Positions 1-64,000 of a stretch of 64,000 bases of DNA are shown here, piece after piece. The notes under the pieces were generated by a model. That model did not search any database and had not been told where the DNA came from. It was given only the letters and a program-made list of their open reading frames with translations. The stretch covers positions 1-64,000 of the forward strand of contig JAGFXR010000006.1 of the NCBI GenBank assembly GCA_017861365.1, written 5' to 3'. The translations under genes and the position numbers were made by a program. The DNA is from Oscillospiraceae bacterium (lineage in GTDB: Bacteria; Bacillota; Clostridia; Oscillospirales; Oscillospiraceae). Numbering within the stretch: position 1 is the stretch's first letter; each line of letters opens with the position of its first letter.

Positions 1-1070
1 AACACACACTCCTTCTCAACACTCTCGGCAAACAGCTGATAGTTGACGTCCTGCATGACCATATAGGCCCGTTTCCGCCTGGCCTTATCGTCCTGGGGTG
101 ACCCTTCCCAGAGGAAGCTGCCCCCGTAATGCCTGTGAAGCCCGCACAGCGCCCTGGAAATGGTGGTCTTTCCCGCGCCATTGTGTCCCACCACACCGAT
201 AAGCTCGCCGCCCGCGGCCCGTAGGGACACATGCTCAAGAATGGTTCTTTTCCCGTGCCGCAGAGTGACATCCTGAAGCGTCAGCACCGGGCTTCCCGTG
301 CAGGCACAGCTCTCAGGCGGATGCACGGCGAGAAGATCGGCGGCCCGCAGGCCCATGGCAGACCGCTCCTCCTCGGAGAGGCTTTTGAGCTGGGAGGGGG
401 TATAACTGCCTGCCACTCTTCCGTTTTCCAGATAGATAATCCGATCCACAAGCTCCATCAGGTAATGGAGCCGATGCTCGGCAATGAGCACCGTTTTCCC
501 CTGATGCTTGATCAGCCCCAGATGCTTTTTAAGCTCCTCAATGGCCCCGATGTCCAGATTGGACGACGGTTCATCCAGCAGATAAACCTCCGGCTGCATA
601 GCGTAGACCGAGGCAAAGGCGATTTTCTGCTTCTCTCCTCCGGACAGTTCAAACAGGTTCCGTCCCAGCAGCACCTGAAGCCCCAGCTCCTGCGTGGTCC
701 GGTCCATCCTCCGGTGCAGCTCGTCCGGCGCAAGCGCCTCATTTTCAATGCCAAAGGCGATTTCGCTGTCGGTGTCCGTGTTAAAAAACTGGGTACGTGG
801 GTTCTGAAATACCGAACCCACCCGCCGGGCAATTTGATACATGGGTGTTTGGGCAATTTCCATGCCGTTTACCAGCACCCGGCCGGTGAGCTCCCCGGCA
901 AAGAAATATGGAATCAGTCCATTCACCAGACGGGTAACGGTGGTTTTTCCGCAGCCGCTCCGCCCGCAGAACAACACGCACTCTCCGTCCTGTATCGTCA
1001 GATTCAAATCGTTGAGGTTTCCCGACTCCTGCCCGGAATAGGCGAAGCTGACATGTTCAAATTGAATCAT
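1..1070 (-). CDS. ECF transporter dual-domain ATP-binding protein (3' end cut off by window edge)
   Basis: Two fused ABC ATPase domains that would energise the membrane proteins encoded just upstream on the same strand. I read the start at 1070 (MIQFEHVSFAYSG). Domain one has Walker A GRSGCGKTT near residue 36, signature LSGGEKQKIAF and Walker B VYLLDEPSSNLD. Domain two has Walker A GHNGAGKTT near residue 294, and the frame then runs off position 1, so its signature and Walker B lie outside the window. An AAGGAGG ribosome site overlaps the stop of the EcfT gene, 11 bases upstream, so translation is probably coupled. Fused EcfA pairs of this kind are usual for CbiO/YkoD-type ECF systems. The substrate cannot be read from the ATPase. 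Confidence 0.9.
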   Translation of the reverse strand, partial: MIQFEHVSFAYSGQESGNLNDLNLTIQDGECVLFCGRSGCGKTTVTRLVNGLIPYFFAGELTGRVLVNGMEIAQTPMYQIARRVGSVFQNPRTQFFNTDTDSEIAFGIENEALAPDELHRRMDRTTQELGLQVLLGRNLFELSGGEKQKIAFASVYAMQPEVYLLDEPSSNLDIGAIEELKKHLGLIKHQGKTVLIAEHRLHYLMELVDRIIYLENGRVAGSYTPSQLKSLSEEERSAMGLRAADLLAVHPPESCACTGSPVLTLQDVTLRHGKRTILEHVSLRAAGGELIGVVGHNGAGKTTISRALCGLHRHYGGSFLWEGSPQDDKARRKRAYMVMQDVNYQLFAESVEKECV

Positions 1071-1081
1071 TGCCCGCCTCC

Positions 1082-1780
1082 TTACAAAAAGCGTCCGGCT
1101 GCAAAATAGGCCGTGAAGCATACTATCGCTAAAACATCCCGGAGGCCGAGCTGAATCCGCGTGAGGCAGGTACGGTCCGCCGGATTCTCAATACCCCGTG
1201 TCACCGACGCGATGGACAACTCATCCGCTGTCCGTGAGGCCGACATCATCATCGGCACATACAGGCACTCCACCGTCATCACGGGCTGAGTCACCAATCC
1301 CTTCAGGTGCAGCGGCACATCCCGCAGGCGCATAGCGTCCTGAATCAAGCGCCAATCCTCCCGAACCGCCGGCAGGTATCTCAGCATCACCGCCATTGGT
1401 ATGGTAATGGTATTCGGCACGCGGATTTGACGCATGGCGGTCAGAAATTCGCTGACCTTGGTGGTGGCAATCACAATTCCCGCCAAAAAGCCACAGGGAT
1501 ACACCTTATGGAACAAACCCAAAAAGGCGATGAGAGTCGTTTTCAGCGTGGTCGACGAGCCTGCCAAAGCCGCCTCTGTGAGGCCGAATATCACCGCGTA
1601 GAACAAAAGCCCCATCAGCGCGTAACGCCACTGCCCGCAGATCAGCCCCAGGGCGGCGGTCAGCAGCACCAGGCCAAGCTCATAGGTCAGGCTGGGTGCC
1701 ATGGTGGCACAGAGTGCACAAAGGACAAGCAGGAGCAGTTTGGCGCGGGGGTCAAATCGCAGCCCTCTGTGTTTGGTCAT
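1082..1780 (-). CDS. ECF transporter transmembrane (T) component, CbiQ/EcfT family
   Basis: Integral membrane coupling protein that links the ATPase to the substrate-binding S component. The 232-residue protein has several hydrophobic segments (about residues 15-35, 40-75, 85-105, 215-230) and the coupling region with the T-component motif SRTADELSIASVTRGI near residue 185, where family members carry two Ala-Arg-Gly-type motifs that contact the ATPases. Its start overlaps the end of the S-component gene by four bases, and the ATPase gene follows 11 bases after its stop. The three genes therefore form one operon. Length is slightly short but within the family range. Confidence 0.9.
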   Translation of the reverse strand: MTKHRGLRFDPRAKLLLLVLCALCATMAPSLTYELGLVLLTAALGLICGQWRYALMGLLFYAVIFGLTEAALAGSSTTLKTTLIAFLGLFHKVYPCGFLAGIVIATTKVSEFLTAMRQIRVPNTITIPMAVMLRYLPAVREDWRLIQDAMRLRDVPLHLKGLVTQPVMTVECLYVPMMMSASRTADELSIASVTRGIENPADRTCLTRIQLGLRDVLAIVCFTAYFAAGRFL

Positions 1781-2388
1781 GCGGTGATTCCCGCCTTTTC
1801 AAACTGCTTTTTCAAAAGCTTGCTGCCCACCCAGCCGCTGAACGCCGCCACGGTAATGGTGCCCGCAATGATGACAACAGGCATCCAGCTTTGTGCCGTG
1901 GCATTCATCGTGTTAATGTAGTCCGCCGCCGTGCCTCCATTGAGCATGTAGCTGCTCCAGGAAACGGGGTCCGCGAAGTAACAGAGATAGCTGCCCGTGC
2001 AGCCGAGGCTCAGGCAGATATAGGAAACGATATTCACACGGACACTCCTGTACCGTTTCAGCCCCGCCAAACACTCTCCAATAAGCCCGCCCAGAAAATA
2101 CCCCAGATCCATCGCCCAATGCATCCCGGTGACAAACCAGATGATCGCCGCCAGTGTCCCCGCTATGAAGATAGGGCCCCGCTTCGGAACCTTTGCCACC
2201 ATCAGCAGAAACACAGGGCCGCCCAGCAGCGCGCTGCTCAGGGGCATATAGAAAGTCGTCACAGGATTGGGTGCCAGAGGCAGCCCGCCGATGAGCATGG
2301 TGAGCCAAAGCAGCGCTGAAAAAATACCGGTCGTCACCAGATCCTTCACCGTAAGTCCCTTTTTATTCAGATAAGTTTCATTTGCCAT
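1777..2388 (-). CDS. ECF transporter substrate-binding (S) component, Trep_Strep/MptE-like family
   Basis: Small membrane protein of 203 residues with about five to six hydrophobic segments, the first gene of the ECF operon. The N-terminus (KKGLTVKDLVTTGIFSALLW) and the segment GMHWAMDLGYFLGGLIGE resemble the Trep_Strep family of S components, whose substrate is not firmly established. A GGAGG ribosome site lies 8 bases upstream of the ATG. The divergent AraC gene and a GTTAG-N6-CTAAC dyad about 75 bases upstream suggest metal- or cofactor-responsive expression, but this is inference. The family assignment is from sequence memory and could be wrong in detail. That it is an S component follows from size, topology and operon position. 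Confidence 0.8.
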   Translation of the reverse strand: MANETYLNKKGLTVKDLVTTGIFSALLWLTMLIGGLPLAPNPVTTFYMPLSSALLGGPVFLLMVAKVPKRGPIFIAGTLAAIIWFVTGMHWAMDLGYFLGGLIGECLAGLKRYRSVRVNIVSYICLSLGCTGSYLCYFADPVSWSSYMLNGGTAADYINTMNATAQSWMPVVIIAGTITVAAFSGWVGSKLLKKQFEKAGITA

Positions 2389-2428
2389 CAGTAACCCTCC
2401 AGATACAAGATGTCATATCCCGGGCCAA

Positions 2429-2457
2429 TTGACGCAGACCCTGATATGTGTTACAAT
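2429..2457 (+). promoter_or_regulatory. sigma-A promoter of the AraC gene
   Basis: TTGACG at 2429-2434 and TACAAT at 2452-2457 are separated by 17 bases. The predicted start, near 2464, lies inside the dyad at 2461-2478, so a protein bound there would block initiation. Confidence 0.7.
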
Positions 2458-2460
2458 TTC

Positions 2461-2478
2461 GGTTAGATATAGCTAACC
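2461..2478. promoter_or_regulatory. operator-like dyad GGTTAG-N6-CTAACC
   Basis: Perfect six-base arms GGTTAG/CTAACC with a six-base centre, placed at the transcription start of the AraC gene and about 75 bases upstream of the ECF operon. The same core GTTAG-N6-CTAAC recurs just after the promoter at 42811. The arms recall DtxR/IdeR-family boxes, although the classical box has a different centre. The likely binder is a metal-dependent repressor encoded elsewhere (inference). Confidence 0.55.
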
Positions 2479-2576
2479 TTCTTTATAACATACAATATCC
2501 CGCAGCGTCCGGCAATGGATCGTTCGAAGCTTCGTCTGTTTCCGGCAAAAACGCGGCTGATCGCGGCAGAGAGGTG

Positions 2577-3554
2577 ATGACAGTGACCAATATGATAGAG
2601 GACGTATACAACCCTATGCTCCAGGAGAACGGATTTACCCCGAAACCGGAGGATCAGCGCTTCGGGGCCATGGGATTGTGCTGGGAGCTGGCGGAAACTG
2701 TTGGCCAGGGTTACTATTGGATCTATCACCAGAAGGATCTCTTTGACATTAAGATCCATAATTTTTGCTTTCATGAAGACGCTGTTTTTGAATTCCGGCT
2801 GCCGAAATGCCTGAGCATTACCTATTACGAATCGTTTTCCGGGGAGGAACTCAACCCGTACCGCCGCCTGAGTGCCGACTGCGTCAAAACCTTCATCGGA
2901 GGGGAAGCCCCCTGCCATATGTTGATTCATAAAGCAGTACCCATCCAATCGGTGGGCATTGAGATGCTGCCGGCCTATTATGAGGACTATCTCAGGCGGC
3001 AGTATCCCGGAGACGATCTCAGCCCCCGTCAGGCCTACAAAACTGTTGATCAGACCGAACACTTTCCGGAGATGGTGCGCCTGCTCAAACAGGTGAAGCA
3101 TTACCGGGGCGAAGGTATCGCGGCAAAGCTCTTTTACGAGAGCAAGGTCGCCGAGGCGTTTTCCCTGGTCATGGCCCGGTATAAGCAGTGCCCTCCCGTG
3201 TTAAAGCCCCGGCTCACAGAAAGCGACAGGCGGCAAATCGAAGCGGTAACCGCCTATATCGACGATCATTACGCAGACGAGCTGCCCCTGGAGCGGCTGT
3301 CCAAAATCGCGTGCATGGGTACCACCAAGCTGAAGGCCTCTTTCCGCGGCATACATGGCTGCACCATCACCGAGTACATTCAGCAGCGGCGTATGCACAG
3401 GGCCGAGCACCTGCTCTCCTCGGCGGAGCTTTCCGTCGGTCAGGTCGCACAGGCCGTGGGATACAGAAGCGCCAGCCACTTCGCTGAGCTGTTTCGCAGT
3501 AAAACCGGGCTGACACCGTTGGAATACCGCATCCTGACCGATGGCAGCAATTGA
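2577..3554 (+). CDS. AraC-family transcriptional regulator
   Basis: DNA-binding regulator of 325 residues. The last ~105 residues hold the paired helix-turn-helix AraC domain: first helix region LERLSKIACMGTTKLKASFR, second VGQVAQAVGYRSASHFAELF, followed by the family ending KTGLTPLEYR. The N-terminal ~200 residues form an unrecognised sensor region. I place the start at 2577 (MTVTNMIEDVYN), after GAGAGG; the open frame continues upstream through the promoter and operator, which argues against an earlier start. It is divergent from the ECF transporter genes, so it probably controls them. AraC regulators of iron/siderophore genes have this layout. The ligand is unknown. Confidence 0.9.
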   Translation: MTVTNMIEDVYNPMLQENGFTPKPEDQRFGAMGLCWELAETVGQGYYWIYHQKDLFDIKIHNFCFHEDAVFEFRLPKCLSITYYESFSGEELNPYRRLSADCVKTFIGGEAPCHMLIHKAVPIQSVGIEMLPAYYEDYLRRQYPGDDLSPRQAYKTVDQTEHFPEMVRLLKQVKHYRGEGIAAKLFYESKVAEAFSLVMARYKQCPPVLKPRLTESDRRQIEAVTAYIDDHYADELPLERLSKIACMGTTKLKASFRGIHGCTITEYIQQRRMHRAEHLLSSAELSVGQVAQAVGYRSASHFAELFRSKTGLTPLEYRILTDGSN

Positions 3555-3626
3555 ACGCGGTAACCATGATCCCATCCTTAAAAACGGGCAAAACAGCGCA
3601 AAATATGGTAAGGGCAAATTATCTCA

Positions 3627-3654
3627 TTGTATTTTAATGTTCTTATCGTATCAT
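3627..3654 (+). promoter_or_regulatory. probable promoter of the two-component system
   Basis: TTGTAT at 3627-3632 and TATCAT at 3649-3654 with a 16-base spacer, 24 bases upstream of the response regulator ATG. It is the best match in the 123-base gap after the AraC gene. Confidence 0.5.
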
Positions 3655-3677
3655 AGGTTTTAAATGAGGGTGGTTTC

Positions 3678-4355
3678 ATGCGTATTCTTGTGGTGGAGGA
3701 CGAACCTACACTGAATCGGCTGATCGCCGATAAACTAAAGCTCGCGCACTACTCCGTGGACGTCTGCCTGGACGGGGAGGACGCTCTGGCTCATATGGCC
3801 TGCGCGGAGTACGACGCGGTGATTTTGGACATCATGCTGCCGAAAGTAGACGGTCTGACGGTTTTGCGCCAACTGCGCGCCGCCCAGAACCGGACTCCTG
3901 TGCTCCTTCTGACCGCGCGGGACAGCATTGAAGATCGCGTCACCGGGCTGGATTCCGGAGCGGATGATTATCTGATCAAACCGTTTGCATTCGGTGAACT
4001 GCTGGCCCGCATCAGGGTGATCCTCCGCCGCGGCACTGACAGCGTGGACAACACTCTGGCCTTGGCGGATTTGACAATGGACTGCGATTCCAGAACCACA
4101 ACGCGGGGCGGAGCGCCAATTTCACTATCCAGCAGGGAGTTTGACATCCTGGAATATTTGCTGCGCAACAAGGGGATCGTCCTCTCCAGAGATAAAATCA
4201 GCAACCATGTCTGGGATTACGATTACGACGGCGCCTCCAATGTCGTGGATGTCTACATCCGTTACCTGCGAAAAAAAATTGACGAGGGCAGGGAGCCGAA
4301 ACTAATCCAAACCGTCCGGGGCGCAGGCTATGTGCTTCGTTTGGAGGACCCATGA
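3678..4355 (+). CDS. OmpR-family response regulator
   Basis: Receiver domain (residues 1-115) joined to a winged-helix DNA-binding domain (about 128-222). The acidic pocket is in VVEDE, the phospho-acceptor aspartate is residue 51 in AVILDIMLP, the switch threonine is in LLTARD, and the conserved lysine is in YLIKPF. The C-terminal domain ends with the typical VRGAGYVLR. Length (225) is normal. The stop overlaps the kinase start by four bases, so it pairs with that kinase. Genes downstream (apbE and an FMN-binding membrane protein) may be its targets, but no binding repeats were identified. Confidence 0.95.
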   Translation: MRILVVEDEPTLNRLIADKLKLAHYSVDVCLDGEDALAHMACAEYDAVILDIMLPKVDGLTVLRQLRAAQNRTPVLLLTARDSIEDRVTGLDSGADDYLIKPFAFGELLARIRVILRRGTDSVDNTLALADLTMDCDSRTTTRGGAPISLSSREFDILEYLLRNKGIVLSRDKISNHVWDYDYDGASNVVDVYIRYLRKKIDEGREPKLIQTVRGAGYVLRLEDP

Positions 4356-5713
4356 AGAAATTATCCATTCGCCTGCGGGTGACCCTGTGGTATGCGGCAC
4401 TGATGATTCTTCTGGCGGCAGTCACCCAGATTTTTATGTTTGCCGCAGGAGAGCGGCTGGTGCGGACTTCCTCCGAAAACAGTCTGATTGCCGCCGTGGA
4501 CGGTAACCTCAATGAGGTGCATGTGAGCGCCGATCAATTGGATGACGACCATTTAGTGACGTTTCAAGACGGGGTGTATCTGCTCTACTACGATATCAAC
4601 GGCAACCTGCTGGCAGGTTCGCTTCCCGCCGGGTTTGAAGCGGAGGCAGCCTTTCAGAACGAAGCCGTGCAGACCGCGCAGAGCGGAGGGTACACGTGGT
4701 ATCTGTATGACGCGCAGCGCGCCGTCAAGCACAGCGACCCAATCTGGATCAGGGGCATCATTTCCAGCGCAAGCGCCGACACCGCCTTTGGCGTTTTCCA
4801 GAAGGTGGCGGTGGTGGCGCTGCCCTGCCTTGTTCTGCTGTCCGTACTTGGCGGATATCTGATCACCGGACGGGCCTTCCGCCCAATCAAGCGCATCACG
4901 GAAACTGCCCGGCAAATCGGGGACGGCGGCGATTTGGGCAGGCGTATCGCGCTGGGAGACGGTAAGGATGAAATTTATGCCCTGGCCGACACCTTTGACC
5001 GTATGTTCGACCGGCTCCAGTCCTCCTTTGACCGGGAAAGGAGGTTCACCTCAGACGCCTCCCATGAGCTTCGTACGCCTATATCGGTGGTGATCTCTCA
5101 GTGTGAATATGCCCTGGAGCATGCCGGAAGCATGGAGGAATATCAGGCCGCTCTGGAAACCGTGCTGACCCAGGCGCGGAAGATGTCCGGAATGATTGGC
5201 CAGCTTCTTGAGCTGGCCAATCATTCCGGACAGGGGCGGGAACCGCTGCGGCTGGAACAGATTCATTTGAGTGAGCTGTGCCTGATGGTCACGGAGGAGC
5301 AGAAAGAACCGGCGGCTGAAAAGAATATCACGATCAAGACTGAGATCCAGCCCGCGTTATGGCTGCTGGGCGACGAGACGCTTCTGATGCGGCTGCTGAT
5401 GAATCTCATCTCCAATGGAATTCGGTATGGGCGCGAAAACGGTACGCTGACCGTCACCCTGAGACGGATGGGGGAGCAGCTTTCCGGCAGCGTCAGCGAC
5501 GATGGCATCGGCATTCCAAAGGAGCATCTGGCTCTCATCTGGAACCGGTTTTATCAGGTCGATCCCGCCCGAAGCGGCGGTGGAGCCGGACTGGGACTCT
5601 CCATGGTGCAATGGATCGTTCAAGCCCACGGCGGCGAAATCTCAGTGGAAAGTGAGCCCGGAACAGGAAGCACATTCACCTTTACTCTCCCGGCGCTGCC
5701 GGTGGAGCCTTAA
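4352..5713 (+). CDS. sensor histidine kinase
   Basis: Membrane kinase of 453 residues partnered with the preceding regulator. One membrane segment is at about residues 10-31, an extracytoplasmic sensor follows at 32-147, and a second segment is at 148-170. Next come HAMP (RAFRPIKRITETARQIG), the phospho-accepting His238 in FTSDASHELRTPI, and the ATP-binding domain with N box NLISNGIRYG, DDGIGIPKEH and GGGAGLGLSMV. The sensor region has no recognised ligand domain. The gene contains a perfect 22-base inverted repeat (5184-5232) in the dimerisation helix region, which is unusual in coding DNA. Confidence 0.95.
   Translation: MKKLSIRLRVTLWYAALMILLAAVTQIFMFAAGERLVRTSSENSLIAAVDGNLNEVHVSADQLDDDHLVTFQDGVYLLYYDINGNLLAGSLPAGFEAEAAFQNEAVQTAQSGGYTWYLYDAQRAVKHSDPIWIRGIISSASADTAFGVFQKVAVVALPCLVLLSVLGGYLITGRAFRPIKRITETARQIGDGGDLGRRIALGDGKDEIYALADTFDRMFDRLQSSFDRERRFTSDASHELRTPISVVISQCEYALEHAGSMEEYQAALETVLTQARKMSGMIGQLLELANHSGQGREPLRLEQIHLSELCLMVTEEQKEPAAEKNITIKTEIQPALWLLGDETLLMRLLMNLISNGIRYGRENGTLTVTLRRMGEQLSGSVSDDGIGIPKEHLALIWNRFYQVDPARSGGGAGLGLSMVQWIVQAHGGEISVESEPGTGSTFTFTLPALPVEP
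5184..5232. repeat. perfect 22-base inverted repeat inside the histidine kinase gene
   Basis: Arms 5184-5205 and 5211-5232 are exact reverse complements around the five-base loop TCTTG. The repeat encodes MSGMIGQLLELANHSGQ, the second helix after the phospho-accepting histidine. In mRNA it would form a very stable hairpin within the open reading frame. Confidence 0.9.
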
Positions 5714-5736
5714 CCGCCGCCGCTCTTTTGATCCGT

Positions 5737-5777
5737 CTGAAACCCCCGCTCCGTAGAGTGAGGGTTTTCAGTTTGTT
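5737..5777 (+). terminator. terminator-like hairpin after the kinase gene
   Basis: CTGAAACCC pairs with GGGTTTTCAG and an inner CGCTC/GAGTG stem closes a CGTA loop. TTTG-TTT follows. It lies between the kinase stop and apbE, so apbE may have its own promoter or depend on readthrough. Confidence 0.55.
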
Positions 5778-5856
5778 TACAATTGAAGTCGATTTTCTCA
5801 TCTCACTTTCATGTTCAGCCGGTAAGCTTGAACTGTCCTCAGGAGGTGAGTTTTTC

Positions 5857-6789
5857 ATGACTCGATCAATACAAAAGTCGTTTCACGCACTGGGAACCGT
5901 GAACACGATCACAGTCTATCGTCCGTCGGACGAAACCGCGCTGAACCAAGCGGCCCGGCGAGTCTTGGAGCTGGACGACCGCCTTTCCGTGTTTAAGGCC
6001 AGCAGTGAGATCTCCCAGCTCAACGCTTCGGCCGGTCATAACTTTGTCCCTGTCAGCCCCGACACCCTAACCCTGCTGAAAACCGCAAAAAGGGTTTCCA
6101 TCCTGTCCAACGGCGCTTTTTCCGTTACCTCCCGCCCCTTGACGGCACTTTGGGCCATTAGGACATCACACAGCACCATACCGGATGGCATGGAGATTGA
6201 ACAAGCAAGGAAGCTTGTTGGGGATCGGGATCTGATTCTGGACGAATCAGGCTGCCGTGCGATGCTGAACCGGCGGGAACAGGCCGTCGATCTGGGCGGC
6301 ATTGCCAAAGGGTTCGCCGCTGATGAAGCGCGCCGCATCCTGAAGGAGGGCGAAGTGATCGACGCGATCATCAATCTGGGCGGCACGGTGATCGTGATGG
6401 GAACGCCAAAAACGGTTGGCATCCAGCACCCCGGAAAGAGCACGGGAATTCCAATGGGTCAGCTGCGCATTCAAAACCAGGCGGTTGTGACCTCCGGAAG
6501 CTATGAACGGTTCTCGGAAGCAGGAGGGATTCTCCATCACCATATCTTGGACCCTGAAACAGGAGCATCAGCCGCCTCTGGACTTTGCAGCGTGACGGTC
6601 ATCGGGACTTGTGCAATGGAGCTGGACGCGCTGTCCACCGCCATGTTCGTGATGGGAATGGAACAGGGAGCCCAACTGGCAAAGCAGTTTGGCGCGGAGA
6701 CCATTTTCGTAACCGAACGGATGGACGTGCTTTGCTCACCCGCGCTGCGGGAGCTGTTTTCTCTCCATCCTGCCTATACGAACAACTGA
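5857..6789 (+). CDS. apbE: FAD:protein FMN transferase
   Basis: Attaches FMN from FAD through a phosphoester bond to a threonine or serine in the S/T-G-A-T motif of exported or membrane flavoproteins. The 310-residue protein carries the family signatures DLGGIAKGFAADEARR, NLGGTVIVMG and the C-terminal LDALSTAMFVMG. The start at 5857 is set by AGGAGGTGAG seven bases upstream; an upstream in-frame extension to 5728 has no ribosome site. I see no clear lipobox. The next gene encodes two FMN_bind domains each with DTVSGAT, the exact acceptor motif, so the two almost certainly work together. Confidence 0.93.
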   Translation: MTRSIQKSFHALGTVNTITVYRPSDETALNQAARRVLELDDRLSVFKASSEISQLNASAGHNFVPVSPDTLTLLKTAKRVSILSNGAFSVTSRPLTALWAIRTSHSTIPDGMEIEQARKLVGDRDLILDESGCRAMLNRREQAVDLGGIAKGFAADEARRILKEGEVIDAIINLGGTVIVMGTPKTVGIQHPGKSTGIPMGQLRIQNQAVVTSGSYERFSEAGGILHHHILDPETGASAASGLCSVTVIGTCAMELDALSTAMFVMGMEQGAQLAKQFGAETIFVTERMDVLCSPALRELFSLHPAYTNN

Positions 6790-6840
6790 ACAATCGCGCC
6801 GTCAATCGGCTTTGAGGGCCTGCTTCAGCGGTTGTGCGGC

Positions 6841-6872
6841 AAGGTGCTTGTGGTAAAAGCCGCAAACACCTT
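6841..6872. repeat. intergenic imperfect hairpin between apbE and the FMN-binding protein gene
   Basis: AAGGTG/CACCTT with inner TTG/CAA and GG/CC pairs around TAAAAG. No U-tract follows (GTTATAT), so it looks more like an mRNA processing or stabilising hairpin than a terminator. Confidence 0.4.
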
Positions 6873-6930
6873 GTTATATAAAAATAGTATTTTTTAAATG
6901 AATATGATAAAAACGCGAGGTAGTATTGAA

Positions 6931-8559
6931 ATGCAAGTAAAACGAAACAAACAATCCAAATTGGGTACCGCAAGGCACATTATTCAATTTGTAGCTTTTC
7001 TGCTCTTTCCTGGTCTGTTCATTTCCGCATTCTCGGCCTTAAAGGAACTGTGTATCTCCTGGGCTGACGGCAGCTTCGACGGGGCAGCTCTTTCTCAGCA
7101 GCTGATCCTGGCGGGAGCCGTCCTGCTGATCACCGCGTTGATGGGGCGGTTTTTCTGCGGCTTTCTGTGTTCCTTCGGCGCAATGGGAGATTTGCTCTGG
7201 TTTGCCGGAAAAAAGCTGAAATTGCCCCGCCCGAACATCACCGAATCGGCGGACCGCCTGCTTAAGCTGCTGAAATATGCGGTACTCCTGGGGATTGTGG
7301 CTTTTGTGTGGACCGGACTCGCGGCTGTCGACAGCCTCTGGAATCCTTGGACCATTTTCGGTATGTACGCATCCGTCAAGGGCTGGCCGGCGGTCAGTTA
7401 TCTGATATCCGTGGGCGGATTGCTGCTGTTGCTGATCATCATCGGCTCCTTTTTCGTTGAGCGCCCCTTCTGCCGTTACTTATGCCCGTTGGGGGCAATT
7501 TTCGCAGTTATTTCCCGCGTCCGGCTGTTTCGAATTAAAAAACCCGGCGGGCAGTGCGGGTCATGCCGCGCCTGCACGACGAAATGTGTGATGGGTATCC
7601 CCCTCTACCGCAGCAACGAGGTAACCTCCGGTGAGTGCATCCACTGCTTCTGCTGTGTTCACGCCTGTCCCCGGAATAATGTATCGGCAAATCCCGCGCC
7701 CGCTGTGGCAACCGTGATGACGGTGGGCGCGCTGACCGGCCTGTACTACGCCGGAAGTCTGTCCGTGAGCAGTGCGGCGGAAGCTTTTTCCGCTTCCGCG
7801 TCCACGGAATCGGCGGTGACGCAGGCGGCTGAAACCGGACGGTATACCGACGGCGTATACACCGGAAGCGCGGACGGTTACCGGGGCACCACGCAGGTCA
7901 GTGTCACCGTGGAAAACGGAGTAATGACTGATATTGAGGTTTTGTCCTATGGCGATGATGAGGAATTTTTCGTTAAGGCCGAAAGTGCCGTGATCGCCGA
8001 TATTCTGGAATCCCAGAGCACGGATGTTGATACGGTGTCTGGCGCAACCTTCAGCAGCAACGGTATCATAAACGCGGTGGCGGACGCCCTCTCCTCTGCC
8101 GGAACCGATACCCCAACTGACACGGACACCAGCCTTTCCCCAGAGATACAAACAGGTACGGATGGCGATGACAGCGCATCCTCGCAGGCATCATCCTCAG
8201 CCGACAGCGGTGCGTCAGAAGACAGCCTCGGGCTGTCGGATGGCGTTTATACCGGCTCAGGTACGGGCTTTCGCGGAACCACCAGCGTCTCTGTGACCAT
8301 TTCTGATGGAGCCATCGCCGATATTACAATCGTCTCCTACCAGGACGATGAGCCCTATTTTATCCGCGCAGAAAGCGCGGTGGTTTCCGAGATCATTTCA
8401 GCCCAGTCTGTCGACGTGGATACCGTGTCCGGCGCAACCTTCAGCAGCAACGGTATTTTAGAAGCTGTCGCCAATGCTTTGGGACTTGATTTCACCAATC
8501 CCAACAGCACCTTGTCAACCGGCGGGCATGGGGGGCGTTCCTCAAACGCAAGGTCGTGA
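6931..8559 (+). CDS. membrane 4Fe-4S protein with two C-terminal FMN-binding domains (NosR/NapH/RnfG-like)
   Basis: A 542-residue electron-transfer protein. The N-terminal half has five or six membrane helices and a NapH-like domain with cysteine motifs CRYLCPLGA, CGSCRACTTKC and CIHCFCCVHACP, enough for two [4Fe-4S] clusters. The C-terminal half has two near-duplicate FMN_bind domains (about residues 305-390 and 430-520), each starting DGVYTGS and ending DTVSGATFSSNGI, with the flavinylation motif D-x-x-S-G-A-T. A Ser/Thr/Asp-rich linker joins them. With apbE just upstream this fits flavin-based electron transport across the membrane to an outside acceptor. I chose the ATG at 6931, after GCGAGG; a start at 6898 is possible. 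Which side the flavins face is inferred from family knowledge. Confidence 0.88.
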   Translation: MQVKRNKQSKLGTARHIIQFVAFLLFPGLFISAFSALKELCISWADGSFDGAALSQQLILAGAVLLITALMGRFFCGFLCSFGAMGDLLWFAGKKLKLPRPNITESADRLLKLLKYAVLLGIVAFVWTGLAAVDSLWNPWTIFGMYASVKGWPAVSYLISVGGLLLLLIIIGSFFVERPFCRYLCPLGAIFAVISRVRLFRIKKPGGQCGSCRACTTKCVMGIPLYRSNEVTSGECIHCFCCVHACPRNNVSANPAPAVATVMTVGALTGLYYAGSLSVSSAAEAFSASASTESAVTQAAETGRYTDGVYTGSADGYRGTTQVSVTVENGVMTDIEVLSYGDDEEFFVKAESAVIADILESQSTDVDTVSGATFSSNGIINAVADALSSAGTDTPTDTDTSLSPEIQTGTDGDDSASSQASSSADSGASEDSLGLSDGVYTGSGTGFRGTTSVSVTISDGAIADITIVSYQDDEPYFIRAESAVVSEIISAQSVDVDTVSGATFSSNGILEAVANALGLDFTNPNSTLSTGGHGGRSSNARS

Positions 8560-8586
8560 ATCTTCCATCATCCATCCCCCTCTGAC

Positions 8587-8635
8587 GTTACAAAACGATC
8601 CCCAACGGTTTTGCCGTTGGGGATCGTTTTGTAAC
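8587..8635. terminator. 22-base perfect hairpin between convergent genes (bidirectional terminator)
   Basis: Arms 8587-8608 and 8614-8635 are perfectly complementary around TTTTG. The stem carries CGTTTTGT at its base, giving weak U-rich ends on both strands. It separates the FMN-binding protein gene from the convergent aldehyde dehydrogenase gene. Confidence 0.65.
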
Positions 8636-8672
8636 CTATTGGTTTGCGTTACAGCCGTGAAGCCGCGCCCGC

Positions 8673-10154
8673 TTAATGCTCATACCATCCGATAGGGCCG
8701 GTCTCCAGGGCGATATTGACCTGCTTGACCTCCTGATATTCCTCCAGCCCGTGAACGGAGAGCTCGCGCCCGATTCCGCTCATCTTATAACCGCCCCAGG
8801 GCGCCTGATTGAAGGTCGGCTGGCAGCAGTTGATCCAAAGGATACCGGCACGGATTTCCTTCATGACACGGATGGCTTTGGCTCCGTCCTTGGTGCATAC
8901 CGTCCCGGCCAGACCATATTCCGTGTCATTGGCCATCTCAACGGCCTCCGCCTCGGTGTGAAAGGGAACAATGCAGGCAACCGGCCCAAAAATCTCCTCG
9001 CGGACAATGGTCATGTTCTGGGTGCAGTTGTCAAAAATCGTGGGCTTGACGAAAAAGCCTCCGGCACATTCGCCCTCGGTGTATCGGCAGCCGCCTGTCA
9101 CCAGCGTGGCGCCCTCCGCCTTTCCTTTTTCGACGTAGCCCAGCACCTTTTCCATCTGATCCTTGGACACCAGCGGCCCGATATCGGGATTACTCAGTCC
9201 GTTCCCGATGGTCATAGCCTCGGTTTTTGCCTTAAGTTTTTCCACAAACGCGTCATGAATGGTATCCTGTACATAGATTCTGGCACAGGCCGAGCAAACC
9301 TGCCCCTGATTGAAGAAGGTTCCGATCATGGCCCACTCCACCGCACCGTCCAAATCGCAGTCGTCAAAAATAATGTTGGGGGATTTTCCGCCCAGCTCCA
9401 GGCCCACCTTTTTCAGATTCTTCACCGCGTCGGCGGCAATGGATTGCCCCACTTTGGTAGAGCCGGTAAAGGTCACCATATCCACGTCCATGCTGGAGGC
9501 GATGGTGTGCCCCACCGCCCCGCCGGAGCCCAGTACCAGATTCACACTTCCCGCGGGCATCCCCGCCTCGTGAAAAATTTCAAACAGCATGACGGTGGAC
9601 AGCGGGCAGTTGGAACTGGGTTTAAACACCACGCTGTTGCCTGCCGCCAGGGCGGGCGCAAGCTTCCATGTGGACATCAGCAGGGGGTAATTCCACGGCG
9701 TAATCTGCCCGCACACGCCCACCGGCTCGGCCACGGTGTAGGAATGCATGGGTCCAAAACCGTCGTTGACGTCATAGGTCACGCCGCTGGGCGCGGTGAC
9801 CAGCCCCGCGTAGTAGCGGAAGCAATGAATCGCGTCGTCCACGTCCCCTTCCGCCTCTCTCAGGGGCTTTCCGTTATCCAGCGTGTCGGTCTGCGCCAGA
9901 AGCGCCCGCTTCTGATCCATCAGCGCCGCAATGTTCAGCAGCATGTCCGCCCGGGCCTGCCCATTCAGATTCCGCCACTCCCGTGTCACATAAAAGGAGC
10001 GCTTCGCGGAGGCAATGGCGCGGTTGGTGTCCTCCTCGCTGCTGTCGGCGGTGAGGGCAATGATCTCCCCTGTGGCGGGATTTATAACCTCCTGGGTTCT
10101 CCCAGTCACCGATTCCGCCCACGCACCATCAATATAGTTTTTCTTCAACTCCAT
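8673..10154 (-). CDS. NAD(P)-dependent aldehyde dehydrogenase (probable 4-aminobutyraldehyde/betaine-aldehyde type)
   Basis: Oxidises an aldehyde to an acid. The 493-residue protein has the full family set: ITPWNYPLLMSTWKLAPAL, the cofactor motif FTGSTKVG, the general base in ELGGKSPNIIF and the catalytic cysteine in FNQGQVCSACARIY. It is the last gene of the nine-gene operon and follows a putrescine aminotransferase by 14 bases, so 4-aminobutyraldehyde to GABA is the most likely reaction (inference from context). I prefer the ATG at 10154, ten bases after GGGGA; a GTG at 10163 abuts that site. No residues are missing. Confidence 0.92.
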   Translation of the reverse strand: MELKKNYIDGAWAESVTGRTQEVINPATGEIIALTADSSEEDTNRAIASAKRSFYVTREWRNLNGQARADMLLNIAALMDQKRALLAQTDTLDNGKPLREAEGDVDDAIHCFRYYAGLVTAPSGVTYDVNDGFGPMHSYTVAEPVGVCGQITPWNYPLLMSTWKLAPALAAGNSVVFKPSSNCPLSTVMLFEIFHEAGMPAGSVNLVLGSGGAVGHTIASSMDVDMVTFTGSTKVGQSIAADAVKNLKKVGLELGGKSPNIIFDDCDLDGAVEWAMIGTFFNQGQVCSACARIYVQDTIHDAFVEKLKAKTEAMTIGNGLSNPDIGPLVSKDQMEKVLGYVEKGKAEGATLVTGGCRYTEGECAGGFFVKPTIFDNCTQNMTIVREEIFGPVACIVPFHTEAEAVEMANDTEYGLAGTVCTKDGAKAIRVMKEIRAGILWINCCQPTFNQAPWGGYKMSGIGRELSVHGLEEYQEVKQVNIALETGPIGWYEH

Positions 10155-10168
10155 ACAGTCCACTCCCC

Positions 10169-11524
10169 TTACAGATTCATACCGGTCTTGGTATCCGCCA
10201 GAGCTTCCTCCATGCGGGCAATGACCTGATCCAGGCTCTCGTAGCTGATAACCGCCGCAGGCTCAAAGCGGATGCATTTGGAATTGACAAGAGTCCCGGC
10301 GGTCAGCACCCGCCGCGCGAACATGCCCTTGGACACGGAATAACCGATCTCGTCATCGAAAAATTCCACGGCCAGCATCAGCCCGATGCCGCGCACCTCC
10401 TGAATCACGGTGGGATATTTCTTCCACAGCGTTTCCAGTCCGGCCTTCAGGTAAGCGCCCTTCTCCGCGCACTGCCCGGGAATATCGTGCTCCAGCATAT
10501 ATTTAATGGTGGCAAGAGCGGCGGAGCAGGCCAGAGGATTTCCGCCGAAGGTGGGAGAACCCAGCAGCCAGGGGTTGTCAATGAGCTCCTGCACCCACAT
10601 ATGCGGTCTGCAAATAATGCCTGTGATGGGCATGACACCGCCGCCGAAGGCCTTTCCGAAGGCCATGATATCAGGAACCACACCCTCGGTCTCGCAGCGG
10701 AACATAGCTCCCGTTCTGCCCATACCTGTCTGAATCTCGTCAAAAATCAGCGCCACGCCGGTATCATCGCAGATCTGCCGGACTTTTTTCAGATAACCCT
10801 CGGGCGGAATGATAATACCCGCCTCGCCCTGAATGGGCTCCAAAATCACGGCGGCCACCTTCTCGCCCACGGCCTGCAAATTGCGGATAGCCTTCTCCAC
10901 GTCCTCAGCCACGCCGTACTCCACATGCTGCACCTGCTGCACCATGGGGGCGTAGGGGACGCGGTAGCTCCCCTTGCCGCCCATGGAGATCGCGCCCATG
11001 GATTTGCCGTGGAAGGCTCTCACGGTGGAGATAAACCACCGTCCGCCTGTGGCGATTCTGGCCAGCTTCAGTGCCATCTCCACCGCTTCGGCTCCGCCGT
11101 TGGTAAAAAAGCACTTCTCCAGGTCTCCCGGTGTAATCTGAGAAACCGCTTTTGCCAGATACCCTCTGAGGGGATCCAGCAGCTCCTGGGAGTGCAGACA
11201 TTGGTGCTCCATCTGCGCCTTTACCGTTGCGATAATCTCCTGATTGCGGTGTCCGCAGGTGTAAATGCCGAAGCCGCCCAGGCAGTCGATAAACTCCTCG
11301 CCATACAGCCCGCAACAGAACTCATCATGATCCTTCCATTCCACGGTAGCGCCGTTGGTGGACACCGACTTGCGGTACTGAAGCCAGCCGGGGCTGACAT
11401 AATGATCAAAATATTCCACCGTCTCGCGGGTAACCGCCGCCTTCTGCTCATCGGTCAGCGAGTCACTGTGAATGATCTCGAGAATATGATTTAAATCATT
11501 TAGAATGATTTCCTTTGTTTCCAT
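10169..11524 (-). CDS. patA: putrescine aminotransferase (class III, PLP)
   Basis: Transfers an amino group from putrescine (or cadaverine) to 2-oxoglutarate, giving 4-aminobutyraldehyde. The 451-residue protein matches E. coli PatA/YgjG across its length, including EYFDHYVSPGWLQYRKS, EFIDCLGGFGI, LHSQELLDPLRG, FHGKSMGA, ILEPIQGEAG and FDEIQTGMGRTG, with the PLP lysine in AFGKAFGGGVMPI. The N-terminus is also PatA-like, which separates it from ornithine or acetylornithine aminotransferases. It lies between a saccharopine-dehydrogenase-like gene and an aldehyde dehydrogenase in the same operon. Substrate range beyond putrescine is not decidable here. Confidence 0.9.
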   Translation of the reverse strand: METKEIILNDLNHILEIIHSDSLTDEQKAAVTRETVEYFDHYVSPGWLQYRKSVSTNGATVEWKDHDEFCCGLYGEEFIDCLGGFGIYTCGHRNQEIIATVKAQMEHQCLHSQELLDPLRGYLAKAVSQITPGDLEKCFFTNGGAEAVEMALKLARIATGGRWFISTVRAFHGKSMGAISMGGKGSYRVPYAPMVQQVQHVEYGVAEDVEKAIRNLQAVGEKVAAVILEPIQGEAGIIIPPEGYLKKVRQICDDTGVALIFDEIQTGMGRTGAMFRCETEGVVPDIMAFGKAFGGGVMPITGIICRPHMWVQELIDNPWLLGSPTFGGNPLACSAALATIKYMLEHDIPGQCAEKGAYLKAGLETLWKKYPTVIQEVRGIGLMLAVEFFDDEIGYSVSKGMFARRVLTAGTLVNSKCIRFEPAAVISYESLDQVIARMEEALADTKTGMNL

Positions 11525-11565
11525 GCTGCCACCTTGACTTCCTCAATATTTTTTTGCAGCCCTAC

Positions 11566-11594
11566 GAAACGGTGGGAGATACCCCCACCGTTTC
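11566..11594. repeat. intercistronic hairpin in the polyamine uptake/oxidation operon
   Basis: GAAACGGTGGG (11566-11576) pairs with CCCACCGTTTC (11584-11594). No U-tract follows on the operon strand, so it is more likely an mRNA stability or processing element than a terminator. It sits in the 86-base gap before patA. Confidence 0.5.
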
Positions 11595-11610
11595 AGGTAA
11601 GCCCGCCTGG

Positions 11611-12891
11611 TTATACGCCAAACATCTCGTTAAAAATTTCGTCCCGCTGATACTGCTCGTCGTACTCCGAGTCTTTTTCATACAGCGCCGCGGGGAATCC
11701 GTAATCCTTCATCTTGAGCACAAAGGGATCGGGATCAAAGGCCTCGGGTCCAACCACGCCGACGCCCTTCCATATCCCATTTGCAATCAGATCCAGCATT
11801 ACCACCGGGCCTACCGCGGTTTGTGCCACCACGGAGGAGGTGCCAAACTTTTCGATGCAGTCCTGATTGTCGGCAATCTGGTAGATATACACCGAGCGGT
11901 ACAGACCGTTTTTCTTTCCCGTCACCCACGTGCCGGCGCAACCCTTTCCCACCATCACCGTGGCCGTCTCCAGGGGCGAGGGCGCCACCACGCTCAGGAA
12001 ATCACGGGGAGTAATCTCAGAATCACCGATTTCAATCTTTTTATCCGCTTTATCCATTCCCAGGGCTTCCAGATTCTTCAGCATAGTGCGGAATTCCTTG
12101 GAGATGCCGTATTTAAAGGTCACACGCTTGCAGTCGATGTATCTGGGAACCAGCAAGACTTCCTCATGCTCGATATTGACCACTTCAACATTCCCGATGC
12201 CGCCGGGGAAGAAGAAGGTCTCAGGCTCGGAGAAGCACTCTGTGGTAAACCAGCCTCTGTCCTTTTCCCAAATGACGGGCGGATTTAAGCACTCCTCAAT
12301 GGTGGTCCAGATGGAAAAGCCGAAGGAGACTTCCTTGCCGGGGATGATATAGTTATCACCGTCCCGGACGTTGACCTCATAAATCTCGTCAAACAGGTGC
12401 TTCTGGGCGTATTTGGCAAACACGTCGGAAATGCCGGGCTCCACACCGGAGCCTGCCAGCGCCATAATCCCTTTTTTCTTCCATTTTTCATTCTGCTCAA
12501 ATTGGTAATCCCCCAGCTTGACATGGGGCAGCTCATAGGGCTTTTCAGGATGCCGGTGTGAAAGCGTCATAGCACAGTCCATATAACCCACGCCCGCTTC
12601 ATAGGCCGCCTCAAAAATCACCTCATTGTATATGGGCGCTACCACGTTCAGAATGAAATTGATATTATGCTTTTTCACCAAATCTACGATATCCTGCTTG
12701 TTATCCGCGTTGAGTTTTTCCGGGATAAACCGTGAATCACCCACCAGATCCGCCACTTCTTTGGCGCGCTCATAGTTGAAATCCGCCAGAACCAGGGCAT
12801 CCAGCCACTGCCCGCCATGGATTTCCCCGTGCTTAATCAGCATGGCGACGGATTGACCCACGCCGCCCACGCCTATTACTAATAACCTCAT
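11611..12891 (-). CDS. saccharopine dehydrogenase-like NAD(P) enzyme (paralogue 1)
   Basis: A 426-residue member of the saccharopine/carboxynorspermidine dehydrogenase family, which forms or splits a secondary amine between an amino acid and an aldehyde. The N-terminal Rossmann motif is VIGVGGVGQS at residue 5. The middle has GSGVEPGISDVFAKYA, the family's Gly-rich segment, and the end has SVVAQTAVGPVVMLDLI. It resembles the product of 17331-18581 in the same operon and, less closely, the carboxynorspermidine dehydrogenase at 48206. It lies between potC and patA. With an aldehyde-producing transaminase next door it could condense or release 4-aminobutyraldehyde, but no substrate can be assigned. 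Confidence 0.8.
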   Translation of the reverse strand: MRLLVIGVGGVGQSVAMLIKHGEIHGGQWLDALVLADFNYERAKEVADLVGDSRFIPEKLNADNKQDIVDLVKKHNINFILNVVAPIYNEVIFEAAYEAGVGYMDCAMTLSHRHPEKPYELPHVKLGDYQFEQNEKWKKKGIMALAGSGVEPGISDVFAKYAQKHLFDEIYEVNVRDGDNYIIPGKEVSFGFSIWTTIEECLNPPVIWEKDRGWFTTECFSEPETFFFPGGIGNVEVVNIEHEEVLLVPRYIDCKRVTFKYGISKEFRTMLKNLEALGMDKADKKIEIGDSEITPRDFLSVVAPSPLETATVMVGKGCAGTWVTGKKNGLYRSVYIYQIADNQDCIEKFGTSSVVAQTAVGPVVMLDLIANGIWKGVGVVGPEAFDPDPFVLKMKDYGFPAALYEKDSEYDEQYQRDEIFNEMFGV

Positions 12892-12953
12892 GATAATTCC
12901 TCCAAATTTTTAATGATTTTTTATTATCAAGAAACTTGTTTTATTAATCCTAT

Positions 12954-13793
12954 TTAACTTTCGGAATTATTGCCTCCCTGTCTTTGTTCCAGCCTATTCT
13001 GAGCAATCTGAGAGATAACCATGATTACAGCCGTTCCCAGAATCATCAAAGTGGACAGTGCATTTACATCCGGAGAGACGCCCTTTTTCACCATCCCCAA
13101 AATTTTCAGCGGCAGGGTGGTGCTGTCCGGCCCAGCGGTGAAAAAGCTGATCACCACGTCATCCAGGGACATGGTAAGCGCCAGCATACCGCCGGAAATG
13201 ACGCCGGGCATAATCATGGGCAGGGTAACTCTCATAAATGTACGGAATTCATTTGCACCTAAGTCTTTTGCGGCCTCCTCAATGGAGCGGTCAAATCCAG
13301 CGACGCGCGACCGCACGGTGATGGCCACAAAAGGCATGGAAAACGTAATGTGGGATACGATGAGGGTGAACATTCCTGTGCTGATGTGAACCGAGGAAAA
13401 AAACACCAGCATAGCGATCCCGAATACGATTTCCGGTATTGCGATGGGTATGTAAAGGGAGTTGCTGACAAGGCTTTTGAGCTTAAACTCAAATTTATAG
13501 AGCCCGACGGCGCACAGTGTCCCCAATACAAGGGAAAACACCGTGGATACTCCCGCTACAATCAACGTGTTTTGGAAGGATTCCATCAGCTGGCGGTTGT
13601 CAAACATTTTGGCATACCACTCAAAGGTAAAGCCTTCAAAAATAATGTTGGTCTTCGAGGTATTAAAGGAAAACGCGATGACCACAGCGATGGGTAAATA
13701 TAAAAACAGGTAAACCAGGCATGCGTACAGCATAGACAGGGGCGCAAAGCCCGCCTTTTCTGATTTCTGCAATTTTTTGGTGTCCATCTGCAC
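12954..13793 (-). CDS. potC: spermidine/putrescine-type ABC transporter permease PotC
   Basis: Inner-membrane permease of 279 residues with about six hydrophobic helices and the EAA loop SIEEAAKDLGANEFRTFMRVTLPMIMPGV that docks on the ATPase. The C-terminal hydrophilic tail (QNRLEQRQGGN) resembles PotC. It follows potB by seven bases. The family takes up polyamines; close relatives carry other cations, so polyamine specificity rests on the whole operon. Confidence 0.88.
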   Translation of the reverse strand: MQMDTKKLQKSEKAGFAPLSMLYACLVYLFLYLPIAVVIAFSFNTSKTNIIFEGFTFEWYAKMFDNRQLMESFQNTLIVAGVSTVFSLVLGTLCAVGLYKFEFKLKSLVSNSLYIPIAIPEIVFGIAMLVFFSSVHISTGMFTLIVSHITFSMPFVAITVRSRVAGFDRSIEEAAKDLGANEFRTFMRVTLPMIMPGVISGGMLALTMSLDDVVISFFTAGPDSTTLPLKILGMVKKGVSPDVNALSTLMILGTAVIMVISQIAQNRLEQRQGGNNSES

Positions 13794-13800
13794 AACCTCC

Positions 13801-14655
13801 TTAAGCCATGTCCTCCAGGCTGCCGACTTTGGTATAAAGCTTCATTAAAACCAGGGTAATCAAAATCAGCAGCAGGGACAGCGCCGCGCCCAGCGGCCAG
13901 TTTCTGGCGGATAAAAATTGATTTTTAATCAGGTTGCCGATATACATGGTGGACCCGCCGCCCATCATTTCCGAAATATAAAACAGCCCAAGAGATGGGA
14001 TAAAGGTCTGAATGGAGCCTGCAAAGATGCCAGGCATGGTGAGGGGAAAAATCACCCTTGTAAAGATATGCGGTTTGGTTGCCCCCAAATCACTGGCGGC
14101 CTCCAGAAGAGAGCGGTCCAGCTTTTCAATGGACGCGTAGAGGGGAAGTATGGTGAAGGGCAGCAGCTCGTATACCATGCCCAACAGCACGGCGCCGTCC
14201 GTATAAAGCATCTCCAGCGGACTTGAAATAATACCAATGGACATCAGAACGGAGTTAATGACTCCCTCCTGCCGCAGCAGGGTATTCCATCCGTAAATGC
14301 GGATGACGGAATTGATCCAGAACGGCAGCATAATGAGAAGCAGCAGCAGCCCCCTGTGCTTTTTTGGCGCGTTGGCAATCACATAAGCAAAGGGATAACC
14401 CACCGCCAGACAAATGATCGTCGTCTGGAGAGACAAAAGCAGCGACCGGCTGAAGATGGTCAGAAAGCTCTCATTCCATAAGCTGAAGTAGCTGGCCAGC
14501 GTCAGCGGGAACATAACTCCGCCGCTGGAGTCCTTGCTGAGGAAGCTGATGCCCACCACATAGCACAGCGGCGCCAGCACAAAAATCGCCATCCACAAAA
14601 AAGCGGGGCCGATCATGACGAACATGGGCAGCCGGTTGTTCCATTTATGCTTCAT
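13801..14655 (-). CDS. potB: spermidine/putrescine-type ABC transporter permease PotB
   Basis: Permease of 284 residues with six predicted helices. It has the PotB-like segment LPFWINSVIRIYGWNTLLR and the EAA loop SLLEAASDLGATKPHIFTRVIFPLTMPGI. Its start overlaps the end of potA by 11 bases, so the two are translationally coupled. Together with PotC it forms the membrane channel. Confidence 0.9.
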   Translation of the reverse strand: MKHKWNNRLPMFVMIGPAFLWMAIFVLAPLCYVVGISFLSKDSSGGVMFPLTLASYFSLWNESFLTIFSRSLLLSLQTTIICLAVGYPFAYVIANAPKKHRGLLLLLIMLPFWINSVIRIYGWNTLLRQEGVINSVLMSIGIISSPLEMLYTDGAVLLGMVYELLPFTILPLYASIEKLDRSLLEAASDLGATKPHIFTRVIFPLTMPGIFAGSIQTFIPSLGLFYISEMMGGGSTMYIGNLIKNQFLSARNWPLGAALSLLLILITLVLMKLYTKVGSLEDMA

Positions 14656-15784
14656 GCATTCCGCCCTCTATCTGCACCGTATTTTCAATGAGATTATAGA
14701 GCTGCTCCTCCTTGGTGTGAAGGATCACGCCCTGATCCTCCCTCCAATAGATGTTCACCCTGGTTCCTACGGCATAGAGCTCATCCGTCTGGGGTGAGGT
14801 CATTTTCACCTCCAGCCCGCTGGCCAGCTCCACAACGGTTTTGCACACCGAGCCGATAAAGATATGCTCTTTTACCGTGCCGTAAATATTAAAATTCGGA
14901 ACTGCTTCCTTCGTCATTTTCAGGTTTTCAGGGCGGACGCAGAGATATACCATCTCTTCCTCCACAAATCCCCCGGCCTTCAGGACAGCGTCTCCGAATT
15001 CCATCTTGACGTGGATGCCGCCCTCGGATACTTCCGTGACATAGGCGTCGAGCACATTGCTCTCCCCGATGAAATCAGCCACAAATTTTGTCTCCGGACG
15101 ATTGTAAATCTCCCTGGGCGTTCCAATCTGCTCCAGCACGCCGCCATTCATGACGGCGATGCGGTCGCTCATGGTGAGAGCCTCCTCCTGGTCGTGGGTC
15201 ACAAACACAAAGGTGATCCCCAGCCGCTTTTGCAGATGCTTCAGCTCGGACTGCATCTGCTTTCGCAGCTTTAAATCCAGCGCGCCCAAGGGTTCATCCA
15301 GCAACAACACCCTGGGATTATTGATCAGCGCTCTGGCGATGGCAACCCGCTGCTTCTGACCGCCGGACATCTGGGCGGGCATGCGTTTTTCCATGCCCTC
15401 CAGCTGTACCATTTTAATCATTTCCGCAACCCGCTGCTTGATTTCCGATTTTTTCACCCGTTTTTCCACTAAACCAAAGGCGATATTGTCCTCCACCGTC
15501 ATGTGGGGAAACAGGGCATAGTTCTGGAATACGGTGTTGACGTCGCGCTGGTTGGGCTTTAAATCGGCAACATTGTTTCCCTCTAGGTAAATCTGCCCCT
15601 CGGTCACGCTCTCAAAACCGGCAATCATACGCAGGGTGGTAGTTTTCCCGCAGCCGGAGGGCCCCAGAAGCGTTAAAAACTCCCCTTGCTGAATGTCCAG
15701 GTTCAGTTTTTTCACGACCTGATTCTCATGATAGCATTTTACGACATTAACTAATCGAATAATGGGCTCACCCAAGCTGACCAT
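14645..15784 (-). CDS. potA: spermidine/putrescine ABC transporter ATP-binding protein PotA
   Basis: ATPase of 379 residues with Walker A GPSGCGKTT near residue 40, signature MSGGQKQRVAIARAL, Walker B VLLLDEPLGALD, and the C-terminal TOBE-type regulatory region (VYLCVRPENLKM) typical of PotA. The ATG at 15784 directly abuts GGGAG, so the TTG at 15775, nine bases downstream of that site, may be the true start. Neighbours are the P-II gene upstream and potB overlapping downstream. Confidence 0.92.
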   Translation of the reverse strand: MVSLGEPIIRLVNVVKCYHENQVVKKLNLDIQQGEFLTLLGPSGCGKTTTLRMIAGFESVTEGQIYLEGNNVADLKPNQRDVNTVFQNYALFPHMTVEDNIAFGLVEKRVKKSEIKQRVAEMIKMVQLEGMEKRMPAQMSGGQKQRVAIARALINNPRVLLLDEPLGALDLKLRKQMQSELKHLQKRLGITFVFVTHDQEEALTMSDRIAVMNGGVLEQIGTPREIYNRPETKFVADFIGESNVLDAYVTEVSEGGIHVKMEFGDAVLKAGGFVEEEMVYLCVRPENLKMTKEAVPNFNIYGTVKEHIFIGSVCKTVVELASGLEVKMTSPQTDELYAVGTRVNIYWREDQGVILHTKEEQLYNLIENTVQIEGGMHEA

Positions 15785-15792
15785 CTCCCGGC

Positions 15793-16131
15793 TTATAGAG
15801 TTTTCTCTCCGCGCTCGCCTGTCCTGATTCGGATCACGTCCATCACATCGGATACAAAAATTTTCCCGTCGCCCACCGCTCCGGTGGACAGCTGCTGCTG
15901 AAGCTCCTGAATGATGTCCTCCGCGTCCTCGTCCATGACCACGGTCATAATCTGAATCTTGGGCAGGAGGTTAATATCCAGATTGAGCTGCTCAAATTCC
16001 TTTAAGACACCCTTCTGGTGACCGCAGCCCATGGCTGCGGTCACGGTCATGCCGGAGTACTCGTTTTTTGCCAGAATCCGCTTGACAATATCAAGCTTTT
16101 CCGGTCTTGTAATGATTTCAAGCTTCTTCAT
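15793..16131 (-). CDS. P-II family nitrogen regulator
   Basis: A 112-residue trimeric signalling protein. The C-terminal signature GDGKIFVSDVMDVIRIRTGERG is canonical. The T-loop (GCGHQKGVLKEFEQLN) is not like GlnB, lacking the uridylylated tyrosine context, so it belongs to a divergent P-II group that probably binds adenylate nucleotides or 2-oxoglutarate. It sits between potD and potA with gaps of 8-13 bases, which suggests it controls this transporter by direct binding, as other P-II proteins do for AmtB (inference). P-II genes are uncommon beside polyamine transporters. Confidence 0.88.
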   Translation of the reverse strand: MKKLEIITRPEKLDIVKRILAKNEYSGMTVTAAMGCGHQKGVLKEFEQLNLDINLLPKIQIMTVVMDEDAEDIIQELQQQLSTGAVGDGKIFVSDVMDVIRIRTGERGEKTL

Positions 16132-16144
16132 TGCGTACCTCCCA

Positions 16145-17206
16145 TCAGGTTTTCATCTTGGTGAAAATGTCATCATAGTAGGTTGCCGCTTCTCCCACAT
16201 CGGCAATCAGGTTGGCCCGGTCCAGCTCCGCGGTATCCACGTTGCTGCCCTCATTGTCCAAATAGGAGGAGTCCATCAGCTCTTTTGCCGCATCGTTGAG
16301 GCACACACCGGGAAACTCGTCTAAAATCATCTTATACACATCAGCGCGGTGGACGAAATTAATAAACTCCTCCGCATATTCCTTATTCTTCGAATTTGCG
16401 GTAATGACAAAGTTGTCAATTGACTTTTCGCAGGCCTCCGTGGTGTATACCACCTTAATCTGATCGTTTTCCTTAATAGCCTGCCCGGCATCCATATTGT
16501 AAACCAGTCCAACCGCCACCTCGTTGGAGGCCAGCAGAGTTTTGGGGCTGTCGCTGTCATAGGCCTTGATATTGGTCTTGAGCTGATTGAGCCAGTCCAG
16601 CGCGCCCTCGATGGTGGCCTCATCAGTGCTGTTGGGATCCTGCCCCGTCGCCTTCAGCGCCACGGCTGCAAGCTCTCTGGAATCATCCACCACCACAATG
16701 TTGTTTTCCAGCGCGGGATTGAGCAGATCGTTGAAGCTGTTGATGGTGACACCCAGCTCATCGCATTTTTCCTGGTTAATGGCGATCACGGTCAGCGTCG
16801 CCATAAACGGGATGCTGTACTCATTGTCAGGGTCGTAGTCCATTCCCATGGAAGAAGGCGAAATGTTCGTGATATTTTCGATCTTATCCTTGTCAATGGT
16901 CTGAATCATGTTCTTCTCTTTCATGACATCGATCACATAATTACTGGCAACCACCAGGTCATATTGATCGGTACCCCCGGCCTCAAGCTTTGCCAGCATT
17001 TCCTCATTGGAGGAGAAGGTACTCTCCACCACGCGAATGCCTGTTTCCTCCTCAAACTGGTCATAAACCTCCTGAGGAATATACTCCGTCCAGTTGTAGA
17101 TATTCAACACCTTGTCGCCCTCGCCGCTGCTGCTGCCGCCGCATCCGCTCAGCAGAGTGGTGACCAGCAAAACCCCGGCAAGCAAAAATGAAATGTTCTT
17201 TTTCAT
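16145..17206 (-). CDS. potD: polyamine-type substrate-binding lipoprotein PotD
   Basis: Extracytoplasmic binding protein of 353 residues. The lipoprotein signal is MKKNISFLLAGVLLVTTLLSGCGG, with Cys as the lipid site. The mature start LNIYNWTEYIPQEVYDQFEEETG is typical of PotD. The start is at 17206, after GGAG; an upstream open frame to 17323 lacks a signal at its front and overlaps the leader. It is the second gene of the operon, before the P-II gene. The ligand cannot be proved from motifs alone; putrescine or spermidine is likely given PatA in the same operon. Confidence 0.9.
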   Translation of the reverse strand: MKKNISFLLAGVLLVTTLLSGCGGSSSGEGDKVLNIYNWTEYIPQEVYDQFEEETGIRVVESTFSSNEEMLAKLEAGGTDQYDLVVASNYVIDVMKEKNMIQTIDKDKIENITNISPSSMGMDYDPDNEYSIPFMATLTVIAINQEKCDELGVTINSFNDLLNPALENNIVVVDDSRELAAVALKATGQDPNSTDEATIEGALDWLNQLKTNIKAYDSDSPKTLLASNEVAVGLVYNMDAGQAIKENDQIKVVYTTEACEKSIDNFVITANSKNKEYAEEFINFVHRADVYKMILDEFPGVCLNDAAKELMDSSYLDNEGSNVDTAELDRANLIADVGEAATYYDDIFTKMKT

Positions 17207-17330
17207 AATGATATCACACTCCAAAACATGTTGTTGATTTATTTTCTCTTCCCCACGGCTGATATACTCCTGCCGATATGCAAAAGGCAGACAGAAACAT
17301 CCTTGCGACGTCTCTGTCTGCATTCCACTG

Positions 17331-18581
17331 TTAAAGTTCCTGTACCTTCCAGGTAAATCCGCTTTCGTCCATCAGTCTGAGATACGGCTTAGGGTCAAAA
17401 TACTCCGGGGCAAATACACCCTTGTCCTTCCACACACCCGTTCCGATCAGCTCAATGGCCAGCGCCGCGCCGAAGCCTGTCTGCGCCACCACCGCCTGAG
17501 ATCCCCAGACCTCCATAGACATCTGGTTATCAAAGGGCTGGTAAATGAAATATTCCTTGTGCTTTCCGTTTTTTGTTCCGATACAGTGGGCGCCCACCAG
17601 CATCATGCCCTGCATCTCCGCTCCGATATCCTTGGGCTGAGGGGCACAGGCTGCCACCACATCCCGGGGAACCACAGTCACACCGCCAACCTGCGCGGGA
17701 TGAATGCTTCTCAATCCCAGCTTATCCAGCACCTTCAGGGCGGTGACCAGATTGTCATCCAGGCTGATTTTGAAGCTCGCCTTTTTCAAACCGTACCGGG
17801 CCAGATAGCGGGGCAGCGTCACAACCTCCTCATGCTCCACCTTGACCAGCGTATTGACTCCCACGCCCTCGGGCATCAAGAAGGTTTCCTGCCCTGCAAA
17901 GGCCTTTTCCACAAAAAAGCCGCCCTGATCCGCGTCGTACTCAACGTTGGGATTCATCACCTCATCCAACACCGTCCACACGTTGAAACCGAAGGAGATA
18001 TCATCCGGGTCGGCCCCGGGAACGGTCAGATTACCTCCGTCCTTTACATGCACCTCGGTGATCTCATCCAGCAGCTCGGTGGCGGCATATTTGGCAAACA
18101 CGTTCACCACGCCGGGATCAATCCCCATGCAGACAACCGCCATCATTCCCTTTTCCCGCCATGCCTCGTGGCGGTCAAAATGATGCTTGGCCATAGGCTC
18201 TATGTAGCTGTTTTCAATTCCCGGACCGTAGGCCGGTTCATCCATAGGCTCCGACCAGGTGCCCATGTTTCCGTAATTCGCCCCCGCCTCGAAGGCTGCG
18301 TCGAAAATCGTCTTTGACGCAAACGGCGGCGCTGCATCCATCACAAAGTCAATTTGGTGCTTTTGCATTAGGTTTACCAGTTCAGCTTGATTTGTGGCGT
18401 CCGCTCTCGCCGCCGCAAACCGTTCGTCTCCCTTGAGCTTCTCCACCACCTCTTCCGCCCGCTTCAGGTCGTAATCGCACACCAGAACCTCGCTTAGCCA
18501 TGACCGCCCCGGATCTCTTACCCGCAGAACCTTGAGAATACTCTCTCCGACTGCACCTGCTCCAACCAACATCATACGCAT
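17331..18581 (-). CDS. saccharopine dehydrogenase-like NAD(P) enzyme (paralogue 2), first gene of the operon
   Basis: A 416-residue saccharopine/carboxynorspermidine dehydrogenase-family enzyme with the Rossmann motif MLVGAGAVGES at the N-terminus, GIDPGVVNVFAKYAATEL in the middle and AVVAQTGFGAALAIELIGTG near the end. It aligns with paralogue 1 over its length but has its own substrate-region residues. I place the start at 18581, ten bases after GGAGG; GTG at 18584 is an alternative. It is the gene immediately downstream of the tandem glycine riboswitch, so its product may use or make glycine or a glycine adduct (inference). It is not saccharopine dehydrogenase proper by any motif I can name. 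Confidence 0.8.
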   Translation of the reverse strand: MRMMLVGAGAVGESILKVLRVRDPGRSWLSEVLVCDYDLKRAEEVVEKLKGDERFAAARADATNQAELVNLMQKHQIDFVMDAAPPFASKTIFDAAFEAGANYGNMGTWSEPMDEPAYGPGIENSYIEPMAKHHFDRHEAWREKGMMAVVCMGIDPGVVNVFAKYAATELLDEITEVHVKDGGNLTVPGADPDDISFGFNVWTVLDEVMNPNVEYDADQGGFFVEKAFAGQETFLMPEGVGVNTLVKVEHEEVVTLPRYLARYGLKKASFKISLDDNLVTALKVLDKLGLRSIHPAQVGGVTVVPRDVVAACAPQPKDIGAEMQGMMLVGAHCIGTKNGKHKEYFIYQPFDNQMSMEVWGSQAVVAQTGFGAALAIELIGTGVWKDKGVFAPEYFDPKPYLRLMDESGFTWKVQEL

Positions 18582-18616
18582 CACAATAGAACCTCCAAAA
18601 TGAAATTTTAATTTCA

Positions 18617-18789
18617 TTCTTTGTCCTTTTGCCTGTTGGTTATAGCCTCATAGGCGATGCCTTCCGCCCCCTTGCGTCAGCACTCTCTCCAAAGAACCGT
18701 CCCGCTGCCTTCCTTTTGCCTGTCAGTTTCACCAGAAAAGATTCTGATTTGCTTCTTCGGCCCCATACTTGATGGCGTCTAGGGCAGCG
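18617..18789 (-). promoter_or_regulatory. tandem glycine riboswitch
   Basis: Two aptamers are transcribed on the minus strand. Aptamer 1 is closed by CGCUGCC/GGCAGCG (18783-18789 with its partner near 18704-18710) and contains CCGAAGAAGCAA and the invariant CAGGCAAAAGGA. After a linker of about six bases, aptamer 2 is closed by UUCUUUG/CAAAGAA (3' arm 18617-18623) and contains GGAGAGAG and CAGGCAAAAGGAC. The conserved cores and short linker match the known tandem glycine class. The 34 bases to the start codon of 17331-18581 hold an AU-rich hairpin (AAUGAAAU/AUUUCAUU) beside GGAGG that competes with the last aptamer stem and may be the expression platform. Confidence 0.92.
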
Positions 18790-18826
18790 ATCATTCGTCG
18801 TTATTTGATTGTTCGTTGTTTCCAAC

Positions 18827-18854
18827 TTGCATTTATTATAAACCCTGGTATAAT
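18827..18854 (+). promoter_or_regulatory. promoter of the MerR-family gene
   Basis: TTGCAT (18827-18832), 16-base spacer, TATAAT (18849-18854). Its -10 lies inside the spacer of the opposing operon promoter, so the two cannot be used at once. Confidence 0.65.
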
Positions 18855-18865
18855 ACTAAGGTCAA
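18835..18865 (-). promoter_or_regulatory. MerR-type promoter of the polyamine uptake/oxidation operon (19-base spacer)
   Basis: On the minus strand TTGACC (18860-18865) and TATAAT (18835-18840) are separated by 19 bases. This overlong spacer is the hallmark of promoters activated by MerR-family proteins, and a MerR gene is divergent here. The predicted start is about 40 bases upstream of the glycine riboswitch. Confidence 0.7.
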
Positions 18866-18896
18866 GCTTTTTTTCAATTTTAGGAGGAATGGACAA

Positions 18897-19748
18897 ATGC
18901 CCCCAAAGAAAAAACACCTTAAAATCAACGAGGTGTCCAAATTATACGGCATCGGGCTGGATTCTCTCCGCTATTATGAGGAGATCGGGCTGCTGATTCC
19001 ACAGCGCGGAGAACAGAATCATTACCGGTATTACAGCCATAGGGATCTGATGAAGCTCAACCTCATCCGGGAACTGCGGGAGCTGCATTTTTCCTTTAAG
19101 CAGATTCAGGACATGCTGGGAAAACGCAGTCTTGCCACTACCCTGGAGATTTTATCCCGCGAGGTGACCCATCTGAAACAGGAAATCAGCAAGCTGCAAT
19201 ATTCTTTGGACACCACGCGCTACCGCATTGACGGCATTCAAAAGGCGCTTTCCGATATCAACTACCATGAGATTTTCATACGGGAGGAGTCAGAGCGAAA
19301 TTGTCTGCATATCGCGTCAGGGGACATCAGTCAGGACGAAATAGACTATTACCTGATTCATTTTATCAAAAACGGCGGCTGCTCTCTGGCGGACACCATC
19401 GGTCGTTCCGACGGTTATCGGCTGGATCCGTCTTCGCCCGCCGAGGATGGAGGCTGCGCAACCCGTGAGGTATTCATTGTCAACAAAACCTTTAGCGTCC
19501 CGGTGAGCTTTGTGCTTCCCGCCGGAAACTATCTCACCGTAGCTTACAGCGGAGGAAGCTCTCAATCCGGAATCTGGAGCAAAAAGCTGTTCGAATTTGC
19601 CAGTGAGCATCATTTGACATTGGAGGGCGATCTCTTTGAATTTTGCATCATTGATTATTATGAAACAGACCTGGCAGCCGAGTTTTTGACCCACATACAA
19701 ATTAAAATCGCGGATCAGCCCGTTCAGGCACCCACACCCGATACCTGA
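18897..19748 (+). CDS. MerR-family regulator with C-terminal effector-binding domain
   Basis: A 283-residue activator of the BmrR/BltR type. The N-terminal winged helix has KINEVSKLYGIGLDSLRYYEEIGLL and the family wing NHYRYYSHRDL. A coiled-coil dimer helix follows (about residues 75-120), and then a GyrI-like effector domain (FVLPAGNYLTVAYSGG). The start is fixed by AGGAGG eight bases before the ATG at 18897. It is divergent from the uptake/oxidation operon, whose promoter has the MerR-type 19-base spacer, so it likely activates that operon; a polyamine or aldehyde effector is inferred. Its 3' end overlaps the sirtuin gene by 25 bases. Confidence 0.88.
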   Translation: MPPKKKHLKINEVSKLYGIGLDSLRYYEEIGLLIPQRGEQNHYRYYSHRDLMKLNLIRELRELHFSFKQIQDMLGKRSLATTLEILSREVTHLKQEISKLQYSLDTTRYRIDGIQKALSDINYHEIFIREESERNCLHIASGDISQDEIDYYLIHFIKNGGCSLADTIGRSDGYRLDPSSPAEDGGCATREVFIVNKTFSVPVSFVLPAGNYLTVAYSGGSSQSGIWSKKLFEFASEHHLTLEGDLFEFCIIDYYETDLAAEFLTHIQIKIADQPVQAPTPDT

Positions 19749-20461
19749 ATGGCACCCAAGACCGCCCCGATAGAATCATTGATCACCAGATTTGCCGAAC
19801 GGTCACAAGGGGTTGGGTCCCGGTTGATTAAAACCAGCTTGCCGCCGTTATAATAGCGGACCAACCCAGCGGCGGGGTACACCACCAGAGAGGTCCCTCC
19901 GATGATCAAAACGTCGGCGCGGCTGATGTAATCGATCGCGCGGTTCATCACATCTCCATCCAGACTCTCCTCATAAAGCACCACATCGGGCCGGATGACA
20001 CCTCCGCAGGAGCACCTTGGCACGCCGTCACAGTCGTTGATGGAGGCCTCGGGATACGGTTTCCGGCAGGCCGCGCAGTAGCAGCGATGGGTCGAACCGT
20101 GCAGCTCCAGCACCTCCCGGCTTCCGGCCGCCTGATGCAGACCGTCGATATTCTGAGTGACCACCGCCCGCAGCTTGCCCGCCTGCTCCAGCTCCGCCAG
20201 CTTACGGTGGGCCGCGTTGGGCTGAACGCCGGGACACACCAGCTTTTCATGATAAAAGCGGTAAAATTCCTCGGGATTTCCTTCAAAGAAGGAATGGCCC
20301 AGAATCTTCTCAGGCGGATACCGATAGCTCTGATGATACAGGCCGTCCACACTGCGAAAATCCGAAATCCCGCTTTCCGTGGAAACACCCGCGCCGCCGA
20401 AAAATACAATATTGTCCGACTCTGAAATCCACTGCTGCAACCGCTTCAAAGTTTCTTCCAT
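19724..20461 (-). CDS. cobB: NAD-dependent protein deacylase, Sir2 family
   Basis: Sirtuin of 245 residues that removes acyl groups from lysines using NAD. Motifs seen: GAGVSTESGISDFRS near residue 23, TQNIDGLHQAAG with the catalytic histidine in LELHGS, and the zinc cysteines CYCAAC and CSCG. The binding loop GGTSLVVYPAAGL is complete. Length fits the CobB/SrtN class. It has its own promoter at 20503-20531 and is convergent with the MerR gene. Confidence 0.93.
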   Translation of the reverse strand: MEETLKRLQQWISESDNIVFFGGAGVSTESGISDFRSVDGLYHQSYRYPPEKILGHSFFEGNPEEFYRFYHEKLVCPGVQPNAAHRKLAELEQAGKLRAVVTQNIDGLHQAAGSREVLELHGSTHRCYCAACRKPYPEASINDCDGVPRCSCGGVIRPDVVLYEESLDGDVMNRAIDYISRADVLIIGGTSLVVYPAAGLVRYYNGGKLVLINRDPTPCDRSANLVINDSIGAVLGAIQVSGVGA

Positions 20462-20502
20462 TGATTTGACCTCCCTGCTGACTTCAGCTATAATTTATGT
20501 TT

Positions 20503-20531
20503 AGTATACTCATTTCTTCCCACGCACGCAA
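20503..20531 (-). promoter_or_regulatory. promoter of the sirtuin gene
   Basis: On the minus strand TTGCGT (20526-20531) and TATACT (20503-20508) with a 17-base spacer, 42 bases upstream of the ATG. Confidence 0.65.
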
Positions 20532-21003
20532 CTTATAAATTGCTTGAAAAACACCGTTAACCATTGACCGGCGGCAGTTCTTTTGCTATCATTATAGTAC
20601 AGTTCCATTCAAATGAAATGTTTCCGCAAATCACATTGAAAACCCGGCAGTAGATTCCATGGAGAATATATTGCCCAAACTATATTCTACCAAAACAGCC
20701 ATTAAAGCCGTCATAGAGTATCGAATTTAATAACTCTGTATGATAAAATATTTTTGCGATATCACCGAACTTATGTACTGAAAAAATAATGATTTTATGG
20801 AATTTTATATGACTATTTAAACTGTTTTACTTTTCTTGTATGGCATCTATCTGAAAGAAATACCTCACTTTTGTTTTTCTTATTCGAGAATATATAATTG
20901 AAATATTATTTTGATATTCTCTAATTTGTCAATAGAGCCTTGCTGCATTGAACGTGTAAAAGGAATGTTTGGGCTTGCTATGACCACCGGGAGACGATGA
21001 ACA
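20532..21003. other. AT-rich intergenic stretch
   Basis: About 470 bases without a gene. It holds the upstream region of the sirtuin promoter and presumably the promoter of the next gene. I see no RNA fold, repeat or small ORF with a ribosome site. Confidence 0.5.
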
Positions 21004-22149
21004 ATGATCACATTTTCAGTATACCGCTGGAGCGACTCGCTTTGGATTAACGGAACATCGCGCTACCGCAGCGGCGAGATTTTATGCGACTATTTAAATC
21101 TGGACGCGCCTAAGCTGGAGATTTACTACAACCTCCTGAAAAACAGCTCCGAACGTCTCCGATATACCGACGATTCAGGCTCACAGCAGTTTAATCAAGA
21201 CGCCCAGACCATCCAGAAAATCTTGAATTATCTGGACGATATTTTGTTTGGTTTAAAGCCGTTCCAGGGAAATGAACATCTGAGAACCCGGCGGCTGTTT
21301 GTATTGCTCAACAAATATGACGAGCTGTTTTTTGATGACCGCTTCGTGCAGTTTGGAACGGTTCCGGAGGAGATGCCGCTGCTGACCCGTTTTGAACCTG
21401 CGTCCCGGCCTGATCAGGTAGCGGAGCAGGTGGCTGCCATGTCCCGGGAAATCCGTGAGCTTTTGCGGGTGTACATTGGCTTTTGCGAAGATGTGCTGCG
21501 GGTGAAATATGTTTTTTCGGATTTTCTGGATCACTATTTTCACGTTCACAGCACATTTCCAACCAGTACCCAAGCGGCGGACGCCTATCAGCGGTTTTCC
21601 GAGGCGCATCCCCCCTCCTCCAGCCAGACGCGTTATCAAACCTTTGTGCCTTATTTTCAACTATCGTCGACCTTTGGAACGCTGACAATCCAGCCGGAGC
21701 ACGGAGAGCAGCAGACTATGCTCTGCGAAGTCAACCGTTACAGTGATCTGGGCGCCTTTTTGACGGTCGAGCTGTTCCTCGGCATTCAAACAGGGCAGCT
21801 TCCCAAACGATGCGGCTGCTGCGGCCGGTATTTTCTCCTTTCCAACGGCTATTACCCCGATTTTTGTGAAAATCTCGCCCCAGGTGAAACAGAAAAGGCT
21901 TGCAGAGAAGTTGGCGCAAAGAAAAAACATGAGCGCAAAGTGAAAAACGATCCCGTCTGGCTGGCGCATCAGAGAGCCTACAAAACCCACTATGCCCGTT
22001 ACATGAAGAAGAAAATTACATCCACGCAGTTTAAAAGCTGGTCCAAATTTGCCTGTAAACTGCGGGATCAGATGCTTGCGGAGGCGACGCTTCCTCATGA
22101 GAAGCGCACCATGACACAGGCGGACTATGAGATACTGCTGAAGGAATAA
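21004..22149 (+). CDS. DUF6076-like hypothetical protein with a C-terminal zinc-finger-like segment
   Basis: A 381-residue soluble protein of unknown function. The C-terminal third has the cysteine cluster RCGCCGRYFLL followed by DFCENLAPGETEKACREVG and a basic stretch (KKKHERKVKNDPVWLAHQRAYKTHYARYMKK), a layout I associate with DUF6076, common in Clostridia. The N-terminal part is acidic and probably helical. It is flanked by a 540-base AT-rich gap and a strong terminator, so it is a single-gene unit. No signal peptide or membrane segment is visible. Confidence 0.75.
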   Translation: MITFSVYRWSDSLWINGTSRYRSGEILCDYLNLDAPKLEIYYNLLKNSSERLRYTDDSGSQQFNQDAQTIQKILNYLDDILFGLKPFQGNEHLRTRRLFVLLNKYDELFFDDRFVQFGTVPEEMPLLTRFEPASRPDQVAEQVAAMSREIRELLRVYIGFCEDVLRVKYVFSDFLDHYFHVHSTFPTSTQAADAYQRFSEAHPPSSSQTRYQTFVPYFQLSSTFGTLTIQPEHGEQQTMLCEVNRYSDLGAFLTVELFLGIQTGQLPKRCGCCGRYFLLSNGYYPDFCENLAPGETEKACREVGAKKKHERKVKNDPVWLAHQRAYKTHYARYMKKKITSTQFKSWSKFACKLRDQMLAEATLPHEKRTMTQADYEILLKE

Positions 22150-22160
22150 TCAACATCCGT

Positions 22161-22190
22161 GCGGGACAGGCAAACTGTCCCGCTTTTTTT
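22161..22190 (+). terminator. intrinsic terminator after the DUF6076-like gene
   Basis: GCGGGACAG pairs with CTGTCCCGC around GCAAA, followed by seven T. Confidence 0.9.
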
Positions 22191-22220
22191 CATATAGTAA
22201 CAGACAGGGGGTGGCTGTGG

Positions 22221-22502
22221 ATGGAAGGAAAGCCACGCAGGGACAGCATTTTAGATAAAACATCTCAGGTTTTTGATTTGCCGGCCGATGTACTGACGGG
22301 GCTTCCCCGGCTGGAGCTTTTGGGCGACCGTGAGCTTCGGATGGAGCGGCACAAGGGAATTCTCTCCTATGGTACGGAGGAAATTCAGATTTCCGGCGGG
22401 AAAATGATCGTCCGTATACGCGGAAGCGCGCTGGAGCTGAAATCTATGAGCACAGCGGAGCTTTTGATTACCGGACACATTATAGAAGTTGCGTTTTGTT
22501 GA
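22221..22502 (+). CDS. yqfC: sporulation protein YqfC
   Basis: A 93-residue YabP/YqfC-family protein expressed in the mother cell in relatives. It has LPRLELLGDRELRMERHKGILSY and ends with a beta-rich segment (GGKMIVRIRGSALELKSM). It precedes yqfD, as in most spore formers. The start follows CAGGGGG. The two genes are usually tightly packed, but here about 180 bases separate the stop from the likely yqfD start. Confidence 0.88.
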   Translation: MEGKPRRDSILDKTSQVFDLPADVLTGLPRLELLGDRELRMERHKGILSYGTEEIQISGGKMIVRIRGSALELKSMSTAELLITGHIIEVAFC

Positions 22503-22681
22503 GGGACGTTTGAATCGTGGCTAGACCATTTCAGAAATTTTACACTAACTACATAGGAAGCAGTCATTTCAATCATCAGTGACCGTATCGTATGGCGGCT
22601 CAGAAGGTTGCCGGATGCCGGACAAACGCCGCCGGACACTTGGTTCTGCGCGTCCTCAGGAACAGAAAGTGTGGGATTTGC

Positions 22682-23935
22682 TTGAAAAAAGTAGTCAATT
22701 TGATTCGCGGAACCGTACGTGTGGAAATCACGGGGGCTTCTCCCGCGGTTTTTTTAAATCACTGCGCCAAAGCAAACGTGAGCTTCTGGGGACTAAAATG
22801 GCGCGACGCAACAACACTCTCCCTTGTTGTCCCGCTCAAGGATGTCAAAAAGCTGAATAGCCTGGCAGAAAAGGCCATGTGCTCCTGCCGAATTGAAACG
22901 AAACGGGGGCTTCCGGTCTTTTTGTTCCGTTTCCACAGGCGGTACGCACTGATCGCGGGTTTTCTCCTGTCCGTGATAACCGTCTGTATCCTGTCCCAGT
23001 TTATCCTGACCATCAGCGTGGAGGGCAACCAGACGGTTTCCACGGCGGAGATCCTCTCTGCCCTCCGGCGGCACGGTGTTACCATTGGTACTTACGGTCC
23101 CTCCATTGACGAGGGACAGCTCTCCAACGAGCTGCTGCTGGAGCTGGAGGACCTCTCATGGATGACCATTAATCTCCACGGAACCCGAGCCGAAGTGGTG
23201 GTCAGAGAGGCGGAGAAGAAGCCCGAAATCGAGGATGAGAGCATCCCCAGCAACGTGGTGGCGGTGGCATCGGGAATTATCAGCCAAATGGAGGTTTTGA
23301 GAGGTCAGGCATGCTTTCAGGAGGGAGACACGGTGGCGGAGGGAGATGTTTTAATCAGCGGATATGTGGATCTCCGGGAACCGAAATACAGCCAGAATGA
23401 TTTGGGTCAAATGCTGGTACACGCAAACGGCACTGTGTTCGCCCGCACCTGGCGAACGCTCTCCGCCGTGATTCCCATGCAGGCGGAGGTAAAGGAGTAC
23501 ACGGGAGCATCAAAAACCAGACTGTATCTCTCTTTTATGGGCAAACGACTGAATTTTTTCCAAAATGCTTTTATTTCCTACGAACAATATGATAAAATAA
23601 GTAAGACTCACACTTTGACTCTGCCCGGCGGACAGGAGATGCCCCTGTCGCTGACGCTTGAGCGGGTGCGGGAATATGACACCGTGCTCTACAATCTGGA
23701 TCTGAACGCGGCTCAGGATATGCTGGAGGAGCGTTTAAACACCCGGCTGGCGGAGGAACTAGAGACCCGGGACGGAACCCTGATCTCCTCGGAGTTCACC
23801 GCTGTGGAGCGGGACGGCCTTCTCACTGTCACCATGAGCGCCGAATGCACCGAGCAGATCGGAAAAGTGGTGGAGCTTGAGGGTAATACCGGATATGTTG
23901 CGCCCAACGGCGCGACCGATACGGAAGATTCATAA
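22682..23935 (+). CDS. yqfD: sporulation protein YqfD
   Basis: Membrane sporulation protein of the YqfD family. After the short N-terminus (KVVNLIRGTVRVEITG), a conserved soluble region follows, then one membrane helix (about residues 88-108, ALIAGFLLSVITVCILSQFI) and a large external domain beginning ISVEGNQTVSTAEILSALRRHGV. I chose the TTG at 22682 because family members start a few residues before the R-G-x-V-x-V-E motif. The ATG at 22592 would add 30 residues without family resemblance or a ribosome site. The start is therefore uncertain, the identity is not. Confidence 0.85.
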   Translation: MKKVVNLIRGTVRVEITGASPAVFLNHCAKANVSFWGLKWRDATTLSLVVPLKDVKKLNSLAEKAMCSCRIETKRGLPVFLFRFHRRYALIAGFLLSVITVCILSQFILTISVEGNQTVSTAEILSALRRHGVTIGTYGPSIDEGQLSNELLLELEDLSWMTINLHGTRAEVVVREAEKKPEIEDESIPSNVVAVASGIISQMEVLRGQACFQEGDTVAEGDVLISGYVDLREPKYSQNDLGQMLVHANGTVFARTWRTLSAVIPMQAEVKEYTGASKTRLYLSFMGKRLNFFQNAFISYEQYDKISKTHTLTLPGGQEMPLSLTLERVREYDTVLYNLDLNAAQDMLEERLNTRLAEELETRDGTLISSEFTAVERDGLLTVTMSAECTEQIGKVVELEGNTGYVAPNGATDTEDS

Positions 23936-23966
23936 CAGGCAGTTTGGAAACGAGGAACAGAAAGCT

Positions 23967-24962
23967 ATGGCAGAACAAACGATCAGTATTGAGCGGATGG
24001 AAACCGCCATTAATGTATTTGGTTTTTTTGATGAAAATGTGCGCCTGATTGAAAAGGAGTTTGGCGTACAGGTGGTGAACCGTGACTCTAACCTGAAGGT
24101 CAGCGGAGAGGGAGAAGATGTCATCTATGCCGTCAAGGCGCTGGAGGGTTTGCTGACCCTCTCCGGGCGGGGCGAGGTCATCAATGAGCAGAATGTCCGC
24201 TATATCATCGAGCTGGTAAAGGCCGGGAGCGAAGCCCGCATTGGCGAGCTTGCCAAGGACGTGATCTGCATCACCGCCAAGGGAAAGCCCATCAAGGCGA
24301 AAACCATCGGGCAGAAGCGGTACGTGGAGGCCATCGGAATCCACACCATTACCCTTGGCGTCGGCCCCGCCGGTACCGGCAAAACCTACCTCGCGGTGGC
24401 CGCGGCGGTGGCCGCCTTCCGGGAAAAGAAAGTCAACCGGATCATTCTGACCCGACCCGCCGTGGAGGCGGGTGAGCGGCTGGGCTTTCTCCCCGGAGAC
24501 CTCCAAAGCAAGGTGGACCCTTATCTGCGCCCCCTCTACGACGCGCTGTTTGATATGCTGGGCGCCGAAACCTATATGAAATACCTGGAGCGGGGCAATA
24601 TTGAGGTCGCTCCCCTGGCCTATATGCGCGGACGGACGCTGGACGACGCTTTTATCATCCTGGACGAGGCCCAGAACACCAGCCGGGAGCAGATGAAGAT
24701 GTTTTTAACCCGCATTGGGTTTAACTCTAAAATCGTCATCACCGGCGACGTCACCCAGATCGATCTGCCCAACGACAAGGTGAGCGGTTTAAAGGAAGCC
24801 ACGCGGGTGCTCACCGGTGTGGAGGATATCGCGATCTGCCGTCTGGACGGCAGCGACGTGGTGCGCCATGTGATTGTACAGCGCATCATCAAGGCATATG
24901 AAGAGGATGAAAACCGGAGGAAGCCAAAGCATGAAGCATCAAATCATCATCGAAGCAGATGA
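23967..24962 (+). CDS. PhoH family ATPase
   Basis: A 331-residue PhoH-like ATPase thought to act in RNA metabolism. It has Walker A GPAGTGKTYLAVAAAV near residue 135, the segment RPAVEAGERLGFLPGDL and Walker B DAFIILDEAQNTSREQMKMFLTRIG. A KH-like N-terminal region precedes the ATPase. The start is at 23967, after CGAGGAA; the longer frame from 23877 overlaps yqfD. The gene overlaps ybeY by 32 bases, the usual order in Firmicutes. Confidence 0.93.
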   Translation: MAEQTISIERMETAINVFGFFDENVRLIEKEFGVQVVNRDSNLKVSGEGEDVIYAVKALEGLLTLSGRGEVINEQNVRYIIELVKAGSEARIGELAKDVICITAKGKPIKAKTIGQKRYVEAIGIHTITLGVGPAGTGKTYLAVAAAVAAFREKKVNRIILTRPAVEAGERLGFLPGDLQSKVDPYLRPLYDALFDMLGAETYMKYLERGNIEVAPLAYMRGRTLDDAFIILDEAQNTSREQMKMFLTRIGFNSKIVITGDVTQIDLPNDKVSGLKEATRVLTGVEDIAICRLDGSDVVRHVIVQRIIKAYEEDENRRKPKHEASNHHRSR

Positions 24963-25419
24963 CGGCACGCAACGCCCCGAAGAGGCGCTGCTGGAGAGGG
25001 TCATTACCGAGGCTCTGAATGCAGAGGACATGCTTCTGCCCTGCGAAATCAACGTGCTCCTCACCGGCGACGAGGGTATCCGGGAAATCAATCTGGAGCA
25101 GCGCGGAATTGACGCCCCCACCGATGTGCTGTCCTTCCCTATGTTCGAGCTTACGCCGGGGGAACATCCCGAAAAACCGGATGCCGACCCCGCCACAGGG
25201 CTGATTCCGCTGGGAGACATGGTGATCTCCGTGGAGCGGGCCGCCGCCCAGGCGGCAGAGTTCGGGCATCCCTTGGAGCGGGAGCTTGCCTATCTCACGG
25301 TGCACTCCATCCTTCATCTGTTAGGCTACGACCATATGGATGAGGGCGCTGAAAAAGCAAGGATGCGGGTTCGTGAGGAATTTATTTTAAATACACTTGG
25401 TATTTTACGAGAGGAATAG
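24931..25419 (+). CDS. ybeY: endoribonuclease YbeY
   Basis: Zinc-dependent rRNA maturation nuclease of 162 residues. The metal-binding motif HSILHLLGYDHMDEGA has the three histidines of H-x3-H-x5-H. LGDMVISVERA is also typical. The start at 24931 follows CGGAGG and lies inside the end of phoH; the frame extends upstream without a better site. No dgkA or cdd gene lies between ybeY and era, unlike in Bacillus. Confidence 0.94.
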   Translation: MKHQIIIEADDGTQRPEEALLERVITEALNAEDMLLPCEINVLLTGDEGIREINLEQRGIDAPTDVLSFPMFELTPGEHPEKPDADPATGLIPLGDMVISVERAAAQAAEFGHPLERELAYLTVHSILHLLGYDHMDEGAEKARMRVREEFILNTLGILREE

Positions 25420-25424
25420 TACAA

Positions 25425-26318
25425 ATGGAGATTAAAAATAGTGGGATCATTACCATTTGCGGCCGCCCCAATGTGGGAAAATCCACCCTTCTCAACGCGC
25501 TGGTGGGAGAAAAGGTGGCGATTGTCACCAACAAACCTCAGACCACCCGCAACCGCATTTGTGCCATTTTGAACCGAAATGAAACACAATTTGTATTTAT
25601 GGATACACCGGGGCTGCACAAACCCAAATCTCGCCTGGGAGATTATATGGTCAAGGTCATTTCCGACAGCATCGCGGATGTGGACGGCATCATGCTTCTG
25701 GTGGAACCCATCCCCCACATCGGCGTGCCTGAGCAGGAGCTGATTGAACGGATCAAAAAGCAAAACGTGCCCGCCGCGCTGGTCATCAATAAAATTGATA
25801 CTGTAAAGAAGGACGAGCTTCTTGCGGTCATTCAGACCTATTCCGAAGCATATGAGTGGAATGCCATTGTCCCGATTTCCGCCCAGCGGCGGGAAGGTCT
25901 GGAGGAGCTTCTGGACGTATTGCAGGCGTGGCTTCCTGAGGGCGGGGAAATGTTTCCCGATGATATGATTACGGATCAGCCGGAGCGGCAGATTGTGGCG
26001 GAGCTGATCCGTGAAAAACTGCTGCGCTGCCTGGACAAGGAAATTCCCCACGGGACAGCGGTGGAAGTGACCCGCTTCCATGAGCGGGAGGACGGACTGC
26101 TGGAGCTGGATGCCACCATCTATTGCGAAAAAGACAGCCATAAGGGCATCATCATCGGAAAACAGGGCGCAACCTTAAAAAAGATCTCTTCCCTGGCCAG
26201 GGAGGAGATTGAGCGGTTTATGGGTACCAAGGTTTATCTTCAGACCTGGGTAAAGGTCAAGGAGCACTGGCGGGATAATGTCAACCAGATCCGAAATTTC
26301 GGTTACCGGGATCAATAG
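25425..26318 (+). CDS. era: GTPase Era
   Basis: Ribosome assembly GTPase of 297 residues. G1 is GRPNVGKSTLLNAL, G2 lies around PQTTRN, G3 is DTPGLHKP and G4 is NKID. The C-terminal KH domain ends with GTKVYLQTWVKVKEHWRDN, the typical Era terminus. It lies five bases after ybeY and three bases before recO, so the three are co-transcribed. Confidence 0.96.
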   Translation: MEIKNSGIITICGRPNVGKSTLLNALVGEKVAIVTNKPQTTRNRICAILNRNETQFVFMDTPGLHKPKSRLGDYMVKVISDSIADVDGIMLLVEPIPHIGVPEQELIERIKKQNVPAALVINKIDTVKKDELLAVIQTYSEAYEWNAIVPISAQRREGLEELLDVLQAWLPEGGEMFPDDMITDQPERQIVAELIREKLLRCLDKEIPHGTAVEVTRFHEREDGLLELDATIYCEKDSHKGIIIGKQGATLKKISSLAREEIERFMGTKVYLQTWVKVKEHWRDNVNQIRNFGYRDQ

Positions 26319-26321
26319 CTC

Positions 26322-27089
26322 ATGCCACATATCAAAACCCGGGGTCTGGTTCTGCGCGAGGTAAATTATAAGGACAGCGACAAGATTCTCACCGTGCTGA
26401 CGCAGGATTACGGAAAGCTCACCGTCAAAGCCCGGCAATGCCGCCGCAGGGGTAGCCGAATTGCCGCTTCGGCGCAGCTTCTGGTCTATTCGGACATGAC
26501 GCTGTTTGAGTACAAGGATTACTATACCCTCAACGAGGCGGAGTCGGTGGAGCAGTTCTGGGGCATCAAGGCAGATGTGGAAAAACTGGCCCTGTGCTCC
26601 TACTTTGCCGAGGTGGCGGAGCGGGTCGCCAAAAATGGGGAGTCGGAAAATGCTCTGCTTTCCCTCGTTTTAAATACCATCTACGCGCTGGCCACTCTGG
26701 ACAAACCGCCCGCACTGGTCAAAGCGGCCTTCGAGCTGAAATGCGCCTGCCTTGCGGGATATGAGCCGTTTTTAAGCGGCTGTGCCCGATGCGGCAAGGT
26801 GGATCCGGACGGGGCACTGCTGGATTTATCCGCCGGTCACCTGCTCTGCGCCACCTGCCGTGAGGCCGGGCTGGGAATCGCCCTTCCCCTGTCTCAAAAC
26901 GCGCTGGCAGCCATGCGTTATGTCGCTTACGGCGACCCCCGGCGGCTGTTTTCCTTTGCCCTTGACCGGAATGGCTTGCAGCAGATGTCCGATGCCTGCG
27001 AAGCGTTTTTAATCACCCAGCTGGAACGGGGCTTTCATACGCTTGATTTTTATAAAAGCCTTATGGCACTCAATCTTCCGTCAAGCTGA
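26322..27089 (+). CDS. recO: DNA repair protein RecO
   Basis: Recombination mediator of 255 residues that loads RecA with RecF/RecR. The N-terminal OB fold has TRGLVLREVNYKDSDKILTVLT, and the zinc site is formed by CARCGK and CATCREAG. No terminator is obvious in the 105 bases before the convergent LysR gene. Confidence 0.93.
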   Translation: MPHIKTRGLVLREVNYKDSDKILTVLTQDYGKLTVKARQCRRRGSRIAASAQLLVYSDMTLFEYKDYYTLNEAESVEQFWGIKADVEKLALCSYFAEVAERVAKNGESENALLSLVLNTIYALATLDKPPALVKAAFELKCACLAGYEPFLSGCARCGKVDPDGALLDLSAGHLLCATCREAGLGIALPLSQNALAAMRYVAYGDPRRLFSFALDRNGLQQMSDACEAFLITQLERGFHTLDFYKSLMALNLPSS

Positions 27090-27194
27090 CAAAGCACGGA
27101 AGAAACCGGCTGATGACCTTGTGAAACGGTGTTTTCCATAGTAATCAAACAGCGGACAGCTCCACATGAGCAGATAACCTATCATAAGCTCCGC

Positions 27195-28073
27195 TTATTC
27201 CCTGATTGTGCATACCAGCTTTTGCAGCAGCGGGCTCTGATTATCCTCCAGCCAGACGACGGTCACATCTGGATGGGAACTGCTGTAAATGGGGACAGTT
27301 CGCACATTGCTGTTGTGCTCCAGCCGGGTATTCTGATCCAGAAGAGCCACGCCCATGCCCATCTCCACACAAAGCAATAAGCTCTCCAGAGAGGAAAGCT
27401 GCTTGACCACATTCGGGGTAAAGCCATGAGATTCACATTGTTCCAGAAAAGTCGCGTATCCAGAGGGAGATTCGGCGGGCGAAATGACCACAAAGCTCTC
27501 CTCCCGGAGCTGCTCCAGCCGCAGCTCCGACAGCTCTGACAGGGGGTTGCTGCGGTTAATGGCAATGGCGCCCTCTTGGGGCATGATAGTTTCATAGCGC
27601 ACCCCCTCCATGGCCTCCGCTTCAAAGGAGAGTGTGATAATCAAATCGTAGTGCCCGTTCATCAGTAAATTCCTCAGATTGGCAAATCCATTCCGCTCCA
27701 GGTGAAACTCAAGGCCCGGATAATCCTGAAAAAACCGGTTTAATTTCAGCAAAATGCTGTCGTTGACCTCCTGCCCCTCTAACAGTCCGATGGACATACT
27801 GCCGCCATCGCCCCGTCCGATTGACCTGGCCTGCTCAAATGCTTTCGCTGTCCTGTCCGGAATATCCTTCAGCAGCTCGTAGAGCACCCGTCCGGCGGAG
27901 GTCAGCCGAACCGTTCTTCCGACACGGAAAAACAGCTTCACCCCCACCTCCTGCTCCATGAGGGAGATCTGCTTGCTCAGATTTGGCTGAGATACATATA
28001 GGTTTTTGGCCGCTTCGGTAAAATTTTCCCACCGTGCGGCCTCAACAAAATATTGAATTCTGGTTAATGTCAT
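27195..28073 (-). CDS. LysR-family transcriptional regulator
   Basis: A 292-residue LysR-type regulator. The N-terminal helix-turn-helix is TRIQYFVEAARWENFTEAAKNLYVSQPNLSKQISLMEQEVG, and the effector domain follows from residue 90. The start at 28073 follows AGGTG; the longer frame to 28184 is upstream DNA. It is divergent from the alcohol dehydrogenase/ene-reductase genes and probably controls them. The inducer is unknown. Confidence 0.92.
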   Translation of the reverse strand: MTLTRIQYFVEAARWENFTEAAKNLYVSQPNLSKQISLMEQEVGVKLFFRVGRTVRLTSAGRVLYELLKDIPDRTAKAFEQARSIGRGDGGSMSIGLLEGQEVNDSILLKLNRFFQDYPGLEFHLERNGFANLRNLLMNGHYDLIITLSFEAEAMEGVRYETIMPQEGAIAINRSNPLSELSELRLEQLREESFVVISPAESPSGYATFLEQCESHGFTPNVVKQLSSLESLLLCVEMGMGVALLDQNTRLEHNSNVRTVPIYSSSHPDVTVVWLEDNQSPLLQKLVCTIRE

Positions 28074-28283
28074 ACGAGACACCTGCTCCTTGCCCTCTTT
28101 TCCATACAGTTTACCATATGGCCTGATCAGCCGCAAGGGAATTGTATGTATTTCACAAGAAAAACGAATCATAACCGTTCTCATATGGATATTAAAGAAA
28201 AAGCTATTTTACTTTTTTCACAAAATACGCTATGCTATCAATTAGAGAATGTCAAAAATTCAACAAACTGAAGGAGACACGTG

Positions 28284-29336
28284 ATGAAAGCAGCGGTTTT
28301 GTATGGAAAAGAGGATGTCCGCCTGGAGGAGCGCCCTATTCCGAAGGCAGGCCCCAACCAGATGGTGGTCAAAATCAACTATGTCGGTATTTGCGGGACA
28401 GACGTGGAATTCTTCAGACACGGTCATCCTTTTTATCATGAGCCGATGGTGCTCGGCCATGAAAACTCTGGCACAGTGTCGGAGGTTGGAGAGGGCGTAA
28501 CCGAATTTCAGGTAGGAGATCGGGTTCTGTGCGGCCCTCCCGCTCACTGTGTCGAGGACTGCCCTTCCTGCCGCAGAGGGGAAACCAATATCTGCATCAA
28601 CGGCTTCCCCCGTACCGCCGGCATCGGCGGCCCCGACGGCGGATATGCCGACTATTATCTGGTGCGCGACGTGGCCCACACCATGCTCATCAAGGTTCCC
28701 GACAATGTGGAGTTCAAGGATGCGGTTCTGTTTGACGTGATCTGCGTGGCACTGCACGGCATCCGGAAATCCGACTTTAAGCTTGGCGATAACGTTGTGG
28801 TCTCCGGAACCGGTCCCATCGGCCTGTCCGCCATCCAGTTCCTCAAGGCTGGCGGAGCCAATAAAATTATCGTTCTTGGCACCAATTCGGCCAAATTCCC
28901 CACATTGAAGGAATACGGCGCAGATTACTGCATTAACACAAAAGAGTGTGCCGACATCGGAGGGGAAATCCGGAGCATTCTGGGAAGTCCCGTGGGTGCG
29001 GATATAGTATTTGAGTGTGCCGGACAACCTGACAGCCTGCTTAACTGCATCCATCAGTGCGTCAGACCCGGCGGACAGGTCATGATCATCGGCACCATTC
29101 AGTCGCCCGTTACCCTCTCCCCCGGCAACTTTCAGATTTTTGAGCCGGATTTGAAATCCGCCTTTGTATACACCGCAGACGAGGTTCGGATGTATCTGGA
29201 GATGCTGGCGGCAGGAAAAATTTCCTTCCCCGGTATGGTGACCGATATCATCTCTCTGACCGACTGCGTGGAACGGGGTCTGGATCGGAAAGATCGCACA
29301 GGGATGCTGAAAATTCTCATTGACCCAAGCCTTTAA
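28284..29336 (+). CDS. zinc-dependent alcohol/polyol dehydrogenase (MDR family)
   Basis: A 350-residue medium-chain dehydrogenase. Catalytic zinc ligands are in YVGICGTDVEFF and GHENSGTV; the structural zinc cysteines are in CVEDCPSCRRGETNIC; the cofactor motif is VVSGTGPIGLSAIQF. It resembles sorbitol or threonine dehydrogenases, but the alcohol is not determinable. AAGGAG precedes the start; ATG at 28284 is preferred over GTG at 28281. It shares a divergent regulatory region with the LysR gene and is followed by the ene-reductase gene. Confidence 0.9.
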   Translation: MKAAVLYGKEDVRLEERPIPKAGPNQMVVKINYVGICGTDVEFFRHGHPFYHEPMVLGHENSGTVSEVGEGVTEFQVGDRVLCGPPAHCVEDCPSCRRGETNICINGFPRTAGIGGPDGGYADYYLVRDVAHTMLIKVPDNVEFKDAVLFDVICVALHGIRKSDFKLGDNVVVSGTGPIGLSAIQFLKAGGANKIIVLGTNSAKFPTLKEYGADYCINTKECADIGGEIRSILGSPVGADIVFECAGQPDSLLNCIHQCVRPGGQVMIIGTIQSPVTLSPGNFQIFEPDLKSAFVYTADEVRMYLEMLAAGKISFPGMVTDIISLTDCVERGLDRKDRTGMLKILIDPSL

Positions 29337-29355
29337 CAAGTCCATGCTTTCTGAT

Positions 29356-29404
29356 CGCGCCGGTATCCACTGAAAACGCTCCCGTTTGGGTGGATACCGG
29401 CGCG
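29356..29404. repeat. long intergenic hairpin with 15-base arms
   Basis: Arms 29356-29370 and 29390-29404 are perfect complements (CGCGCCGGTATCCAC and its reverse). The loop contains a further AAACG/CGTTT stem. No T-run follows on either strand, so it is not an ordinary terminator. It lies between the alcohol dehydrogenase and the ene-reductase genes and may regulate the second gene or stabilise mRNA. Confidence 0.8.
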
Positions 29405-29456
29405 GGCAAGAGATTTGGAAACAAGCTCATACCGCAACTATAGGGAGGATATGTAA

Positions 29457-31373
29457 ATGGCAGCTCTTTTTCCCCATGTGATGGCCCCCATCCGTGTGGC
29501 GGGCCACCTGTTGAAAAACCGCATTATCTCCGCGCCTTCCACCATCCACACCGCGTCCAACGGCGAGCCGTACCCTACCGAGCTTGGCATCCGTTTCTTT
29601 GAGGACCGGGCCAAAGCGGGCGCCGGACTTGTCACCTGCGCGGGGGTATCCATCGGCGGCGCGAACAATGACGGTGTACATGCAAGCTGGGACATCTATG
29701 TGCCCAACCACACTAATCGTCTCTGTGATCTGGCGGAGCGCATCCATCTCTATGGCGCGAAATGCACCATGGAGCTCATTGGCGTGTTCCCCGACGGCTA
29801 CACCGTCTGCGATGGCTGCTCCATCATGGGCAGCCCTCCCATCGGACGCCAGATTCCCGTGGAGGAGATGATGAAGTTCAAGCAGGGCTATGTGGATGCC
29901 GCCATAGCCATTAAAAACTGCGGCTTCGACGGAATTTTGCTGCACTTCGGCCACTCCATTCCCATGGCTCAGTTTTTATCGCCTTATACCAACAAGAGAA
30001 CCGACGAATACGGCGGCTCCACGGAAAACCGCTGCCGTTACCCCCGCGAGGTACTGAAGGCTGTCCGCGAGGCGGTTGGACGGGAGATGATCATTGAGGT
30101 GCGCATGTCCGCCACGGAATACCAGGAGGGCGGCATCGACCAGGCCGAAGGTCTGCGGATTGCCGAGCAGCTTCAGGAGTACTGCGATATCATTCAGGCC
30201 TCCGCCGGGATGCACAATACCGATTGGATGACCTGGACACACCCCTGCGGCTTTCTGCCCCCCATGCCCAACGTATTTCTGGCCGAGGGATTCAAGAAAT
30301 CGGGAAAAATTACAAAGCTGGTATCCACCATCGGCGGCATCGGCTCCCTTCAGGACGCGGATCACATCATCGCCGAGGGTAAGGCGGATTTTGTGCTGAT
30401 GTCTCGCTCCTTCATCGCCGACCTGGACATCATTCATAAAGGTCTTGAGGACCGTCAGGAGGATGTCATTCCCTGCGTCAAATGTATGCGCTGTCACGAC
30501 TCCGACAACTACGCACAGCACATGCAGTGTACGGTCAATCCCCGCGTGGGTCTGGAGGATGCCATTGACGCCATGCCTGCTCCCTCCCGGAAAAAGAAGG
30601 TGGCTGTGGTGGGCGGCGGCCCCGCCGGGATGAAGGCCGCGCTGACCGCTGCCGAACGGGGACACGAGGTCACCCTCTTTGAGTCAGGCAAATTTCTTGG
30701 CGGCGCGCTGAAGTTCGCGGATTATGTCTCCTTTAAGTACCCGCTGAAGGATTATAAAGATTTTCTGATCCGGCAAATCGAAAAATCGCCGGTCACGGTG
30801 CAGTTCAATCACACCGTGACGGACGCGGAGCTAAAGAACTCAGAGTATGACGCGGTGATCGCCGCGGTAGGCGCGGAACCCATTATCCCCCCTATTCCCG
30901 GCATTGAAACGGCGCAGGTCGCCACCGACGCTTACGGCAAAGAGGACACCCTGGGCAACACCGTCGTGGTCATCGGCGGCGGCCAGGTGGGCTGTGAAAC
31001 CGCCATGCATCTGGCCCGACTGGGCAAGCAAGTCACCATTTTGGAAATGCAGTGCGCGCTCGCGCCGGACGCCTCCAAAACCCATCGTGACGAGCTGATG
31101 GTTGAAATTGAACATGAAAAAAATCTGACCATACTGTGCGGGGCCCGTTGCTGCGCGGTAACGGACGGAGAGATTATTTACGAAAAGGACGGCGTGCGCG
31201 GCTCTTTGGCGGCGGACAGCGTTGTTTTGGCGGCGGGTATGCGTGCCAAAACGCAGCAAGCGGACAGCCTTATGGGCATTACCCCCGAATTTTTTGAAAT
31301 TGGGGACTGCGTGAGGGCGCGCACCGTGGAGTGGGCGACCAAGGAGGCATTCTACGCCGCGATGAACCTGTAA
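29457..31373 (+). CDS. FMN/FAD/[4Fe-4S] ene-reductase (2,4-dienoyl-CoA reductase / BaiCD-like)
   Basis: A 638-residue old-yellow-enzyme fused to a flavin disulfide-reductase-like half. Residues 1-340 form the FMN barrel (LKNRIISAPSTIHTASNGEP, and the segment YTNKRTDEYGGSTENRCRYP). Cysteines CVKCMRC and CTVNPRVG bind a [4Fe-4S] cluster. Then comes the FAD/NAD domain, with VAVVGGGPAGMKAALTAAERG near residue 382 and VVVIGGGQVGCETAMHLARLG near residue 503. Enzymes of this build reduce activated C=C bonds, for example in enoates and bile acids. The substrate is unknown. Confidence 0.9.
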   Translation: MAALFPHVMAPIRVAGHLLKNRIISAPSTIHTASNGEPYPTELGIRFFEDRAKAGAGLVTCAGVSIGGANNDGVHASWDIYVPNHTNRLCDLAERIHLYGAKCTMELIGVFPDGYTVCDGCSIMGSPPIGRQIPVEEMMKFKQGYVDAAIAIKNCGFDGILLHFGHSIPMAQFLSPYTNKRTDEYGGSTENRCRYPREVLKAVREAVGREMIIEVRMSATEYQEGGIDQAEGLRIAEQLQEYCDIIQASAGMHNTDWMTWTHPCGFLPPMPNVFLAEGFKKSGKITKLVSTIGGIGSLQDADHIIAEGKADFVLMSRSFIADLDIIHKGLEDRQEDVIPCVKCMRCHDSDNYAQHMQCTVNPRVGLEDAIDAMPAPSRKKKVAVVGGGPAGMKAALTAAERGHEVTLFESGKFLGGALKFADYVSFKYPLKDYKDFLIRQIEKSPVTVQFNHTVTDAELKNSEYDAVIAAVGAEPIIPPIPGIETAQVATDAYGKEDTLGNTVVVIGGGQVGCETAMHLARLGKQVTILEMQCALAPDASKTHRDELMVEIEHEKNLTILCGARCCAVTDGEIIYEKDGVRGSLAADSVVLAAGMRAKTQQADSLMGITPEFFEIGDCVRARTVEWATKEAFYAAMNL

Positions 31374-31411
31374 CCTGTTCTGACAAAAGGTTCTGTATGT
31401 AACAGCAATCA

Positions 31412-31450
31412 ATCACCCTGCGTGTCTCACGACACGCAGGGTGATTTTTC
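31412..31450 (+). terminator. intrinsic terminator after the ene-reductase gene
   Basis: Fifteen-base perfect stem (31412-31426 with 31431-31445) around TCAC, followed by TTTTTC. Confidence 0.9.
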
Positions 31451-31661
31451 TCGTCAAGTTATTCATCTTTTTAACAATTCGAGAAATATACAAAAAAAGA
31501 TAGTAGAAAATAGAGAAGTTAACAAGTTAGCCAAAGCTAATTTTCATTATTATGTTAAATTAATGAAAATTATGGTTCCATTTTATTTACTATTCATAAA
31601 TAATTTTAGATTTTTGATATCAAATAGTGCATTATAACAACTGACAGGAAATTAACTATGA
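31451..31661. other. very AT-rich intergenic stretch with a GTTAG-N6-CTAAT dyad
   Basis: About 210 bases of strongly AT-rich DNA upstream of the hydrogenase promoter. The near-dyad GTTAG-CCAAAG-CTAAT at 31526-31541 has the same arm spacing as the dyads at 2461 and 42847, but is 120 bases from the promoter. No gene is apparent. Confidence 0.5.
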
Positions 31662-31690
31662 TTGACACTTTACTACACCTTTGATACACT
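31662..31690 (+). promoter_or_regulatory. promoter of the hydrogenase operon
   Basis: TTGACA (31662-31667), 17-base spacer, TACACT (31685-31690), 39 bases upstream of the first gene. Confidence 0.8.
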
Positions 31691-31729
31691 CAGGGCATCC
31701 TAATAAACGACTTGGAGGCATGTAGACCT

Positions 31730-32230
31730 ATGAAACAGGAAATCTACAGTCATACAACATCACAATCGGCCCTGGTCCGCGTCGCGGAAATTTCCGCGCG
31801 TTACAGAAACCGCCCTGACAAACTGATGGACGTTATACTTGCCGTTCAGAAAGTGGTTCCTTCCATGGCGGAGGACGTGGCCGCTGTCATTGCCCGGGAG
31901 ATGGGGCTGATGCAAAATGAGGTTTATAGCTTCATTACCTTTTACGGCCTGCTGTCCGTGAAGGAAAAGGGAAAATATATTATCCGCATGTGCAACAACG
32001 CGCCATGCCATGTGCGGGGAGCCCGGGCGGTGATGGACGCGATTTCCGATACTCTAAAAATCGGAGTCGGTGAAACCACACAGGACCGCCGCTTTACAGT
32101 AGAGCTCTGCCCCTGCCTGGGAATCTGCGACGTTTCACCGGCCATTATGATCAACGATAAAACCTACGGGAATCTGACCTATGATAGTACCCAGGCGCTG
32201 ATCAAACGCTATATTCGGGAGGATGTGTAA
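31730..32230 (+). CDS. NADH dehydrogenase/hydrogenase [2Fe-2S] subunit (NuoE/HydC-like)
   Basis: Thioredoxin-fold ferredoxin subunit of 166 residues that relays electrons to the flavin subunit. Its four cluster ligands are in CNNAPCHVRGA and CPCLGICD. The N-terminal helical region (LMDVILAVQKVVPSMAEDVA) is typical of NuoE. The start at 31730 follows TTGGAGG; a TTG at 31712 is in frame but overlaps that site. It is the first gene of the hydrogenase operon, two bases before the next. Confidence 0.9.
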   Translation: MKQEIYSHTTSQSALVRVAEISARYRNRPDKLMDVILAVQKVVPSMAEDVAAVIAREMGLMQNEVYSFITFYGLLSVKEKGKYIIRMCNNAPCHVRGARAVMDAISDTLKIGVGETTQDRRFTVELCPCLGICDVSPAIMINDKTYGNLTYDSTQALIKRYIREDV

Positions 32231-32232
32231 CC

Positions 32233-33528
32233 GTGAAAGAGATGCGGGTATTGCTGCAGAACCAAGGCAAGGAGAATATGTCGGATGCCGCGGTCTACAT
32301 AGAAAACGGCGGCTACGAGGGGCTGAAGAAGGCACTGGAGATGGAGGGCTGGGATGTGATCCAGACCCTGAAGGACGCCGGGCTGCGGGGACGCGGCGGT
32401 GCGGGCTTCCCCTCCTGGCTGAAGCTGAAATTTGCCTACGACACCCAAAGCGAGGATAAATATATCGTCTGCAACGCGGACGAGGGCGAGCCGGGCACCA
32501 ATAAGGACCGCGTCCTGCTCAGCTGCGACCCTCACAGCATTCTGGAGGGCATGGCTATCGCGGGCAAGGCAGTCGGGGCCCGCAAGGGTTACATTTATCT
32601 CAGGGCGGAATATCCTCAGATCGTCCCCATCATTACCCACGCCATCGAGACCGCAAAGCAGGCGGGCGCTCTGGGGGAGAATATCTTCGGCAGCGGCTTT
32701 GAGTTTCAGATTTCCATCCGCAGCGGCGCGGGCGCGTATGTCTGCGGCGAAGAGACGGCGCTCTTTGAGTCGATCGAAGGCCGGCGGGGCGAGCCCCGGT
32801 TCCGCCCGCCATATCCCGGCATTCAAGGCCTGTTTGGAAAACCCACCGTCCTGAATAACGTGGAAACGCTGGCAAACATGAGCCATATTCTGCGCAACGG
32901 TGTGGAATGGTATCAGAACATCGGAACCCCCACCAGTCACGGCACCAAGCTCTTCACCGTCATCGGCAACGTGGCTCAGCGCGGCGTTTACGAGTTTCCC
33001 ATGGGCATCAATCTCAAAGAGCTGATCTTTGATGTCTGCGGCGGCGTGGCGGATGGAAAGGGTCTTCTGGCCGTGCAGACCGGCGGCGCGTCCGGCGCGA
33101 TTATCAATCCCTTCCAGATTGACATTCCCTTGGACATCGACCACATTTCCGCGTCAGGCGGACGTCTGGGCTGCGGAACCATCTTCGTCATTGACGACTC
33201 AAACTGCGTTTTGGACATCGTTCGAAACAACATTGAGTTCTTCAGCCACGAGTCCTGCGGCAAATGTGTGCCCTGCCGTGAGGGAACCCGGCGCATGTAT
33301 GATTTAATTCAAAAAATATGCGCTGGAAATGGTACCGTTAAGGATATGCTTACCATCCGCGATCTTGCGGAGACCGTTCGCTCCTCCGCGCTCTGCGGCC
33401 TCGGCCACTCGTCCGTGGTTCCGGTAATCAGCGCGATGGATAACTTCCCCGAGGTTTTTGAGTCCCATTTGGACGGCGATTACTGCGAGAAATGCCACAT
33501 GCAAAGGAGAGTAATGAAGCATGGCTAA
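32233..33528 (+). CDS. NADH-binding flavoprotein subunit (NuoF/HydB-like)
   Basis: A 431-residue subunit binding FMN, NAD(H) and a [4Fe-4S] cluster. Motifs: GLRGRGGAGFPSWLKLKFA (NAD/FMN), CNADEGEPGTNKDR, AYVCGEETALFESIEGRRGEPR, and the cluster cysteines ESCGKCVPCREGTRRM. It lacks the N-terminal thioredoxin and C-terminal ferredoxin extensions found in many HydB proteins, so it is a short form. It starts with GTG at 32233 after GGGAGG (ATG at 32242 possible). It overlaps the hydrogenase gene by eight bases. Confidence 0.92.
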   Translation: MKEMRVLLQNQGKENMSDAAVYIENGGYEGLKKALEMEGWDVIQTLKDAGLRGRGGAGFPSWLKLKFAYDTQSEDKYIVCNADEGEPGTNKDRVLLSCDPHSILEGMAIAGKAVGARKGYIYLRAEYPQIVPIITHAIETAKQAGALGENIFGSGFEFQISIRSGAGAYVCGEETALFESIEGRRGEPRFRPPYPGIQGLFGKPTVLNNVETLANMSHILRNGVEWYQNIGTPTSHGTKLFTVIGNVAQRGVYEFPMGINLKELIFDVCGGVADGKGLLAVQTGGASGAIINPFQIDIPLDIDHISASGGRLGCGTIFVIDDSNCVLDIVRNNIEFFSHESCGKCVPCREGTRRMYDLIQKICAGNGTVKDMLTIRDLAETVRSSALCGLGHSSVVPVISAMDNFPEVFESHLDGDYCEKCHMQRRVMKHG

Positions 33529-35251
33529 CGTAAAGCTGACCATTGACAGTATTGCAGTCGAGGTGCCGGAAGGCACCACGATTCTGCAAGCCGCCAAAAG
33601 CTTGAATATCAATATTCCGACCCTCTGCTATCATGAGGACCAGAAGGTGAAAGCCAACTGCCGCATCTGCGTGGTTGAGGTGAACGGACAAAAGCTGCTG
33701 CAAACCGCCTGCAGCTTCCCGGTTGCGGACGGAATGACGGTTGTGACCAATTCTCCCAGGGTGATCCGCGCCCGCCGCAACACGCTGGAGCTGATTTTGG
33801 CCCACCACCCACTGGACTGCCTCACCTGTCAGAAAAACAACTCCTGTGAGCTTCAGAATATTGCCAAGGAGCTGAACATGAGCAAACCGGTGCGCTATGA
33901 GGTTGCATCCCGCAACCTGCCCATCGACAGCTCGTCCCCGTCCATTGTTCATGATCCCAACAAATGCATCGTCTGCGGACGCTGCCTTGAGGTCTGCAAT
34001 GAGGTTCAGACCGTCGGGGTGCTGGCCAAGGAGGGGCGCTCCTTCGACGTGGTGGTGAACCCCCCCTACGGAAAAGTCTTTGCGGACACCGCCTGCGTGA
34101 ACTGCGGACAGTGCATGCAGGTCTGCCCGGTGGGCGCGCTGACCATCCATGACGACACCACGGACATCTATATGGCTCAGGAGGCTGGTAAAACACTGGC
34201 GGTACAGGTCGCCCCCTCCGTGCGCACCACCATCGCGGAGGCACTGGGTGAGGAGCCCGGCACCGTGAGCACAGGCCGTCTGGTAACCGCCCTGAAACGC
34301 CTTGGCTTCCACTATGTGTTCGACACCGACTTTTCAGCGGACCTCACCATCATGGAAGAGGGAAACGAGCTGCTGCACCGCCTGAATACCGGCGGAGTAC
34401 TACCTATGATTACCTCCTGCTGCCCCGCTTGGGTCAAATTCTGTGAAACCTTTTATCCCCAGTATGTCAAGCATTTATCCTCCGCCAAATCACCCCAGCA
34501 GATGTTCGGCGCGGTGATCAAGACCTTCTTTGCGGAGCGGAACCAGATTGACCCTCAATCGCTGTTCAGTGTCTCCGTTATGCCGTGCACCGCAAAAAAA
34601 TATGAGTGTAAGCGGTATGAGATGAACGACAGCGGTTATCAGGATGTGGATGTGGCTCTGACGGTGCAGGAGCTGGCCTGGATGATCCGAACAGCGGGAA
34701 TCGATTTCAAAACACTGCCGGAGACCCCCTTTGATTCCCCCTTTGGCCTCGGCTCCGGCGCGGGCGAAATTTTCGCCGCCACCGGCGGCGTGATGGAGGC
34801 CGCCTTACGCACCGTGTATGAGGTCGTCACCGGGCAAACGCTGGAATCCCTTGACTTTCACGCGGTGCGCGGCGTGGAGGGGTTGAAAGAGGCCGAAGTA
34901 AACCTGGCCGGAACCATCGTGAAGGTTGCGGTGGTACATACGCTCAGTCAGGCGCGGGCTATCATGGAGCGTGTTGCGGCCGGAACCGCCGATTATCACT
35001 TCATCGAAGTTATGGCCTGTCCCGGAGGCTGTATCGGCGGCGCGGGCAACCCCATCCGCTCCTGGAAAAAGGTTCTCCGTCGCACTGCGTCGGTTTATGA
35101 TGTGGATCGGAAGCTGCCGGTTCGTAAAAGTCACGAAAACAAAGAGGTTCGCGTGCTGTATCAGGACTACCTGGGGGCGCCTCTCTCTGAAAAATCTGAG
35201 CATCTGCTCCACACCAAGTATATCAACCGTCAGGATATCCTGCGGCTGTAA
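33521..35251 (+). CDS. hydA: [FeFe] hydrogenase catalytic subunit
   Basis: A 576-residue hydrogenase of M3-like architecture. The N-terminus has a [2Fe-2S] domain (CYHEDQKVKANCRICVVEV), a His-ligated cluster (HHPLDCLTCQKNNSCEL) and two [4Fe-4S] motifs (CIVCGRCLEVC, CVNCGQCMQVCPVG). The H-cluster signatures follow: TSCCPAW near residue 297, MPCTAKKYE near 354 and ACPGGCIGG near 498. A C-terminal small-subunit-like tail ends the protein. With the NuoE- and NuoF-like subunits this forms an NAD-linked, possibly electron-bifurcating, trimer. Maturases HydEFG are not in the window. Confidence 0.95.
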   Translation: MANVKLTIDSIAVEVPEGTTILQAAKSLNINIPTLCYHEDQKVKANCRICVVEVNGQKLLQTACSFPVADGMTVVTNSPRVIRARRNTLELILAHHPLDCLTCQKNNSCELQNIAKELNMSKPVRYEVASRNLPIDSSSPSIVHDPNKCIVCGRCLEVCNEVQTVGVLAKEGRSFDVVVNPPYGKVFADTACVNCGQCMQVCPVGALTIHDDTTDIYMAQEAGKTLAVQVAPSVRTTIAEALGEEPGTVSTGRLVTALKRLGFHYVFDTDFSADLTIMEEGNELLHRLNTGGVLPMITSCCPAWVKFCETFYPQYVKHLSSAKSPQQMFGAVIKTFFAERNQIDPQSLFSVSVMPCTAKKYECKRYEMNDSGYQDVDVALTVQELAWMIRTAGIDFKTLPETPFDSPFGLGSGAGEIFAATGGVMEAALRTVYEVVTGQTLESLDFHAVRGVEGLKEAEVNLAGTIVKVAVVHTLSQARAIMERVAAGTADYHFIEVMACPGGCIGGAGNPIRSWKKVLRRTASVYDVDRKLPVRKSHENKEVRVLYQDYLGAPLSEKSEHLLHTKYINRQDILRL

Positions 35252-35259
35252 GCAAGCGT

Positions 35260-35290
35260 GGCCGCCGGCTAAAAGCCGGCGGCCTTTCTC
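35260..35290 (+). terminator. terminator after the hydrogenase operon
   Basis: GGCCGCCGGCT pairs with AGCCGGCGGCC around AAA, followed by TTTCTC. Confidence 0.8.
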
Positions 35291-36322
35291 CTATTCTCCG
35301 GTGGTTTCGGACAGGTCATGAAAGCCGTAAACCCGGCTGTAATCCTTGGTCTCCTGATTTTTCACCACCTCGCTCCTGGTTTGGTCCAGAAGCTGGATAA
35401 TCTCATAGACATTGATCCAAATCTCATTGTTGCATTCCTTTTGGGACTCGTCAAAAATCAATTGCATCCCGAAATGGAGATGGGTGGTTTCAATGTTGTT
35501 GACATTCTCCTTAATGCTGTATCCTGTTCTGCCCATATAACCGATGACGTCACCCGCGCTGACGACGGAGCCCACCGTCAAATCCTTTCGGAAGGGGAAA
35601 TTTTTACGCAAGTGGGCATAATAATAGTAGCGTTTTGAGTCCAGCGATCGGATTCCGATGCGCCAGCCCCCGTATTGGTTCCAGCCCATCGCCTCAATGA
35701 CGCCGCCCTCCACAGCCACGATGGGAGTTCCCACCAATCCCAGAAGGTCATTCCCGAGGTGAATTCTGGAAAATCCATAGGAGCGTGTGTTCCCGAAATC
35801 GTCGTAATGGCTGTAGGCAAAGCCTTTCGCAATCGGCGAAAATACCTTTAGTCCGTAGCGCTGCTCCCAGTGAGTGCCCTCGCCGTCCTCATCTGCTACC
35901 TCGATCTCATAATCACCCACAAAACCGGAAAAAATGGCGGTGTAAGCTTCATAGTAATAATTGTAATACGTCAGCTTTTTGGTCAGCTCCGCCATGCTTG
36001 TTCCGGAATTCAGCTGTTCGGCCAGCGCGTCTAACTGCTTATCACGATAACCGCTGAAGTCATTTCCGTTTTGCGCGGCAAGATAGGCCAGCAGTTCAAT
36101 GAAATTCAATTTAATATCCTTCTCCTGAGAGTCAACATCCAGAGCAATGGCTTTTTTCATCGCCTCACAGGGGACGTTAAAATCGACCCAGTTGATGATG
36201 TTCTGCTCATCGGACTGCTCACAGGAGGCGGCCAGCGCGCAACTGCCCGACGCCAAAGGAAAACAGGCAATGCAGCAAAGACTGATCCACACCCTTTTCA
36301 TCCCGGACGGCACAGCAATCAC
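35291..36322 (-). CDS. secreted M23-family metallopeptidase
   Basis: A 343-residue exported peptidase, probably acting on peptidoglycan cross-links. A signal-peptide-like N-terminus (KRVWISLCCIACFPLASG) is followed by a helical region, then the LytM/M23 domain with the zinc ligands in SRIHLGNDLLG and THLHFGMQL, and VGSVVSAGDVIGYMGRTG in between. GTG at 36322 with AGGATAGGA is the likely start; ATG at 36301 is possible. It is convergent with the hydrogenase operon. Relatives act in cell-wall turnover and sporulation. Confidence 0.85.
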   Translation of the reverse strand: MIAVPSGMKRVWISLCCIACFPLASGSCALAASCEQSDEQNIINWVDFNVPCEAMKKAIALDVDSQEKDIKLNFIELLAYLAAQNGNDFSGYRDKQLDALAEQLNSGTSMAELTKKLTYYNYYYEAYTAIFSGFVGDYEIEVADEDGEGTHWEQRYGLKVFSPIAKGFAYSHYDDFGNTRSYGFSRIHLGNDLLGLVGTPIVAVEGGVIEAMGWNQYGGWRIGIRSLDSKRYYYYAHLRKNFPFRKDLTVGSVVSAGDVIGYMGRTGYSIKENVNNIETTHLHFGMQLIFDESQKECNNEIWINVYEIIQLLDQTRSEVVKNQETKDYSRVYGFHDLSETTGE

Positions 36323-36478
36323 TTCCTATCCTTTTCTTACGGATCGGCCGCCGTGTGCTGGAATCATTGACAGCGGTCTTTATTTTCTCCCCTTATTGTT
36401 GCAGTTTCGTTTTTTTATATGCCTTCTATTTTCTGGCGCTGCGATGTGGTACGTCCTCCATCCCCAATTTTTACAAAA

Positions 36479-36519
36479 AAATGTGCCCCTTGTATAAGGG
36501 ACACATTTTTCATTTTTTT
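36479..36519. terminator. bidirectional terminator between minus-strand genes
   Basis: ATGTGCCCCTT pairs with AAGGGACACAT around GTAT, with an A-run before and a T-run after, so it can act on both strands. On the minus strand it ends the MacAB-like operon. Confidence 0.75.
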
Positions 36520-36546
36520 GATTGACCTGGACAACAACGCAACTGC

Positions 36547-37740
36547 CTACTCAAACCTCAGCGCGTCGATAGGATTTAGTCGTGCGGCCTTTTTGGCTGG
36601 AAGGTATCCGAACAAAATGCCGATGGCGGCAGACACGCCGAAGGCAATTCCGATGGACTGCGCCGTGGGCGTCACCGCGATGGCGGTATCCGTCAGCGCG
36701 GTAATCAGCACAGAGGCAACAGCGGAAATGCCATACCCCGCCGCGATTCCGATAAGACCACCTATGGCGCTCATGACGAGAGATTCTATGACGAACTGGC
36801 TCATGATATAGCGCTCCTTGGCCCCCAGCGCCTTGCGGATACCGATCTCCCGGGTGCGCTCGCTGACGGAAACCAGCATAATATTCATAATGCCGATGCC
36901 GCCCACCACAAGGGAGATCCCCGCAATCACGGTAAGCACCGTAATCATGACGTTAATCATATCGGTCATCATGCTCAGCATTTCGGTCATACTGATGACG
37001 GAATAGGCATCCTCATCGTCAAAGATGGCATACAACGCGTTTTCCACCGCCGTTTTACTCTCCGAGGCGGTATCCTCTGACACCACGGTGATGGTATAGC
37101 TGCTGATGGCGGTTCCGCTTAACCGGGAGGCGGTGCTGTAGGGCAGATAGACCGCGTCGTCGGTACCGCCCTCGTCCATCTCGTCGTCCTCCTGGCTCAA
37201 TACGCCCACAATGGTATAGGTATTTCCGCCGATTTTCAGCGTCTGCCCCACGGCGTTGTCACCAAACCATGTCTCGGCCACGTATTTGCCGATGACGCAG
37301 ACCTTTTTTCTCTGGCTGATATCCACATAGCGCAGTCCCCTGCCCTGCTCCACCGTATATCCTTTAATCGAGAAGTACTCCTCGCTGACTCCTGTGGCGG
37401 ACGTAGTGGAAATGGTTTCGGTGCCGATTTTGATACTGCCCTGCATCTGAACCGTGGGCGAAATCTTGTCCAGATACTGCCCGTTGTCCTCCACAATCTG
37501 ATACATATCGTCCACCGAAACCGAGCGGGAGGAATTGCGCCCTACCACTGTCACCGTCAGGGTATTGGTACCGAACTGCTGAAACTGCTCCAGCATATAG
37601 CTCTGTAAACCGCTCCCAACGCCGACGATGACCATGACCGCGGCGATGCCGATGATCACCCCCAGCATGGTGAGCAGGGCGCGCAACTTACTGCCCCAGA
37701 TCGTTTTCAGCGCCTGCTTGATGCTTTCCTTGAGCTTCAA
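36547..37740 (-). CDS. MacB-like ABC transporter permease (FtsX family)
   Basis: A 397-residue permease with one N-terminal helix (about 20-42), a large extracytoplasmic MacB_PCD domain and three C-terminal helices, including VVGGIGIMNIMLVSVSERTREIGIRKALGA, the family signature. It is the last gene of a three-gene operon and overlaps the ATPase gene by four bases. It exports peptides or drugs in relatives. The substrate is unknown. Confidence 0.92.
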   Translation of the reverse strand: MKLKESIKQALKTIWGSKLRALLTMLGVIIGIAAVMVIVGVGSGLQSYMLEQFQQFGTNTLTVTVVGRNSSRSVSVDDMYQIVEDNGQYLDKISPTVQMQGSIKIGTETISTTSATGVSEEYFSIKGYTVEQGRGLRYVDISQRKKVCVIGKYVAETWFGDNAVGQTLKIGGNTYTIVGVLSQEDDEMDEGGTDDAVYLPYSTASRLSGTAISSYTITVVSEDTASESKTAVENALYAIFDDEDAYSVISMTEMLSMMTDMINVMITVLTVIAGISLVVGGIGIMNIMLVSVSERTREIGIRKALGAKERYIMSQFVIESLVMSAIGGLIGIAAGYGISAVASVLITALTDTAIAVTPTAQSIGIAFGVSAAIGILFGYLPAKKAARLNPIDALRFE

Positions 37741-38483
37741 TACGCCTCACCTCCGGCAGAAACCGGCATGGCCGGCGTCGCAAAGGCCCTTGGGTCGTCC
37801 ACGGGACCGTCAAAAATCTTTTTCCCATCCGACAGGCGGATGATGCGCTTGGCGGCGGCGGCAATGGAGTTGTCATGGGTAATCAGCACCACGGTATTGC
37901 CGTCCTCGTTGAGCTTGCGCAGCAGCTCCAGAACCTCCGTACCGGTCTTGCCGTCCAAAGCGCCGGTGGGTTCGTCTGCCAGGATGATCGCAGGGCTGCA
38001 CACCAGCGCCCGCGCGATGGACACCCGCTGCTGCTGTCCTCCGGAGAGCTGGCTGGGCAGATTTTTCAGCTTATTACCCAGCCCCACGCTCTCCAGCATC
38101 TCAGCCGCCCGCTGCCGCCGATCCCGTCCCGTTATTCCAGCGTACATCAGCGGCACCTCGACATTTTCGAGAATACTCATCTTGGGCAGCAGATTGTACT
38201 GCTGAAAAATAAACCCCAGCTTCTCGTTGCGGAACTCCGCCAGCTCGTTTTTGTTCATGTGGCCCACATTTCTGCCGTCCAGCAGGAATTCCCCACTGGT
38301 GGGAACATCAAGGCAGCCGATGATGTTCATGCAGGTGGATTTGCCTGAGCCGGATTTACCCAAAATGGCCACAAATTCACCCTTGTATATTTCCAGTGAA
38401 ATGTCGTCGGCGGCTTTCACCAGTGTGTCTCCCATCTGATACAGCTTGGAAACATGACGAAATTCAATGAGAACATTATCCAT
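37737..38483 (-). CDS. MacB-like ABC transporter ATP-binding protein
   Basis: ATPase of 248 residues with Walker A GKSGSGKSTCMNIIG, signature LSGGQQQRVSIARAL, Walker B IILADEPTGALD and the H-loop VLITHD. The start at 38483 follows GGAGGG; a longer frame upstream overlaps the adaptor gene. It overlaps the adaptor gene by eight bases and the permease gene by four. Confidence 0.94.
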   Translation of the reverse strand: MDNVLIEFRHVSKLYQMGDTLVKAADDISLEIYKGEFVAILGKSGSGKSTCMNIIGCLDVPTSGEFLLDGRNVGHMNKNELAEFRNEKLGFIFQQYNLLPKMSILENVEVPLMYAGITGRDRRQRAAEMLESVGLGNKLKNLPSQLSGGQQQRVSIARALVCSPAIILADEPTGALDGKTGTEVLELLRKLNEDGNTVVLITHDNSIAAAAKRIIRLSDGKKIFDGPVDDPRAFATPAMPVSAGGEAY

Positions 38484-40170
38484 TGGACGATGCCCCCCCT
38501 CCGCTTCCGCTGTCATCCGGAGGGCCGTTCGTAGTGTCACCGCCCCCTCCTGTGAACATGACGTTCGTAGATTCCGGCGCATCCTCCTGCGCATAGGCCA
38601 CCACATCGCCCTCGGACAGGCCGTCCGTCACCACAATATAATCGTCGTCGCTGGCGCCCAGTGTCACCTCCTGGTAGGAAAAGCCCTCCGGCGTCCCCTC
38701 CTGATCGTTTGCCGCCGCGCCGGTCTGCACCAGAACCTGGTCACCCCGTTCCACCGCATTCACAGGAATGGTCAAAACATCCTGATACTCCTCCACCGTA
38801 ATGGACACATCCACATTCATGCCGGGGCGCAGACCGTCAGTTTCGTCGATTTGGATGGTCACGGGGTAGGTGGTCACACCGTCCGTGGTGGTTCCGCTGA
38901 TGCCCACCTTGGTGACGACGCCGGAATATTCCTCGCCATCCACCGCATCCACGGTGACGGTGACCTGCTGCCCCACCTCGACCTGCGAAATATCCAGCTC
39001 ATCCACATCCAGGGTGATGGTGAGATAAGAGAGATCATAGATGGTGCAAAGGGTTTTTCCCGCTTCTACCGTCTCGCCTTCCTTATAATATTTATCCACA
39101 ACCGTGCCTTCAATGGGGGCGGTTACAGTATAGTCGCTGAGCGAGTCATACTCACTGTTCAGGGATATCTCCGAGTTCTGGAGTGCGTCGGAGGCATCCG
39201 CCACACTGTCTCCCAGCGTGTCGTTGGACAGGGTAAGCAGGGCCTGCCCCTTGGTCACCGCCTCATAGTCAATGACCACCACGCTGTCCACCGTACCCGC
39301 AACATCGGCATAAACCGTGGCGCTGTCCGCGTTTTCAAAGGCAGCGGAGTCACTGGTGGCGGGATATATGTAGGAACCGTCGGAGTCTGTCAGCCAGCAG
39401 CTGGCCGTAATCCCCGCCGACAGCGAGCCTGGATTGCTCACGCTGACCGTCACCGCAAAACAGCTGACTCCCGTCTCGGAGGATCGGGTCACCCAGTCAA
39501 TGGATTCCACCTTGCCGTCCAGCTTCAGCATCTGATCGGGAACGGAGATCACGGCCGGCATCCCTACATAAACCTGATCCGCGCTGTCATAGCTGTAATA
39601 CTGCTTGAGCTTCAGGGTACTGTCGTCCACAATGGTTGCAATCGCGGTGGACGTGGTGACGGAATCTCCTTTGACCACCGACAGACCGGTCACGTGCCCG
39701 CTGATAGGTGCGGAAACGGTCAAATCTGACAAGGAATCCACACTGTTGTTATAAGCACGCTGGTTCTGGGAAACGGTGAGCTCCGCCTGCTGAATGCTGT
39801 TGGAGACGGAGGAACTGTCAATCTGGTAGAGCACGGAGCCCTTGGTTACCAAATCCCCCTCTTCGAAATCGGCGGAAAGAATCTGCCCTTCCGCCAGCGT
39901 GGTAACCGTGTAGGAGTCCGCCGGCTCCAGCGTGCCGCTGCCGGTCAGGGTTACCGTCATATCTCTGCGCTCCGCCGTTGCAGTCACATAATCCGTCTCA
40001 CTGCCGGTGCCCGCGCCGGATAATTGCCCCCGCAGGAAAAAAAACGCCGCCAATATCAGTACCAGGATCACAACGGGTATGATCCACTTCCCGCGCCGTT
40101 TTTTAACGGCCGTGGCTGTGGCTGCACTCAACTGGGCTTCTGACTTCTGAAAAAACAATTTCTTTTTCAA
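38476..40170 (-). CDS. MacA/HlyD-like efflux adaptor protein
   Basis: A 564-residue membrane-anchored adaptor. One N-terminal helix (KWIIPVVILVLILAAFFFLRG) is followed by two lipoyl-like halves flanking a coiled region (GTLEPADSYTVTTLAEGQIL and YTVTAPIEGTVVDKYYKEGETVEAG), a beta-barrel region and a C-terminal DDYIVVTDGLSEGDVV. A TTG at 40170, eight bases after GGAGG, is the likely start. The tail is Gly/Ser/Asp-rich. It is the first gene of the MacAB-like operon. In Firmicutes such adaptors work without an outer-membrane channel. Confidence 0.88.
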   Translation of the reverse strand: MKKKLFFQKSEAQLSAATATAVKKRRGKWIIPVVILVLILAAFFFLRGQLSGAGTGSETDYVTATAERRDMTVTLTGSGTLEPADSYTVTTLAEGQILSADFEEGDLVTKGSVLYQIDSSSVSNSIQQAELTVSQNQRAYNNSVDSLSDLTVSAPISGHVTGLSVVKGDSVTTSTAIATIVDDSTLKLKQYYSYDSADQVYVGMPAVISVPDQMLKLDGKVESIDWVTRSSETGVSCFAVTVSVSNPGSLSAGITASCWLTDSDGSYIYPATSDSAAFENADSATVYADVAGTVDSVVVIDYEAVTKGQALLTLSNDTLGDSVADASDALQNSEISLNSEYDSLSDYTVTAPIEGTVVDKYYKEGETVEAGKTLCTIYDLSYLTITLDVDELDISQVEVGQQVTVTVDAVDGEEYSGVVTKVGISGTTTDGVTTYPVTIQIDETDGLRPGMNVDVSITVEEYQDVLTIPVNAVERGDQVLVQTGAAANDQEGTPEGFSYQEVTLGASDDDYIVVTDGLSEGDVVAYAQEDAPESTNVMFTGGGGDTTNGPPDDSGSGGGASSNG

Positions 40171-40489
40171 AATAATACCTCCGCACATGAAAACTCTTGC
40201 TTGCAGCGCTGTAATAATCTTTATCATATCAAAAAAAGCTGGACAAGAACATAGTTTAGAAGATTTTAACGAAATATTAATGTTTCATTATGCGTCATTT
40301 TCGCTCCCCTCTTATTTCATATCTTGGTACATTACAGTGATGCTGCACCTCTTTTCTTTCCTGTTTTTATGATACAGCACAAAAATAAACTGAATGTAAA
40401 CTCAGGCTTCATATGGCAAAGTAACCTTAGCCGCCCGGCGCTTACCTGTTGTCAGGGCTGTTTATTGTTGGCATTGACCTCCAAACCCC
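40171..40489. other. AT-rich divergent intergenic region
   Basis: Holds the unassigned promoter of the MacAB-like operon (minus) and leads into the SPFH promoter (plus). I see no gene or RNA fold here. Confidence 0.4.
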
Positions 40490-40518
40490 TTGACAGTTTC
40501 CAGTCCGCATGATACTAT
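40490..40518 (+). promoter_or_regulatory. promoter of the SPFH/ribbon-helix-helix operon
   Basis: TTGACA (40490-40495), 17-base spacer, TACTAT (40513-40518). The -10 overlaps a large palindrome. Confidence 0.85.
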
Positions 40519-40550
40519 AATTATGATATCAAAATGATATCATAATTATA
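40516..40550. promoter_or_regulatory. 16-base-arm palindromic operator at the SPFH promoter
   Basis: Arms 40516-40531 and 40535-40550 are perfect reverse complements around AAA, built from TGATATCA-like units. The site covers the -10 and transcription start, so binding would repress. The ribbon-helix-helix protein encoded two genes downstream, or a GntR-type repressor, is a candidate binder (inference). Confidence 0.85.
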
Positions 40551-40571
40551 TATTCAGAGGGAGTGTTTCTG

Positions 40572-41573
40572 ATGCATAAACCGGATGTGGGCGAACAGGC
40601 AAAATCGCAGCTTGAGGAACTGACGCCAAAGGTAACAAGCGGAATGGCTGTGATGCTGGTCAATATTACTCTCATGCTCATCGGCATTACCGCGACTGTC
40701 ATCAGCATCATCGCACTGGCAGAGGAGCTGTCCGTTGTGTCTGCCGTCATCGTGCTGATCATTTCTCTGCTCTATGTCTGCGTGATCGGACCCATTTTGT
40801 TCGCGGGACTTAAGGTGCTCAGGCCCAACGAGGCGTATGTCCTGACGCTGTTCGGCAGATATTACGGCACTTTGAGAGGTGAGGGATTTTTCTTTGTCAA
40901 TCCGTTTGTCACTTCAGTCAATCCCGCAAGCACCAAACCCGCTGCTCTGATGGATGGAAAAGTGACCGTGCCTATGCCCGGCGGCAGAAAAATTTCTCTG
41001 AAGGCCATGACTTTGAACAACGAGAAGCAAAAGATCAATGACCAGATGGGAAATCCCATTATCATCGGGATCGTTGTCATCTGGCGGGTGGTCAATACCG
41101 CCAAAGCCGCCTTTAACGTGGATAATTATGAGCAGTACCTCTCCATGCAGTGTGATTCCGCTCTGCGGAACATTGTGCGGCTTTATCCCTATGACGTGGC
41201 GGGAGACGACAATGAAAAGACTCTCCGCGGCAGCAGCCAGGAAATTGCGGACAAAATCAGGGATGAGCTTCAGGCCAAGGTGGACATCGCCGGACTGGAG
41301 ATTGTGGAGGCCAGAATCACTCACTTGTCTTACGCCCCGGAGATTGCCGCCGCCATGCTCCAGCGCCAGCAGGCCTCGGCTGTCATCGATGCCCGCCAGA
41401 TGATTGTGGAAGGCGCGGTTGGCATGGTGGAAATGGCGCTGACCCAACTCAATGCCAACGACATCGTACACCTGGACGAGGAGCGTAAGGCGGCCATGGT
41501 GAGCAATCTGCTGGTGGTCCTCTGCGCTAATCGGGAACCGCAGCCGATTGTCAACAGCGGCTCATTATATTGA
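40572..41573 (+). CDS. SPFH/band-7 domain membrane protein
   Basis: A 333-residue protein with two N-terminal hydrophobic segments (about 25-50 and 55-80), then a band-7 domain (LRPNEAYVLTLFGRYYGTLRGEGFFFVNPF) and a helical C-terminal region (ARITHLSYAPEIAAAMLQRQQ). Such proteins form oligomeric membrane microdomain scaffolds, of which this is a short bacterial type. The start at 40572 follows AGAGGGAG; GTG at 40563 is in frame. It is followed by a small ribbon-helix-helix gene, a pairing I have seen repeatedly in Clostridia. Confidence 0.88.
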   Translation: MHKPDVGEQAKSQLEELTPKVTSGMAVMLVNITLMLIGITATVISIIALAEELSVVSAVIVLIISLLYVCVIGPILFAGLKVLRPNEAYVLTLFGRYYGTLRGEGFFFVNPFVTSVNPASTKPAALMDGKVTVPMPGGRKISLKAMTLNNEKQKINDQMGNPIIIGIVVIWRVVNTAKAAFNVDNYEQYLSMQCDSALRNIVRLYPYDVAGDDNEKTLRGSSQEIADKIRDELQAKVDIAGLEIVEARITHLSYAPEIAAAMLQRQQASAVIDARQMIVEGAVGMVEMALTQLNANDIVHLDEERKAAMVSNLLVVLCANREPQPIVNSGSLY

Positions 41574-41600
41574 TGCGCCACTGTGAGAGGAGGCCTTTGA

Positions 41601-41828
41601 ATGGACGGCAAAGGAAAGGAAAAAGATAAGAAGCAGGTACTTCTGCGGCTTTCGCCGTCTCTCTGGGAGGAGCTCGTCGCGTGGTCGGAGGATGAGTTCC
41701 GCTCTCTTAACGGCCAAATTGAATTTTTGCTGACTGATTGCGTCAAACGCCGTAAAAAGAGCAGGCCTCAGCCCGGACAGGAATCATCTTTGGATGAAAG
41801 CGCGGCGCCCACCGAATCAAACCTCTGA
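41601..41828 (+). CDS. Arc-like ribbon-helix-helix protein
   Basis: A 75-residue protein whose first 50 residues form a ribbon-helix-helix DNA-binding fold (KKQVLLRLSPSLWEELVAWSEDEFRSLNGQIEFLLTDCV), with a disordered polar tail. AGGAGG lies nine bases before the ATG. It is co-transcribed with the SPFH gene and is a candidate autoregulator through the palindrome at 40516-40550. Small but well supported by its ribosome site and fold pattern. Confidence 0.8.
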   Translation: MDGKGKEKDKKQVLLRLSPSLWEELVAWSEDEFRSLNGQIEFLLTDCVKRRKKSRPQPGQESSLDESAAPTESNL

Positions 41829-41958
41829 AAAATGGCAGGAAGCAGTTGCTTTTCCATAGCTGATATGATATGATTTTAATTAAGAAAATTTTATGATTTT
41901 TCCAGGTTTTTTGCCGAAACCTGCCGAAAGTAGCGCCATTGGAAAGGATGTTAACGCC

Positions 41959-42660
41959 ATGTCGGTCAGCAGCATCAGTTCGTATGGAACCATACCCACT
42001 AATCAAGCTTCACAGGTCAGCGACAGCGGTGTTTTTGCCAGCGTGCTGAGCAATACCGGAAGCTCCGCAGACTCATCCGAAGTTGACCTTGACAGCATCT
42101 TTGAAGCCGCTTCGGAGCAGTATCAGGTGCCCGTCAATTTGCTGAAGGCGGTCGCCAAGGCGGAGTCAAATTTCCAGGCTGATGCAACCTCCTCCTGCGG
42201 GGCCATGGGCATCATGCAGCTGATGCCCGGCACCGCAAAGTCTCTCGGAGTCAGTGATCCCTATGATCCCGAGCAGAATATCATGGGCGGAGCGAAGTAT
42301 TTAAGCCAGCTGCTCAGCTCCTATGACGGGGACACCGAGCTTGCCGTCGCCGCCTACAACGCGGGTCCAGGCAATGTCAACGAATACGGCGGAATTCCGC
42401 CTTTTCAGGAAACGGAGAACTACGTCGCAAAGGTCATGAGCTATTGCGGCACCGATCTCTCCGCGGGCTCCGCCGCGTCCGTCTCCTCCAGCGGTTCCTC
42501 TGTGAGCAGCTCAGGAGATGATTCCTATCTCCAAAACATTCTTTCGGAAGTAACAGAAGGCGGCAGTGAGGACTTGAGTTCTATGTTGCTTTTGGCGCAG
42601 ATGATCGCCTTGGAACACCACAACGGTGAGAATTCCATTGGAAGCGTTTCCACAGACTGA
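41959..42660 (+). CDS. lytic transglycosylase (SLT domain)
   Basis: A 233-residue peptidoglycan lyase of the GH23 type. The catalytic glutamate is in LLKAVAKAESNFQADA; GAMGIMQLMPGTAKSLGV, GGAKYLSQLLSSYDG and AVAAYNAGPGNV complete the domain (about residues 40-155). A Ser-rich tail follows. There is no classical signal peptide; the N-terminus is polar, as in some phage or flagella-associated enzymes. The start at 41959 follows GGAAAGGATG; the frame upstream to 41893 has no ribosome site. Confidence 0.9.
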   Translation: MSVSSISSYGTIPTNQASQVSDSGVFASVLSNTGSSADSSEVDLDSIFEAASEQYQVPVNLLKAVAKAESNFQADATSSCGAMGIMQLMPGTAKSLGVSDPYDPEQNIMGGAKYLSQLLSSYDGDTELAVAAYNAGPGNVNEYGGIPPFQETENYVAKVMSYCGTDLSAGSAASVSSSGSSVSSSGDDSYLQNILSEVTEGGSEDLSSMLLLAQMIALEHHNGENSIGSVSTD

Positions 42661-42664
42661 AACC

Positions 42665-42706
42665 CATGAGGGATACCGTTTTTCGGTGTCCCTCATGTTA
42701 TTTTCC
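42665..42706 (+). terminator. terminator after the transglycosylase gene
   Basis: CATGAGGGATACCG pairs with CGGTGTCCCTCATG (one mismatch) around TTTTT, followed by TTATTTT. Confidence 0.8.
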
Positions 42707-42810
42707 CTGCGGTTCAGCGCAAAAAACGACACCCTTCCGCCCTTAATACCGGCTGTTGCATTTGAGTAAAAAAATAAATTGAAAATTTTGATAATAATTT
42801 ATATTTATGC

Positions 42811-42839
42811 TTGACAAAGGTAGTGGGTCATGTTATCAT
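42811..42839 (+). promoter_or_regulatory. strong sigma-A promoter of a probable small RNA
   Basis: TTGACA (42811-42816), 17-base spacer, TATCAT (42834-42839). No open reading frame follows before the terminator at 42906. Confidence 0.8.
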
Positions 42840-42846
42840 TACATCA

Positions 42847-42862
42847 GTTAGCAAGAGCTAAC
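42847..42862. promoter_or_regulatory. operator-like dyad GTTAGC-AAGA-GCTAAC
   Basis: Perfect six-base arms, eight bases after the -10 of the small RNA promoter. The core GTTAG-N6-CTAAC is identical in spacing to 2461-2478. It may be a repressor site, a 5' RNA hairpin, or both. Confidence 0.55.
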
Positions 42863-42905
42863 CACATATCCTCCTTTCTCCCAACACAACTCTGATCGTC
42901 CTCTC

Positions 42906-42948
42906 AAAAAAAGCGGAACCTGGATTGAAATCCAGGTTCCGCTTTTTT
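42906..42948. terminator. bidirectional terminator (small RNA plus; lysozyme gene minus)
   Basis: Fourteen-base stem 42911-42924 with 42931-42944 around TTGAAA, flanked by A-run and T-run, placed between two convergent transcripts. Confidence 0.88.
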
Positions 42949-42951
42949 GTC

Positions 42952-44256
42952 CTAATACTTTTTGAAGCAGATATTCAAATCTACGTTGCCGCTGATGCCG
43001 TCCACGGTTCCGCTGGAGGTATACTGCCACATCTCAAAATCATAATAAAATGTGGGCGTTGTGCTGTATTCCGCAAGCCAGAAATCATAGTCGTCAATTT
43101 CACTGAGATCGTAGTAAAGATACCCGATGTAGGGATAGAAATAAACCACCGGCGTATAGCCCGCGTCGGCAATGGCGTTGCAAAAGGTCACCGCGCATTG
43201 GGTCAGGGTATCGGTGTCCAGCTGATAAGTACGGTAATCGCTGCTCGTTTCCCAGTCAAACACCACGGGATAGGTGATGTCATAGCCCTCAATTTGCGTC
43301 AGCACATAGCTTGCTTCCTCCGCAGCCTCCGTCGCGTTAATTGCCTGGGAAAAGAAGTAAACTCCCACATCAATTCCGGCGTTCAGAGCACCTTGAATAT
43401 TGGTGGTAAAATTTTTATCTGCATAGATGCCCCCGGAGCCATAGTATCGGCCTCCCACCCGTATGATGGCAAAATCCACGCCGGCGGCCTTCACCTTCTC
43501 CCAGTCGATCACGCCCTGATAAGAGGACACATCAATGCCTACGCTGGCCTGAACCGTGTCAGACTCATAGCACAGGAATCCGTTTTCAGTGTAAAAGCTG
43601 TCCGCGTCATAAGTATTGGCCGTAACGTCGGTCATCACATCCAGCGTATAGCTGCGGAACTGAATGGTGGGGGTATCCCCGCCTTTCATCTGATCGATTC
43701 TCCAGACAATGGCGCTGATCTCCGCGCGACTGATGCTGTCCTCCGGCTTGTAGACACGCTTGCCGTCCTCTTCGCTGCCCTCCAGAATGCCCTGCTCATA
43801 GAGGGCGATCACGTAACTGTCGGAAGTATCGGAAAAGGGGCTGTCGTTCTGGGATTCAGCCAGTCCAAGCGCCTTCGCCGCCACCTGGGCAATGAGCAGA
43901 CGGCTGATAGCGGTATCCAAATCGGCCACCTCTCCCGTCTCCAGAAAGCCCTGGGAAACGGCAAAGGTCAAATATCCGCTGGCCCAGCCCGTATCCGTCG
44001 CGGTCTGCTCGGAATATCCCGCAGCCAGAAGAATGAGCTTCAGCGCTTCCCCGCAGGTCACGGAGTTGTCCGGCAGAAAGGTGCCGTCTGGATATCCGCT
44101 GACGACCCCGCCCGCACTCAGCTCACTGACATATGTATAAAACCAGTCGTCGGAGGCAACATCTGAATAAGTTCCGGAGGATGCCGCCAGCGCGGATGGC
44201 AGCAGGAAGCACAAAATAAATGCCGTAGCGAACATGCCGATGATTTTTTTGATCAT
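42952..44256 (-). CDS. GH25 lysozyme with N-terminal S-layer homology domains
   Basis: A 434-residue secreted wall hydrolase. After a signal peptide (about 1-24) come two to three SLH modules (YSDVASDDWFYTYVSELSAGGVVSGYPDG; FLETGEVADLDTAISRLLIAQ; FSDTSDSYVIALYEQGIL), then a GH25 domain from about residue 235: VGIDVSSYQGVIDWEKVKAAGVDFAIIRVG, VYFFSQAIN and VVFDWE with the catalytic Asp/Glu. SLH anchors it to wall polymers. It has its own promoter at 44375-44403 and a structured leader. AGGAGG lies seven bases before the ATG. Confidence 0.92.
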   Translation of the reverse strand: MIKKIIGMFATAFILCFLLPSALAASSGTYSDVASDDWFYTYVSELSAGGVVSGYPDGTFLPDNSVTCGEALKLILLAAGYSEQTATDTGWASGYLTFAVSQGFLETGEVADLDTAISRLLIAQVAAKALGLAESQNDSPFSDTSDSYVIALYEQGILEGSEEDGKRVYKPEDSISRAEISAIVWRIDQMKGGDTPTIQFRSYTLDVMTDVTANTYDADSFYTENGFLCYESDTVQASVGIDVSSYQGVIDWEKVKAAGVDFAIIRVGGRYYGSGGIYADKNFTTNIQGALNAGIDVGVYFFSQAINATEAAEEASYVLTQIEGYDITYPVVFDWETSSDYRTYQLDTDTLTQCAVTFCNAIADAGYTPVVYFYPYIGYLYYDLSEIDDYDFWLAEYSTTPTFYYDFEMWQYTSSGTVDGISGNVDLNICFKKY

Positions 44257-44273
44257 GTGTATCCTCCTGGCAG

Positions 44274-44340
44274 ATCCAAATGTATGGGGCTGCCAAATAA
44301 GCAGCCTTGACGGCAGTTAGCCGGGGATACTGCCAAGGCG
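44274..44340 (-). promoter_or_regulatory. structured 5' leader of the SLH-lysozyme gene (class unknown)
   Basis: On the minus strand two stems form: CCTTGGCAGT paired with ACTGCC-GTC-AAGG (44305-44338), with loop ATCCCCGGCTA, and GGCTGC/GCAGCC (44288-44306). A competing pairing, GGCAG with CTGCC just before AGGAGG, could hide or free the ribosome site. This looks like a cis-regulatory RNA, but I could not match it to a known riboswitch class. Confidence 0.45.
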
Positions 44341-44374
44341 TTTTCAGTCAACCCATTCGTTTCGTCATATTTGT

Positions 44375-44403
44375 ATTATAACCTGTATTTTTCTGAATGT
44401 AAA
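44375..44403 (-). promoter_or_regulatory. promoter of the SLH-lysozyme gene
   Basis: Minus strand TTTACA (44398-44403), 17-base spacer, TATAAT (44375-44380), about 110 bases upstream of the start codon. The 44404-44648 stretch beyond it holds nothing I recognise. Confidence 0.8.
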
Positions 44404-44648
44404 TTTTAAATTCAATAAAATTTTGCACAATTCTACACCATTCCCATAATTCCTTTCAGAGTGCTTCAAGAAACCGGAACATACCCCTCGCAAACCGGCA
44501 CGTGTCAGTGCTATCTGCCCATGAAAGCCCAGAGTAGGTTCCATGTAATCAAAAACCCGCTGACCGCCCACCTGTGTATGTTTTCCATGCATTGGGTTCC
44601 ATTTTGTATTTTCTTGATTCTGTGTGCTATTTTTATTTGCCAAACCAA

Positions 44649-44676
44649 TTGACAAAATCACACGATATGTTATGAT
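44649..44676 (+). promoter_or_regulatory. promoter of the polyamine biosynthesis leader
   Basis: TTGACA (44649-44654), 16-base spacer, TATGAT (44671-44676). Transcription would start near 44683, at the first base of a closing RNA stem. Confidence 0.75.
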
Positions 44677-44682
44677 AACAAT

Positions 44683-45067
44683 TGTATGGAAACGACCCTC
44701 CGCGTAGAGTCTCCGTGCAAACGTTTTTGGATCACCGTCAACGATGACGGTCAAGGCCATACGGACAGCCGGGTCCACTGCCGACGGCAGCCTTTCCGCT
44801 GCCATTATTGATGTGGGTGTAACGCTCAAATTTTATAAGTTGGTTACTTCATAACCGGTGCGCCCTGCGCACATACTTGTGAAACGGTCAATAAGAGTAG
44901 TAAAAGTAAAATGTTTGCTATATAGACTCTAAAACGCCTGGATTTGTTTTTGTATATCATCACTGGACTGCAAGAAACACTCGAACTGCGGGTATTTCTG
45001 TTTTCCTGTCCAAATATATCAGAAACGAACGCAAGTAATGGGCTTATGCTCAATTACTTGCGTTTTT
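44683..45067 (+). promoter_or_regulatory. long structured leader RNA with terminator upstream of speD (candidate riboswitch/attenuator)
   Basis: The predicted 385-base leader begins with GUAUGG (44684-44689), which pairs with CCAUAC (44757-44762) to enclose AAACG/CGUUU and ACCGUC/GACGGU hairpins. Then come two mutually exclusive pairings, CUGCC/GGCAG and GGCAGC/GCUGCC (44777-44803), and two more hairpins (near 44841-44855 and 44858-44872). An intrinsic terminator ends the leader 26 bases before speD. UACUUG at 44874-44879 could pair with CAAGUA in the terminator stem as an anti-terminator. No leader peptide with a ribosome site was found. The class is unknown to me. Confidence 0.6.
45029..45067 (+). 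terminator. intrinsic terminator within the speD leader
   Basis: Eleven-base perfect stem 45029-45039 with 45053-45063 followed by TTTTTG. No promoter fits between it and the speD start at 45094, so speD expression should need readthrough. Confidence 0.9.
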
Positions 45068-45093
45068 GATTGCGAATGGGGTGCGATAACACA

Positions 45094-45852
45094 ATGGAAC
45101 AAAAACTGACGCTCTACGGCTTTAACAATCTGACCAAGTCGCTGAGCTTCAATATCTACGACGTCTGCTACGCAAAGAGCCAGCGGGAACAGAAGGACTA
45201 TATTGCCTATATCGACGAGCAGTACAACTCTGAACGCCTGACCGGTATTCTGACCCATGTGGTGGATATGATCGGGGCCAGAACCCTCAGCATTTCCCGG
45301 CAGGACTATGATCCTCAGGGTGCTTCGGTGACGCTGCTCATCGCGGAGGGTACCATGATTCCCATGGGGGACACCATTGTGGCTCATCTGGATAAGAGCC
45401 ATGTGACCGTCCACACCTATCCCGAATACCATCCCGACACCTTCCTTGCCACCTTCCGGGTCGATATCGACGTGGCTACCTGCGGAGAGATCACCCCCCT
45501 CTCCACGCTGGATTACCTGATTGGCTCCTTTGACTCCGATATTATCACTATGGACTACCGCGTCCGGGGCTTTACCCGCGACCTGAAAGGGAAAAAGCTG
45601 TTTATCGACCACGGTATTACCTCCATCCAGGATTATATCGACCAGACAACCCTCAGGAAATACGACGCCGTGGATATTAACGTCTATGAGGCAAATTTGT
45701 TCCATACCAAAATGCTGATCAAAGACCGTCCGCTGCAAAATTACTTGTTCAATGTGGATGAATATGAGCTTCCGCCCCAGACCCGTCTGACGGTTTCCAA
45801 CAGCCTGCGCCGCGAAATGATCGAGATTTTCAGCGGGCGCAACGTCTACTGA
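45094..45852 (+). CDS. speD: S-adenosylmethionine decarboxylase proenzyme (E. coli type)
   Basis: Makes decarboxylated AdoMet, the aminopropyl donor. The 252-residue proenzyme aligns with E. coli SpeD throughout ([26 protein letters not shown]-like [15 protein letters not shown]). Self-cleavage should occur between Lys101 and Ser102 in [13 protein letters not shown], turning the serine into pyruvate. [11 protein letters not shown] and [15 protein letters not shown] are also conserved. The long SpeD form is less usual in Firmicutes than the short one. ATG at 45094 is chosen by homology; ATG at 45076 is in frame. It is the first gene of a five-gene operon behind a terminator-bearing leader. Confidence 0.95.
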
Positions 45853-45863
45853 GGAGCGCCGCC

Positions 45864-47318
45864 ATGAGAGGACTGACCCAAAACAGCGCTCCCATTTATG
45901 AGGCTCTGGAGCGTTTCCGCCGGATGCGCGTGGTTCCCTTCGACGTGCCGGGGCACAAGCGGGGGCGCGGAAATCCCGAGCTGGTTAAGCTGTTCGGCGA
46001 GCAGTGCGTCGGCATCGACGTCAACTCCATGAAGCCGCTGGACAACCTCTGCCACCCTATCTCGGTCATTCGGGACGCAGAGGATCTGGCCGCCGAGGCG
46101 TTCGGCGCCGCCCAGGCCTTCCTGATGGTGGGCGGCACCACGTCCTCCGTCCAGAGCATGGTGCTCACCGTCTGCAAGCCGGGAGATAAAATTATCCTTC
46201 CCCGCAACGTTCACCGCAGCGTCATCAACGCCTTGGTGCTCTGCGGCGCCACACCGGTCTATGTCAATCCCGACATGGATCACCGGCTGGGCATCGCGCT
46301 GGGCATGAAGACCGAGCAGGTGGAACAGGTCATCCGGGAAAACCCGGACGCCGTGGCGGTGCTGGTCAACAACCCCACTTATTACGGCATCTGCTCGGAT
46401 CTGAAAAAAATCGTTCAGCTTGCCCATGACCATGGCATGCTGGCGCTGGCGGACGAGGCCCACGGCACCCATTTCTATTTCGGTGAGCACCTGCCTGTCA
46501 GTGCCATGTCGGCGGGAGCGGACATGGCGGCGGTGAGTATGCATAAATCAGGCGGCAGCCTCACTCAAAGCTCCTTCCTCCTCACCGGCCCCGGAGTCAG
46601 CAGCGGCTACGCCCGCCAGATCATCAACCTGACACAGACCACCAGCGCGTCTTACCTGCTGATGGGCAGCCTTGACATCGCCCGGCGCAACCTTGCCCTG
46701 CGGGGGCGGGAGGAATTTGCCAAGGTGGTGTCCATGGCGGAGTATGCCCGGTCGGAAATCAATAAAATCGGAGGCTATTATGCATACTCCCGGGAGCTGG
46801 TAAACGGCGGCAGTATATACGACTTCGATGTGACCAAGCTCTCCGTCCACACCCTCGATATCGGCCTTGCGGGTATCGAGGTGTACGATCTTCTGCGGGA
46901 TGAGTACGACATTCAGATCGAATTCGGCGATCTCGGAAACATCCTGGCCTATATTTCCATCGGCGACCGGCGGCAGGATATTGAGCGGCTCGTCAGCGCC
47001 CTGGCGGAAATTCGCAGGCGGCATCAGCGGGACAAGGCCGGGCTTATGTCCCATGAGTACATTCCGCCCGAGGTTCGGGTTACCCCCCAGCAGGCCTTTT
47101 ACGCACCCAAGCAGGCGGTTCCCTTAAACCGCGCCCGGGGACGGGTGTGCAGCGAGTTTGTCATGTGCTATCCACCGGGAATCCCCATTCTTGCCCCCGG
47201 CGAGGTGATTACGGACGCCATTCTGAGCTACATCGCCTATGCCAAGGAGAAGGGCTGCTCCATTACTGGAACTGAGGATCCTCAGGTGGAATATTTAAAT
47301 GTATTGGAGGAGGCGTAA
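45864..47318 (+). CDS. speA: arginine decarboxylase (Orn/Lys/Arg decarboxylase, Bacillus SpeA type)
   Basis: PLP enzyme of 484 residues, expected to convert arginine to agmatine. It belongs to the short aspartate-aminotransferase-fold group: VPFDVPGHKRGRGNPEL at the N-terminus, the PLP lysine at 228 in SMHKSGGSLTQSS, and LADEAHGTHFYF. Lysine decarboxylation cannot be excluded by motifs. GAGGAG precedes the start, 11 bases after speD. Agmatinase (speB) or aguAB, needed to reach putrescine, are not in the window. Confidence 0.88.
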   Translation: MRGLTQNSAPIYEALERFRRMRVVPFDVPGHKRGRGNPELVKLFGEQCVGIDVNSMKPLDNLCHPISVIRDAEDLAAEAFGAAQAFLMVGGTTSSVQSMVLTVCKPGDKIILPRNVHRSVINALVLCGATPVYVNPDMDHRLGIALGMKTEQVEQVIRENPDAVAVLVNNPTYYGICSDLKKIVQLAHDHGMLALADEAHGTHFYFGEHLPVSAMSAGADMAAVSMHKSGGSLTQSSFLLTGPGVSSGYARQIINLTQTTSASYLLMGSLDIARRNLALRGREEFAKVVSMAEYARSEINKIGGYYAYSRELVNGGSIYDFDVTKLSVHTLDIGLAGIEVYDLLRDEYDIQIEFGDLGNILAYISIGDRRQDIERLVSALAEIRRRHQRDKAGLMSHEYIPPEVRVTPQQAFYAPKQAVPLNRARGRVCSEFVMCYPPGIPILAPGEVITDAILSYIAYAKEKGCSITGTEDPQVEYLNVLEEA

Positions 47319-47320
47319 CG

Positions 47321-48175
47321 ATGGAATTATGGTTTTCTGAGCGGCACACCCCCCATGTGAAGCTGTCGATCCGGGTTGACCGCCAGATGTTTTCCGTCCA
47401 GAGCGAGTTTCAGCGCATCGATGTGTTTGATTCCAAGGAATTCGGCCGGTTTCTGACGCTGGACGGCTATATGATGCTGACCGAGAAAGACGAGTTTATT
47501 TATCACGAGATGATTGTTCACGTCCCCATGGCGGTTCATCCCGCGGCAAAACGTATTCTGGTCATCGGCGCGGGGGACGGCGGCGTCATCCGGGAGCTGA
47601 CCCGCTACTCCAGCGTGGATTCCATCGACATGGTGGAGATCGACCCTCTTGTGGTGCAGGTGTGCCGGGAATATTTGCCCAAGACGGCCTGCCGTCTGGA
47701 TGATCCAAGAGTCAATATCCACTACGAGGACGGCCTTCGGTTCATCCGCTCCCGGGAAAACGAATACGACCTCATCATCGTGGACTCCACCGACCCCTTC
47801 GGCCCCGGAGAGGGTCTGTTTACCCGGGAATTTTACGGCAACTGCTACAAATCTCTCAAGGAAGACGGCATCATGGTCAACCAGCATGAGAGCCCCTTCT
47901 ACGATGAGGATTCTCAGGCCTGCCAGCGGGCCCACAAGCGCATTGTGGAGAGCTTCCCCATCAGCCGGGTCTATCAGGCCCATATTCCCACCTACCCCTC
48001 CGGACACTGGCTCTTTGGCTTTGCCTCCAAGCGCTATCACCCCGTCCATGACCTGGACGCGGTGCGGTGGGATCTTCTGGGTCTCAAAACAGGATACTAC
48101 ACCCCCCGGCTTCACGTGGGCGCGTTCGCCCTCCCCGCTTATGTGGAAGAGCTGCTGCGGGACGTTGAAGCATAA
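47321..48175 (+). CDS. speE: spermidine synthase
   Basis: Transfers the aminopropyl group from decarboxylated AdoMet to a diamine. The 284-residue protein has the N-terminal beta domain, the cofactor motif RILVIGAGDGGVIRELTRY near residue 80, and DLIIVDSTDPFGPGEGLFTREFY. It begins two bases after the speA stop. Acceptors other than putrescine, such as agmatine, occur in the family and cannot be told apart here. Confidence 0.95.
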   Translation: MELWFSERHTPHVKLSIRVDRQMFSVQSEFQRIDVFDSKEFGRFLTLDGYMMLTEKDEFIYHEMIVHVPMAVHPAAKRILVIGAGDGGVIRELTRYSSVDSIDMVEIDPLVVQVCREYLPKTACRLDDPRVNIHYEDGLRFIRSRENEYDLIIVDSTDPFGPGEGLFTREFYGNCYKSLKEDGIMVNQHESPFYDEDSQACQRAHKRIVESFPISRVYQAHIPTYPSGHWLFGFASKRYHPVHDLDAVRWDLLGLKTGYYTPRLHVGAFALPAYVEELLRDVEA

Positions 48176-48205
48176 ATACAACCACACATGAATGGAGAAT
48201 CAAGG

Positions 48206-49408
48206 ATGGGAAAATTATTGATCATCGGCTGCGGCGGCGTCGCCTCCGTCGCCATTCACAAGTGCTGCCAGAACAGCGAGGTTTTTGACGACATCTGCAT
48301 CGCCAGCCGTACCAAAGCCAAATGCGACGCCATCAAGGAAAAGCTGGAGGGTACCACCAAAACCAAGCTCTCCACCGCTCAGGTGGACGCGGGGAATACC
48401 GAGGCTCTCATCGCCCTCATCAACAGTTATCAGCCGGAGGCCGTCCTGAATCTGGCCCTCCCCTATCAGGACCTGACGATTATGGACGCCTGTCTCGCCA
48501 CCAAAACCCATTATATCGACACCGCCAACTACGAGCCGGAGGATACCGCCAAGTTTGAATATTCGTGGCAATGGGCCTACCGGGACCGGTTTGAGCAGGC
48601 AGGCGTCACCGCCCTGCTGGGCAGCGGCTTCGACCCGGGCGTCACCGGCGTGTTCTCGGCCTACGCCCTGAAGCATTACTTTGACGAAATCAACTATATC
48701 GACATCCTCGACTGCAACGCGGGCGACCACGGCTACCCCTTCGCCACCAATTTTAACCCTGAAATCAACATCCGCGAGGTTTCCGCCAAGGGCTCCTACT
48801 GGGAAAACGGCGGCTGGGTGGAAACAGAGCCTATGGAGATCAAGCGGGTTTACAATTTCCCCAAGGTAGGCTCCAAGGACATGTACCTTCTGCACCACGA
48901 GGAGCTGGAGTCCCTGGCGCTGAATATCCCCGGCATCCGCCGTATCCGTTTCTTCATGACCTTCGGACAGAGCTACCTGACACACCTGAAGTGCCTTGAG
49001 AATGTGGGCATGACCTCCATCGAGCCTATTCTGTACGAGGGCCGCGAAATCGTCCCCCTTCAGTTTTTAAAAGCGGTGCTCCCCGACCCCTCCTCCCTGG
49101 GCCCGCGCACCAAGGGAAAAACCAACATCGGCTGCATTTTCATCGGCAAAAAGGACGGGCAAGAGAAGAAGCTGTATATTTATAATGTCTGCGACCATGA
49201 GGAGTGCTACCGTGAGGTGGGCTCCCAGGCCGTTGCCTACACCACCGGCGTCCCTGCCATGATCGGCGCCATGATGGTGTTAACCGGCAAGTGGAACAAG
49301 CCCGGCGTCCATAATATTGAGGAATTTGACCCCGATCCCTTTATGGATGCCCTGAATCAGTGGGGCCTGCCCTGGGAAATCACCGACACGCCGGAGTTGG
49401 TGGACTAA
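48206..49408 (+). CDS. carboxynorspermidine dehydrogenase (saccharopine dehydrogenase family)
   Basis: NADPH enzyme of 400 residues that condenses aspartate semialdehyde with a polyamine (putrescine, diaminopropane or agmatine in known cases). It has the Rossmann motif LLIIGCGGVASVAIHKC, YIDTANYEPEDTAKFEYSWQWAY and GSGFDPGVTGVFSAYA, which are typical of carboxynorspermidine/carboxyspermidine dehydrogenases. The start at 48206 has GGAG eight bases upstream; the ATG at 48188 has none. It is followed directly by its usual partner decarboxylase. Confidence 0.92.
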   Translation: MGKLLIIGCGGVASVAIHKCCQNSEVFDDICIASRTKAKCDAIKEKLEGTTKTKLSTAQVDAGNTEALIALINSYQPEAVLNLALPYQDLTIMDACLATKTHYIDTANYEPEDTAKFEYSWQWAYRDRFEQAGVTALLGSGFDPGVTGVFSAYALKHYFDEINYIDILDCNAGDHGYPFATNFNPEINIREVSAKGSYWENGGWVETEPMEIKRVYNFPKVGSKDMYLLHHEELESLALNIPGIRRIRFFMTFGQSYLTHLKCLENVGMTSIEPILYEGREIVPLQFLKAVLPDPSSLGPRTKGKTNIGCIFIGKKDGQEKKLYIYNVCDHEECYREVGSQAVAYTTGVPAMIGAMMVLTGKWNKPGVHNIEEFDPDPFMDALNQWGLPWEITDTPELVD

Positions 49409-50536
49409 ATGCGGGCGGAACAGCTTCCCACTCCCTGCTATCTGGTGGACCAGTCCCTGATCCGCAGGAATCTGGAAATACTCAGGGGTGTGATGGATCA
49501 CACCGGCTGCCGTATTCTGCTGGCGCAGAAGGCTTTTTCCATGTTTGCCCTCTATCCCCTCATTGGGGAATACCTGTGCGGAACCACCGCCAGCGGGTTA
49601 TATGAGGCCCGGCTGGGAGCGGAGGAGCTGGGTCTGGAAAATCATATCTTCTCTCCCGCTTACCGGGAGGAGGAATTTGACGAGATTGTCCGCCTGTGCG
49701 ACCACATTGTGTTTAACTCCCCTGCTCAGGTTCTGCGGTTCGGCGCGAGCGCGAAGGCCGCCGGGCGCAGCATCGGCCTGCGGATCAATCCCGAATGCTC
49801 TACTCAGGAGGGACATGCCATCTACGACCCCTGCGCCCCAGGCTCCCGTTTGGGCACCACACGGGACCAGTTCCGGGAGGAGCTTCTCCCTTTGCTGGAC
49901 GGGCTGCATTTTCATACCCTGTGCCAACAGAACGCCGATGCACTGCTCACCACGCTGGATGCGGTGGAAAAGAACTTCGGCCCTTATTTGAGTGGCCTGA
50001 AATGGCTTAACTTCGGCGGAGGACACCACATCACACGGGCCGATTACGATCTTGCCGCCTTGGAAGCCGCCATTTCGCGTATTTCCAGCCGCTACGGCGT
50101 ACAGGTTTACCTGGAACCCGGCGAGGCGGTGGCTCTCAACGCCGGTTTTCTTCTGACCACGGTGCTGGACACAATGGAGAATGGCGGCTCCATCGCCATT
50201 CTGGACGCCTCTGCCGCCTGCCACATGCCGGATGTGCTGGAGATGCCCTATCGTCCCCCCCTGCAAAATGCGGGACAGCCGGGAGAAAAGCCCTGTCTGT
50301 TCCGGCTGACCGGCCCTACCTGTCTGGCGGGAGACGTGATTGGGTCCTACTCCTTTGACACGCCTCTCATGACCGGCGACCGGCTGGTGTTTGAGGATAT
50401 GGCCATCTACTCCATGGTAAAAAACAACACCTTCAACGGCATGGCTCTTCCCGCCATCGCCCTGCGGGATGAAAACGGTGACTGCCGTGTCATCCGGCAG
50501 TTCGGCTATGAGGATTTTAAACGCCGCCTTTCCTGA
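49409..50536 (+). CDS. nspC: carboxynorspermidine/carboxyspermidine decarboxylase
   Basis: PLP alanine-racemase-fold decarboxylase of 375 residues, which finishes the aspartate-semialdehyde route to spermidine or norspermidine. The PLP lysine is in RILLAQKAFSMFALYPL near residue 41. Other family features are GLHFHTLCQQNADAL, FGGGHHITRADYD, YLEPGEAVALNAG and the C-terminal GPTCLAGDVIGSYSF. Its ATG follows the dehydrogenase stop with no gap. Confidence 0.93.
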   Translation: MRAEQLPTPCYLVDQSLIRRNLEILRGVMDHTGCRILLAQKAFSMFALYPLIGEYLCGTTASGLYEARLGAEELGLENHIFSPAYREEEFDEIVRLCDHIVFNSPAQVLRFGASAKAAGRSIGLRINPECSTQEGHAIYDPCAPGSRLGTTRDQFREELLPLLDGLHFHTLCQQNADALLTTLDAVEKNFGPYLSGLKWLNFGGGHHITRADYDLAALEAAISRISSRYGVQVYLEPGEAVALNAGFLLTTVLDTMENGGSIAILDASAACHMPDVLEMPYRPPLQNAGQPGEKPCLFRLTGPTCLAGDVIGSYSFDTPLMTGDRLVFEDMAIYSMVKNNTFNGMALPAIALRDENGDCRVIRQFGYEDFKRRLS

Positions 50537-50557
50537 GAAAACCGCGCGTGACAACAG

Positions 50558-50605
50558 AAAAGAGAACGGGAGCATCTGCACAACAGCTGCTCCCGTTCTC
50601 TTTTT
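50558..50605. terminator. bidirectional terminator after the polyamine biosynthesis operon
   Basis: Seventeen-base stem 50558-50574 with 50588-50604, followed by TTTTTGCC on plus and by a weaker U-tract on minus. Confidence 0.85.
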
Positions 50606-50680
50606 GCCTTTATTCGCGGCAGAACGGCATTACACTTGCCGTTCCTTAAGGGTACAAATCGAAACCCCTGCTTACTGCTA

Positions 50681-51040
50681 TCAGCTCTTAGTGGTAGAAG
50701 TCGTCGAAGATGTAGACGTAGTCGCCTTAGTGCTCGAACTGGTTCCAGTCGCATCGGTGGAGGTTCCCGTTTTGGTAGAAGCGGTGCTGGTCTTGCTCTC
50801 TGAAGCGGAAGAGCTGTCGGAAGAATCACTGTCACTCCCAGTGGCATCGGAAGCAGTGGAGGACTTGGTGGAGGCAGTACTGGTGGAGGACTTGGTGCTG
50901 CTGGAACTGCTCTTGGACGCGCTGGAGGTGGTTGAGGTGCCGGAGCTTGTGCTGCTGGAGCTTTTACTGCTGGAACAGCCGGTTGCAAGAGCAGCAATCA
51001 TGACGATTGCCATCAGTAATGCAGGGATACGTTTTTTCAT
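50681..51040 (-). CDS. Ser/Thr-rich low-complexity lipoprotein
   Basis: A 119-residue predicted lipoprotein: MKKRIPALLMAIVMIAALATGC gives the signal and lipobox, and everything after is Ser/Thr/Lys/Ala repeats with a few Asp, giving no folded domain. It could be a surface spacer or a glycosylation target. The start at 51040 follows AAAGGAG; a longer frame to 51100 has no signal at its front. Function unknown. Confidence 0.75.
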   Translation of the reverse strand: MKKRIPALLMAIVMIAALATGCSSSKSSSSTSSGTSTTSSASKSSSSSTKSSTSTASTKSSTASDATGSDSDSSDSSSASESKTSTASTKTGTSTDATGTSSSTKATTSTSSTTSTTKS

Positions 51041-51557
51041 TGTGAACACTCCTTTAAAATATTTCAGTGTAAAAGCGGTTTTATGAACCGTGAATAGCAT
51101 AAGGCTGTTGATGAAAAATATCTTGTATAAATCTTTAAAAATTTGTTAACATATTGTGTCGTAAGAATATGTAATATTGTTCAATTAACGTCATATTTTT
51201 TAAGAATTTTAAGATAATTAAGTTTAAAAAGTTTATAAAATAAATAATTCGTTTTTATTCGACCTAAAGACGAAATTTTTGATTAAGCAAGCAAAAATTC
51301 TCTTGATTCATACCGTGTAAATAAACATCAATATCCTTCTTAGACTCAGATTGAGATTAAATTTCTCATTTTAATCAAACGGATCCAAAATATTTTTTCA
51401 TTTCCTTAAATTCTACAAAAAAATAAACGAACATGCGTTATCATATAGTACGCCATGGTTAATATTAACAATTTTAATTGAGTAAACCTCTGTTCTTTTA
51501 CATATAATATACCAAGAGAATTGTAATCGCTTCAGTACAAGGAGGTGTTGAAGATCA
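51041..51557. other. very AT-rich intergenic stretch
   Basis: More than 500 bases of strongly AT-rich DNA between the divergent lipoprotein and the small protein gene. It has a TATAAT about 50 bases upstream of 51558 but no well-spaced -35. I see no gene or RNA fold. Confidence 0.5.
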
Positions 51558-51746
51558 ATGACTTATAAAAGGTTTTTAAAACGGAACGTCATATTAACCG
51601 ACAGTAATAATTTACAATGGTACGGGACGGTCAACGCATACACCCCGGGTGAAAACATCGGCGATGATGTCATGCTGGAGCTGATTACAGAATATGGAAT
51701 CGTCGGATTTTCCGTCAGTAATATCAATGCCATTTTAGAAGCATAG
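51558..51746 (+). CDS. small hypothetical protein (62 aa)
   Basis: A 62-residue protein, MTYKRFLKRNVILTDSNN at its start, with alternating hydrophobic positions suggesting a small beta-barrel. No family recognised. A strong AAGGAGGTG lies 13 bases before the ATG, and it stands alone after an AT-rich region, so I regard it as real. No signal peptide or membrane helix. Confidence 0.65.
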   Translation: MTYKRFLKRNVILTDSNNLQWYGTVNAYTPGENIGDDVMLELITEYGIVGFSVSNINAILEA

Positions 51747-51812
51747 GTAAGCAGTATGTCCGGTTCTCATGGAGAACATTCCTCGGCAGACGATGCCCTG
51801 TCACCGCAATTT

Positions 51813-51851
51813 AAAAAAACCTCCTGCCATCCAGGGATGGCAGGAGGTTTT
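51813..51851 (-). terminator. terminator of the SDR/Dabb operon
   Basis: AAACCTCCTGCCATCC pairs with GGATGGCAGGAGGTTT; on the minus strand seven U follow. Confidence 0.88.
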
Positions 51852-51875
51852 GATGATACGTTTAAAAAACTGAGA

Positions 51876-52634
51876 TTAATATCCGACAACGGAGGAGCCA
51901 CCGTCGACAATCAGGGTTTGTCCGGTAATCATAGCGGCCGCGTCACTGGACAGGAAGGTAACGGCATTTGCGATGTCCTGAGGATCACTGAGCTTCTTTA
52001 AGGGGACAGGCTCCACTACCTCGGGCGGAAAGCCCATTTTCTGCATGGCAGGTGTCAGCACGCCTCCGGGCGCCACCGCGTTGACGCGGACACCCAAAGA
52101 AGCCCATTCCACTGCGCCCTGCATGGTGGTAGCCACAACCGCGCCCTTGGACGCGCTGTAGTGAGCGGAACACATGGGCGGATGCATCCCCCGGATACCG
52201 GCCATGGACGCAAAGTTAACAATGGAACCGCCGCCGATGTTTTGCATCGACTGAGCAACCACCTGCTGCATCATAAAGAACAAGCCGCGGGCGTTCACGT
52301 TAAGCATCAGGTTCCAGTCATCAGGGGTGACCTCCAGGCCGGGTTTGCCGCGCAGCAGCCCGGCGGCCTGTACCAGCACGCTGATTTCTCCCATTTCCTC
52401 GCGGATTTTCGTCACCAGAGGCGCGATGGAATCCGGATTGGACAGGTCAACCACATAGCCTTTGACCTCGCCGACTGCCTTCAGAGACTCCACCGCCTGC
52501 TTGGTGGCCTCCTCATTCGCATCGACGACGGCTACCTTTGCGCCAGACTCCAGAAGCGTTTTTGCGCAGACAATGCCGATCCCTCCGGCGGCGCCGGTGA
52601 CTACCGCAAGCTTTCCATTAAAATCGATTACCAT
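51876..52634 (-). CDS. short-chain dehydrogenase/reductase (SDR)
   Basis: NAD(P)-dependent SDR of 252 residues. Cofactor motif VVTGAAGGIGIVCAK near residue 10, the catalytic Ser in SIVNFASMAGIRG and the Tyr-x3-Lys in SAHYSASKGAVV, ending in MITGQTLIVDGGSSVVGY. The substrate is unknown. ATG at 52634 fits AAAGGA better than GTG at 52640. It is co-transcribed with the Dabb-domain gene and divergent from a LysR gene. Confidence 0.92.
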   Translation of the reverse strand: MVIDFNGKLAVVTGAAGGIGIVCAKTLLESGAKVAVVDANEEATKQAVESLKAVGEVKGYVVDLSNPDSIAPLVTKIREEMGEISVLVQAAGLLRGKPGLEVTPDDWNLMLNVNARGLFFMMQQVVAQSMQNIGGGSIVNFASMAGIRGMHPPMCSAHYSASKGAVVATTMQGAVEWASLGVRVNAVAPGGVLTPAMQKMGFPPEVVEPVPLKKLSDPQDIANAVTFLSSDAAAMITGQTLIVDGGSSVVGY

Positions 52635-52652
52635 GTACACAAGTCCTTTCGT

Positions 52653-52982
52653 TTAAATCTCATAATCAATCGCAATTACCTTTTTGAGAAACGGAGCTGA
52701 AAATTGGGCCAATTCCGTGTGTGCCTTGGAAGGGACGTAGGCTGCCGCGTCCTCCCAGGTTGCAAAATCAATGATCTGAACCAACTGCCCAAACATCACG
52801 GGCGCGTCGTCGGGAGTGAACCGCGCGCTGTCAAAGGCATGTCCAACCTCGCCGTGGAGAATCGTGGGTTCCATCTCCGGAATTTTCAGCAGGAACGCTT
52901 TCATGTCCGCTATATTTTCTTCCAAGGTTTTTCCGTTTTCGGGATGCTCCTGAAAGCAGAATAATGAAATATGCCTTACCAT
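52653..52982 (-). CDS. Dabb (stress-responsive alpha/beta-barrel) domain protein
   Basis: A 109-residue ferredoxin-like barrel protein: MVRHISLFCFQEHPENGKTL is the family start, and DDAPVMFGQLVQIIDFATWEDAAAYV with HTELAQFSAPFL completes the domain. Such proteins act as small enzymes or stress proteins. GGAGG lies six bases before the ATG at 52982. It is the first gene of the SDR operon. Confidence 0.85.
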   Translation of the reverse strand: MVRHISLFCFQEHPENGKTLEENIADMKAFLLKIPEMEPTILHGEVGHAFDSARFTPDDAPVMFGQLVQIIDFATWEDAAAYVPSKAHTELAQFSAPFLKKVIAIDYEI

Positions 52983-53115
52983 CAGTTTCCTCCTTCGTGT
53001 TGAACAAGCTTCCGGCACACAAAGTGCAGTGCACCGCTGAACTCCAATTATCCTTTGAATATTATAAATGCGGCAGCGCGGGAGTGACCAGCACGGAAAC
53101 TCTTGATAATTTTAC

Positions 53116-53154
53116 AAGCATTTACTTGTACTGTACAAGCAAATGCTTTATAAT
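53116..53154 (+). promoter_or_regulatory. divergent promoter with 15-base-arm dyad (LysR / Dabb-SDR)
   Basis: AAGCATTTACTTGTA and TACAAGCAAATGCTT (53116-53130 and 53134-53148, one mismatch) form a dyad. On the plus strand TTGTAC (53126-53131) and TATAAT (53149-53154) are 17 bases apart. On the minus strand TTGTAC and TAAAAT occur in mirror position. A single bound regulator would control both directions. Confidence 0.75.
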
Positions 53155-53211
53155 TGTGAAAGTTGCAACAATGAGTGCGAATTTTGCCGACATTCAGTGG
53201 GAGGTACAATC

Positions 53212-54177
53212 ATGAATTTTCTTTCATTTGAATATTTTGTTGCGATTTACGAATCGGGTACCGTACGGAAAGCGGCGGAAAATTTATATATCTCCCAGCA
53301 GGCCCTCAGTGAGCATTTGAATAAATTGGAGCGGGAAATTGGAATGGAGCTGCTCAACCGCACCAATCCCATGACCCTTACCCGGGCAGGGGAGCATTTT
53401 CTCGACACGGCGCAGCTCTGTCTGTCGGCGCGGCACGACATGGAGAAAAAAATTGAGGATGAGAAAAAATATCTTCAGCATACCCTCAACATTGGAGTAC
53501 CCAGTGGATACAGCCCTATGCTGTTACCGGAATTTCTCTCTTTTTTTCGAAGTGATCACCCTGAGCTTGCCCTGAGCATCGTGGAATTATCCTGTCAAAC
53601 CGGCGCGCTGCGGGAAATTCCGCCCCATGTGGATGCGGTCATGGGCGCGTTTCCCTCCGGCAATCGGCTCAAGCATATTCCGCTGATTGAAGATCGGAAT
53701 TTTGTGGTTGCCGTTCACCGTGATTTGTTGGACTGGATCTTAGGCAATCAGGCGCAGGAGGTACGCAAACTGGCTCTGGCGGGAGAGGCACAAGAGCTGG
53801 CGCGGTTTCGGGACTGTCCGTTTGTCCTCAAGCGGGAGGGAACCATCGTTCGGGACAACGAAAACCGACTTTTCAGCCGGGCGGGTTTTCGCCCAAAGGG
53901 ACATATGGAAACCGGCGATATGGATCTGACCATCCAGCTGTGCCAGCGGGCAGAGGCGGCAGTGTTCCTGCCGGAGCCCATTGCCCGCGCCTATTTCTTC
54001 TATGCGCAGGGACAGACGGAGGAAAAATCCCCCATCCTTTGCTGCCGCGTTTCGGCGGAAGACGAATACTGGGCGCTTACGGTTGCCCATCCTGTCAAAA
54101 CCACGATTTCCTTGGCTTTGAATCAATTTGTCACAAGCGCCAGGACCTTTTATGAGCCTCTCATGAAGCGTCTGTGA
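53212..54177 (+). CDS. LysR-family transcriptional regulator
   Basis: A 321-residue LysR regulator: helix-turn-helix in LSFEYFVAIYESGTVRKAAENLYISQQALSEHLNKLEREIG, then the effector domain. The start at 53212 follows GGGAGG; a longer frame upstream overlaps the operator. It is divergent from the SDR/Dabb operon and the dyad between them is its probable site. Ligand unknown. Confidence 0.92.
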   Translation: MNFLSFEYFVAIYESGTVRKAAENLYISQQALSEHLNKLEREIGMELLNRTNPMTLTRAGEHFLDTAQLCLSARHDMEKKIEDEKKYLQHTLNIGVPSGYSPMLLPEFLSFFRSDHPELALSIVELSCQTGALREIPPHVDAVMGAFPSGNRLKHIPLIEDRNFVVAVHRDLLDWILGNQAQEVRKLALAGEAQELARFRDCPFVLKREGTIVRDNENRLFSRAGFRPKGHMETGDMDLTIQLCQRAEAAVFLPEPIARAYFFYAQGQTEEKSPILCCRVSAEDEYWALTVAHPVKTTISLALNQFVTSARTFYEPLMKRL

Positions 54178-54248
54178 GCATTCTGTCCCCCTCATCCTCC
54201 TGGGTTGGACCATCTGCTATGTTCCAACACGATTTACCGTTCATCCAT

Positions 54249-54281
54249 GCCGCCTGCTCTGATATGAGCAGGCGGCTTTTT
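54249..54281 (+). terminator. terminator after the LysR gene
   Basis: GCCGCCTGCTC pairs with GAGCAGGCGGC around TGATAT, followed by five T. Confidence 0.9.
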
Positions 54282-54397
54282 GCCCGCTGATAACCAGACC
54301 GGGGGAGCAGCTGCTCTTCTTAATCGCAACCACATAAGTAATAATTTTACTTATATTGAATATTTTTTAAAAATTAAATTTTTATAACTGTTAAATG

Positions 54398-54426
54398 TTT
54401 ACAAATACAAATGCGTTTGATAGAAT
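54398..54426 (+). promoter_or_regulatory. promoter of the small basic peptide gene
   Basis: TTTACA (54398-54403), 17-base spacer, TAGAAT (54421-54426), 34 bases upstream of an ATG with a good ribosome site. Confidence 0.7.
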
Positions 54427-54460
54427 CTTCTTGTAATAAAATCAAAAAGGAGAGAACGTC

Positions 54461-54616
54461 ATGAAAATGGGACGGCTTCATAGGTTTCGGAATCTGAAAC
54501 GCCTGGCAGGGAGACTTGCCGCGAGAGATGATCCCAAACCATTTCCGGTAAGAGTTATTCTAGGACTTTTTCCCAGGCAAAAGCGTAAGGTTGTCTTTCT
54601 GAGACCTCCCAACTGA
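54461..54616 (+). CDS. small highly basic peptide (51 aa), unrecognised
   Basis: ATG at 54461 to TGA at 54616, with AAAGGAGAG eight bases upstream and a sigma-A promoter before it. The product starts MKMGRLHRFRNLKRLAGRL and ends FPRQKRKVVFLRPPN, with about 16 Lys/Arg and two Asp, and an amphipathic Arg/Leu-rich first half. No signal peptide. It could be a nucleic-acid-binding peptide, an antimicrobial or a leader for the anchor-protein gene 140 bases downstream. No terminator separates the two. Confidence 0.6.
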   Translation: MKMGRLHRFRNLKRLAGRLAARDDPKPFPVRVILGLFPRQKRKVVFLRPPN

Positions 54617-54756
54617 CATAGACTGGTCAAGCCATCGGTTTAAGAAATGATACATGTTCGAATCGGAAGGAAACTACAATGAAAACCGGCGTGCGCGGTC
54701 ACTCCTCTGGTATCATACTCACACCACATGACAATCAAACAGAAAAGGAGATACTT

Positions 54757-55962
54757 ATGAAACGGTTTGCAACGCTATTTGTCACGTTTGCGCTTCTCCT
54801 TGCGATGGCGATTCCCACAGCGGGCGCGTGGACGACGGATACCTCCAGAAGCTTTACCTTTACCATGACCGCCAGCGGAACGAACATTTCCGACACTGTA
54901 GCCAAAGGGTCTAAGCTGACATTGAGTATTGTCATGTCCAATGACGCCGGTTACAGTTCAGCCTACGATCTCTATCAGTTCCAGACGGAACTCTGGTTTG
55001 ACACCACCAAGTTTGATGTGGACAGCGTAACATACAATTCCACTTACGAATCCGCGGATCGCAGCGCCGGAACCGACCTTTGGAGGGTGCTGTTTTACTT
55101 TGTTTCCTCCAGCGAAAACGGCGTCTCCACCAGCAAAAATATTTCCGTGGGGACCGTGGTTCTCAAGTCGATTTCAAACGATGCCACCACAGATGACATC
55201 AGCTTGAATAACTGTGTTGTCAGCACGCAGGACGGTATGGACGGTTATCAGGTAACCGTCGCCCCCACTGTTGTCAAAAGCAGCAGCTCCGGGGGCAGCT
55301 CCAGTGGCGGCCATTCCAGCAGTGGTAGTTCCAGCAGCGGAGGTTCCAGCAGCGGAGGTTCTGACTCCGGAAGCTCCGATGGTTCCGACAGCGGCGGCAC
55401 CGGGACAATCATTTCGTTTATCGATGTCCCTGATACTTACTGGGGCAAAAGCGCCATTGATTTTGTCGTGGCCAGAGGATTGTTTCTAGGAACCTCCGCC
55501 AACACCTTCTCCCCCGATATGCCCATGACCCGTGCCATGATGGTTACGGTTCTGTGGCGGCTGGCAGGTGAGCCTCAGATTACGGGGCAAACCTTTTCGG
55601 ACGTCGCGGAAGGCACCTGGTACGATTCCGCCGTGGCGTGGGCACAGCAGAACGGGATTGTGAACGGCTACGGAAACGGACTGTTCGGGCCGGATGATGC
55701 CGCCTTGCGGGAACAGATCGCCGCCATCATGATGCGCTACGCCAAGCTCATCGGAATTGATACCTCCGGAACGGACAGTCTGAGCAGATTCTCAGACGGT
55801 GCATCAGTGTCCCCCTACGCTCAGGACATGATGAAATGGGCCGTGAGCTACGGACTCTTCCAGGGAGATGATCAGGGCAAACTCAATCCCGGAAGCACTG
55901 CCACCCGGGCTCAGGTCGCCACCATCTTCATGCGGTTTATCACAGCGGCGGAAGTCGGATAA
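54757..55962 (+). CDS. cell-surface anchor protein: cohesin-like domain plus three SLH domains
   Basis: A 401-residue secreted protein. Signal peptide about 1-24 (ALLLAMAIPTAGA), a cohesin-like beta domain about 25-165 (SKLTLSIVMSNDAGYSSAYDLYQF; ELWFDTTKFDVDSV), a Gly/Ser linker about 170-215, then three SLH modules (FIDVPDTYWGKSAIDFVVARGLF; FSDVAEGTWYDSAVAWAQQNGIV; YAQDMMKWAVSYGLF) that bind wall polymers. The start at 54757 follows AAAAGGAG. Next to a giant protein ending in a dockerin, it is a good candidate docking partner. The cohesin call is from pattern, not a search. Confidence 0.82.
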   Translation: MKRFATLFVTFALLLAMAIPTAGAWTTDTSRSFTFTMTASGTNISDTVAKGSKLTLSIVMSNDAGYSSAYDLYQFQTELWFDTTKFDVDSVTYNSTYESADRSAGTDLWRVLFYFVSSSENGVSTSKNISVGTVVLKSISNDATTDDISLNNCVVSTQDGMDGYQVTVAPTVVKSSSSGGSSSGGHSSSGSSSSGGSSSGGSDSGSSDGSDSGGTGTIISFIDVPDTYWGKSAIDFVVARGLFLGTSANTFSPDMPMTRAMMVTVLWRLAGEPQITGQTFSDVAEGTWYDSAVAWAQQNGIVNGYGNGLFGPDDAALREQIAAIMMRYAKLIGIDTSGTDSLSRFSDGASVSPYAQDMMKWAVSYGLFQGDDQGKLNPGSTATRAQVATIFMRFITAAEVG

Positions 55963-55990
55963 CATTGCTCGTCTCGGCCCGGTCAGGCCG

Positions 55991-56026
55991 GGTCTCTCCG
56001 GGAGCATGGCTCCTCCCGGAGAGACC
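55991..56026. repeat. fourteen-base perfect hairpin between the two surface-protein genes
   Basis: GGTCTCTCCGGGAG (55991-56004) pairs with CTCCCGGAGAGACC (56013-56026). No T-run follows directly, but T-runs occur at about 56089-56105, so partial termination is possible. The rest of 55963-56320 holds no gene I can support. Confidence 0.65.
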
Positions 56027-56320
56027 AAACCGATCCGCCCGGAACGCGGGCAAAAAGGCAAATGCAACAAGCGACCGGCTTGCGGCAGTTTTTTTGCGCT
56101 TTTTTTCAGCTACACTTCTCTATTTTACAAGGGATTCAACTGTTTGCTAGTAATGGCTTCGGCGGTCTGCCGCCTTTTGGAACGCGGGCTTCGGAGCAGT
56201 GTTGCTAAATTTACTGGAAGAAAGGAAGAAGGTACAAGCAGGTATCGGGTCAAACACAGCAGGCGAATTCTACAACAGCTTATCCCGCAAACATGAGAAA
56301 CAACTGAAGGAGTGTATTCT

Positions 56321-59300
56321 ATGAGGAAAAATTGTTCCCGCGCGCTCGCCGTTTTGCTCAGTTTCGCCATGATAGTCAGTTTGTGCACAGTATCGCTGGC
56401 GGTCACCGACACCGGGATTACAATCATCAGTGATCCCGCGTCTCCTGCCATTGGAGATACTGTCACTCTGAGCGTTTCGGCAAGCTCGGATCTGGATCTG
56501 ACCAACGCGGCCTATGCATGGTCGTATGCATCCTCGGACAGCGAAAGCACCGCTCTGGGAACCGACGCAGCCTATGTCTTTGATTTAAGCGCGGATACTG
56601 TGGGAACCTATACCTGTGTGGTGACCATCGGAGAAGCATCGTATTCCGCGTCCATCAGCATCGCCGCCCCCGACAGCACGGATGCGGACGAAACGACTGA
56701 TGATGACTCGGGCGGGTCGTCTGATGATTCCGGCGGCGGAGGACAGACGGGCGATGGCGCGCCCTCGTCGGCCGCCATTTATGTGGACGAGGACGGGCTG
56801 AGTGACGACGCGTATTCCGACGCGGATTACACCGTCGCGGACGGCGCAAGTGGCGTTTCCGCTTCCGGTGCCGACGGAATCAGCCTGACCTCCGACAGCT
56901 ACAGCGCAAATGGCATTGTCGCCACGGGCGACGGTGTAAACTTTACGCTGGGCGGCGAGACCGGTTATTACACCGTGGACGGCGACCGCTATAACAGCGT
57001 CATCCAGTTCGCCGCCACTGATGGCAACCTGGACAGCGACGGTGCCGGTACCGCCGTGGATGACGGCGCCACCATGAACATCATCAATTCCTATATTCAG
57101 GTGGATGGCGCGGGCCGCTATACCGTCAGCAACTACAACGACGGCACCCTGGTCATCAACGATTCCACCATCGTAGCAACGGGAAAGAGTCAGACGGATT
57201 ATACCGATTCCGTCAGTGACCCGTTCTCCAACGCGGCGCTGCTGGTCAGCGGCACATCCCGCGCTAATTTCTCCATCGGACAGTCGCAGACCTACTACAT
57301 CAATTCCAGCTGCATCGCGGAGGGCTGGGCGGCCATGTCCACTGACTCCGCCACAAACAGCGGACTGGATCTCTATTCCTATAACTCCTACGCCGAGTCA
57401 ACCAACGGCGGCTACGGCACCTACGCCGACACCAATTGCCGCGTCTGGCTCTACGGCAGCGACATCACCGGCGGTGAACTGGGCGCCATCATTTCCAACA
57501 ACGGCACGATCACCGTGGCCGACGGCGCCTCCGCTCCAGACAAGGTGACAGACAAGGTACTGGGCAACACAAACGACGGCGGAACCATTCTGGCGGGCGG
57601 ACGCAACGGCGTTCAGATCCATTCCCCGGACATGATGGGCTCCGGCGCCAGCGACGCGCAGACCGCCACCTTTACTGTGGAGAACTCCACTGTGGCGGCG
57701 GAAGCCTCCCTGATCACCGACAGCGCGCTGGACTACGCGGATACCTATGGCGATGCCATCGGCGCCTACGTGGATTATATCAGCGGTTCCGCGATTCTGG
57801 TCAAGAGCACCAGCGCCAATATCAATCTCACCAACGCGACGCTGGAAACCTACAATGACACCCTGGTTCAGACCGTTCTCAACAGCGACAGCATGGGCCG
57901 TTTTCTGGACGCAGGCGACAACGACGCCGTTGACCCCGTCACGGTAAACATGACTGACATGAGCGCCTCCGGCGACATCCGCCACGAGGACTATCAGCGG
58001 GACATGGAGGTTAATCTGGATGACGCCACTCTCACCGGCGCGATCATCAAAGGAACGTATGACAGCTGGACGGCTCAGTGGGCGGATTACGGCAACGATG
58101 CCGCCAACTGGAATCCAGATGCCTCCTGGGACGGCACAAACAATCTGGACGTCACCCTGGAGGACGGCTCCACCTGGACGGTCACCGGAACCTCCACCCT
58201 CACCTCCCTCAAAGTTTCTCTCGACAGCACCCTGAATGCCATCATCACCAGCTACGGCACCATAACCCTCAACGCCGACGGTTCTTACTCATACACCGAT
58301 GTGACGCTGGATCCAGTGGCAGGCAGCAGCATTACGGTTTCCAACGAGAAGCTCGACACGGGCACGGTTACCCTCCAGGTGAATGGAAGCAGCGTCACCC
58401 GGAACACCTACACCGGCTCCCTTACGAGCTACAAAAACCGCACCGACACCTACATTTTCGGCCTTCAGTTCGTAAACGGAGCGCTTAGTACCGACACCTC
58501 CGTGCTCTCAGACGTGGCCGACCTCAGTGAATCGGACGGAAGCTTTGTCATCTCCGGCCTTGCGCTGAACATCGATGAGGTATCCGGCTTTACCTCAGTG
58601 GTGGCCGACAGCAGCTCTGTGACGGTGGATGGCGCTGCTATTTACAATGACGGTTCAGACAGCGACGGCACCGACGCCAGCGACTTTACCGCCATCAACT
58701 CCACCTTCACCGCGGTGAACGGCGGCACTCTGGACATCTCCGACACCACCGTCGTGACCCACGGCTTCCTGCGCTCCGGCTTTATCGCCGATGGCAGCAG
58801 TGAAATTACCATCACAAACTCCAACTTTACCACCTACGGCGCGGATGACTCCTTCGATACGGACATTGCCAACAGCGCCAACCAGAGTGAGATGGTAACG
58901 CCTCCCTGGGTGCTGGGCATTTACGGCTCCGCCCGCACCGGCAACCTGCTGGGCGACTATCCCACCCTGAATGTCATTGATTCCACCATGACCACCGGCG
59001 GCTGGGCGGTGCTCTCCGTAGACGCCTGCACCTCGCCTGTGATCAACGCGGTGGATTCCACTCTGAAGGCGGTCACCTATGACGAGGGCGGCATGGATTA
59101 CGGAGAGGATATCTTTGGCTATGACCGCAGCTACGGCTCTGGCTATGGTTCCTACTTCATCGGCAGCCCCTACGAGTATTTTTACGGCGTGACCTTTGAC
59201 GGACTGACCTACGCCGGTATTTACACCGGCGGCACCGGTGTCTACCAGTCCTCCAACGGGACCATCAGCCTGCTGGACGCCTCGGAAACCACTCCCTCCG

Positions 59301-62300
59301 GCGTCACCGACGGCAGCACGGTGGTCGGCAACGGCAGCAATACCGTCATCAATACGGTCTTTGGCTTTATGACCCACGGCGCCGCCGACATCAGCGTTCT
59401 GGACGGCACTGAGGTCAACACCGAGGATGCCACCTTCCTCCTGAAGGCGGGCACGGTGGATATCACGGTGGACGACGCAGCCCTCAACCCCAACAACGGC
59501 GTCCTGGTCCAGATGATGGACAACGACGACTCCGTGGTGGGCATGGCCGATGGCGCTACACAGACCTTTAACACTTCCTTCACTGAAAAGGCGGGCTGGC
59601 CTGGTCTGGATGAGGCAGTCGGCGTCGCCCCTGCCGATTCCGGCGTCACAGCAGTCGGGGCGGCAGACAGCGTCACCCTCGCCAACACCGCTCCGGGGGC
59701 TGGCGGAGGAAGCGGCACAACGGTGCAGGCCATTACCCTGACCAACGGCGATTACAGCGGCGACCTCTATAACGGCACCGGCTATGTGGGCACCGCCAAG
59801 GAGCTGGACGTGACCATCGGTGCTGGCGCGACGCTGGACGGCGCCATCTCCGCCACTACCTTTATCCACTCCAGCGACGGCGGGCAGACCCAAAACACCT
59901 ACTTCAACATTGAGCAATACTACCTGTTGGGCCATGTAGTGAACCGTCCCTACTATAACGGCTCCAACACAGTTTCCGTCTCCCTGACCGATGACGCGGT
60001 TTGGACGGTGGAGCCCGCGGGAATTTATGATGAAGCCGCCATCCTTACCAGCCTGACCATCGGCAGCGGCGCTTCGGTGCAGGCTCCGGAGGGCTACACA
60101 CTGACCGTCACGAAGGACGGAACCAACATCACCCTTGAGGCCGGCCAGACCTACACCGGAACCATCGTACTCACGGTGAGCAAGAATGCCGCGTCTGGTG
60201 ATACGGTAGTCATCGCCGACGATGGCAGCATTACGCTCAACAGCGAGGCCTACACCGCCGCCGACGGCAAGCTGGTCACAGTGACCGATGCCGACGGCGT
60301 GGAAGTGACGGGCGTTCCTGGAACCTATGTGGGCGCTGTCATCACCGAGACCGACCCCATCAGCAGCAGCTACAATTACCGCGCGGCCCTCTATGTGGAC
60401 GGCAGCGGAGTTGAGGAGAGTCAATCGGTTCTCTCCGGTCTTGTCGGCGGAACGTACAGCAATTCCTCCGTCAGCGGCAGCAGCATCGTCTCTCAGGGCG
60501 AGGCCTTTAACGGCATTTTCGTGGACGGCGCGGCTTATGACATCAGCGACGTCAACATCTCCATGACCGGAAACGGCGCCAACGACTTTGTCGGCTACGG
60601 CACGGCTATCCTGGCGGCCGGCTCCAGCGAGGTGACCATTGACGGCTCCACGGTTGAGAACCAGGGCGTGGTACGCACCACGGTGGTTGCCATGGGCAGC
60701 GCAAAGCTGCTGGTGATGAACTCCACCCTGTCCAGCGCGGACGGCACCCAGGATGACGACTATGTGGGTACGGTCAGCACCTCCTCCATGAAGTCCGTGC
60801 CATGGATGCTGGGCTTAAACGGCAACGCCCGGGCCACCAACCTGCTGGGCGCGGCTCAGGCCACATACTTCAATTCCACCGTCACGGCGGAAAAATGGGG
60901 CGTGCTGTCCACCGACGAAAACTCCGGTGTCAGCCTGTACTCCATCAACAGCGATATTTATATCTCCGGCGGCATGAAGGATGTCGATACCATCGAGAGT
61001 CTCGCCGCCTCCGGCAGCTATGATTTCTACAACAGCAGCATCGGCAGAGGCTATCTGGGCGAAGCCGTATATCCCTTCGGCTCCAGCGACTCCCCCAGCG
61101 GCTACGCAACCTATTCCATCGGCGCGACTCAGGTGATTTTCGCAGGCAGCACCATTGTAGCCCCCACCTACATCGGTGTCTGCGCCAACGGTGCCTCCGG
61201 CATCACCCTGACCTCCAGTGATTCCGGCAATATCAGCTCCGCCTACGGCTACGACACCATTTCAAGCAGCGTGGTGGACACCGTAACCAAGGCATACTCC
61301 GAACGGTTCGGCATCATGTACCACAGCGGGGCAGGCTCCGGAACCACCTACGTCAACGACGGCACCGAGCTCTATACCGGCGAAACCACCTTCCTCATCA
61401 AGGGCTGCGGCACCAACATCGACGTGGACGACGCGGTTCTGAGCTCCGGCACGGGCGTCATTCTGCAGGTCATCGACAACGACGACGCGGGAATCGAGGT
61501 CAGCAACGGCGTCATGTCAACCACCGCCCCCTACACCGAGACGCATGGCAGCGGCGACACCAACTCTACCGACGGCACCGCCGACGGCGGCGTCACCGCC
61601 AACTTCTCCGACATGACCCTCAGCGGCGACATGTTCAACTCCTCCGGCTATGAGGGCGCAACCGAGGCCAGCGGCGAGGGTGATCTGGCCGGCGGAGGCA
61701 GCTCCACCACCGACCTCACCGTGAACCTGACCAACGTCACCTACACCGGTGTGATCTCCACCTCCGAGTCATGGCACAACAACTACTCAGATGTGGATAC
61801 CAAGAGCATTAATCCTGAGGATTACGACTATATCAGCAGCAAGACCGACACCGTCTCCGCTCCCGCTTACGCGGAAGTAGTGGTCAATCTGGTCAACACC
61901 ACTTGGACTGTGGATAAGACCGGCTATCTGACCGCGCTGGAAATCGATGCGGACAGCACAATCAACGGCGTTGTGTATGTGAACGGAACCAAGACCGTTC
62001 CCCAGGCCGGAGTCCTTTATACCGGCGTCATCACGGTGGAGAAGTCAGGCTCCGAGAACGTTGAAACCGGCACCTATACCGTCACGCTGGTGCCCTCCGA
62101 TGATGTTCTGCAGTCAGGCGATACCCTGACAGTCAACGTGGTCATCACCTCCGACGACTACGACACCGTGGCAGCCTATCAGGCGGACATCAGCTACGAT
62201 CCGTCTCTGCTCACGCTGTCGGATGCCTCCGGCATCAACGGCTTTGACTACAAGAATAATGCAAGCAGCGGAGTCGTGCGAATTTCCAGCTACGGAGAAG

Positions 62301-62920
62301 ATCAGGCTCTCGGAAACGGCCTTGTGGTTGCCGTTCTGACCTTTACCGTGCCCGATGACGCCGCTTCGGAGCAGACCACCACCCTTACTCTTTCCAACCT
62401 GACAGTCAGCGACACCAGCACTGCGTCAAGCGAATCCTCGACCGCACAGTCCGGCGGTACGGTCACCCTCTATATCAACAAGACCGGATACGGCATCACC
62501 TTCATCGACTACGACACCTACAACGCGGCTCCCACTGATCAGAAGGTAATGCTGGTGAAGGTATTCAGTCCCGCGGACGGCATAACGTACTATTATAACG
62601 GCACGGCCATGTATTATTCCAGCATGTATCTGGCCTATGTCACAATAGTGGACGCGGATACCACCGCCGACGAAGCCGAGGCGCTCATTACGGCGGTATC
62701 CGGGACGGATCTCGTGGTTTCCTACGACGGCGACGTCACGCAAAACAACGTGGTCAACATCAATGACGCGCAGATGGTCTACAATTTCTACACTCAAAAG
62801 TCAATCAGCACCACCGTCACGATTCTCCAGCGTCTGGAGGCCGATGTCAACGGCGACGGCACCGTGGACAGCGCCGACGCCAGAGCCATTCAGGTGATCA
62901 TTCTGAATCAGAACAGCTAA
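56321..62920 (+). CDS. giant secreted beta-helix protein with C-terminal cohesin and dockerin modules
   Basis: A 2199-residue exported protein. Signal peptide about 1-27; an Ig/PKD-like module about 28-112; an Asp/Gly/Ser linker to about 145; then three large units of about 550-650 residues with autotransporter-like beta-helix rungs. Homologous marks recur in each: TNLLGAAQATYFNSTV and GNLLGDYPTLNVIDST, or GVLVQMMDNDDSVVG and GVILQVIDNDDAGIE. Near the end come a cohesin-like domain (about 1917-2050) and a type I-like dockerin (about 2130-2199) with two calcium-loop motifs, DGDVTQNNVVNINDAQM and ADVNGDGTVDSADARAI. No SLH or sortase motif is present. ATG at 56321 follows AAGGAG. Likely a surface adhesin or scaffold. 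Confidence 0.85.
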   Translation: MRKNCSRALAVLLSFAMIVSLCTVSLAVTDTGITIISDPASPAIGDTVTLSVSASSDLDLTNAAYAWSYASSDSESTALGTDAAYVFDLSADTVGTYTCVVTIGEASYSASISIAAPDSTDADETTDDDSGGSSDDSGGGGQTGDGAPSSAAIYVDEDGLSDDAYSDADYTVADGASGVSASGADGISLTSDSYSANGIVATGDGVNFTLGGETGYYTVDGDRYNSVIQFAATDGNLDSDGAGTAVDDGATMNIINSYIQVDGAGRYTVSNYNDGTLVINDSTIVATGKSQTDYTDSVSDPFSNAALLVSGTSRANFSIGQSQTYYINSSCIAEGWAAMSTDSATNSGLDLYSYNSYAESTNGGYGTYADTNCRVWLYGSDITGGELGAIISNNGTITVADGASAPDKVTDKVLGNTNDGGTILAGGRNGVQIHSPDMMGSGASDAQTATFTVENSTVAAEASLITDSALDYADTYGDAIGAYVDYISGSAILVKSTSANINLTNATLETYNDTLVQTVLNSDSMGRFLDAGDNDAVDPVTVNMTDMSASGDIRHEDYQRDMEVNLDDATLTGAIIKGTYDSWTAQWADYGNDAANWNPDASWDGTNNLDVTLEDGSTWTVTGTSTLTSLKVSLDSTLNAIITSYGTITLNADGSYSYTDVTLDPVAGSSITVSNEKLDTGTVTLQVNGSSVTRNTYTGSLTSYKNRTDTYIFGLQFVNGALSTDTSVLSDVADLSESDGSFVISGLALNIDEVSGFTSVVADSSSVTVDGAAIYNDGSDSDGTDASDFTAINSTFTAVNGGTLDISDTTVVTHGFLRSGFIADGSSEITITNSNFTTYGADDSFDTDIANSANQSEMVTPPWVLGIYGSARTGNLLGDYPTLNVIDSTMTTGGWAVLSVDACTSPVINAVDSTLKAVTYDEGGMDYGEDIFGYDRSYGSGYGSYFIGSPYEYFYGVTFDGLTYAGIYTGGTGVYQSSNGTISLLDASETTPSGVTDGSTVVGNGSNTVINTVFGFMTHGAADISVLDGTEVNTEDATFLLKAGTVDITVDDAALNPNNGVLVQMMDNDDSVVGMADGATQTFNTSFTEKAGWPGLDEAVGVAPADSGVTAVGAADSVTLANTAPGAGGGSGTTVQAITLTNGDYSGDLYNGTGYVGTAKELDVTIGAGATLDGAISATTFIHSSDGGQTQNTYFNIEQYYLLGHVVNRPYYNGSNTVSVSLTDDAVWTVEPAGIYDEAAILTSLTIGSGASVQAPEGYTLTVTKDGTNITLEAGQTYTGTIVLTVSKNAASGDTVVIADDGSITLNSEAYTAADGKLVTVTDADGVEVTGVPGTYVGAVITETDPISSSYNYRAALYVDGSGVEESQSVLSGLVGGTYSNSSVSGSSIVSQGEAFNGIFVDGAAYDISDVNISMTGNGANDFVGYGTAILAAGSSEVTIDGSTVENQGVVRTTVVAMGSAKLLVMNSTLSSADGTQDDDYVGTVSTSSMKSVPWMLGLNGNARATNLLGAAQATYFNSTVTAEKWGVLSTDENSGVSLYSINSDIYISGGMKDVDTIESLAASGSYDFYNSSIGRGYLGEAVYPFGSSDSPSGYATYSIGATQVIFAGSTIVAPTYIGVCANGASGITLTSSDSGNISSAYGYDTISSSVVDTVTKAYSERFGIMYHSGAGSGTTYVNDGTELYTGETTFLIKGCGTNIDVDDAVLSSGTGVILQVIDNDDAGIEVSNGVMSTTAPYTETHGSGDTNSTDGTADGGVTANFSDMTLSGDMFNSSGYEGATEASGEGDLAGGGSSTTDLTVNLTNVTYTGVISTSESWHNNYSDVDTKSINPEDYDYISSKTDTVSAPAYAEVVVNLVNTTWTVDKTGYLTALEIDADSTINGVVYVNGTKTVPQAGVLYTGVITVEKSGSENVETGTYTVTLVPSDDVLQSGDTLTVNVVITSDDYDTVAAYQADISYDPSLLTLSDASGINGFDYKNNASSGVVRISSYGEDQALGNGLVVAVLTFTVPDDAASEQTTTLTLSNLTVSDTSTASSESSTAQSGGTVTLYINKTGYGITFIDYDTYNAAPTDQKVMLVKVFSPADGITYYYNGTAMYYSSMYLAYVTIVDADTTADEAEALITAVSGTDLVVSYDGDVTQNNVVNINDAQMVYNFYTQKSISTTVTILQRLEADVNGDGTVDSADARAIQVIILNQNS

Positions 62921-62945
62921 ATCCAATTCATTATCCAACAACTCT

Positions 62946-62980
62946 GAAAGAACTCTGCCCGCAACGGGCAGAGTTCTTTC
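62946..62980 (+). terminator. terminator-like hairpin after the giant protein gene
   Basis: Fifteen-base perfect stem (62946-62960 with 62966-62980) around GCAAC, with TTCTTTC at its 3' end. Confidence 0.7.
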
Positions 62981-63091
62981 ACTGGTCAGACATCCTTAAT
63001 TGCATCTGCAACCCTCCGGTACTAGACCTTTATGGCATAATATGATAAAATAAGGGCGTTAAAATGAAACTTTGCAAGGAGCGGTTGCGCT

Positions 63092-63538
63092 ATGAAGGAA
63101 TATGAAAACGAAGATCTGATTGTCCACTGGTATCCTGAGCTGTGCTCCCATCCAGGAATATGTCTGCGAACCCTGCCGGAGGTGTTTGATGTCCACCGAC
63201 GGCCTTGGGTGAATATCAACGGCGCGGAACCCATTGAAATCATCAAGGCCGTTGATTTGTGTCCCTCCGGCGCGCTGAGATATTCACTTCCAGAGGGTTC
63301 TCGCATTCGCTCGGAGGAAGCCTGTGGCCCGGGCCGTCTTGACCTGCAACCGCCCTCCGCCGCCGTTATTACCATTAAACCAATTCCAAACGGCCCGCTG
63401 ATCATCGACGGTCCCGCCGCGATTATTGACACAAGCGGGAACACGACGTTTGAAGCTCAGAAAATGGTATTATGCAGCTGCGGCTGCTCCTGCAACAAGC
63501 CATTCTGTGACGGTTCCCACATGAAAAACAAACCATAA
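63092..63538 (+). CDS. iron-sulfur protein: divergent 4Fe-4S domain (YjdI-like) plus CDGSH domain
   Basis: A 148-residue protein. The N-terminal half (about 1-75) resembles the YjdI/Fer4_19 mono-cluster domain with LCSHPGIC, CPSGAL and a conserved Trp-Val-Asn. The C-terminal 40 residues are a CDGSH module, CSCGCSCNKPFCDGSH, binding a [2Fe-2S] cluster through three Cys and one His. AAGGAG lies ten bases before the ATG. The family is thought to act in redox or iron handling. A single-gene unit between two terminators. Confidence 0.9.
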   Translation: MKEYENEDLIVHWYPELCSHPGICLRTLPEVFDVHRRPWVNINGAEPIEIIKAVDLCPSGALRYSLPEGSRIRSEEACGPGRLDLQPPSAAVITIKPIPNGPLIIDGPAAIIDTSGNTTFEAQKMVLCSCGCSCNKPFCDGSHMKNKP

Positions 63539-63566
63539 GCCGCCACCCTCTGCCATATACATACAC

Positions 63567-63603
63567 GAAAAAGTCCTCCTGTGGGAGGGCTTTTCCTTTT
63601 TTT
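63567..63603 (+). terminator. intrinsic terminator after the CDGSH gene
   Basis: AAAAGTCCTCC pairs with GGAGGGCTTTT around TGTG, followed by CC and seven T. Confidence 0.88.
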
Positions 63604-63722
63604 AGTTATTTCAGTTCAAGGTACCGAAAAACGGTTCGCATAAAAAATTTCAAACTAATTATAAGTTTAGCTGTTATACTAAATCAGCTTACGGCATGAT
63701 CACAACATGAAAGGAAACAAAC

Positions 63723-64000
63723 ATGAAAAGAACAATCAGCTTGACATTACTCGCCGCAATGATGGCCTTTGCCTTATATAGCTGCGGCACCAGCTCCTCA
63801 TCAGACTCCAGTACGGCTTCCTCCGACACGACCTCCACCGACGCGGAGGAAACCGATCTGAGCAATACCACAGTTACCGGTCAGGTTACAGAAGTAAACG
63901 GCACCTCTATCACCTTGATTTTGGGTGAACTCGCTGAGAATGACAGCAAGGGCGAAGCACCCTCCGATGAAAAAACTTCCTCCGATGCCGCCACTGGTGA
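63723..64000 (+). CDS. lipoprotein, truncated by the window end
   Basis: The first 92 codons of a lipoprotein gene. The signal is MKRTISLTLLAAMMAFALYSC, with lipid-modified Cys after LYS. A Ser/Thr/Asp-rich spacer follows, then the start of a beta-rich segment VTGQVTEVNGTSITLILGEL. AAAGGA lies about ten bases before the ATG. Such proteins in Clostridia often carry repeated GxVxxV-type strands, but the fold cannot be assigned from this fragment. Confidence 0.75.
   Translation, partial: MKRTISLTLLAAMMAFALYSCGTSSSSDSSTASSDTTSTDAEETDLSNTTVTGQVTEVNGTSITLILGELAENDSKGEAPSDEKTSSDAATG

Follow-up and report, generated by a model that had tools for sequence, protein, structure and literature searches.

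A variant of the glycine riboswitch fold (RF03166) ahead of an NAD-type saccharopine dehydrogenase-like gene in an Oscillospiraceae bacterium: a probable switch for a ligand other than glycine

The window, a stretch of 64,000 nucleotides from an Oscillospiraceae bacterium (contig JAGFXR010000006.1, positions 1 to 64,000), carries on its minus strand a leader RNA resembling a tandem glycine riboswitch, followed by genes for two saccharopine dehydrogenase-like enzymes (SDH1 and SDH2), PotABCD, a P-II-like protein, a putrescine aminotransferase and an aldehyde dehydrogenase. Which molecule does this leader detect, and which of these genes does it serve? We consider it fairly probable that the leader is an orphan ligand-ON switch of the RF03166 family for the NAD-linked polyamine-type dehydrogenase SDH1, with a ligand other than glycine.

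The leader comprises the following elements.
18798-18617 (-), tandem aptamer of the glycine-GGAnGA family RF03166, covariance-model match
18698-18794 (-), aptamer I, 34.7 bits on the glycine model RF00504 (cut-off 32)
18611-18702 (-), aptamer II, 31.1 bits on RF00504, just under the cut-off of 32

The match to RF03166 spans the full length of the model (1-177) with 148.4 bits against a gathering cut-off of 110 (E 4.2e-32), and it is the single RF03166 match of the genome. A chance match was ruled out by this E value (4e-32) and by 37 other loci above the cut-off with the same layout. Judged by its sequence, the leader is thus a genuine tandem aptamer of the glycine fold, as the preliminary description had recognized, although its best family is RF03166, an uncommon sister class to the glycine switch, and not RF00504. 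The search with the Rfam glycine model which that description proposed gave a divided outcome, one aptamer passing the cut-off and the other falling short, and no RF00504 match was found elsewhere in the genome. Like RF00504 (the gcvT motif), the leader has tandem aptamers, closing stems and the same overall fold, but both of its pocket strands are changed, the arm of aptamer II is shortened (GCC-UAUGA-GGC), and the genes that follow are not those of glycine cleavage or glycine transport. The pocket strand reads CUGACAGG in aptamer I (18726-18719, minus strand) and CCAACAGG in aptamer II (18639-18632, minus strand), with A18723 and A18636 at the equivalents of V. cholerae U81 and U210, respectively. 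Both cores are common to the RF03166 members linked to SDH genes. The canonical strand CU[CU]UCAGG is absent from both window aptamers; among 39 sub-cut-off loci of related genomes, it was found by motif in 30 and by eye in 8 more (L012 was not read). Since its sensing pockets are altered, the leader probably detects a molecule other than glycine.

To see which genes accompany this RNA, we surveyed 38 RF03166 loci above the cut-off, the window included; L101-L104, at 109.5 bits and below, were excluded. Of these, 33 were retrieved by exact match to a string of the aptamer II core (34 were fetched, L036 not being RF03166), and the uniformity of aptamer II across those 33 loci follows from the way they were chosen. 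This bias does not touch aptamer I in any locus, nor either aptamer of the window, of L002, of three extra copies (L089, L098, L099) and of two RF03166 loci from new genomes. Three genomes contribute several loci (G210 three, G205 and G226 two each). The first gene after RF03166 is SDH1 in 28/38 loci, counting the window and L084, whose SDH1 was missed by the ORF caller and came from other searches. All 30 loci that have an SDH-family gene carry A at position 81 of aptamer I, and none of the 8 others does; U81 is retained, for instance, in the CDF-linked members L046 and L047. Conversely, the 33 RF03166 genomes contain 28 places with 59% identity or more to SDH1, of which 27 adjoin RF03166 and the remaining one is a fragment at a contig end. 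SDH1 is otherwise rare (1 of 391 genomes of the class and 1 of 398 of the phylum, each time the window's own). Three SDH1 genes were found by protein in new genomes: two have RF03166 (about 171 bits, same cores), and none was found at the third, G1199. On these sequence comparisons, the recurrent pairing is that of RF03166 with SDH1-type genes. The survey of other genomes that the preliminary description proposed thus bears out the pairing for SDH1; RF03166 ahead of same-strand pot genes was seen in the window alone among the 38 loci, and in this respect the window leader stands apart from the other 37, from which it does not differ in kind. The first gene of the other ten loci encodes a CDF-type transporter (six), a permease (two), an esterase or an amidohydrolase (one each), and any single ligand has to account for these genes too. 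The CDF identity was read from a family scan for the L079 protein and from alignment for the others; these six loci come from genomes of uncultured Clostridia and represent few independent events. Permeases occur together with SDH genes in six loci. The neighbourhoods of further SDH-family paralogs (L133-L147) indicated no clear substrate, L137 excepted. Our literature search, outside which the 2017 PNAS variants paper fell, returned no ligand named for RF03166 and nothing linking it to saccharopine-type dehydrogenases; that paper may already give the pairing with SDH-type genes.

What, then, could SDH1 do? Two related enzymes are encoded in the window.
17331-18581 (-), SDH1, NAD-type relative of carboxyspermidine dehydrogenase (CASDH), Pfam Sacchrp_dh domains
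11611-12891 (-), SDH2, second NAD-type dehydrogenase, 39% identical to SDH1

The start of SDH1 is most likely the ATG at 18581, which lies behind a GGAGG and matches the homologs, rather than 18617. The structure nearest to its AlphaFold2 model (pLDDT 91.5) is the CASDH 8deb (TM 0.88), and the NAD-linked homospermidine synthase 6y87 is a remote fold relative. SDH1 shares the fold of CASDH (8deb, 8h4z) at about 24% identity and keeps all four active-site residues (Glu188, His228, Glu229, Glu230), an indication that the enzyme still deals with an amino-acid moiety; it differs in having Asp for Ser34, Trp for Glu183 and Val for Ser144 of BfCASDH. The NADP-type Ser34-Arg35-Thr36 at the end of beta strand 2, whose roles in NADP contact are described in a passage of PMC10413350, is replaced by Asp36-Tyr-Asp, and all 15 aligned SDH1/SDH2 sequences have Asp in place of the NADP-contact Ser. 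SDH1 and SDH2 score 145.8 and 171 on the equivalog NF043000 (cut-off 800), a cut-off that does not discriminate here, since the CASDH-like gene that the window has next to a decarboxylase falls short of it as well (421.8). That gene (48188-49408) is followed by an nspC-type decarboxylase scoring over its cut-off, so we rejected SDH1 as the biosynthetic CASDH; no carboxyspermidine decarboxylase gene lies beside SDH1, in contrast to this CASDH-CASDC pair of the genome (48188-50536). From sequence and model, SDH1 is an NAD-linked relative of CASDH that most likely cleaves a secondary amine oxidatively. The product of CASDH is a polyamine with an amino-acid part, and it is a relative of this enzyme that is the most constant gene partner of RF03166. 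The second idea of the preliminary description, an operon for a polyamine adduct that contains an amino acid (there glycine), may therefore still hold.

As to the way the switch would operate, a terminator begins within aptamer II in 32/38 RF03166 loci, a ligand-ON layout (31/38 in an earlier scan with other settings), against 1-3/38 in five mononucleotide shuffles, which preserve base composition alone. The window is not among the 32, no terminator having been found in its leader in the same scan; lowest-energy folds predict another element.
18592-18620 (-), predicted expression platform, hairpin overlapping the 3' strand of the stem that closes aptamer II, beside GGAGG (18596-18592)

The window leader would thus be a translational switch freeing the ribosome site of SDH1. 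The hairpin fold was not seen at L078 and L091, two other terminator-less loci.

Downstream of SDH1, the strand continues as follows, with SDH2 between PotC and the aminotransferase.
17287-17321 (-), 15-bp hairpin then CTTTTG, possible attenuator or terminator between SDH1 and PotD
16145-17206 (-), PotD-like lipoprotein of polyamine-binding type, NF007048 238 bits (under cut-off 582), start by reading
15793-16131 (-), P-II-like regulator, PF00543 98 bits
14645-15784 (-), PotA, TIGR01187 392.2 (over cut-off 355.6)
13801-14655 (-), PotB, NF007044 304.9 bits (under cut-off 348)
12954-13793 (-), PotC, NF007047 282.9 bits (under cut-off 326)
10169-11524 (-), putrescine aminotransferase, NF008570 682.8 (over cut-off 612)
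8673-10163 (-), aldehyde dehydrogenase of betaine-/aminobutyraldehyde type, TIGR01804 573.9 (cut-off 668.6)

Family profiles matched all nine co-directional genes, which are of the kinds named in the preliminary description. The aminotransferase and the aldehyde dehydrogenase stay under the cut-offs of TIGR03372 (493.2 against 658.65) and NF010000 (467.1 against 615), respectively. A literature search for PotN, a P-II protein of pot operons, found no paper. The PDB structure nearest to the window PotD is E. coli PotD, of whose 12 polyamine contacts 8 are retained, among them Asp168, Glu171 and Asp257; the changes are W229Y, W255S, Y293G and Q327I. Because of the hairpin at 17321-17287, whose stem is longer than that of any other terminator-like site of the minus strand, a single uninterrupted transcript is not assured and the reach of the switch beyond SDH1 is unproven. 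PotD-PII-PotABC orthologs recur in the genomes of three relatives, near SDH1 or with SDH2 (L110, L111, L137). They are divergent from SDH1 in L110 and L111 and lie on a contig other than that of SDH1 in L137, which places them outside riboswitch control there, and no ortholog of the window's pot genes was recognized as the next same-strand gene downstream of SDH1 at the 27 SDH1 loci of the relatives.

Several other explanations were weighed against these results. It is highly improbable that an ordinary glycine riboswitch was recruited to polyamine genes, glycine binding both aptamers and turning the operon ON. The retained glycine fold, the score of aptamer I just above the RF00504 cut-off and a genome with no other RF00504 match would fit such a recruitment, but the leader scores far higher on RF03166, both pocket strands depart from the canonical strand of the sub-cut-off loci, and a passage of a review (PMC9481103) states that glycine riboswitch variants with mutated cores "reject glycine". 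Because of the RF03166 membership, the two changed pocket strands and this passage, glycine was rejected as the ligand, and the glycine sensing of polyamine-type genes put forward in the preliminary description is not supported. A less probable arrangement than ours, which nevertheless deserves serious consideration, is that only SDH1 is under the switch and that the genes for Pot, SDH2, the aminotransferase and the aldehyde dehydrogenase form a neighbouring unit with a promoter of its own; the polyamine context would then say little about the ligand. The hairpin with its CTTTTG, a weak promoter-like site at 17237-17208, the lack of a same-strand pot ortholog as next gene at the 27 SDH1 loci of the relatives and the divergent pot genes of L110 and L111 are consistent with it. 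However, the likely PotD start follows SDH1 on the same strand after a gap of 124 bases, three further genomes also show an association of the two groups, and promoter-like sites in the region (11 observed, 8.6 by chance) and terminator-like sites in 10.5 kb (12 observed, 11.0 by chance) occur near chance number.

Concerning the ligand itself, a free polyamine (putrescine, spermidine or alike) oxidised by SDH1 with NAD seems somewhat unlikely. The uptake, aminotransferase and aldehyde dehydrogenase genes of the window, the remote fold kinship with homospermidine synthase and the Asp168, Glu171 and Asp257 of PotD speak for it, but PotD is devoid of Trp229, Trp255, Tyr293 and Gln327, and SDH1 keeps the four catalytic residues of CASDH. 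The spermidine class derived from SAM-I, described in a passage of PMC10853860, would give it a precedent. We regard as unlikely a toxic non-polyamine by-product detoxified by SDH1 and moved by CDF- or APC-type transporters, with the pot genes as a local addition: the CDF-type first genes and the permeases found with SDH genes, at six loci each, agree with it, but the Pot-PII association is found in four genomes, window counted.

If the leader is, as we favour, an RF03166 ligand-ON switch for SDH1, binding of a non-glycine ligand would let the closing stem of aptamer II form, which would prevent the terminator in most relatives and free the SDH1 ribosome site in the window. SDH1 would cleave a secondary amine oxidatively with NAD, the ligand most likely being its substrate or a close metabolite. 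In the window genome, PotABCD would import the compound, and the diamine released from it would be handed to the putrescine aminotransferase and the aldehyde dehydrogenase. The gene neighbours point to a polyamine-related compound as the ligand, and we infer that this may be a carboxylated polyamine. A bolder proposal, distinctly unlikely as it stands, is that RF03166 senses a carboxylated polyamine such as carboxyspermidine, in which a polyamine tail is attached to the kind of alpha-amino-acid head found in glycine, with the glycine pocket reopened for the side chain, and induces an unassigned NAD-linked enzyme family (SDH1) running the CASDH reaction backwards. The spermidine riboswitch offers a precedent, being an infrequent variant of a widespread aptamer (SAM-I) with a link to polyamine genes, but according to the same passage of PMC10853860 it has another aptamer fold and is an OFF switch for synthesis genes. 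The tie of one enzyme family to the RNA in 28/38 loci narrows the question of the RF03166 ligand, the fold and catalytic residues of SDH1 indicate which chemistry to consider, and the uptake, aminotransferase and aldehyde dehydrogenase genes of the window add a pointer to polyamines. Settling this ligand could also give a function to the SDH1 family and define a catabolic pathway of Clostridia.

Finally, the region upstream of the aptamers contains two further elements.
18835-18865 (-), candidate MerR-type promoter TTGACC-19 bp-TATAAT with a GTATTATAC dyad, from a consensus match alone
18816-19748 (+), divergent MerR/GyrI-like regulator, PF13411 62 bits, probable start near 18897 by reading

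Consensus scans detected no promoter within 18617-18581, where the preliminary description had counted a separate promoter as evidence against its reading; the candidates, 18865-18835 and a second at 18877-18850, lie upstream of the aptamer. The GyrI-like match of the regulator is under its cut-off (21.8 bits against 26). This divergent MerR-type regulator probably sets the candidate promoter. In L112, TTGACT-19-TATAAT with a GGTATTATACC dyad precedes RF03166 and SDH1, and the divergent MerR gene alongside encodes a homolog 56% identical to that of the window.

Searched against Rfam, the leader (18798-18617, minus strand) matches RF03166, the glycine-variant tandem riboswitch class 'glycine-GGAnGA', with 148.4 bits against a gathering score of 110 and over all 177 model positions, indicating that the tandem leader of glycine fold recognized in the preliminary description is real. 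Against the plain glycine riboswitch model RF00504 (cut-off 32), the halves of the leader reach 34.7 and 31.1 bits, and are the sole RF00504 matches in the source genome, which is 74% complete. As a reference for pocket positions, we used the V. cholerae RNA of PMC12060979, numbered via the residues named in that paper, which places U80/U81 (aptamer I) and C209/U210 (aptamer II) on the pocket strand. The window strands are CUGACAGG in aptamer I and CCAACAGG in aptamer II, and thus both aptamers carry an A at the equivalents of U81 and U210. Of 39 loci from related genomes that score below the cut-off, 30 carry CU[CU]UCAGG by motif, and in 8 more visual inspection showed one or both aptamers to have a canonical strand; one locus, L012, was left out of this reading. 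A review (PMC9481103) states that variants of the glycine riboswitch with mutations in the core reject glycine. On present evidence, the better RF03166 match and the changed pocket strands argue against the glycine switch on polyamine genes proposed earlier. RF03166 was found named in one paper, whose accessible passages give no ligand for it. The leader is a real, rare and orphan glycine-variant riboswitch with a telling gene context.

An exact pattern of the aptamer II core, scanned over 84,980 species genomes, fetched 34 loci, 33 of which reach the RF03166 gathering score. We compared 38 loci, namely these 33, three further copies from the same genomes, the window and locus L002. The next gene is SDH1, the first of the two saccharopine-dehydrogenase-like genes of the window operon, in 28 of the 38 (window counted), and the other 27 SDH1 genes, two of which were incomplete or missed by ORF calling and were placed by separate searches, are 58-76% identical to that of the window. 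The ten remaining first genes encode six CDF-type transporters, two amino-acid permeases, one carboxylesterase and one amidohydrolase; the gene behind each permease belongs to the SDH family too but is more distant (21% and 24% identity). In the 33 RF03166 genomes, 28 places reach at least 59% identity to SDH1: 27 adjoin RF03166, and the last is a fragment lying at the end of a contig; 8 of the 33 have no such place. One Lachnospiraceae genome (G210) carries three copies above cut-off (L113, L114 and L115), followed by permease plus SDH-family gene, carboxylesterase and amidohydrolase, respectively, with aptamer I strongly diverged in the last two.

Position 81 of aptamer I, which played no part in fetching the loci, is A in all 30 loci that have an SDH-family gene and in none of the 8 that lack one, a contrast inflated by relatedness. 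The six loci where a CDF-family transporter comes first (L079, L080, L082, L083, L086 and L088) share CUAUCAGG in aptamer I and keep U81; in L095 such a gene follows SDH1. In the alignment, the residues that we take to be the usual CDF metal ligands are apparently replaced by Phe/Tyr and variable residues, and these transporters may not carry metals. The CDF-linked members may represent an export branch, and any reading of the ligand must account for them too.

Both gene and RNA are rare. Among 391 genomes of the class, SDH1 (E ≤ 1e-80) and RF03166 above cut-off each occur in one; SDH1 again occurs in one of 398 genomes from the phylum (E ≤ 1e-110), and SDH2, the second saccharopine-dehydrogenase-like gene, in one of 300 family genomes (E ≤ 1e-100). 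In every case this is the window's own genome. RF03166 occurs in 2 of 200 genomes of a family set. Protein searches in two other families found SDH1 in 3/200 and 5/51 genomes, three of them new; two of these carry RF03166 upstream (~171 bits) with the same altered cores. The third (G1199) has no RF03166 at SDH1; there the gene after SDH1 encodes a hydrolase of nitrilase type that resembles N-carbamoylputrescine amidase (90.5 bits against a cut-off of 410).

The nine operon genes named in the preliminary description were confirmed: SDH1, PotD, P-II-like, PotA, PotB, PotC, SDH2, putrescine aminotransferase (above the curated cut-off) and aldehyde dehydrogenase (under equivalog cut-offs). In L110 and L111, PotD-PII-PotA-PotB-PotC orthologs (67-74%) lie divergent from RF03166-SDH1, and L137 has the order PotD-PII-PotA-PotB-PotC-SDH2-ALDH, that of the window minus the aminotransferase, with SDH2 85% identical. 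The genome of L137 carries RF03166-SDH1 on another contig, and no RF03166 is among the matches listed on the L137 contig. With pot orthologs near SDH1 in L110/L111 and with SDH2 in L137, the pot link thus recurs; among the 38 loci, RF03166 precedes pot genes on the same strand in the window only, where a 15-bp hairpin followed by CTTTTG separates SDH1 from them. The P-II-like gene (15793-16131, minus strand), between potD and potA, has orthologs (72-84%) in the corresponding position in L110, L111 and L137. A P-II subfamily of pot operons is called PotN; a literature search for PotN found no paper. Convergent with the operon, 5728-8559 (plus strand) holds an ApbE-family gene and, after it, a gene whose membrane-protein product carries 4Fe-4S and two FMN-binding domains.

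The structure model of SDH1 (mean pLDDT 91.5) is nearest to solved carboxyspermidine dehydrogenases (CASDH; 8deb, TM 0.88, 24% identity). Glu188 and His228-Glu229-Glu230 (BfCASDH numbering), assigned to the active site in PMC10413350, are retained in 16/16 aligned sequences, and SDH1 has Val at the Ser144 position. The NADP-contact residue Ser34 is changed to Asp, and Glu183 to Trp, in 15/15 SDH1/SDH2 sequences; Ser and Glu are retained in the window's own CASDH. Asp at a Ser34-type position usually accompanies NAD, which suggests from sequence that SDH1 and SDH2 catalyze oxidation rather than synthesis.

A pathway could be proposed in which PotABCD would take up a secondary amine, SDH1 and SDH2 would cleave it with NAD, and the released diamine would pass to the aminotransferase and then the aldehyde dehydrogenase. 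The riboswitch probably senses the substrate of SDH1, a candidate ligand being a carboxylated polyamine in which a polyamine tail is joined to the amino-acid head of glycine. The main alternative is a free polyamine. Of the 12 residues by which E. coli PotD contacts polyamines, the window's PotD keeps 8, the three acidic ones included; the other four are changed.

Concerning switching, an intrinsic terminator within 90 bases, its 5' arm beginning inside aptamer II, was found in 32 of the 38 loci, against 1-3 per 38 loci in composition shuffles (n=5); six loci, the window among them, lack such a terminator. A ligand holding the closing stem would prevent termination, making the RNA an ON switch. 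For the window and for L075-L077, the predicted lowest-energy fold pairs the CCAAC core of aptamer II with the opening codons of SDH1, so that the ribosome site is enclosed; the predicted folds of L078 and L091 lack this pairing. The interval from aptamer to SDH1 start, where a separate promoter would have spoken against the earlier description, contains no promoter-like site. Upstream of the aptamer lies a consensus match:

18865-18835, candidate promoter TTGACC-19 bp-TATAAT with the dyad GTATTATAC

MerR-activated promoters typically combine a long spacer with a dyad. L112 has the same layout before RF03166-SDH1 and, as in the window, a MerR relative (56%) lies divergent there.

A biosynthetic set is separate from the RF03166 operon:

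45070-50536, plus strand, polyamine synthesis cluster: SpeD, decarboxylase, SpeE, CASDH-like gene, nspC-type decarboxylase

Its second gene is an Orn/Lys/Arg-type decarboxylase by eye, with no NCBIfam match at 1e-25. The cluster resembles the Clostridium leptum hybrid pathway described in PMC11999265. Upstream lies the conserved RNA RF02440 (SpF59, 'ldcC RNA'; 65.1 bits, cut-off 37.2), 26 kb away from the RF03166 element, RNA and cluster together spanning 44729-50536 (plus strand).

Other SDH-family neighbourhoods were also seen. In L142 (1142-6523), an SDH1-like gene (48%) adjoins an amidinotransferase-fold protein (PF19420/PF02274) and, by eye, a permease and an AraC-type regulator, no RF03166 being among the matches listed on that contig. 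In two genomes, L143 (6287-11577) and L144 (4913-11889) hold three SDH-family genes alongside genes that were named by eye as transporter-like and as a sigma-54-type activator, possibly forming a separate amine or amino-acid pathway.
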